Virus record (IMG/VR): IMGVR_UViG_3300025872_000376
Coordinates: 1 to 21,234 of that record
Strand: one strand, 5' to 3'
Length of the DNA stretch: 21,234 nucleotides
From: a virus
Shown: one piece after another, positions 1 through 21,234 of the stretch
Numbering within the stretch: position 1 is the first letter of the stretch
Layout: every line of letters starts with the position of its first letter
Notes under the pieces: generated by a model
What the model was told of the DNA's origin: nothing
Seen by the model: the letters and a program-made list of their open reading frames with translations, nothing else
Databases searched by the model: none
Made by a program: the position numbers and the translations under genes

Positions 1-495
1 CCCGCTCAATCCCGAGAGGATCGGGCTGGACGTGCTCGATGCGAGTTGCGTGAGGTTGGCGACACCGCCCGAGCGGACGGCGGCGAGTTGGTTGGTCGTG
101 TTCTGGCCGAGGATGCCGAGGTTGCGTTCGGTGTCGTACACGCTCTGCCCGGCAAGAGCGCCGAACGTGCCGCCGTTGTCGCCGATGCCCGCCTCGCCGG
201 CGGCGACGCGGAGACGGCCCATGACCTTCTGCGATTCGTCGATCCGCTTCTGGCGTTCGAGTTCCGACGCGGCGAGTAGTTGCTGTTGCTGAACCTGCGA
301 GGCGTTGGCCTGCGCCTGCATCGAGGCCGAGATGGCCTTGTTGCGTTCGGACGCTTGCACAGCCTGCATCGCGCCACCAGCAATCGCGCCAGCGGCGGCG
401 GTGCCAGCGGAGAATAGGGCAGCGCCAACGGCGGCCTGCGTCGAGGCTTCGGCGGCGGGGACTGCCAGCGCCCCGAGCGGTACAAGGAATCCCAT
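1..495 (-). CDS. Internal virion protein, gp14-like (partial, C-terminus off the left edge)
   Basis: The first 165 residues are present; the window edge removes the rest. The N-terminus is hydrophobic and rich in Ala and Gly (about residues 1-45, beginning MGFLVPLGALAVPAAEAS). A long Ala/Gln/Glu-rich helical stretch follows (about 46-90, with QVQQQQLLAASELERQKR), then a Gly-rich part with GEAGIGDNGGTFGALAG. This is the usual composition of the small internal virion protein of T7-like phages (gp14), which is ejected with the DNA and forms part of the conduit through the envelope. Its place directly after tail tubular protein B is also that of T7 gp14, with gp13 absent. The ATG at 493-495 lies two bases past the stop of the upstream gene. 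No strong ribosome binding site is visible, so coupling is likely. The identification rests on composition and position, not on catalytic motifs. Confidence 0.7.
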   Translation of the reverse strand, partial: MGFLVPLGALAVPAAEASTQAAVGAALFSAGTAAAGAIAGGAMQAVQASERNKAISASMQAQANASQVQQQQLLAASELERQKRIDESQKVMGRLRVAAGEAGIGDNGGTFGALAGQSVYDTERNLGILGQNTTNQLAAVRSGGVANLTQLASSTSSPILSGLSG

Positions 496-496
496 A

Positions 497-3400
497 TCAC
501 TGTGTCCCTGGGGTGAAGGTGCCGATGATGTCCGCCGCTACGATCGTGGCGGGTTTGGGCGATGAGTTCCGCAGGGTGATCGTCGCGGTGTCGTTGAACC
601 CTTGCGGGAACGCGAAGAAGGTGCCTTCGTTCTCGATGTCCACCGTCGTATCGCGGGGCGTGAACGTGTAGTCCCGCGTCGTGCCCGCTTGTGAAATCCG
701 CACGGTGTACGCGGCGGTGTTGCGGTGGACGAGGGCGAGCTTGTCGAGTTGCAACTTCCCGTCGATGACGGTCTGGTTGTTCTGGTCCCGCTGGTACGGG
801 CGGGAGAGTTCCGCAACCATATCGAAGGTGCGACCGAGGTAGCACGCGAACGCGGAGTAGTCGCCGGTGATGGTGACGGTCCCGGCGGTCGAGCCGGGGT
901 TGCCCGACAGCACCGTGCCGGGCGTTGTCGTGGTGCCTGTTATGGAGTGCGAGGTCGCAAAGGGCGTGGTGTTGTACGTCAGCGCGATCCGCTTGCCTCC
1001 GGGGTCAACAACGATCGACGTGACCGCCGCCGCCGGGGTGATGGACGGGGCGGTGAACTTCGTGGACCACCCGCCGCTGAATCGCCACGCCTCGATGTAC
1101 GGCGTGGATGCGACGCCCAGGTACACGCCGCGCCCGTCCGGGTGCCACGCGACGGCCTGCCCGTTGCCGCTCGGAAGCGACGACGGGTTGGTGTACTTCG
1201 TGCCGAATACCGTCGTGAACGGGTAGGCGGTGACGTAGGGCGACGTTGCGTGCGAGACGGCGATGGCGGTGCCGTTGTAGTTCCACGCCACGTCGGTCGC
1301 GTTGCCGACCGGCAGCGTGCCGGGGTTGGCCAGTTTCGATCCGAAACCGCTGCTGGTGAACGGGTAGGCGGTGATGTAGGGCGTCGTGGTGTGCGCCACC
1401 GCGATGTAGGTGGAGTCGGGGTGCCACGCGACATTCTTGCCCGCGCCGGTCGGGAGCGTGCCGGGGCTGGAGAACTTCGAGCCGAAACGGTCGGCGGTCC
1501 ACGCCCACACCTCGACGTAGGGAGATCCGCTGGTGGCGACGGCGACGTAGTTACCATTCGGGGACCACGCCACGCCGGCGCAGGTCGCGGTCGGCGTGCT
1601 GGTCGCGGTGATCTTGCGACCCAGCCCGGCGGATGTGAACTTGTACGCCATGAGCGATCCGCCCGTGACCGCCGCGAGCAGGTCGCCGTCCGGGTGCCAC
1701 GCAACATCGAACACGGGGTTGCCCGGATTGCTGGAAGGATCGGGCAGTTTGGTGCCGATGCCGCCACTCTTAGTCCAGGTGTAAACCGCGATGTACGGGG
1801 ACGTGGACAGCGCGAACGCGATGTAGTTGCCGTCCGGGCTGATCGCGGATCGCACCGCTTGCTGGGCGAGCACGCCGGTCGTGCCGGTGCCAAACGCGGT
1901 CGGGTTCGAGATGTCTGGGAAGTCCGGGCCGGTCACGATCACGTCGATCTTGTCGTCATTGAACCCGAGCGTGAACGTGGTGGTGGTGCTGCTGAACGTG
2001 CCGGTCTTGGAAACCATGTGGTCGATGTGCGGTGCGTAGGGCATCCCGTCATCCGCGCCATCCTTGGCGAGCGCGAGCCGCATGAACACGAAGTAGCCGG
2101 GGTATTCCTCGACGAGCAGGTACGCGAAGTCACGGATGACCGCCACGTCGGCGATGCGGTCGTCGTCGTCGAGCGTGATGCGGGACCACGCTGATTGCAC
2201 CTTCTCGTTGCCGCGCCAGAAGTAGCGGTAAACGTAGATGCTGCTCGCGTCGGTCGGCAGCGCGAGCACGGTGTTGGTGTTCAGCCCGGTGTGGATCGTG
2301 CGAATATCCGTGGGCAGGTAGCGGTCGCAGTGGGCGGTGATGTTGGCGGCGGTGCTCGACGTGATCGAGTCGTCGTAGAAGTATTCGTACACCTGCCCGC
2401 CCGCGCCGACCTGATCGGAGGCGAAGTAGAGTTGGTTTTCAAGCACGGCGGGCTTCACGTCCATCGAGTCGTAGGATGTGGACGGTGTAATCGCGGCGGT
2501 GGTGGGCGAAAGCGTTTCGGGGGCGTTGAGTTCAAACTGCCGACCGGCCCGGGTGAAGATGACCAGTGACTTTCGGAACGGGGTGAGCGAGTCCACGATG
2601 GCGACCTCATCGGAGGCGATAGCCACGTCGATCGGGTCGGAGTCCACAAGGTTGTTTGCGTCCTCGATGAAGAAGTTGAAGAAGTCGCCGGCCTGCGAGA
2701 ACACCACATTGTCGTCGGCCCCGATGGCGAGGCGGTTGCGGTGGAACACGATGTCGCGGATGGTGTTGCCCACGAAACTCGGCAGTGGGTTCGTATCCGT
2801 GTCGCCGGTTTCGCGGAACTTCCAGTCGATCACGTCCACGTCGAAGTAAGTGTCGTAAATCGCCCATTGATGCGACGCCCCGCTTAGCCCTCGCTCGTAG
2901 TGAATAGTGACAACATCAGAGGCGATTACGCCAGTGTAAAGAGCGAGGTTGTTTATCGTCCCATCAAGATACTCGCTGCCCGCACGGTTGCGTCCAACCA
3001 CCGACCCGAATCCGATCGACGCGAACGTGTCAAGCAAGTCCTGCGTCGTGTAAGTCACCGGCAGGCTGACGCCATCGACGTAGAACTGCACGGATCGCGT
3101 GGACGGCGTGGCGGTGACGACGACGTGGTGCCATGCGTTGTCAACGATTCCAGCCGCGCTGGTGGTGCTGGCGTCAAGAACATGCGCCGCGTCATCCTCC
3201 CATCGGAGTCGCAACTTGTCGGCGGCGGTGATGCTCACCTGTACCCAGACGTTGCCGCCGCCGTCGCCCAGGTCTGCAATCATGCCGACCGCGCCGGCGG
3301 TGGATCGCTTGATCCAAAACTCGATGCTCATGCCGCTGGCGATGGCGGTCCCCCATGACCCAAGCGCCGGGATGTCGATGCGGGCGGTTGTTCCGTTGAG

Positions 3401-4714
3401 CGTAACCGCCGCGCCATTCTCGCCAGCCCCGTTAGCATTGAGTGTGTAGCCGCTAGTGTAGGTCGCGTCATAGGTCGCGTTGCCTTCAAAGTTGTCGGCG
3501 ACCGTTCCTGATGTTTCGTTGAATATCCAGTACGCGAACAAATCGTCGGTGTTGAGCACGCCGTCGAAGTAGCCGCCGGTGGGGAGCGGGTTGTACCGTC
3601 GCACGATTTGGATCGGCATGGTGCTCGCGTCGAGTTTCGCATCTTTCTGCGACGGGGCGGGCACCCGCACCCAGCGGTCCACGATGTTCTCGACGAATGC
3701 GGAGGCGTCGCCGGTGCCCGCCGTGACGACATCGCCGATGCCGCCGGTGTAGAACGGGAATCCCGACCCGGAAAAGTCGTACACGTTGCCGTCAGTCGGA
3801 GACGTGATGCAGTTAGCCCCGAAGGTCGCGCCCGCGCCGCCGTAGGGCGACGTGATAATGAACTTGGCGATGCCCTGTGAAACCCACTGCCATCGGCACT
3901 GTGCGTTCTTCGCCCCGGCGTTTTGCAGAGCGCGTGTGATCGCATCGGCAACGTGCCGCATCTTGGTGATGCTGGAGTCGTCCTCCATGTTCCACACCAC
4001 GTCGTAGGTTACGGTGGAGCTATCAGCCTTGGTGAACGTAATCTTGAACCCACCGGGGTTGCGGGTGCTCGCCTTCCATGTCGCCACGTCGCCGTAGTCC
4101 GGAGAGCCTGCCCGGTTGTATGTGGGCAGCGCCAGCGTTGCCGGGGTCGCTCCGGGAACGTACTTCCAATAGCCAGCAGTGCGCCCGTTGGAGTCAGTCT
4201 TGGTGCGGTGGTAGGTGTTGACCGCTGGAGTTTTTCGGGTCATCTCCTCATAGTCGTCGTGCTCGTCCGTGACCGTGTAGGCGTCGGAGTCGGACGAGTC
4301 AGATTCGACGGTGCGGTTTACGAGGATCGTGTAGTCGTTGCTGCTGATGAGCCGCATGTCGTCGGCGGTGGCGCTGTTCGCATCGAGGTACGTTTGCGCG
4401 GCAGTGCTGATCTTCTTTTCGACCTCGCCGCCCGAGTTCACCACATCGAAGAACCGCAGCGTCGAGTCGCCGTAGGCGATCAGGTATTGCTCGTCCCCGT
4501 CGCGGTTGATCGCGTGCAGGCGGTAGTTGCCTGCGGCGGTCAGGTCGGTGATCGCCGAGCCGAAGTGCGTGGTGCCGTTCCGCTTGGACATGCCATCCGA
4601 GACGGACAGGTACACGTTGTCGGCGGACGCGACTTGGTTTGGGTGGCGCAGCGCCGCTGCCTGCTGGGAAGCGCCGCCGAACAGGCTCGGGATCGAGATG
4701 CGTGTGTTGGGCAT
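497..4714 (-). CDS. Tail tubular protein B (gp12-like) with inserted LamG and seven-bladed propeller domains
   Basis: This 1405-aa protein is the nozzle protein of a T7-like tail, made much longer by insertions; T7 gp12 is about 794 aa. The N-terminus (SIPSLFGGASQQAAALRHPN) and the part after residue 610 (RDIVFHRNRLAIGADDNVVF, then SLTPFRKSLVIFTRAGRQFE) are typical of tail tubular protein B. So is the last 125 residues, with RPYQRDQNNQTVIDGKLQL. Residues about 385-610 form a LamG/concanavalin-like jelly roll (FAYWIFNETSGTVADN; GMSIEFWIKR; NAWHHVVVTA; VQFYVDGV). Residues about 945-1270 contain seven repeats of about 45 residues of the type VAWHPDGxYIAVAxxxxPYI, a WD40-like propeller. The start ATG lies five bases after the stop of tail tubular protein A. 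Nozzle function is known for the family. The insertions probably lie on the outside and bind glycans or the receptor, which is inference. Confidence 0.9.
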   Translation of the reverse strand: MPNTRISIPSLFGGASQQAAALRHPNQVASADNVYLSVSDGMSKRNGTTHFGSAITDLTAAGNYRLHAINRDGDEQYLIAYGDSTLRFFDVVNSGGEVEKKISTAAQTYLDANSATADDMRLISSNDYTILVNRTVESDSSDSDAYTVTDEHDDYEEMTRKTPAVNTYHRTKTDSNGRTAGYWKYVPGATPATLALPTYNRAGSPDYGDVATWKASTRNPGGFKITFTKADSSTVTYDVVWNMEDDSSITKMRHVADAITRALQNAGAKNAQCRWQWVSQGIAKFIITSPYGGAGATFGANCITSPTDGNVYDFSGSGFPFYTGGIGDVVTAGTGDASAFVENIVDRWVRVPAPSQKDAKLDASTMPIQIVRRYNPLPTGGYFDGVLNTDDLFAYWIFNETSGTVADNFEGNATYDATYTSGYTLNANGAGENGAAVTLNGTTARIDIPALGSWGTAIASGMSIEFWIKRSTAGAVGMIADLGDGGGNVWVQVSITAADKLRLRWEDDAAHVLDASTTSAAGIVDNAWHHVVVTATPSTRSVQFYVDGVSLPVTYTTQDLLDTFASIGFGSVVGRNRAGSEYLDGTINNLALYTGVIASDVVTIHYERGLSGASHQWAIYDTYFDVDVIDWKFRETGDTDTNPLPSFVGNTIRDIVFHRNRLAIGADDNVVFSQAGDFFNFFIEDANNLVDSDPIDVAIASDEVAIVDSLTPFRKSLVIFTRAGRQFELNAPETLSPTTAAITPSTSYDSMDVKPAVLENQLYFASDQVGAGGQVYEYFYDDSITSSTAANITAHCDRYLPTDIRTIHTGLNTNTVLALPTDASSIYVYRYFWRGNEKVQSAWSRITLDDDDRIADVAVIRDFAYLLVEEYPGYFVFMRLALAKDGADDGMPYAPHIDHMVSKTGTFSSTTTTFTLGFNDDKIDVIVTGPDFPDISNPTAFGTGTTGVLAQQAVRSAISPDGNYIAFALSTSPYIAVYTWTKSGGIGTKLPDPSSNPGNPVFDVAWHPDGDLLAAVTGGSLMAYKFTSAGLGRKITATSTPTATCAGVAWSPNGNYVAVATSGSPYVEVWAWTADRFGSKFSSPGTLPTGAGKNVAWHPDSTYIAVAHTTTPYITAYPFTSSGFGSKLANPGTLPVGNATDVAWNYNGTAIAVSHATSPYVTAYPFTTVFGTKYTNPSSLPSGNGQAVAWHPDGRGVYLGVASTPYIEAWRFSGGWSTKFTAPSITPAAAVTSIVVDPGGKRIALTYNTTPFATSHSITGTTTTPGTVLSGNPGSTAGTVTITGDYSAFACYLGRTFDMVAELSRPYQRDQNNQTVIDGKLQLDKLALVHRNTAAYTVRISQAGTTRDYTFTPRDTTVDIENEGTFFAFPQGFNDTATITLRNSSPKPATIVAADIIGTFTPGTQ

Positions 4715-4718
4715 TGGT

Positions 4719-5519
4719 TTATCGCGGGGTGACGTAGAACTGCGTGCCGGTGATGGAACGTCCGAACGCTGTGCTGGCGAGGTTCACGTCGCGGTTGCTG
4801 GCCTCGCGGCGGTGGATCATGCGGTGGGCGCGGTCGAGTTCTTCTCGCAGGAAGTTGTCCTGCCCGTTGCCGCCGACGATGCGGCGGTGGTAGATGAGCG
4901 ATGCCGAGCGGGTCGCGTACTCGCGCATCTCGGGCGTGAGGTCGGCGAAGTCGAGGTCACGCACCACATCGCAGAACACGTTGTCGGTGAACGTGAACGT
5001 GAGGTTGTCGTTGTCGTAGAGCTTCCCGGCCCGGAGCGAGATGTCCCGCCACACGGACGTGCCGGTCGAGTCGATTGCCAGGGTGTCGGCGGGCACGACG
5101 ATCTCGCTGGTCGTGACGGTGGTGAGCGTGCCGCCCGTTGCGGTCGCCCCGCTGGTGCCGCCGGTCAGGGTTTCTCCGCCAGTAAACGTGCCACTGACGG
5201 GGACCAGTTCCATCTTGTTTGAGGCGTTGATCTGGTAGAAGATGCCGGTCGCGCCCGATGTGGACTCGGTGACGGTTTCGCCGGCCTCGAATGTGCCCGC
5301 GCCCGTCACGGCGATGTTCTTGGTGGCGAGCTTGTGTTCCTTGTTGACATCGGTGTTCTCATGCCATCCGTTGGACAGGATGGCGGTTAGTTCGCGGTCG
5401 AGCACCGCTTCGGCGCGGGCGGCATCGGACACGCCGCCGGTGTCGAGCGCGGTCACGGGGAACTGCTTGACCGCTTCGAGAATCTGGTTGACCGCCGCGA
5501 GCTTAGTGAGTCCCGCCAT
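4719..5519 (-). CDS. Tail tubular protein A (gp11-like)
   Basis: A 266-aa adaptor protein that forms the ring between portal and nozzle in T7-like tails. The N-terminus has the family hallmark: a Asn-Gln-Ile-Leu stretch with PVTAL, an Asp-Ala-Ala-Arg-Ala helix, and LSNGWHENTD at about residues 48-57, which corresponds to the GW-F-N motif of T7 gp11. The C-terminal half (EMREYATRSASLIYHRR, then DRAHRMIHRREASNRDVN) is also typical. Residues about 73-130 hold two copies of the pattern GTFxxGETxTxxTSGATG, a small repeat seen in many phage structural proteins, inserted into the adaptor fold; T7 gp11 is only about 196 aa. I chose the ATG at 5519 because a near-perfect AGGAGGT stands seven bases upstream; a longer in-frame ORF has no such site. 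The first 17 bases overlap the upstream holin-like gene. Confidence 0.9.
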   Translation of the reverse strand: MAGLTKLAAVNQILEAVKQFPVTALDTGGVSDAARAEAVLDRELTAILSNGWHENTDVNKEHKLATKNIAVTGAGTFEAGETVTESTSGATGIFYQINASNKMELVPVSGTFTGGETLTGGTSGATATGGTLTTVTTSEIVVPADTLAIDSTGTSVWRDISLRAGKLYDNDNLTFTFTDNVFCDVVRDLDFADLTPEMREYATRSASLIYHRRIVGGNGQDNFLREELDRAHRMIHRREASNRDVNLASTAFGRSITGTQFYVTPR

Positions 5520-5784
5520 GAGGCACCTCCTGTACGCGAGCCGTTTCGATGATCTGTCTCCGGATGATGTCGCCGGTGAACGCCAGCGCACCCATGATGA
5601 GAACGCCTATGGCAATCCACGCCGCTTTCTGTGCGGACCTGGCTTGCTGCTCCACCCGGTCGAACCGGACGATGATGCCCCGTTCGGGCTGGTCGTCTCC
5701 AGTCAGGATCGAGTTCAACTTCTCGACCTCCTTGCGGAGCGGTTCCATTGCCTCGCGGACGGCACGTTGAATGTCATTGCTCAT
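5503..5784 (-). CDS. Small coiled-coil plus one-TM protein, holin-like (XhlA-type)
   Basis: A 93-aa protein with an amphipathic, charged N-terminal half ([18 protein letters not shown] and [16 protein letters not shown]), one hydrophobic segment at about residues 54-70 ([17 protein letters not shown]), and a charged tail. This layout resembles the haemolysin XhlA/holin-like proteins of phages: a coiled coil followed by one membrane segment. Its place in the late region before the tail tube genes is compatible with a lysis role, but no endolysin adjoins it. The start at 5784 overlaps the upstream stop codon as ATGA. A GGAGG lies about 13 bases upstream. A longer in-frame reading of 120 aa has an Arg/Pro-rich N-terminus that belongs to another frame. 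The function is inferred from topology only; a virion membrane protein is the alternative. Confidence 0.65.
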
Positions 5785-7607
5785 ACCGTTCGATCCCTCC
5801 GTCGTGTGTGGAAGCGGTGGCGGGGCGGGAACGTCGTGGCGGCGGTGGACGCGGCATAGACGCACCCGACAAGGTGCAGGGTGAAGTCGGTGACTTCCGG
5901 GTCGTCGGTGGTGATGACGAGATCGCCGGTGAAGCTGCCCACGTCCGCATCGGACAGGCAGACGATGAGTTGGGCGGACGCGCCGGGGCCGAGCGTGCCG
6001 GGCAGTGCCTGCGATTCAACCCAATGGGTGGGCACCGTGACGCCGGTGATGGTCATGGTGCCCGCCCCATTGTTGGTAACGGTGAACTGCTTGCACGAGT
6101 CGCCAAGCCCCTGCACGATGCACGCGCCCCAATCCACAGTGTCGCCGCTCGAAAGCTGCGTCTCACCGGATGCGACATGGGCCTCGACCTCGATCTCGGT
6201 GCCCAGGCCGGTGATGGCGAAGGTGTACGGGTTCTCGTCGGGATCGTCGGACTCGATGGTCACGGTGTCGGTCTTGGTGCCCGTGCTCGTAGGAGCGAAG
6301 GTGATCGCACAGATGACGCTGGTGCCGGGCGGGATCGTGTTGGTGAACGGGAACGAGGCGACGCTGAACTGCGTGCCGGTGGTGAGCGCCACCTTGGGCG
6401 TGCCGGTCAGGTTGAGCGCGACATCGCCGGTGTTGGTGATCTGGAACCAGTGCGTCGCGCCGGTGGTGCCGACTGATGCGGTGCCGAAGTCGGTCCCGTC
6501 CGCCGTGGTCGGGGTCGCGTCGCCGTCGGGGATGTCGATGCCAAGCCCGCGAACGCGGATGTCCGAGGCGGTGCCGAACCCTTGGATGGCGAACGTGTAC
6601 GGGTTCTCGTTGGCGTCGTCGTTGGCGATGCTGACCGTCGCGGTGCGAGTGCCGGCGGCGGACGGGTTGAACCGCACCGTGAACGTGGTCGATCCGCTTG
6701 CGGCGACGGGGCTGGACGGTTGCGAGGTGACGGAGAAGTCGGCGGCGTTGGTGCCCGACAGCGCCACCTTGGGTGTGCCGGATAGCGTCAGGTCATCGAC
6801 GCCGGTGTTCTCGATGGTGAACGTGCGGTCCACGGTGCCGCCGGTGACGAGGCAGTTCCCGAAGTCGGTGTGGTCGGTGGTGCTCGGCGTCACGTCGCCG
6901 CTAGCGATGCTGACGCTGTTGCCCTTGACGTTCATCTCGGGGCTGGCGACGCCTGTGCCCTGGATTGCGAACGTGTAGGGGTTCTCGTCCGAGTCGTCGT
7001 TGGCAATGCTGATCGTAGCCGTTCGCAGCCCGGAGGCCGACGGGTTGAACTGCACAACGAAAGTTGTGGACCCGGAGGCTGAAACGGGAGACGACGGCTG
7101 TGTGGATACGATAAAGTCGCCGGCATTGGTGCCGGATAGGGCAACTTTAGGAGTACCTGTAAGTGTCAGACTTGCCGACCCCGTGTTCTCAATCGTGAAC
7201 GTGCGGCTCACGGTCGCTCCGGTAACGTCGCAGTTGCCGAAGTCAGTGTGGTCGGCGGTGGTGGGCGTCGTGTCGCCATCAGCGATGGAGACGCCGTTGC
7301 CCTTGACGTTCATCTCGGGAGTAGACGCAACAACGGACACTGTGCCCGACATGCCGCCCGTCATCGAGCCTGTAGCTGGCGGGGTGAAGGATGAGCTTGA
7401 GTAGCTCTGCCCGCCATTGTTGAGCGTTAAGGTGTACGCCCCGCCGGACAGAACAAGGTCGGCGTCAATCTCGGCGGGCGAGCCAATGTTGGCGGTCCAC
7501 GGCCCGGACGCGCTGCCGCCGGTCAACGTCCACGTTCCGTTTACGTCGGAGTCGGAATAGTCCCACGGATCATCGGCACCGCTGATGGTGATGTCGATGG
7601 TTGCCAT
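5781..7607 (-). CDS. Choice-of-anchor-D Ig-like repeat protein, putative virion decoration or fibre
   Basis: A 608-aa protein made almost wholly of beta-sandwich repeats. Residues 1-96 are a Gly/Ser/Thr-rich N-terminal domain ([20 protein letters not shown]). Four repeats of about 115-126 residues follow at 97-222, 223-348, 349-472 and 473-587. The first three share [29 protein letters not shown], the segment [17 protein letters not shown], and the end [17 protein letters not shown]. These are the marks of choice-of-anchor-D / ASPM-SPD-2-Hydin Ig-like domains, usually found in secreted or surface proteins of bacteria. The fourth repeat is degenerate. The last about 20 residues are Arg-rich and overlap the next gene. 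ATG 7607 was preferred because AAGGA stands about nine bases upstream. An in-frame start at 7805 would add a membrane segment. Lying between capsid and tail genes, it is probably a virion surface protein, though this is inference. Confidence 0.8.
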
Positions 7608-7805
7608 TGCGGAGTCCTTGATGATTGGGGTGGGCGCGGGACGCCACGCCGGCGGATGCGGCGGCAGCGGCGCGAGAACGAGACAGAGCTTCCAGACGAG
7701 GGCAATCAAAACCACCGCCAGCAAGGCGATGGCTTTGGGGATTTGGTGCGGGCGTTGGTCAGCCGAGAACTTCGACGTTGCCGAGCGAGCCGTCGATGGG
7801 GCCAT
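7608..7805 (-). other. Possible N-terminal extension with a membrane segment, in frame with the anchor-D gene
   Basis: Between the stop of the 98-aa gene (7759) and the preferred start of the anchor-D gene (7607) lie about 150 bases. They are open in the frame of the latter and have coding-like codons. They encode a hydrophobic stretch ([21 protein letters not shown], shown in two parts as [11 protein letters not shown] and [10 protein letters not shown]) followed by a Pro-rich linker. The only ATG upstream is at 7805, inside the 98-aa gene, and would give a 674-aa protein with a 66-residue N-terminal extension. TTG and GTG codons within the hydrophobic part are other possible starts. The segment looks like a signal anchor. 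Whether it is translated cannot be decided from the sequence. Confidence 0.4.
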
Positions 7806-8055
7806 AGCTTCCGGTCGGGATGTTGTTGGGGGTTCCCTGAACCTGGGCGGTGGAGTGGATCGAGCCGTCGTTGAACTCGAAGTGCCAGCGGTTGGCCCCG
7901 TCCGCGCGAATGTTGTACTCGCACGGGCCACGGTAGAAGTACCGACTCGGATGGACCTGCTCCAGCACGAACTCACCGTTGGGATCGCCGGTGGTGTAGT
8001 CCATGAACTCGCCGAAGTCGGGCATGTTGGTGATGCGAACGCGGATGTCGGGCAT
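7759..8055 (-). CDS. Small hypothetical structural protein (98 aa)
   Basis: A 98-aa protein that I do not recognise. It is rich in aromatic and polar residues ([20 protein letters not shown], then [19 protein letters not shown] and [17 protein letters not shown]), has no hydrophobic segment, and looks like a compact beta-rich domain. It ends in a Gly-rich stretch. The start ATG at 8055 has AAAGGA about nine bases upstream, placed 15 bases after the stop of the preceding gene, so the two are probably co-translated. Being within the late block between capsid and tail genes, it is likely to be a minor virion component. Its last part overlaps the possible upstream extension of the anchor-D gene. 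Confidence 0.7.
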
Positions 8056-8070
8056 GACGATTCCTTTGAG

Positions 8071-8574
8071 TTAAAGTTGGGCCGAGCCGATCAGGGCGTT
8101 CGCGGCGGTCGTGGTCCCGCCGAGGTCGAAGTCGAGGACGAACCACTCACAACCCTTGAGGTCGATGAGGGCGTAGCCGGTCACGTCGGAGCCGGGCGAG
8201 ACGATGATGTTGCTTGTCGAGCCGAAGGTGGACGAGAGCGTGTCGGCAAATCGGTACGACGCGGTGATGGCACGCAGCGCCGAGCCGGTCGTGGCCGACA
8301 GGGTGACGGCGATCTGTGCGAGGGGCTGGACGACATACTCCGTCACGCCCGCGTTGTCGATCCGCCACACGCCGTTGATGCGCATGTCGAACGTGTCGTT
8401 CTCGGCGCCGGCGCCGTAAGGAACCACGAGCAGGAACTTGCCGTTGCGGGGGATGGCGGTCGAGGGCTTGGTGGTCGTGAGGCCGATGCTGGCGAACGAC
8501 GATGCGGCGGAGTCGGACGACAGCGCCTTGCGGAGTGGTCCGCTGGAATCCTGTAGCGTGGTTTCTTGTGACAT
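8071..8574 (-). CDS. Hypothetical beta-rich virion protein (167 aa)
   Basis: A 167-aa protein not assigned to a family. It is rich in Ser, Thr, Ala and Val with alternating hydrophobic residues ([46 protein letters not shown]), which suggests a beta-sandwich. There is no signal peptide or membrane segment. The ATG at 8574 stands some 18 bases downstream of a strong intrinsic terminator (8592-8625), with AGGAAA about ten bases upstream. Expression would therefore depend on readthrough or on a promoter within the short leader. Position in the late operon after the capsid protein makes a minor head or decoration protein the best guess. Confidence 0.7.
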
Positions 8575-8591
8575 GAGCGGTGTTTCCTATG

Positions 8592-8625
8592 AAATAAGCC
8601 GGGCGGGCGTTGCCACCCGCCCGGC
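8592..8625 (-). terminator. Intrinsic terminator between two late genes
   Basis: On the minus strand GCCGGGCGGG and CCCGCCCGGC form a perfect 10-bp GC-rich stem around the loop TGGCAACG. The stem is followed by TTATTT. It lies in the 71-base gap between the 202-aa gene (stop at 8646) and the 167-aa gene (start at 8574). The form is that of a rho-independent terminator; in a phage operon it may reduce rather than stop transcription. Confidence 0.8.
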
Positions 8626-8645
8626 CCCAATGAGACGCAGTTCGA

Positions 8646-9254
8646 TCAGGCGTTGCCGAGGAGAATCCACTTGACGACGATCGTGCCATCGAACTCCTGG
8701 GTCGCGTTGCCGTCCACGTCGGTCGAGGTGGCAAACCCGGTGTTGAGGTACAGGTCGGCGGCGGTGGTCATGCCGTTGGCGAACGCGACAGCAGTGGAGG
8801 CGAGGTCAACGGCGGTGCCGGCCACGTTGATGGTCGCGGACGACGTGAACGCGGTGGTCGGGACCACGTTCGCCATCGTGGACGTGAGGGCCACGTTCGA
8901 CGCCGCAGCGGTGCCGAGCGAGATCGCGCCGGTCGAGGACGCGTTGAGCGTGCTCGACAGCGTGGAGGTCGTGGTCTGCGTGACGTTGCCCGACACGCCG
9001 AGGATCAGGATGTTGCCCTCGGGGAAGTCGTAGAGCTTGGTGCTCTGGTACTCGGTGCCGTTGGTGACAGTCTGCTCAACGCCCGACAGGGTGATGACGG
9101 TCGTGTTGACGCCGGTGCCGCCGGGAACCTCCGAGACGGAGACGCCCGAGACGCCGGACACCGCCCCGACGCCGCTGACGAGCGTGCCGGGGTTGGTCGC
9201 CGCCTCGTTGTCCGTGCCGAGGAAGGCGGTTTTCTTGGAATCGTAGGTAGCCAT
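8646..9254 (-). CDS. Virion protein following the capsid gene, possible head fibre or decoration protein (202 aa)
   Basis: A 202-aa protein very rich in Thr, Ser, Ala, Val and Gly, with almost no Cys. The N-terminus carries a Gly/Val/Ser repeat-like tract (VSGVGAVSGVSGVSVSEV). The middle holds ALTSTMANVVPTTAFTSSAT, and the C-terminus ends in TQEFDGTIVVKWILLGNA. A C-terminal beta-strand with an aromatic residue after a segment such as LYLNTGFATSTDVDG is seen in phage structural proteins encoded right after the capsid gene. It is flanked by two strong terminators (9283-9321 and 8592-8625), so it forms a transcription unit of its own with the leader between. The ATG at 9254 has AAGGA about ten bases upstream. 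Function as a head fibre or decoration protein is inference. Confidence 0.7.
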   Translation of the reverse strand: MATYDSKKTAFLGTDNEAATNPGTLVSGVGAVSGVSGVSVSEVPGGTGVNTTVITLSGVEQTVTNGTEYQSTKLYDFPEGNILILGVSGNVTQTTTSTLSSTLNASSTGAISLGTAAASNVALTSTMANVVPTTAFTSSATINVAGTAVDLASTAVAFANGMTTAADLYLNTGFATSTDVDGNATQEFDGTIVVKWILLGNA

Positions 9255-9282
9255 ATTGGCAAGTCCTTGTGTTTGTGTGCTG

Positions 9283-9321
9283 GGAAGAAAGACCCGGCGG
9301 GGTCAACGCGACCCCGCCGGG
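9283..9321 (-). terminator. Strong intrinsic terminator after the capsid gene
   Basis: On the minus strand CCCGGCGGGGTC and GACCCCGCCGGG form a perfect 12-bp stem with the loop GCGTT, followed by TCTTTCTT. It lies 13 bases past the capsid stop. This is the position of the late terminator T-phi in T7, which lies just downstream of gene 10. It probably sets the high ratio of capsid to tail transcripts. Confidence 0.9.
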
Positions 9322-9333
9322 ATGGGTTCACGA

Positions 9334-10311
9334 TCAGGCGATGGCGATTTCGCCGCACGCTTCGGTGCGGAGCCACTTCGCGCCTTGCAGGAACGCAGCG
9401 CCGAACATCCAAGCGCGGTGCGTGGAGGTCTTGTCGGCGTACAGGGGTTCGATGCCGGTGAAGAACACCTGGCCGAACGCGCTGTTGTCACCGATGAAGC
9501 AGGCAACGGTCGTGGAGAAGTCGCCGTTGTACTGCGAGTCGGTTTCGGTCGTGACGTTCGTGCTGGGCATCTGGTTCGTCATCACGAGTTCAAACCCGGC
9601 GACGCGGATGAGGCGGCGTTCGAGCTTGCCGTTGACGCTCTGGTAGTCGTTGGACAGGAGCGAGTCGTCCTGACGCAGAACGCGGTCGATATAGGGCGTG
9701 ATGAAACCCACGCGGCCATCGCGGGGCACGTCCTTCTCGTCCATCTTCTGCGCGATTTCCTCCATGTCCGACTGGAACGCCTTGGAGCCGGTCAGCGTCG
9801 CGGGGTAAGCCGTGGCGATGGGGCCGGTGCGGGGCGAGTCGAGGAGGTTGCCGGCGGGGAACTCGCTGTTGGGGCCGGAGGCCGACTGGCGAGCGCCGAG
9901 GATGATCTGGCGGGCGAGGCGCACGTCCACCGTGCGGGCGATGGCGCGGGCGTGCTCGGTCGCAACCTGGGCGCGGGTGTCGTAGTGCGCGATGAAGTCG
10001 TCGTACTTCGACAGGTGGTTGGCCGAGACGAGTTCCTTGGAATCGACCGCGATGGTCAGTTCCTTGGTGATCGGGGCGTTGACGCCGACGATCTCGGTGC
10101 CGGCGGTGTGCTCGCTGGCGGAGGTTTTCCAGAGGCGCGGGAACTGGTGAGAGTTGCCGCTGGTGATCTGGTGCTTGAGGCCGTAGCGACCGAACACGGT
10201 CGCGGTTTCGTAGGCGGTCAGGAGCATCCCGGCGTACTGCTTGAGGGCGAGCGCCTGTGCGTCGCCGCTGCCGAGGGATTGCAGAGGATGATTCAGTGTG
10301 GCGTTAGCCAT
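9334..10311 (-). CDS. Major capsid protein (gp10-like)
   Basis: A 325-aa major capsid protein of the T7 gp10 type (T7 gp10A is 345 aa), forming the HK97-fold shell. Family features include the N-terminal QALALKQYAGMLLTAYETAT, a segment around KHQITSGNSHQFPRLWK with AGTEIVGVNAPITKELTIAV, DFIAHYDTRAQVATEHARAI, and near the end MTNQMPSTNV and FTGIEPLYADK. I chose the ATG at 10311 (MANATLNHPL), with GGAAA about 12 bases upstream. An in-frame extension to 10383 has no ribosome binding site and would lie within the untranslated leader. The gene is isolated from its neighbours by 206 bases of leader with two hairpins and by the terminator downstream, as expected for a very strongly expressed gene. 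Confidence 0.93.
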   Translation of the reverse strand: MANATLNHPLQSLGSGDAQALALKQYAGMLLTAYETATVFGRYGLKHQITSGNSHQFPRLWKTSASEHTAGTEIVGVNAPITKELTIAVDSKELVSANHLSKYDDFIAHYDTRAQVATEHARAIARTVDVRLARQIILGARQSASGPNSEFPAGNLLDSPRTGPIATAYPATLTGSKAFQSDMEEIAQKMDEKDVPRDGRVGFITPYIDRVLRQDDSLLSNDYQSVNGKLERRLIRVAGFELVMTNQMPSTNVTTETDSQYNGDFSTTVACFIGDNSAFGQVFFTGIEPLYADKTSTHRAWMFGAAFLQGAKWLRTEACGEIAIA

Positions 10312-10339
10312 GACTTGGTTTCCGTTTGAGGGGCGTGAC

Positions 10340-10363
10340 GCGAACCCGGACAATCCGGTTCGC
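10340..10363 (-). promoter_or_regulatory. Hairpin in the capsid mRNA leader
   Basis: On the minus strand GCGAACCGGA pairs with TCCGGGTTCGC around a three-base loop, with one bulged G. The hairpin stands about 29 bases before the capsid start and is not followed by a T tract, so it is not a typical terminator. A role in mRNA processing or stability (as an RNase III site in T7 late leaders) is possible but unproven. Confidence 0.5.
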
Positions 10364-10463
10364 AGTGCTTCGCCTCTGGTCACGGGTTCTCGTCACGACC
10401 AAACGGCCCCAGCTAAGGGGTTGTCGATTCGTCGATCCGGCCCTGTCAGAGTTTCAGCGCAGA

Positions 10464-10495
10464 CAAAACCGGCGGCGGTCTGTCACCGTCGCCGG
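10464..10495 (-). terminator. Terminator-like hairpin between scaffold and capsid genes
   Basis: On the minus strand CCGGCG, a mismatch and CGG pair with CCG and CGCCGG around the loop TGACAGA, followed by TTTTG. It lies 22 bases after the scaffold stop, at the head of the 206-base gap before the capsid gene. The T tract is short (four), so it may be a weak terminator or a processing site. Confidence 0.6.
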
Positions 10496-10517
10496 CCAAG
10501 GGAAAGGGGGCGGCTTG

Positions 10518-11438
10518 TCAGCCGCGTGGAAGCTCGTTCACCATCGGGGACAGCGCCATGCGTTGCATGACCCGGCGATGGAAGTCGGCGTCGTACTGTG
10601 GGTTCACCCGCCCGTTGTGGGTCGGGGCGAACTTGGGGTCGTTCATATCGCGGATGTACTCGGCCTGCGTGGTGTACGGGCCAGCGCCGCCGCCCGATCC
10701 GGGCTGGGCGGTCACGAGTTTGCCCGACTTGTCGCCGCCCGCCGCGCGGTCGTACTTGGCGGCGAGCCATTCAAACGCACGCAGCGAGGCGTTAGGATCG
10801 GTCGTCTGCTGGTTGTACCACTGGACCTCCTGCTCGGAGAGTCCAGCCTTGGCCCATTCGAGCACAGCCTGCACCTTCTCCTCGCCGCCGACCAGCTTGG
10901 CGGCGGCTTCGCGTTCGGCCTTTTGGGCACCGGCGACAAGCTGCGCCTCGTGTTGCAGGTAGGCGTCAACGACGGTGCGGGGGTAGCCCTTGGCTTTCAA
11001 GGCGGCGTACATCTCGTCGGTGAGCTTGCCGGTTTGCAGGTACGCGGCCTTGGCCTCGTCCTGCTTGACACCGGCGTATTCGAGCACCTGGGCGGGCGTG
11101 GCGTCGTCGGGCAGCGCACCAGCGGGCGGGGGCGCGTCGGGCGTGACGGTCAGGCCCGACTTGGCGGGATCGGTCGGGGCGGGCGGCTTGCCGGCGCGGG
11201 CCTTTTCGAGTTCGGTGTAGCTCTTGAGGAGGGCGTCGGTGCGGACGGCACCCTTCTCGGCGTCCCAGAACTTCTCGGGCACGTCGGCGGGACGCTGCTT
11301 GATGGTCTTGGCGAGGTCGTTGAGGTTGCCGGGGTCGGGTTTGGGCAACCCCTTCTCGCCGATCTCGGCCATGCGTGCGGGCGCGTCATCCTTGGGTGGT
11401 GCGGCGGGCGGTGCGGGAGGCGTTGAGACTTGTGACAT
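10518..11438 (-). CDS. Scaffolding protein (gp9-like)
   Basis: A 306-aa acidic, mostly helical protein that directs procapsid assembly and then leaves. The N-terminus is low-complexity and rich in Pro and Ala. The middle has EKFWDAEKGAVRTDALLKSY, a motif common to scaffolds of T7-like phages (WD-x-E-x-G-x-V/I-R-x-D-x-L-x-K-S-Y). Then come a second Pro-rich linker (VTPDAPPPAGALP), a helical section (QAVLEWAKAGLSEQEVQWYN, NASLRAFEWLAAKYD), and a C-terminal tail with PKFAPTHNGRVNPQYDADFH and basic residues RRVMQRM, a typical capsid-binding end. It stands between portal and capsid, as in T7. The ATG at 11438 has GGAAA about 11 bases upstream. Confidence 0.88.
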   Translation of the reverse strand: MSQVSTPPAPPAAPPKDDAPARMAEIGEKGLPKPDPGNLNDLAKTIKQRPADVPEKFWDAEKGAVRTDALLKSYTELEKARAGKPPAPTDPAKSGLTVTPDAPPPAGALPDDATPAQVLEYAGVKQDEAKAAYLQTGKLTDEMYAALKAKGYPRTVVDAYLQHEAQLVAGAQKAEREAAAKLVGGEEKVQAVLEWAKAGLSEQEVQWYNQQTTDPNASLRAFEWLAAKYDRAAGGDKSGKLVTAQPGSGGGAGPYTTQAEYIRDMNDPKFAPTHNGRVNPQYDADFHRRVMQRMALSPMVNELPRG

Positions 11439-11456
11439 GGTGCGTTTCCATTGGGG

Positions 11457-11780
11457 TTAGCGGGCGACTTTCCATTGGTTTTGCAGAGTGCCCCATTGAG
11501 GGCAGGGATACGGAACCGGGGGCGGGTAAGGCTCGCCGCGTGATTCGTGATCCCACTGAACGAGCTTTCTTTCAATAGCCATGCAGGCTGCGGTGATTGC
11601 GAACTCGACATCGCTATCAGAGTCACCATCCTGCGCCGGGATGTTTGCAGCACACACGCGACCGTCCGGGGCGGTGGTGCTCAACCCAACGACCACGCTG
11701 CCGTCGCTGGTTTTCATTTCGATGGGTTGGTAGTTGGTGATCGCGGCGGCAATCCGCTCGACCCGTTTGATATCCGTCAT
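11457..11780 (-). CDS. Small hypothetical protein between portal and scaffold (107 aa)
   Basis: A 107-aa protein of unknown function. It begins with a helical region (TDIKRVERIAAAITNYQPIE), continues with a probable beta-strand section (DGSVVVGLSTTAPDGRVCAA), then an acidic stretch (QDGDSDSDVEF) and a helix with AACMAIERKLVQW, and ends Pro-rich (GEPYPPPVPYPCPQW). The ATG at 11780 follows the portal stop by 15 bases, with AAGGGA about nine bases upstream. T7 has no gene here. I do not recognise a domain and assign no function. Confidence 0.65.
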   Translation of the reverse strand: MTDIKRVERIAAAITNYQPIEMKTSDGSVVVGLSTTAPDGRVCAANIPAQDGDSDSDVEFAITAACMAIERKLVQWDHESRGEPYPPPVPYPCPQWGTLQNQWKVAR

Positions 11781-11795
11781 GGTGCGTCCCTTGGG

Positions 11796-13343
11796 TTAGG
11801 CTGCGGCGGGCATCGCCTGCTGTTCGGCGATCTTGCCGCTGGATTGGATGAGTTGCTGCGCGGCGGCGGCTCCGAGTTGCTGCTGCATCATCTGCGCCTG
11901 CTCGGCCTTCAACTGCTCGTCGCTCTTGATGAGGTTGACGGGGTTGATGTTGTAAGCCTGCATGACGCGGTTCATCAGTTCCTGCGAGTTCAGCCGCTCG
12001 GCGGCACCGGGGACCAGCGCCAGCGTTTGCAGGGCGGTGATGAGGCCGTCGAGTTCGGTCTTGCGGGCGAGCGCTTCGAGGCCGGTGAGCACCTTGAACG
12101 CCGACGCTTCTTTGAGTTCGACCGGCATCGGGATCATGTACCCCTTGTGTTCGAGCATGTACGCGATGCGCTCGAGCAGCGGTTGCTGTAGCTCACTAGC
12201 GATCATCGAGTACGACGACCCGATGGCACCCTCGATCTCCTGTGCGATCCGCATGATCTGCGTGGCGGTGACGCGCTCGCCGGTAGGCTGCGAGGTTGCT
12301 TCGAGCAGCATCGACCGGCCCAGCCGCTTCTCGATGACGCCCGCGACCTGCCCGGTCACGCCCATGTCGCCGGCCTGGTTCGTCTGCACGAACCCGATGC
12401 CATCGGGCATGTTGCCCGTGACGCGACCGGCGATGACGGTCATGTTCGGCTTGGCGAAGTCCTCGGCGGCGTAGCCCTTGGAGGGGTCGAACACCGGGAT
12501 CGTCTTTGCCATGCTGATCGACTTCTCGACGATGGCGCGGGTGAGTCCGTTGAGCGAGCGCAGGTCGGCGGACTTGAGTTCCACGAACCCGCGCGAGTAG
12601 TGCTCGCCGGGGTTCTCCTGGTAGCCGCACCAGATGAACGGCGACACCGGCTCGGTGGACTCGGCCACGACGGCCCCGTTGAGTTCCTGCGTGATGCGGT
12701 ACTTGCCGTCGCGGGTCCGCTCGCAGAGTGTGTAGAGGTCAAGGTCGTCCTCATACGATCCGGGCTTGGCCGGATCTAGGTTCGCCCTGGCGATCACGTC
12801 CTCGGACAGTTCGTTGCGGTCCACACATTCCTTGGTCACGACCCACATCAACCTGCGGGACGAGTCGCGGCGTCCGACCCAGTGGTCGAACCGGAACGCC
12901 TTGAACGAGAAGTCGTCCTGGATCTGAAACAGACCGTTGCCCGCAACGAGCACCTGTTCAAGCACCGGCGTCATCGCCGTGCGGTAGTTGGTGCGGTCGA
13001 GCATCGACTGGATGATGAGTTCGCGGGCGTAGAGGTAGCCCCGGAACGCCAGAATCTTCTCGGGCGGCACGGCGGGGTTGAACTCGATCTTGGGCGAGAT
13101 GGCGTAGCGGAACCACGCCATACCCGGCGCGAACAGCGACATGAGCAGTCGCCCTACAAGGTTCGATACCCCGTCACTGCCGACGTTCTGCCACGACAGG
13201 CCGGTTTCATCGGTGATCTTCTGCCCGACCGGGGGCAGGACAGAGGGGATGGTGAGCAGGGCGTAGGATCGAATCCGGTCCAGCAGGGCCATCCGGTCGC
13301 CGTCCGCTTTGTCGTAGCGTGCGGCGATGGTGCCCTTCTTCAC
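11796..13343 (-). CDS. Portal / head-tail connector protein (gp8-like)
   Basis: A 515-aa protein that forms the dodecameric portal through which DNA is packaged and ejected. T7 gp8 is 536 aa. Family features are the N-terminal LTIPSVLPPVGQKITDETGL, QNVGSDGVSNLVGRLLMSLF with PGMAWFRY, the segment TAMTPVLEQVLVAGNGLFQI, PFIWCGYQENPGEHYSRGF, and ATSQPTGERVTATQIMRIAQ. The C-terminus is rich in Gln and Ala (EQAQMMQQQLGAAAAQQL in similar wording), typical of gp8 crown helices. The start is GTG at 13343, overlapping the upstream stop as GTGA, with GGAGG about 15 bases upstream. It begins the head gene cluster directly after three small genes that follow the RNA polymerase. Confidence 0.93.
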   Translation of the reverse strand: MKKGTIAARYDKADGDRMALLDRIRSYALLTIPSVLPPVGQKITDETGLSWQNVGSDGVSNLVGRLLMSLFAPGMAWFRYAISPKIEFNPAVPPEKILAFRGYLYARELIIQSMLDRTNYRTAMTPVLEQVLVAGNGLFQIQDDFSFKAFRFDHWVGRRDSSRRLMWVVTKECVDRNELSEDVIARANLDPAKPGSYEDDLDLYTLCERTRDGKYRITQELNGAVVAESTEPVSPFIWCGYQENPGEHYSRGFVELKSADLRSLNGLTRAIVEKSISMAKTIPVFDPSKGYAAEDFAKPNMTVIAGRVTGNMPDGIGFVQTNQAGDMGVTGQVAGVIEKRLGRSMLLEATSQPTGERVTATQIMRIAQEIEGAIGSSYSMIASELQQPLLERIAYMLEHKGYMIPMPVELKEASAFKVLTGLEALARKTELDGLITALQTLALVPGAAERLNSQELMNRVMQAYNINPVNLIKSDEQLKAEQAQMMQQQLGAAAAQQLIQSSGKIAEQQAMPAAA

Positions 13344-13534
13344 GGGATCGAGAGTCCTCCATTGCCGCCGGTGCTGACGCCGGGGTTGCGGTCAATCCGC
13401 AGGCTCGACCGCCCCATGCGATTTGCGTTCAAGGATCGCCGTTTCGCGGCCAGCGCCGCCTCGTCCACAAGGTCATCCTTGGGGGGCGGGGCGGGCGGCT
13501 TGATTTCGGGAATGTCGGGGCCACCAAAGCACAT
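13340..13534 (-). CDS. Small Pro-rich protein upstream of portal (64 aa)
   Basis: A 64-aa protein that starts MCFGGPDIPEIKPPAPPPKD, then has a short helix rich in Ala, Lys and Arg (EAALAAKRRSLNANRMGR), and ends Gly-rich (STGGNGGLSIP). Short proteins of this pattern (Met, Gly-rich start, poly-Pro, an Ala/Arg helix, Gly-rich end) are often encoded right beside portal genes of podoviruses, and the function is not known. The ATG at 13534 overlaps the upstream stop as TGATG, and its own stop overlaps the portal GTG, so all three are translationally coupled. Confidence 0.72.
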   Translation of the reverse strand: MCFGGPDIPEIKPPAPPPKDDLVDEAALAAKRRSLNANRMGRSSLRIDRNPGVSTGGNGGLSIP

Positions 13535-13740
13535 CAGGTTTTCTTCCTGTTCCAGCGGTCTTTGAGGATGTAGATGAGTTCACGTTGCCCGAGTCGGGCG
13601 GCAAATCGGATGCGGTCCTCCTCTGTCACGATGTCCGAGATGCTGACACCGGGAGGAAACACACGGTCGAGCAGTTCAATGAGCGAGCCAGTGTCGAGCG
13701 GCAACTCGCCAAGATCGTCCCGAGCACGGTCCTTGGGCAT
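13534..13740 (-). CDS. Small conserved phage protein (68 aa)
   Basis: A 68-aa protein with the sequence features SLIELLDRVFPPGVSISDI and RLGQRELIYILKDRWNRKK. A Leu-Asp-x-x-Phe-Pro-Pro start and a Gly-Gln-Arg-Glu-Leu-Ile end resemble a family of small proteins near the portal genes of T7-like phages, for which I know no function. The ATG at 13740 has AAGGA about nine bases upstream. The first 65 bases overlap the end of the preceding gene in another frame. It is coupled downstream by a TGATG overlap. Confidence 0.72.
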   Translation of the reverse strand: MPKDRARDDLGELPLDTGSLIELLDRVFPPGVSISDIVTEEDRIRFAARLGQRELIYILKDRWNRKKT

Positions 13741-14206
13741 GTGCGTATCCTTCCTTGATGAGCCACCGTCGCAGTGCCGCCGGCGACGCGATCCGCCCCG
13801 GCACGTCCACGCCGCCGATGCGGAGTTGCATCACAACCACGCTCACACAGTCATAAGACAACCCACGGCCACGCAACAACCAGCGTCGGAACGTCGGCCA
13901 GCGCGGTTTCTTGCCGTGCAGCCGCACCGCCCGCAAGTCGATCGGGTGCGGCAGCGGGACGTGGACGAGCGACAGCAGGCGGGGGTAGTGGGCGAGATAC
14001 GCCCCGGCGTCATATCGCCGGTCCTCGATGTAGCCAGGCTCCAGCGCCACGCCGTCGTGCAGGATCGCACAGTGCGTCACGCTCGAAAGCGTGAGCAGCT
14101 TGATCGCCGCACCGATGGCGACGAGTTCGAGTCGTGGCGAGAACCACGGGTTGGTCCCGAACGCCACGGTCGCGCGGAAAACCGTTTGGCTATCTAAGGA
14201 GTGCAA
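13676..14206 (-). CDS. Permuted papain-like (NlpC/P60 or YiiX-type) protein (176 aa)
   Basis: A 176-aa protein whose layout resembles permuted papain-fold enzymes, in which the catalytic His comes before the Cys. A start strand RATVAFGTN is followed by SVTHCAILHDGVALEPGYIE with His45, and LSYDCVSVVVMQL holds Cys120. Members of such families cut peptides or amide bonds in cell walls or lipids. A role in host wall handling is possible but not shown. No ATG exists; the first start after the polymerase stop is TTG at 14206, 15 bases downstream, and GTG at 14167 is the alternative. I prefer TTG because the GTG would cut the first strand. No clear Shine-Dalgarno is visible, so coupling to the polymerase is likely. 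The C-terminal 20 residues overlap the next gene. Confidence 0.6.
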   Translation of the reverse strand: MHSLDSQTVFRATVAFGTNPWFSPRLELVAIGAAIKLLTLSSVTHCAILHDGVALEPGYIEDRRYDAGAYLAHYPRLLSLVHVPLPHPIDLRAVRLHGKKPRWPTFRRWLLRGRGLSYDCVSVVVMQLRIGGVDVPGRIASPAALRRWLIKEGYAHAQGPCSGRSWRVAARHWLAH

Positions 14207-14221
14207 TGGCTTTTGATCCGG

Positions 14222-16615
14222 TCAGCTAAAGAAGTAGGGCGAGTCGAGCACGCAGCGGATGTCGAGCGTTCCGGGCTTGGGCGGGTCGGGCAGCTTCAAG
14301 TCCGGGTTCCACTTCTGCATGTACTCCATCAGGTTTTCGATCAGCGGCATCGAGTGCAGGGCGACGAACTGCTCGCGGATCACGCGGTCCATCGCGTCCA
14401 CGTCGGCGGCGTGGGTCCAGTAGGAGTCATGCACGCCCGCGAACGACAGGCCAAGTTTCCGCATCTCGGTTGCGGTCATCATCAGGTGCGTCGCGTCGAT
14501 GGAGTGGATGAAGTTCGGCGCGAACCCGTTGACCTGGCGTCGGTACTTGACCTTCAACTCCCGCTCGGCGGGGATGCTCAGGTCGGCCAGCACCGTCGCC
14601 ACCCGGCGAATCCCCTCATGGAAGTAGGGCTGGATGCACGGCAGGCCCAGCGGGGTCTGCCACGCCACGCACCGATTATCGCCCGAGATCAGCCGGGCGC
14701 ACTCGGTCATCCACGCCATGATCTGCTTGGCCGACACACAGACATGCCCCATCTCGTCCATGACCGTGTTAGCCAGGTACATCGAGCAGGCGTACATCGC
14801 CTTCGATTCAAGCTGAGTGAGTTCGCTCAACTGGTCCCGCACCTGCTTGCGTGCCCCGACCTTGGTCACGCCGTACACCGTGGTCATCACGGGTTGCTTG
14901 ACCACTTTGCGGGTGATGAACCCGTCCAGCGCCACCGCCGCGCCGACACCGTTGGCGGCGTCCCGAGCGACCCGCTCGACCACGCGGGCGCACACCGCCG
15001 AGTACACATCCGCCGGCGACTCGCCGGGGATCAGGTTCACCGCCGCCGCACCGGACGGGTCGCGGCCCAGCGCGGCGTAGTGTTGGAGGCCATTGCACGA
15101 TCCGTCCTTCTGAATCGGGATGGCGCTGGCGTAGGACTCGGGATCGCCCGACTGGATCGCTTTCACAAGGTCGTCGTAGGCGGCGAGGAACTGCCACGGC
15201 TTTTCCGCCTCGCGCCACCGCTCGGGTTGGTCCTCGGCCACGAAGTTGTCGGTCCACTCCACCCGCTGATTGAACGGCACCTTGTCGATGCCCCACGAGT
15301 TGGCAACGTGGACCTTGAGCCAGTACAGCCCCCGCTTGCCGAGCGGCTTGGCGTCCGCGAACCGCATCATGCCGCGACACACATCGTCGCCCTGGTGCGT
15401 GAGGTAGAGGTTGATCGGGTACGCCCGGCCACGAAAGTCGATCTGGTGTGGCTGATACCACCGATCCACCGCCGAGAAGTCCTCCGCAACCTTGAGCGTG
15501 AACATGAACGACATGCGGTTGGATGCCTCGATGGCGTTGGCCCGATGAATCTTCGCCGCCTCCTTCTTCCACTTGTCGCGGTCCTCCTTGTTGATGTTGC
15601 CAGCGATAGGCGGCGGGAGCGGCAGGTCGTCGGCGCGTGGCATCCCGAGTTCACCGCCGCCATCGGACCATACATTCTTCACAGCGGTCAGGATGTCGGT
15701 ATTCACCGCCCACGCCGTCGCACCCATCGCGTTCACCGCCTCATACACCCTGTCGAGTTCGGCGCCTTCGAGTGCCTGCGCGATCCGCTTGGTGGGACGC
15801 TTGACGAGCGTGGTGCGGAGCTTCATGTACCCGCCACGCCCAAACTCCGTCCACGGCAGCGGCTCGACGAGCATCGGTTGGTATCGCGGGTAGAGGTGCT
15901 GACGCAGCGTGTGCCCGTCGTCGATCAGCTTCCGCGCCGGGTCGGTCAGGCGGATGATCTTGCGGGACCGGGTGGGATTTTCCCACTCGGTCTTGAGTTC
16001 AAACGCGGGCACGATCTTCTTCGTCCAGTCCTGACAGGTTGCGAACGAGCCGAGAATATCAATCAGCGCGACGCCGAGTTGCAACTGCTCTTTGAGGGGC
16101 CAGCGAGCGCCCTTCTCAAACTGGTTGGCGATGCGGTTGATATGCTTGGGCCGGAACTTGCGCCGGTCGGTGCGGATCAACTTCTTCCATGCGTCCTTGT
16201 TCTTCCGCACCGGAACGATGTTGACCTGGGCGTTGACCGCCTTGCCGATCTCCACCGCCACGGTGGTCAGCCACGCCCCGCGTGGGTTCGCCATCGTGTG
16301 CGACAGGAGCGTGTGCATGGCGATCAGGGCGATGCGGTCGCTTGGCAGGAGCAGGATGCCCCGACCGTAGGTGGCCCGCCCCTTGCCGGGCTTGCCGGCG
16401 GCAACCTCCCGCTGCTCGACGCGGATCGCCTGCTCGTACACCTTGAACCAGTGAACCATCAATCGCTCGGCGGGCTTGAGCGATGCCCCGTCGCCACGCT
16501 TGACAGCATGGGCGGCGAGGTCGTGGTATCGCTTAATGCCGCGTTCGAGCATCCCGGTTTCGAGTTCGATTTCCGCTTCAAGTTCAGACCCGGCCAGCAG
16601 TGATTGGTTGAGCAT
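14222..16615 (-). CDS. T7-type single-subunit DNA-directed RNA polymerase
   Basis: A 797-aa phage RNA polymerase (T7: 883 aa) that would transcribe the middle and late genes from phage promoters. Motif A is KDGSCNGLQHYAALGRD with Asp504 (T7 Asp537). Motif B is TRKVVKQPVMTTVYG with Lys573 and Tyr581 (T7 Lys631 and Tyr639). Motif C is NFIHSIDATHL with Asp707 (T7 Asp812), and VHDSYWTHAADVD follows. The specificity-loop area reads CVAWQTPLGLPCIQPYF, and the end DIRCVLDSPYFFS resembles the T7 C-terminus with its terminal aromatic residue. All catalytic residues are present. The ATG at 16615 is the first after an in-frame stop, with only a weak GGA upstream. Lying just before the structural genes, it has the phiKMV-type position rather than the early position of T7 gene 1. 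Confidence 0.97.
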   Translation of the reverse strand: MLNQSLLAGSELEAEIELETGMLERGIKRYHDLAAHAVKRGDGASLKPAERLMVHWFKVYEQAIRVEQREVAAGKPGKGRATYGRGILLLPSDRIALIAMHTLLSHTMANPRGAWLTTVAVEIGKAVNAQVNIVPVRKNKDAWKKLIRTDRRKFRPKHINRIANQFEKGARWPLKEQLQLGVALIDILGSFATCQDWTKKIVPAFELKTEWENPTRSRKIIRLTDPARKLIDDGHTLRQHLYPRYQPMLVEPLPWTEFGRGGYMKLRTTLVKRPTKRIAQALEGAELDRVYEAVNAMGATAWAVNTDILTAVKNVWSDGGGELGMPRADDLPLPPPIAGNINKEDRDKWKKEAAKIHRANAIEASNRMSFMFTLKVAEDFSAVDRWYQPHQIDFRGRAYPINLYLTHQGDDVCRGMMRFADAKPLGKRGLYWLKVHVANSWGIDKVPFNQRVEWTDNFVAEDQPERWREAEKPWQFLAAYDDLVKAIQSGDPESYASAIPIQKDGSCNGLQHYAALGRDPSGAAAVNLIPGESPADVYSAVCARVVERVARDAANGVGAAVALDGFITRKVVKQPVMTTVYGVTKVGARKQVRDQLSELTQLESKAMYACSMYLANTVMDEMGHVCVSAKQIMAWMTECARLISGDNRCVAWQTPLGLPCIQPYFHEGIRRVATVLADLSIPAERELKVKYRRQVNGFAPNFIHSIDATHLMMTATEMRKLGLSFAGVHDSYWTHAADVDAMDRVIREQFVALHSMPLIENLMEYMQKWNPDLKLPDPPKPGTLDIRCVLDSPYFFS

Positions 16616-16667
16616 GTGTCATCCGTGACGGGGTTGTTGGTCAGTCCTTCAGCATCTGTGCGGGTCA

Positions 16668-16922
16668 TCAAAACCCATGCCTTCCTTGTCGCGGCAGTTG
16701 CCCGTGCTTCTTGAGTAGTTGCAGCATCGTCAGCACCATCCGGTAGTCGTGCCGCGTCGGCTTGCCGATCGTGACCGATGCCACGATCCGGTCGAGCGAG
16801 GGTGTGTAAGGCAACTCGTCCAGCGGCGTCGTCTCGCGGCAGTACGCCTCGATCAGCAGTTGCTCGCGTGCGGTTAGCGGCGGCAGGTTGAGCAGGTCGG
16901 GGTTGATGTCGGAGAGGTTCAT
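16668..16922 (-). CDS. Small conserved phage protein (84 aa)
   Basis: An 84-aa protein with LNLPPLTAREQLLIEAYCRE, then ELPYTPSLDRIVASVT and a basic C-terminus MLQLLKKHGQLPRQGRHGF. The order Leu-Pro-x-Tyr-Thr followed by a helix and a Leu-Pro-Arg-x-Gly-Arg end occurs in many small phage proteins of unknown role; the basic helical end suggests DNA or RNA binding. The ATG at 16922 overlaps the previous stop as ATGA. It is the last small gene before the RNA polymerase, 52 bases away. Confidence 0.72.
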   Translation of the reverse strand: MNLSDINPDLLNLPPLTAREQLLIEAYCRETTPLDELPYTPSLDRIVASVTIGKPTRHDYRMVLTMLQLLKKHGQLPRQGRHGF

Positions 16923-17137
16923 GTCAGGCTCCTTTGCTGTTCACACCCGCACCACTCGCGCCCTCGCTCGTCCACCAGCCCCGCCTCCGTCACGAACCCG
17001 CAGTGCCAGCAGTCGCGGAGCGTGGCGGGGTCGGTGATGAGGCGGACTTGGTAGCCACGAGAGAATCGGTACGCCGCGTCGCGCGAATCGGTATCGCACC
17101 ATCCGTACCATTGGTCGTGCCATTGCCACACCGCCAT
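16919..17137 (-). CDS. Small Cys-rich protein, putative zinc-binding (72 aa)
   Basis: A 72-aa protein with an N-terminal Trp-rich strand section (AVWQWHDQWYGWCDTDSRD) and two Cys pairs, CWHCG at about residue 43 and WCGC at about residue 62. The pairs could hold one zinc ion. I do not recognise the family. I chose the ATG at 17137 because it overlaps the upstream stop as TGATG and has GGGGAGA about nine bases upstream; a start five codons further up would lie inside the preceding gene. Probably a small host-takeover or regulatory factor, but this is only context. Confidence 0.68.
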   Translation of the reverse strand: MAVWQWHDQWYGWCDTDSRDAAYRFSRGYQVRLITDPATLRDCWHCGFVTEAGLVDERGREWCGCEQQRSLT

Positions 17138-17304
17138 CACGCGTCTCCCCAAACCGCCACCCGCTCCGTTCCGAACGCGCTCACGCCATGCAACTTCCGC
17201 AGCCGCGATAACTCGCGCTCCATTGACTCAAGGTGCCGCACGTCGGCGACGCACAATCCGTACCGTCGCATAATCCTCGCAATGAGTCGTTTAATGCACT
17301 TCAT
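17137..17304 (-). CDS. Small basic helical protein (55 aa)
   Basis: A 55-aa basic protein, MKCIKRLIARIMRRYGLCVA followed by a helix with HLESMERELSRLRKLHG. It is rich in Arg and Lys, predicted to be helical, and has no recognised domain. The ATG at 17304 overlaps the previous stop as ATGA and has GGAGGT about 11 bases upstream, which decides the start against a longer in-frame reading to 17367. The amphipathic N-terminus could bind membrane or nucleic acid. Function unknown. Confidence 0.65.
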   Translation of the reverse strand: MKCIKRLIARIMRRYGLCVADVRHLESMERELSRLRKLHGVSAFGTERVAVWGDA

Positions 17305-17651
17305 TGCTCGCCACCTCCCGCGATGCGGTTCGCTTCGGCGAGGGCGGCATTGCCGGTGGAATAGCATCCTGAAAAAGCCCCCCCTACTTGCCTACGAAGA
17401 TTGGCAGCTTCGATATAGGCAATCATGCACTCCACACCATCTTCGTATCGGCTTCTGATGTAAATCTTGTCGCCTGGGGCAATGACCACCCCATCCGCCG
17501 TCTTGGGCAGCTTCTCGATGATCGCCTTCGCCGCGTCGAGTTCGGCCCGCAGCCGGGCGATCTCGGCGTCGTGATCCTCATACTTCGCCCACCGCCAAAC
17601 ATTCTTCTCGGCGGTGATCGCGTTGCATTGGGTGAGGTAGTCGGCGTTCAT
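17301..17651 (-). CDS. Small phage protein with coiled coil and a DGVxIxPGD domain (116 aa)
   Basis: A 116-aa protein. Residues about 24-48 form a coiled coil (YEDHDAEIARLRAELDAAKA). Then comes LPKTADGVVIAPGDKIYIRS, a short strand pattern seen in many small phage proteins of unknown function (KTADGVPVxPGxxVW type), probably an SH3-like barrel. The end is Ala-rich. The ATG at 17651 overlaps the previous stop as ATGA. It adjoins another small coiled-coil gene, so the two may form a complex. Confidence 0.72.
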   Translation of the reverse strand: MNADYLTQCNAITAEKNVWRWAKYEDHDAEIARLRAELDAAKAIIEKLPKTADGVVIAPGDKIYIRSRYEDGVECMIAYIEAANLRRQVGGAFSGCYSTGNAALAEANRIAGGGEQ

Positions 17652-17839
17652 TGCGAGTCCTCCAGCTTGCGTATCTGCTCTTGTAGTTCCTCGACCTGTC
17701 GAAGCAATGATTCGTTCTCATTCACAAGGGCGTCGATCTCATCCGCCACCTCGGATGCCTCACACCAGTCGCCGTTGTGGGCATGTCTCATCTCCATGCC
17801 ATTTCCAGTCAGCACCATGTCGTATCGTGGGCTTTTCAT
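17648..17839 (-). CDS. Small coiled-coil protein (63 aa)
   Basis: A 63-aa protein. The first half (MKSPRYDMVLTGNGMEMRHA, then NGDWCEASEVADEI) looks like a short strand domain, and the second half is a strong acidic coiled coil (ALVNENESLLRQVEELQEQI). The ATG at 17839 overlaps the previous stop as ATGA, and GGAG stands about 11 bases upstream. A longer in-frame start seven codons upstream is possible but would lose that spacing. Function unknown; probably a dimer or a partner of the next gene product. Confidence 0.7.
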   Translation of the reverse strand: MKSPRYDMVLTGNGMEMRHAHNGDWCEASEVADEIDALVNENESLLRQVEELQEQIRKLEDSQ

Positions 17840-18075
17840 TTGCCATACTCCTTCTTCCACGCCTCATGCGCGGCGATGATCGCGGCGGCGGGGGTGCAGT
17901 TAACCACCTGCCCCACGATCCCCGGATTGGTCATCCAAGTGACAACGTAAAGATCGCCAACGGTAAGCATGACCTTGCATTTAGCCTTTTCCATCTCCTC
18001 CACCCGCCACCACTCGGCGGCGAGGGCAAGGGCGTCGGGAGATGCCTTCTTCGCCGCGTTTTTGTCGTGAGTCAT
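17836..18075 (-). CDS. Small hypothetical protein (79 aa)
   Basis: A 79-aa protein with a charged helical N-terminus (KASPDALALAAEWWRVEEME), a strand section (KCKVMLTVGDLYVVTWMTN) and a C-terminal helix (AAAIIAAHEAWKKEYGK). No known domain. The start at 18075 is supported twice: AAGGA lies about 11 bases upstream, and the ATG overlaps the stop of the preceding 50-aa gene as ATGA. A longer in-frame reading to 18168 would overlap that gene and has no binding site. Confidence 0.7.
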   Translation of the reverse strand: MTHDKNAAKKASPDALALAAEWWRVEEMEKAKCKVMLTVGDLYVVTWMTNPGIVGQVVNCTPAAAIIAAHEAWKKEYGK

Positions 18076-18224
18076 CTGGATATCCTTAGCTTCTTGGCAC
18101 ATGTTGAGCAGAATGAGAATCCGGGTAGTAAGGCAACGCCCGTTGTCGCTCTCTCCGTGTGACAACAATCACACCAAACGAGTTCGTTATTCCACCACTT
18201 GCGTAGACGTTTCCAGATGCTCAT
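18072..18224 (-). CDS. Cys-rich microprotein, zinc-finger-like (50 aa)
   Basis: A 50-aa protein, MSIWKRLRKWWNNELVWCDC at the start and FSFCSTCAKKLRISR at the end. It has two Cys pairs, CDCC at residues 18-21 and CSTC at 39-42, an arrangement fit for one zinc site of treble-clef or ribbon type, after a basic, Trp-rich helix. GAAAGGGA stands about seven bases before the ATG. Its stop overlaps the next start as ATGA, which supports both genes. Confidence 0.65.
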   Translation of the reverse strand: MSIWKRLRKWWNNELVWCDCCHTERATTGVALLPGFSFCSTCAKKLRISR

Positions 18225-18243
18225 CGCTTTCCCTTTCGTTTAA

Positions 18244-18291
18244 TCAGTCGTCGTACTCATGCCCACAGATGTCGCACTTGTAGATGGTCAT
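18244..18291 (-). CDS. 15-residue microprotein with a CxxC motif
   Basis: A 16-codon ORF, MTIYKCDICGHEYDD. The Cys-x-x-Cys-Gly-x-x-Tyr-Asp order is that of the first half of a rubredoxin-type zinc knuckle. The ATG overlaps the preceding stop as ATGA, and AGGAGGGG stands about six bases upstream, one of the strongest ribosome binding sites in the window. So short a peptide could bind zinc only as a dimer or with a partner. It may also be a remnant or a translation relay; the strong site favours translation. Confidence 0.45.
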   Translation of the reverse strand: MTIYKCDICGHEYDD

Positions 18292-18344
18292 CGCCACCCC
18301 TCCTGCCGCGCGATGGCGCGGGCGTCCGCCAGGGTCCTGCTCAT
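18288..18344 (-). CDS. 18-residue microprotein or translational relay
   Basis: A 19-codon ORF, MSRTLADARAIARQEGWR, that begins one base after the methyltransferase stop region, with AAGGAGC about seven bases before the ATG. Its stop overlaps the next start as ATGA. The peptide would be one amphipathic basic helix. It may be a true microprotein or only a device to carry ribosomes on to the next genes. The evidence is the binding site and the overlap, not similarity. Confidence 0.4.
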   Translation of the reverse strand: MSRTLADARAIARQEGWR

Positions 18345-18345
18345 G

Positions 18346-19203
18346 TCATGCTCCTTGGGTTGATTCGAGGTAAGCCATCACGAACGCCGCCCCGTCCTGG
18401 GGATTGATTGCATTGCCGTAACCGCGCAGTCGCACCACTCGGGCGGGTAGCCTTGTAGCCAACGGCTGAAATGCGGGTTCAACCGGGGCGCGCCGGCGCG
18501 ATCCGTCGCGGAGGGTGAGGATGGTGTAGTCGGACCAGGGGCCAGCGATGCCTGCGGTGGTAGCCCCTGATGTGCTGATCGCGTCACCTTGTTGGCGTCC
18601 CCGCTCGTCGGCGTGGCCCAGCCCGCCAGCAACTCCACTCGCCTTGAGTAGTCGCTGTTCCCCGCTGCGCTGTTGCCGTTCTGCGCTGGCGTCCCAGCCA
18701 TTGGCGTCGGCCAGCCAGTACAGCCGTTGCCGGATGTGCGGCGCGCCGACGCTGTGTGCGCCCAGTACCGCCGCCCCGCAGGCGTAACCCGCTCCTTCCA
18801 GGTCTCCGAATACTCCATCGAGCCATCCGTGCCTGACCGCGCCTTCAACCTGCTCTCCAAACGCGATTGCAGGTCGGCACTCGCGGACGAGCCGGAACAT
18901 TTCTGGCCAGAGATGTCGCTCGTCGGCGGCACCTTTTTGCTTGCCCGCCGTGGAGAACGGCTGACAGGGGCAGCTTCCTGTCCAAACAGGTCGGTCGTCG
19001 GGCCAGCCTGCGAGTCGCAGGGCGTAGCTCCATCCTCCGATCCCCGCGAAGAAGTGGACTTGTCGGTAGTGTCGAATGTCATCGGGCTTAACCTCTTGGA
19101 TGGGGCGATCATCAACGTCGCCAGGTGCGATCAGGTTCCGCTTGACAAGCTCGCGCAGCCACGCAGCGGTCTTTTTGTCGAACTCGTTGTAGTAGGCTGT
19201 CAT
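18346..19203 (-). CDS. DNA (cytosine-5) methyltransferase, Dcm type
   Basis: A 285-aa methyltransferase that moves a methyl group from S-adenosylmethionine to C5 of cytosine, probably to protect phage DNA from restriction. Motif I is FFAGIGGWS (51-59). Motif IV GSCPCQPFS holds the catalytic Cys80. Motif VI is FGEQVEG (115-121), motif VIII is PHIRQRLYWLA (155-165), and motif X is GYGNAINP (261-268). The part between motifs VIII and X that chooses the target is short. The N-terminus (YYNEFDKKTAAWLRELVKRN, then APGDVDDRPIQEV) is that of a phage-borne subgroup. No endonuclease gene adjoins, so it is an orphan enzyme. The ATG at 19203 overlaps the previous stop as ATGA. A 234-aa ORF in another frame lies wholly inside this gene. 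Confidence 0.93.
   Translation of the reverse strand: MTAYYNEFDKKTAAWLRELVKRNLIAPGDVDDRPIQEVKPDDIRHYRQVHFFAGIGGWSYALRLAGWPDDRPVWTGSCPCQPFSTAGKQKGAADERHLWPEMFRLVRECRPAIAFGEQVEGAVRHGWLDGVFGDLEGAGYACGAAVLGAHSVGAPHIRQRLYWLADANGWDASAERQQRSGEQRLLKASGVAGGLGHADERGRQQGDAISTSGATTAGIAGPWSDYTILTLRDGSRRRAPVEPAFQPLATRLPARVVRLRGYGNAINPQDGAAFVMAYLESTQGA
18378..19082 (-). CDS. Putative overprinted protein inside the methyltransferase gene (WPTP / LNPxxSRWLxGYPPEW family)
   Basis: A 234-codon ORF in the +1 frame of the methyltransferase gene. It starts MTFDTTDKSTSSRGSEDGAT, has GPTTDLFGQEAAPVSRSPRR, then ARRTSGNGCTGWPTPMAGTP and AGWATPTSGDANKV, and ends with LNPHFSRWLQGYPPEWCDC. From memory, many phage and bacterial genomes have annotated proteins with the same order: a TTDLFG start, one or more WPTP motifs and a LNPxxSRWLMGYPPEW end. 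These lie beside or over dcm genes. The frame is open for nearly the whole length of the gene. It may be a real overprinted gene or a by-product of conserved methyltransferase codons. No ribosome binding site is seen before this ATG; an earlier in-frame ATG exists at 19115. Confidence 0.35.
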   Translation of the reverse strand: MTFDTTDKSTSSRGSEDGATPCDSQAGPTTDLFGQEAAPVSRSPRRASKKVPPTSDISGQKCSGSSASADLQSRLESRLKARSGTDGSMEYSETWKERVTPAGRRYWAHTASARRTSGNGCTGWPTPMAGTPAQNGNSAAGNSDYSRRVELLAGWATPTSGDANKVTRSAHQGLPPQASLAPGPTTPSSPSATDRAGAPRLNPHFSRWLQGYPPEWCDCAVTAMQSIPRTGRRS

Positions 19204-19373
19204 ACTCGCTCCACCTTCACCGCGTACCTGCTCGCCTTGCGGTCGTACGCCAATCGCTCTAGCTTCCTCAACGCCCGCCGCAGCCCCTTGAACCCGGTGA
19301 CATACTCAGGCACGCCGATCTGGGGCGTGTACTTGCCAGTGCGAGGGTCGAGGGTGGTGATGCGGTAGGTCAT
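19200..19373 (-). CDS. Small conserved phage protein (57 aa)
   Basis: A 57-aa basic protein, MTYRITTLDPRTGKYTPQIG followed by GLRRALRKLERLAYDRKASR. A strand start, then a Gly-Leu-Arg-x-x-Leu-Arg helix and a short final strand, is seen in small phage proteins encoded before methyltransferase genes. Its role is unknown; the basic helix suggests nucleic-acid binding. I chose the ATG at 19373, 14 bases past the tRNA-like gene, since the longer in-frame reading would run through that gene. No strong binding site is visible. Its stop overlaps the methyltransferase start as ATGA. Confidence 0.7.
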   Translation of the reverse strand: MTYRITTLDPRTGKYTPQIGVPEYVTGFKGLRRALRKLERLAYDRKASRYAVKVERV

Positions 19374-19387
19374 ACGATGTGTTAAAA

Positions 19388-19456
19388 GTGGAGCGCTTGG
19401 ACTCGAACCAAGACCTCGGGATTTAAGCCCCGCGTGCTGCGTTACACCACGCTCCA
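19388..19456 (-). tRNA. tRNA-like gene, anticodon probably UAA (Leu?), with unusual arms
   Basis: On the minus strand a cloverleaf can be drawn: acceptor TGGAGCG/CGCTCCA (7 bp), D arm GTGT-AACGCA-GCAC, anticodon arm CGGGG-CTTAAA-TCCCG, variable loop AGGT, and a canonical T arm CTTGG-TTCGAGT-CCAAG. The acceptor and T stems are perfect. The D loop lacks the GG pair and is one base short. The anticodon arm is 16 rather than 17 bases long: either a six-base loop closed by a G-U pair, or an eight-base loop on a 4-bp stem. With U33 at the first T of the loop the anticodon is UAA (Leu), yet the variable arm is short, unlike tRNA-Leu. CCA is not encoded. It may be a degenerate or specialised phage tRNA. 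Confidence 0.65.
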
Positions 19457-19513
19457 TAGTCCCGCCGCCCGCTTGACACTCATGGTCAGGTGGGTCGGGA
19501 GGCGGGGTCAGGG

Positions 19514-19957
19514 TCAGCGAATCGACTTGCGGATCGTGTCGGCGTTCACCCACGCCGCGTACCGATCCTTGCGGAACTTCTCGGCCAGTGCCGCCGTCTC
19601 GTCGTTGTAGGCTTGCATGGGCTCGCCGTAGAGCGTCACCCAAGTGGCGTTGAGCGCGTCCACCCACGGCTGCGTCGCGTCCTGGTCCGCCGCCTCAGGG
19701 TAGTCGTTCAACGCCTGCTTGAGCGCGGGGACGAGCTTGGAGAGTTGGCGGGACTTGTTCACGACGTAGTAGGCGTAGGCGAGGCCCATGTAGGCGTTGC
19801 ACGCCTGCTGCAACTTCACGCTGGCCTTCTGCTTGGCCGTGGCGTAGGGGAACACCGCGACGACATCGGGGGCGTCGGCGGGACCGGGATTCCACTGCTC
19901 GACGTTGTAACCTTCGATGTTGGCGATCTGGATGTTGACGATATCACGCATGGACAT
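19514..19957 (-). CDS. Hypothetical protein (147 aa)
   Basis: A 147-aa, mostly helical and rather acidic protein that I do not recognise. It starts MSMRDIVNIQIANIEGYNVE, has Trp and Tyr residues spread through it (ACNAYMGLAYAYYVVNKSRQ, QPWVDALNATWVTLYGEPM), and ends KFRKDRYAAWVNADTIRKSI. No membrane segment or Cys motif is present. Two ATG codons two codons apart can serve as start; the first is used here. The leader GGGCAGAAAGTGAG offers only a weak binding site. It lies between the resolvase and the tRNA-like gene, in the early/middle region, so a role in DNA metabolism or host takeover is possible but unsupported. Confidence 0.65.
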   Translation of the reverse strand: MSMRDIVNIQIANIEGYNVEQWNPGPADAPDVVAVFPYATAKQKASVKLQQACNAYMGLAYAYYVVNKSRQLSKLVPALKQALNDYPEAADQDATQPWVDALNATWVTLYGEPMQAYNDETAALAEKFRKDRYAAWVNADTIRKSIR

Positions 19958-19995
19958 AAAACAAACTCACTTTCTGCCCTGATCGGGCGGGTTAT

Positions 19996-20010
19996 CCGGC
20001 GACGCGCCGG
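19996..20010 (-). repeat. Short perfect hairpin after the resolvase gene
   Basis: CCGGCG and CGCCGG form a 6-bp perfect stem with a three-base loop, starting three bases after the resolvase stop codon on the minus strand. It is followed by ATAACCC rather than a T tract. It may slow or protect the transcript end; it does not qualify as a typical intrinsic terminator. Confidence 0.35.
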
Positions 20011-20012
20011 GG

Positions 20013-20435
20013 TTACTTCGACGACGGGTGAAACTGCTTCCTTGTCGGCTCACACTCGCCCAGAACTTGAAGCGAGGATAGTACGGCGGCGATATCGTCC
20101 CGTCTATCCGTAGTTGTGCGTACGAATCTTCCCTCCCATCGGTGTAGCCACGTCAGCCTCCACCCCTTGCGATGCTCCCACCACAGCACGACCGGCATCT
20201 TCTCGCCCGAGTCGCGGATCGCCTGGTCCATCGCGTCGGTCAGCGCCTTCGTGTCGAGTCCGATGGATCTGTCGCCCTTGACCTCGATGTGGACGCGATC
20301 CAGCAGGGCGCACTTTATGTCGGGCGAGTCTGGCGATCCCGAGTGCTGAACGCCACGGGCGGCGGGGTAGCCGAGTTCGGTGAGGAAGTGGGCAGCGGCG
20401 AGTTCGATTCGTTTACCCTTTTGGCGGCTGTTCAT
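20013..20435 (-). CDS. PDDEXK nuclease, Holliday-junction-resolvase-like
   Basis: A 140-aa protein with the core of a PDDEXK nuclease of the Hjc/phage-resolvase kind. It has QKGKRIELAAAHFLTELGY with Glu11, then HSGSPDSPDIKCALLD with Asp39, and VHIEVKGD with Glu51 and Lys53. A basic stretch (GLDTKALTDAMDQAIRDSG) and PVVLWWEHRKGWRLTW complete the fold. Such enzymes resolve branched DNA before packaging or take part in recombination; in T7 that is the task of the unrelated-in-detail gp3. All four active-site residues are present. The ATG at 20435 overlaps the end of the HTH gene by 23 bases and has AAGG about nine bases upstream. A nuclease of another specificity in the same fold cannot be ruled out. 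Confidence 0.82.
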   Translation of the reverse strand: MNSRQKGKRIELAAAHFLTELGYPAARGVQHSGSPDSPDIKCALLDRVHIEVKGDRSIGLDTKALTDAMDQAIRDSGEKMPVVLWWEHRKGWRLTWLHRWEGRFVRTTTDRRDDIAAVLSSLQVLGECEPTRKQFHPSSK

Positions 20436-20841
20436 GGAGTGCCTTCGCCTTTCTTAGCCTGATGATCCCGAGCTTGATTTGATCGTCCGTCAGATTGCTT
20501 GGCCTGACCCGTTCCACCCACTCAATCAGCGTGTCGATGTCCACGACCACCATCGACGTGTTGACCTGATACCAGTCCAGCGGCGTCGGATGCTCCCACA
20601 CCCAGCGATACGCCGTCATGCGGTGGAATCCGAACACCGCAGCGATCTCTTTCGGGGTGACAAACCGCCCCTTCGGCGGATGCTTCCTGTGATGCGCCTC
20701 CCGCGTCGCCGGTTGCTCGCCGTCGATCTTGTACGACCGCTTGACCACTGGCGTCGTGGCGACGACGACGTTTCCGGGCGAAGCGTGGCGCGTCCGCGTG
20801 ACGGAGCCGAATCCGATGGGTTTGATTTTGAGTGGTGTCAT
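20413..20841 (-). CDS. Helix-turn-helix DNA-binding protein (142 aa)
   Basis: A 142-aa protein. The first 58 residues are basic and probably unfolded. Residues about 60-110 form an excisionase/MerR-type winged helix: FVTPKEIAAVFGFHRMTAYR with WV, then a beta wing with YQVNTSMVVVDIDTLIEWVE. A C-terminal helix follows (DQIKLGIIRLRKAKAL). It probably binds phage DNA as a regulator or as a replication or recombination accessory. The ATG at 20841 overlaps the stop of the preceding HTH reading frame as ATGA, so the two are likely to be co-translated. The preceding ORF has the same domain order, which suggests tandem duplication. Confidence 0.78.
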   Translation of the reverse strand: MTPLKIKPIGFGSVTRTRHASPGNVVVATTPVVKRSYKIDGEQPATREAHHRKHPPKGRFVTPKEIAAVFGFHRMTAYRWVWEHPTPLDWYQVNTSMVVVDIDTLIEWVERVRPSNLTDDQIKLGIIRLRKAKALHEQPPKG

Positions 20842-21059
20842 TTGTCGAGTTCCTTCAACCTCTCCATCGCCCGCAACCGCTGCTCCATCGGCATCGTCCA
20901 GGTGTTCACCGTCAGCCAGTCGATCAGGTCGTCGTCACGCACGACGTGAAGGGCGGTGTTCATCGGGACGTATGGGAGTCCGTGGTGTTTGATCCATCGC
21001 AGGACGGTTTGCTCGCACTTGCCGCATCGGATGGCGATTTGGTTGACCGTCCAGACACG
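20838..21059 (-). CDS. HTH-domain ORF without a visible start codon, overlapping the ATPase gene
   Basis: This frame encodes RVWTVNQIAIRCGKCEQTVL followed by RWIKHHGLPYVP, then VVRDDDLIDWLTVN and a C-terminal helix (MEQRLRAMERLKELDK). That is a clear excisionase-type HTH with wing. Its stop overlaps the next start as ATGA, which supports a real gene. Yet the frame has no ATG, GTG or TTG before the domain, and it stays open to the window edge inside the ATPase gene. The first codon given is where the domain begins, not a proven start. Ways out are a -1 frameshift from the ATPase frame, a start at a rare codon, or a single-base error in the sequence. Confidence 0.6.
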   Translation of the reverse strand, partial: RVWTVNQIAIRCGKCEQTVLRWIKHHGLPYVPMNTALHVVRDDDLIDWLTVNTWTMPMEQRLRAMERLKELDK

Positions 21060-21234
21060 CGCAGGTCCACGCTTGGAAACCCTACGACGGTCCCCGCCTG
21101 CATCCGACTGCTGATCCGCTCGTCGTAGATCGTGCCCGGCGAGTGGTTCGAGATCAGCACCAGCGGCTTGCCGTACCGCAGGTCGATCGCCCGCTTGACC
21201 GTCTGGTACTCGTGATCGCTCGTCTTGTCCTTGA
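20960..21234 (-). CDS. DnaC/IstB-like AAA+ ATPase, probable helicase loader (partial, N-terminus off the right edge)
   Basis: Only the C-terminal 91 residues are in the window. KRAIDLRYGKPLVLISNHSP contains the sensor-1 Asn, and TIYDERISSRMQAGTVVGFP followed by SVDLR contains the box VII arginine (ERISSRM). This is the end of DnaC/IstB/DnaI-type ATPases, which load the replicative helicase DnaB onto single-stranded DNA. The Walker motifs are outside the window. After DLR the frame runs on for 34 residues of Ser/Thr-rich sequence that does not look like a domain. In this stretch the -1 frame encodes the HTH domain of the neighbouring ORF. The normal family end is close to the DLR, so the tail may be the result of a frameshift. 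Confidence 0.72.
   Translation of the reverse strand, partial: KDKTSDHEYQTVKRAIDLRYGKPLVLISNHSPGTIYDERISSRMQAGTVVGFPSVDLRVSGRSTKSPSDAASASKPSCDGSNTTDSHTSR

What the first reader, a model, noticed from the sequence alone, without database searches (positions are those of the whole stretch)
497..4714. Tail nozzle protein carrying an inserted LamG domain and a seven-bladed propeller
Seen: gp12-like sequence at both ends and in the middle is interrupted by a LamG-type jelly roll (about residues 385-610) and by seven repeats of about 45 residues of type VAWHPDG-x-YIAVA-x-PYI (about 945-1270). The protein is nearly twice the T7 length. Known: T7 gp12 already has a beta-propeller core, and LamG and WD40 domains bind glycans or proteins. 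Inference: the insertions are surface-exposed binding modules, perhaps the host-range determinants, since no separate tail fibre gene is seen here.
Basis: partly seen in the sequence, partly recalled or inferred. Interest (0 to 1): 0.75.

Follow-up and report, generated by a model that had tools for sequence, protein, structure and literature searches.

The report
T7-like nozzle with two inserted domains
A gene of an uncultured T7-like virus encodes the tail-tip channel protein with two extra sticky-looking domains built into its outer loops, and close relatives seem to have no ordinary tail fibres, so this protein may itself do the job of gripping the host.

Summary
Window 497-4714 (minus strand) is one 1405-aa T7 gp12-type nozzle with two extra domains. 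A LamG-type jelly roll (~residues 377-611) sits in a hairpin equivalent to T7 residues 316-319. A complete seven-bladed WD40-type propeller (955-1265) sits in the fibre-dock hairpin near T7 residue 634. Neither is part of the core nozzle propeller. In a well-supported clade of ten nozzles (this one included) LamG comes and goes at the same hairpin; only the window protein carries the propeller. The propeller belongs to a family common in environmental phages. There it comes mostly in multiples of seven blades, as stand-alone genes beside tail genes or as C-terminal domain of tail-fibre proteins. The window cannot show whether a tail fibre exists, because it ends just after the nozzle. However, three genome-length relatives have no T7-type fibre anchor and run from gp16 straight to terminase, while five of five T7-like controls have the anchor. 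Most likely the nozzle displays host-surface-binding modules in place of gp17-type fibres. The architecture is solid; the binding function is inferred. New variant of a known kind.

The parts
497..4714 (-). nozzle (T7 gp12-type tail tubular protein B), 1405 aa
   Evidence: Pfam Phage_nozzle E 8.7e-117, PHROG 457 tail protein, PDB gp12 E 4.7e-52
3587..4714 (-). residues 1-376: platform N-terminal strands, first propeller blades, nozzle tip
   Evidence: alignment with T7 gp12
2882..3586 (-). residues ~377-611: inserted LamG / ConA-like jelly roll, equivalent to T7 residues 316-319
   Evidence: Pfam Laminin_G_3 at 441-599; absent from T7 and from L002/L191, present in L001/L187, L186, L190
1964..2854 (-). 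residues 621-917: most of the gp12 core propeller, start of fibre dock
   Evidence: best PDB match 6r21 317-614
920..1852 (-). residues 955-1265: inserted seven-bladed WD40-type propeller in the fibre-dock hairpin, T7 residue ~634
   Evidence: unit HMM, seven repeats; AF2 strands; Foldseek 5yzv TM 0.78
500..919 (-). residues 1266-1405: rest of fibre dock and C-terminal platform
   Evidence: alignment; pLDDT mostly above 80-90 in the model
4719..5591 (-). adaptor (T7 gp11-type tail tubular protein A), 290 aa
   Evidence: Pfam Tube E 4.7e-25, two stretches
1..495 (-). start of the next virion gene (gp14-like), cut by the contig end
   Evidence: position after the nozzle as in T7; similarity to relatives by eye only

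Best explanation
The protein is the hexameric tail nozzle of a T7-like podovirus. It keeps the gp12 channel, gate and adaptor-binding parts and carries two extra folded modules, one in a hairpin of the core propeller near the nozzle tip, one in a hairpin of the fibre dock. Six LamG jelly rolls and six WD40-type propellers would therefore ring the tail. In this clade the gp17-type fibre appears to be missing. The best reading is that the nozzle displays the adhesion modules itself, the propeller sitting in the domain where T7 holds its fibre, and that their contact with a surface glycan or protein attaches the virion and may help trigger nozzle opening. Shown: architecture, insertion sites, modular gain and loss, the tail-fibre association of the propeller family, and lack of the T7-type anchor in genome-length relatives. 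Inferred: surface exposure in the assembled tail, ligand binding, and the trigger role.
For: Insert boundaries against T7 and other nozzles. LamG sits at the same hairpin in four of ten clade members, and LamG-bearing and LamG-free members are sisters (L187/L191 support 0.946; L190/L188 support 0.985), so the module comes and goes repeatedly. The propeller family has more than 560 stretches in viral contigs but 8 loci in 84,980 species genomes (the patterns of the two scans differ). It occurs as C-terminal domain of tail-fibre proteins L127, L171, L174 and L185, next to tail-fibre, fibre-assembly and virion genes. 54 of 63 complete proteins have 7, 14 or 21 blades. In 533 distinct blades the two most variable positions are in what by WD40 convention are the BC and DA loops, one face of the fold. 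PF03906, the fibre anchor, is absent from 9 of 9 clade contigs and present in 5 of 5 T7-like controls. In three genome-length relatives the gp16-type gene is followed by terminase with gaps of 265-545 bp. The T7 fibre sits between nozzle and adaptor fibre docks (PMC6702177; PMC10575957). T7 gp12 gains substitutions, including E306K near the LamG site, under host-range selection (PMC6962156).
Against: No binding data. No model of the hexamer was made, so exposure is inferred from T7. LamG is modelled with low confidence (pLDDT about 30-78). The propeller insertion is seen in one contig only. Variable beta-rich genes between capsid and adaptor, such as a chondroitinase-B-like protein in L001, could be the real receptor-binding proteins.
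Confidence: 0.6

Rival explanations
1. The inserts are docking or stabilising parts. The propeller binds a separately encoded spike, for example the Ig-repeat or beta-helix protein encoded between capsid and adaptor, and that spike recognises the host.
For: The propeller sits in the fibre-dock domain. The clade has variable beta-rich genes before the adaptor: HYDIN/ASH-type Ig repeats in the window, a chondroitinase-B-like protein in L001. WD40 domains often bind proteins (general knowledge).
Against: Relatives with other genes at that place have no propeller. The propeller family elsewhere forms the C-terminal end of fibres, where receptors are usually bound.
Confidence: 0.22
2. A T7-type or unrelated fibre is encoded in the missing part of this genome and the inserts only assist, for example by loose binding to surface glycans before irreversible attachment.
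For: The window ends just after the nozzle, so its own fibre gene, if any, cannot be seen.
Against: Relatives of 38.9, 44.1 and 44.2 kb lack the anchor domain, and gp16 is followed by terminase.
Confidence: 0.12
3. The propeller insertion is a chimera of assembly or a neutral accretion without function.
For: Only one contig shows it; a metagenome assembly could join two phages.
Against: The reading frame is open through both joints, GC3 of the propeller (0.89) matches the core (0.86), and the blades are diverged from each other rather than tandem copies.
Confidence: 0.06

Closest known systems
T7 gp12 tail nozzle (Pfam Phage_nozzle PF25675; PDB 6r21)
   Same: platform, seven-bladed core propeller, nozzle tip, fibre dock; place after the adaptor gene
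   Different: 611 residues longer; LamG in the hairpin at T7 316-319 and a second propeller at T7 ~634; the solved nozzles found by sequence are 776-830 aa
Stand-alone WD40-repeat protein of podovirus MW202701 (Manatee Spring) and the phage propeller family around it
   Same: 44-48% identity over four blades; same repeat motif
   Different: there a gene of its own near the capsid and tail genes, not part of a nozzle
Phage tail-fibre proteins with C-terminal propeller (L127, L171, L174, L185)
   Same: the same propeller family at the end of an adhesin
   Different: carried on a fibre rather than inserted in the nozzle
LamG-bearing nozzles of the same clade (L001/L187, L186, L190)
   Same: LamG at the same hairpin
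   Different: no propeller in the fibre dock
Nozzle of cyanophage A4 (PDB 9k09 chain U, 1005 residues)
   Same: similar fold found by Foldseek, also larger than T7 gp12
   Different: not found by sequence profile; what its extra residues form was not examined

Membership tests
T7 gp12-type nozzle | Phage_nozzle profile over N-terminal, middle and C-terminal parts | tested here: met
   E 8.7e-117, three stretches; alignment
T7 gp12-type nozzle | gene directly after the tail tubular A adaptor, in a T7-type virion module | tested here: met
   adaptor at 4719-5591, portal, scaffold, capsid and RNA polymerase in the same window
T7 gp12-type nozzle | hexamer forming the gated DNA channel | not testable with these tools
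   needs cryo-EM
Laminin G-type domain | profile match above the curated cut-off | tested here: met
   54.1 bits against 27.6; relatives 42.9-77.2 bits
Laminin G-type domain | ConA-like jelly-roll fold | tested here: inconclusive
   model pLDDT 30-78 in this part; Foldseek matches to proteins with lectin-like jelly rolls only at low TM
WD40 propeller | seven four-stranded blades closing into a ring | tested here: met
   seven repeats, mostly four strands each, TM 0.78 to a solved WD40 domain; family members mostly have 7, 14 or 21 blades
phage receptor-binding protein | binds a host surface receptor | not tested
   inferred from module sharing with tail fibres

The most novel reading that the evidence does not exclude
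A clade of T7-like phages has lost the gp17-type tail fibre and has turned the nozzle into the adhesin. Interchangeable modules (LamG, WD40 propeller, other domains, even gene splits with linker-borne domains) are plugged into fixed loops of the nozzle, so host recognition and channel opening lie in one protein.
Probability: 0.45. Interest if true: 0.75.

Novelty: new variant of a known kind. Interest (0 to 1): 0.55.

Why it matters
In T7-like phages the fibre senses the host and the nozzle holds the gate, and how the signal passes between them is unsettled. A nozzle that carries its own binding modules would place both in one protein and give a simpler system to study. The phage propeller family, frequent in environmental phages but matched in only five of about 50,700 deposited phage records, is also a candidate class of receptor-binding domain with an easily read repeat code.

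Tried and rejected
The idea that the seven repeats are the gp12 core propeller was rejected: the core blades align separately, on either side of the nozzle tip, and relatives have them without the repeats. LamG in deposited phages: no tblastn match at 1e-5, so its origin is open. The propeller in a T7-type nozzle elsewhere: none in the propeller loci nor in the nozzles examined. Adding stand-alone propellers to the alignment for structure prediction misaligned them, so the model was made without them. The literature library gave no paper on WD40 propellers as a phage receptor-binding module; absence from this library proves little. A Collar family search of the window returned nothing. A 140-residue stretch in L192 that looks to the eye like a discoidin-type domain had no Pfam match, so it is not claimed.

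Full report
The window is a 21,234-base virus record, a fragment of a T7-like podovirus. On the minus strand it holds a T7-type RNA polymerase (14222-16615), portal (11796-13343), scaffold (10518-11438), capsid protein (9334-10383), adaptor (4719-5591), the nozzle (497-4714) and the start of the next virion gene. The nozzle starts four bases after the adaptor stop codon.

Check of the observation. The nozzle ORF is open for 1405 codons. Pfam gives Phage_nozzle (E 8.7e-117, three stretches), Laminin_G_3 at residues 441-599 (E 2.5e-14) and WD40-type hits around 950-1245. The best solved relative is T7 gp12; residues 621-914 match gp12 317-614. A profile made from the repeats of a stand-alone WD40 protein of another phage finds seven consecutive units at 957-1255. 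The total is 173.8 bits, against at most 6.2 bits in 200 shuffles. Unit 2 is weak on its own but lies in register.

Where the inserts lie. Alignment with T7 gp12, with four other cultured T7-like phages and with metagenome relatives places LamG (about 240 residues) in the hairpin at T7 316-319. The propeller (about 336 residues) lies in the hairpin at T7 634. In T7 the first hairpin belongs to the stretch that returns from the nozzle tip into the core propeller. The second lies in the fibre dock, the domain that with the adaptor holds the fibre (PMC6702177; PMC10575957). The domain borders in T7 are read from the text of that paper, not from coordinates.

Structure. Two AlphaFold jobs were run on overlapping pieces because the whole exceeds the limit. 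Residues 615-1405: mean pLDDT 74.6, seven repeats of mostly four strands in the insert (pLDDT about 55-80), the remaining fibre dock and platform mostly 80-93. Foldseek returns T7-type nozzles first, and separately a solved prokaryotic WD40 domain with TM 0.78 over 302 columns (5yzv). The propeller is therefore an extra domain, not the core. Residues 1-945: mean pLDDT 75.5, core blades mostly around 90, LamG only 30-78; the LamG call rests on sequence. Matches are again nozzles first.

Relatives. Two searches with the nozzle and its alignment found further relatives. Ten nozzles, the window protein included, form a clade with support 1.000 against T7 and others. LamG is at the same hairpin in the window protein, L187 (the same contig as L001), L186 and L190, and absent in L188, L191 (the same contig as L002), L192, L193, L196 and L003. 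LamG-bearing and LamG-free members are sisters in two well-supported pairs (L187/L191, L190/L188). The module has therefore come or gone several times at one place. Only the window protein has the propeller; in L192 and L196 the contig ends before that site could be seen, and in L003 within it. Of 2,167 deposited phage records with a nozzle match none covers 80% of it.

The propeller family. Five deposited phage records matched. Of 63 distinct complete proteins 54 have 7, 14 or 21 blades, the expected signature of whole seven-bladed propellers being duplicated. In four proteins the propeller is the C-terminal part of a tail-fibre protein (L127, L171, L174, L185). Neighbouring genes include tail-fibre, fibre-assembly, tape-measure and virion proteins. 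Across 533 distinct blades variability peaks at unit positions 17 and 46, which by WD40 convention are the BC and DA loops on one face; much of the rest is strongly conserved, though positions 8 and 10 in the AB loop also vary. This is what a binding face on a fixed scaffold would look like, but it is not proof.

Is there a tail fibre? The window cannot answer, since T7 encodes its fibre after gp16 and the window stops at the gene after the nozzle. The T7 fibre anchor PF03906 is absent in all nine clade contigs and found in all five T7-like control genomes. In three contigs of 38.9, 44.1 and 44.2 kb the gp16-type gene is followed by T7-type terminase with gaps of 265-545 bp (gp16 identity for two of them). 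The 44.2-kb contig has about 109 bases of its start repeated at its end, with the nozzle running across the ends into gp14, so it is probably complete. A fibre of another family cannot be excluded. Several members carry variable beta-rich genes between capsid and adaptor: Ig repeats in the window and a chondroitinase-B-like protein in L001.

Mechanism. The best reading is that six copies of each module ring the tail and bind the host surface, in place of or in addition to a fibre, with the propeller in the domain where T7 holds its fibre. In T7, selection for host range brings substitutions in gp12, including E306K close to the LamG site (PMC6962156), so the nozzle can respond to surface chemistry. 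The main rival is that the propeller docks a separate spike. The architecture and the modular exchange are shown; exposure, binding and the trigger role are inferred.

Novelty. The nozzle family, LamG and WD40 are all known. Their combination at these two sites, in a clade that appears to lack gp17-type fibres, was not found in the solved structures, deposited phages or papers searched here. It is a new variant of a known kind.

Noticed in passing
L193:8968-13448: The nozzle is split at the fibre-dock site: one ORF (8968-11367) ends in a Gly-Ser linker and an extra Cys-containing domain; a glycosyltransferase-9 gene and a methyltransferase-like ORF follow; then fibre dock and platform come as a separate ORF. 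It also lacks most of the nozzle tip.
   Followed up: partly
L003:4772-8007: The nozzle is divided between two ORFs at the platform/propeller boundary, the first ending in a Ser-rich linker plus Cys-containing domain; the second has a long SSEPA repeat at the fibre dock where the contig ends.
   Followed up: partly
L106-L185: A virus-enriched WD40-type propeller family, mostly in units of 7, 14 or 21 blades, rare in deposited phages.
   Followed up: partly
L001:4950-6596: Chondroitinase-B-like protein between capsid and adaptor genes, just above the Pfam cut-off; possible spike.
   Followed up: no
window 5781-7976: Protein with about four HYDIN/ASH-type Ig repeats between capsid and adaptor.
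   Followed up: no
window 4719-5591: The adaptor is 290 aa with its Tube match broken in two, suggesting an insert of about 100 residues there too.
   Followed up: no
L209:699-1949: Phage integrase gene in a T7-like relative, suggesting a temperate life style.
   Followed up: no
L001 nozzle residues ~225-470: Three similar stretches of about 55 residues in the nozzle-tip region (motif like GDxIYxL), one copy in L002, none in the window protein.
   Followed up: no
window 18346-19203: ORF that looks like a DNA cytosine methyltransferase by its sequence motifs; not searched.
   Followed up: no

Follow-up and report, generated by a model that had tools for sequence, protein, structure and literature searches.

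A cytosine methyltransferase gene (dcm) in a viral genome carries a long open reading frame in its +1 frame, which raises the question of whether this second frame encodes a protein and, if so, what that protein does beside the methyltransferase. The gene lies in a window of 21,234 nucleotides (the whole stretch of DNA analysed, IMG/VR record IMGVR_UViG_3300025872_000376), which is part of a T7-like podovirus as judged by gene content: a single-subunit RNA polymerase, a T7 capsid assembly protein, a Gp10A-like capsid protein, a head-tail connector and a nozzle protein. A preliminary description had pointed to a 234-codon ORF within dcm at 18378-19082, and this was present as described on the minus strand. 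It runs from ATG to stop, its ATG lying 121 nt downstream of the dcm start, and in-frame alternative starts are available at 19112 (ATG) and 19115 (TTG). We refer to the dcm product as alpha and to the product of the nested frame as beta; their parts are collected in Table 1. The TTDLFG and LNPHFSRWLQGYPPEW strings that had drawn attention to the frame were both found in the beta translation. Of the two W-x-TPT motifs also mentioned, both are present as W-x-TP units (GWPTPM and WATPT) and only the second has the strict form. Elsewhere in the window, the nozzle protein (497-4714, 1405 aa) has a laminin-G-like domain and a WD40-like propeller region, and a 731-aa protein (5781-7976) has four HYDIN-type Ig-like stretches; these are unusual names for a phage protein. 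A tRNA gene call with a two-base anticodon (ta) lies at 19388-19456, on the same strand and just upstream of the methyltransferase gene.

Table 1. Positions of the alpha and beta chains and of their parts in the window.
Feature	Coordinates	Strand	Basis
Alpha chain (dcm gene), predicted C5 cytosine methyltransferase large domain, 285 aa	18346..19203	-	PF00145, phrog_363
Beta chain, nested gene in the +1 frame of alpha, 234 aa	18378..19082	-	ORF, phrog_1008, selection in relatives
Shine-Dalgarno-like AAGAGGT, 8 nt upstream of the beta ATG (19082)	19091..19097	-	Sequence
Alpha motif I, FAGIGG	19033..19050	-	Translation
Alpha motif IV, PCQPFS, catalytic Cys	18952..18969	-	Translation
Beta helix and beta-hairpin, SASADLQSRL..GSMEYSETWK..TPAGRRYWAHTASA	18744..18887	-	Confident part of the beta model
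Beta GWPTP unit	18702..18716	-	Translation; conserved in A4
Beta WATPT unit	18606..18620	-	Translation
Beta LNPHFSRWLQGYPPEW, proposed motif IX	18435..18482	-	Translation; counterpart in L415 aligns weakly to M.HhaI
Alpha motif X, RGYGNAINP	18400..18426	-	Translation; conserved in A5

The alpha chain matched PF00145 (E = 9.8e-20) and phrog_363 (E = 2.7e-78). With the PF00145 catalytic domain, a PCQ motif and motif X present, it is assigned from its sequence as a C5 cytosine methyltransferase; within it we take FAGIGG to be motif I, PCQPFS to be motif IV with the catalytic Cys, and RGYGNAINP to be motif X. The AlphaFold2 model of alpha had pLDDT values >90 over most of residues 1-180 and an ordered motif X helix, with values <50 at residues 193-219 and 243-255. 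Compared with M.HhaI (VIA-align), the model gave a Z of 16.1 and an rmsd of 2.8 with 170 of 327 residues aligned, and the alpha sequence aligned solely to M.HhaI residues 3-32 and 70-172. Motif IX was sought in the A5 consensus of alpha and was absent, and alpha is not a complete monomer, in which a single chain would hold both a target-recognition domain (TRD) and motif IX. In M.HhaI the small domain holds both the recognition region and motif IX, according to PMC3404938. Because of the two disordered stretches and the partial alignment to M.HhaI, alpha appears, in the model, to be without an ordered small domain.

In the window alone, the length of the beta ORF is only moderately unusual: the longest +1 run in dcm was 250 codons against 137 expected from synonymous shuffling of the gene (p = 0.017). 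Across relatives, the open +1 frame is far beyond chance. By the same shuffling, the longest +1 run averaged 284 codons against 147 expected, with p <= 0.01 in 59 of 103 genes, compared with 1 of 103 for the +2 frame. Over 212 distinct genes, the beta run spanned a median of 0.89 of alpha and fell below 0.6 in a single gene (L032), in which both frames appear shifted together. Bacterial loci with a gene GC of 0.45-0.55 had the +1 frame open over 222-304 codons; the control, E. coli Dcm, had a longest +1 run of 88 of its 473 codons. The null models take synonymous codons as independent. Identical genes were merged in the counts of relatives, and genes of <200 or <230 codons, containing N or running off a contig end were omitted from the shuffling, pair and run-length tests. 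Frame similarity in gene pairs exceeded that of shuffles with a z of 6.1 for the +1 frame, which alone is non-decisive since the +2 frame exceeded shuffles as well (z 4.0).

Substitution rates in the two frames were then compared in relatives, as the preliminary description had suggested. Among alpha-altering changes at alpha codon position 1, the ratio of beta-nonsynonymous to beta-synonymous rates was 0.211 (95% CI 0.118-0.320; 57 independent close pairs), compared with 1.223 (0.664-2.557) in 35 pairs of flanking control genes. Alpha-silent changes that put a stop codon into beta had a ratio of 0.048 (0.010-0.093), versus 0.688 in controls. The gene pairs came mostly from environmental contigs, in which sequencing errors are possible. 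Beta is a real gene under purifying selection of its own in relatives, and the scarcity of beta-altering changes together with the near absence of beta stops argues strongly against a passive shadow. The proposal of a true dual-coding pair was thus borne out by the 57-pair test and by the regional rates given below; the other reading offered with it, chance conservation of the second frame by dcm codons, was contradicted by both.

The constraint on each frame changed along the gene. The first 25 alpha codons evolve like those of an ordinary gene. Over alpha nt 125-300, which encode the N-terminus of beta, the constraint on beta was not significant (0.58, 0.00-1.64). Both frames were constrained over alpha nt 300-480 (w_beta 0.20, w_alpha 0.17), and the region of the beta helix and hairpin likewise showed constraint on both frames in relatives. 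In the interval from motif VIII to motif IX only beta was constrained (w_beta 0.15, w_alpha 1.23, 0.60-5.59). The motif IX stretch was constrained in both frames (w_beta 0.21, w_alpha 0.16), and the final part of the overlap belongs to alpha. This frame mosaic is repeated in the wider family (87 genes, GC 0.44-0.66, 26 pairs), where the ratio of rates at codon positions 3 and 1 was 3.23 over motifs I-VI, followed by 1.68, then 0.31 in the recognition region, 0.44 at motif IX and 4.49 at motif X. A third set (L480-501, 10 pairs) gave ratios of 2.22, 0.39 and 2.38; here the alpha frame holds motif IX and the +1 frame the recognition region alone. That +1 frame is interrupted by many stops across motifs I-VI and opens only at about motif VIII. 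This sister set offers a useful stage for following the origin of the split.

Start signals for beta were enriched inside alpha. Of 199 genes, 75 had a Shine-Dalgarno (SD) 5-mer upstream of a +1 ATG, where 26 ± 3 would be expected, a 3-fold enrichment. An in-frame beta ATG stood at alpha nt 109 in 120/212 genes (57 expected), and 51 of these 120 had an SD 5-mer (6.5 expected). At the offset used in the window (121), relatives showed no SD enrichment (5/54, 4.0 expected). Alpha itself is kept open through the recognition region though its residues there drift: given the beta protein, the expectation over 148 genes is 2.07 stops per gene and a stop-free region in 18% of them, while a stop was observed in 1 of 160 loci (L107). 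Within this 160-locus count, alpha was open through motif X in 149 and ran off the contig end in 3; another 5 (L075, L082, L100, L280, L296; alpha of 288-377 codons) had no match to the motif X expression, and early alpha stops occurred in 3 (L079, L107, L113). In L113 (TGA) and L079 (TAG) the alpha stop falls exactly at a Trp position of relatives, with beta open there, and every in-frame stop listed for L113 is a TGA; these stops could be recoding, decay or sequencing error. An alpha frame held open despite drift, together with the internal starts, is better fitted by two full-length chains than by ribosomal frameshifting.

The beta chain matched phrog_1008, labelled 'DNA methyltransferase', with an E-value of 8.8e-33, a name that may merely have been copied from the overlapping gene. 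It had no match above cut-off in Pfam or NCBIfam, methyltransferase models included, and endonuclease families were unmatched in Pfam, PHROGs and NCBIfam. The conserved beta sequence LNPxxSRWLMGYPxEW lies just upstream of alpha motif X and matches cytosine-methyltransferase motif IX. In one relative (L415) a single frame holds both the motif IX-like sequence and motif X, and their alignment to M.HhaI 270-318 is weak (6 bits, i-Evalue 48). Modelled alone with AlphaFold2, beta gave a poor structure (mean pLDDT 62, pTM 0.30), of which the better parts were a helix with a hairpin (block means of pLDDT 61-89) and two C-terminal helices. A Foldseek search of the PDB with this model gave no match at E <= 0.001, and a search of PDB sequences with the beta profile gave none. 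A poor solo model is what a chain folding on a partner might give, and is not evidence for that.

Beta and alpha were found together almost everywhere in the sets searched. Beta lay over a dcm-type gene in 80/80 viral contigs selected by dcm, and the two frames overlapped in 79/79 loci found with a second-frame profile (L118 and ~78 new loci). Bacterial genome contigs found with alpha alone had a beta match in the same phase in 80/80 cases, the run exceeding 0.7 of alpha in 79/80; carriers included Proteobacteria, Verrucomicrobiota, Planctomycetes, Nitrospira, Acidobacteria, Desulfovibrio and a Leptospiraceae MAG. When the beta motif was sought as a DNA pattern, VEWLMG[FY]P, at least 120 loci were returned; 121 ORFs formed the sample among the matches listed, and 118 of these 121 were nested in an alpha gene in phase +1. 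The three exceptions among the matches listed were L415 and L423, with the motif and alpha in one frame, and L376, a non-overlapping ORF of 68 aa; L423 looks like a deletion fusion. We had presumed that free-standing beta homologues exist, and the preliminary description likewise placed some homologues outside dcm. None was found with the second frame, its profile or the DNA pattern among the matches listed; the homologues examined overlie a dcm-type gene. Of the two things that had been named together as telling against a second gene, homologues confined to shadows over dcm and a lack of constraint of their own, the confinement was found and the frame was clearly constrained.

Annotation of the pair is uneven. 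By CDS extents, five of eight phage records annotate alpha only, two beta only (Cr-LKS3 and PMG1) and one both (K1H). In Pseudomonas phage PMG1 (L562), whose record lists beta alone, beta is intact and alpha appears to carry a frameshift close to its 5' end. In another locus (L154:1947-3332) the beta ORF extends ~200 codons beyond the end of alpha and matches phrog_27714 and phrog_23155, both of unknown function.

Taken together, these results support a model, to which we assign a probability of roughly 0.87, in which the locus encodes a two-chain C5 methyltransferase, alpha providing the catalytic core and motif X and beta the recognition region and motif IX. Alpha (frame 0) would comprise the SAM-binding and catalytic large domain (motifs I-VIII) together with motif X, and beta (+1 frame) would be translated in this phage from its own ribosome-binding site inside alpha. 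Beta would supply the missing small domain, namely the variable target-recognition region with its W-x-TP units and motif IX. Together the chains would assemble into an active enzyme, with beta presumably binding alpha and setting the sequence specificity. The phage may use this enzyme to protect its own DNA from host restriction, the usual role of phage DNA methyltransferases. The earlier idea of a second product acting on the methyltransferase was close, in that beta most likely works with it; for the counter-defence role suggested alongside, nothing was found in support.

Three other explanations were weighed. The apparent conservation of the second frame might merely follow from that of dcm, together with the low number of stops in that frame of GC-rich genes, as could be argued for a window gene with a GC of 0.64 whose ORF alone is only moderately unusual (p = 0.017), and the +2 frame too is more alike than shuffles; but the rate tests were made within codon positions, beta avoids stops far more than controls do, the frame is open down to GC 0.45, SD sites are enriched and one region has the beta frame alone constrained, which leaves this explanation a probability close to zero. 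Conservation as a shadow only was rejected by rate tests and regional rates in three sets. We also regard programmed frameshifting as improbable. Ribosomes would have to slip twice per gene, to the +1 frame past motif VIII and to the alpha frame again ahead of motif X, to yield one fused chain; although the regional frame mosaic by itself fits such a product, as does the late opening of the +1 frame in L480-501, the enriched internal ATG and SD sites lie far upstream of the switch point, and an alpha that is stop-free through its unconstrained recognition region is unneeded for slippage. M.EcoHK31I, the precedent, consists of two polypeptides.

We judge it very improbable that beta stands apart from the enzyme as a protein in its own right, such as a methyltransferase regulator or an anti-restriction factor. 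Beta carries the motif that alpha lacks, at the DNA position where that motif belongs, alpha is without an ordered small domain in the model, and free-standing beta was not found among the matches listed; these points outweigh the facts that beta matches neither a characterised fold nor a Pfam family and that the beta frame of two relatives contains an HNH/endonuclease VII domain and so is able to host other functions.

A wider reading can be put forward tentatively, at somewhat less than even odds: a large, multi-phylum clade of C5 methyltransferases would have moved its specificity region from the catalytic chain into a nested +1-frame chain, the annotated 'dcm' genes of many phages would be half-enzymes, and the variable number of W-x-TP units would make beta modular, perhaps multispecific and exchangeable. 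Under this wider reading the recognition chain could evolve freely because the residues of alpha in that stretch are themselves free to drift. On the two-chain reading, many phage and prophage cytosine methyltransferases would be listed as one chain while the enzyme needs two, and this need could account for clones without activity and for specificity predictions that failed. The locus would also be a rare case of dual coding in which the division of labour is visible by region, catalysis belonging to one frame and DNA recognition to the other, with one stretch where the nested frame alone matters.

A second frame within a phage methylase gene has been described before. The ShiLan domain is an out-of-frame HNH in other phage methylases, as given in PMC11855218. 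The likeness extends to two relatives with an HNH-like insert in the beta frame (L124:1143-2669 and L167:1200-2576). In these, ~180-220 aa are inserted after about alpha residue 130 with alpha open across, and in the beta frame the insert reads as an HNH/endonuclease VII protein (phrog_3322, E = 3.7e-29 and 7e-28). In contrast to ShiLan, a patchily distributed homing insert, beta has a methyltransferase motif and occurs in almost every relative examined, and no HNH endonuclease was recognised in the window beta with Pfam, PHROGs or NCBIfam.

The same two frames already stand in databases. GenBank lists a 'putative Mte8-like protein' beside a 'putative C-specific methylase' in phage K1H, and PHROG 1008 and PHROG 363 correspond to beta and alpha; these entries differ from our reading in being two separate items, without a statement of one enzyme. 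In the open-licence literature, 'Mte8' could be traced to no more than a gene name (PMC5582158). A description of the nested arrangement as general was not found in the open-licence PMC literature, and one may be published elsewhere.

Among two-polypeptide enzymes, the beta chain of M.EcoHK31I (YGGCCR) was reportedly described by Lee, Kam and Shaw in 1995 as nested out of frame inside its alpha. The larger polypeptide of this enzyme carries motifs I-VIII and X and the smaller one motif IX, and the predicted TRD is placed in the larger chain (PMC3404938). By that account the present pair is alike in that alpha also carries motifs I-VIII and X and beta a motif IX (with the weak M.HhaI alignment in L415), and differs in that the corresponding region is here constrained in the beta frame only. 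We do not file alpha and beta as a member of the M.EcoHK31I type, because the TRD placement differs and the comparison is one of descriptions. M.AquI (CYCGRG), also described in PMC3404938, is split within the variable region, its second chain having part of the recognition region. On that description it resembles the pair described here as a two-polypeptide C5 methyltransferase with a recognition part in the second chain; the smaller chain of M.AquI holds motif X, whereas here motif X remains in alpha.
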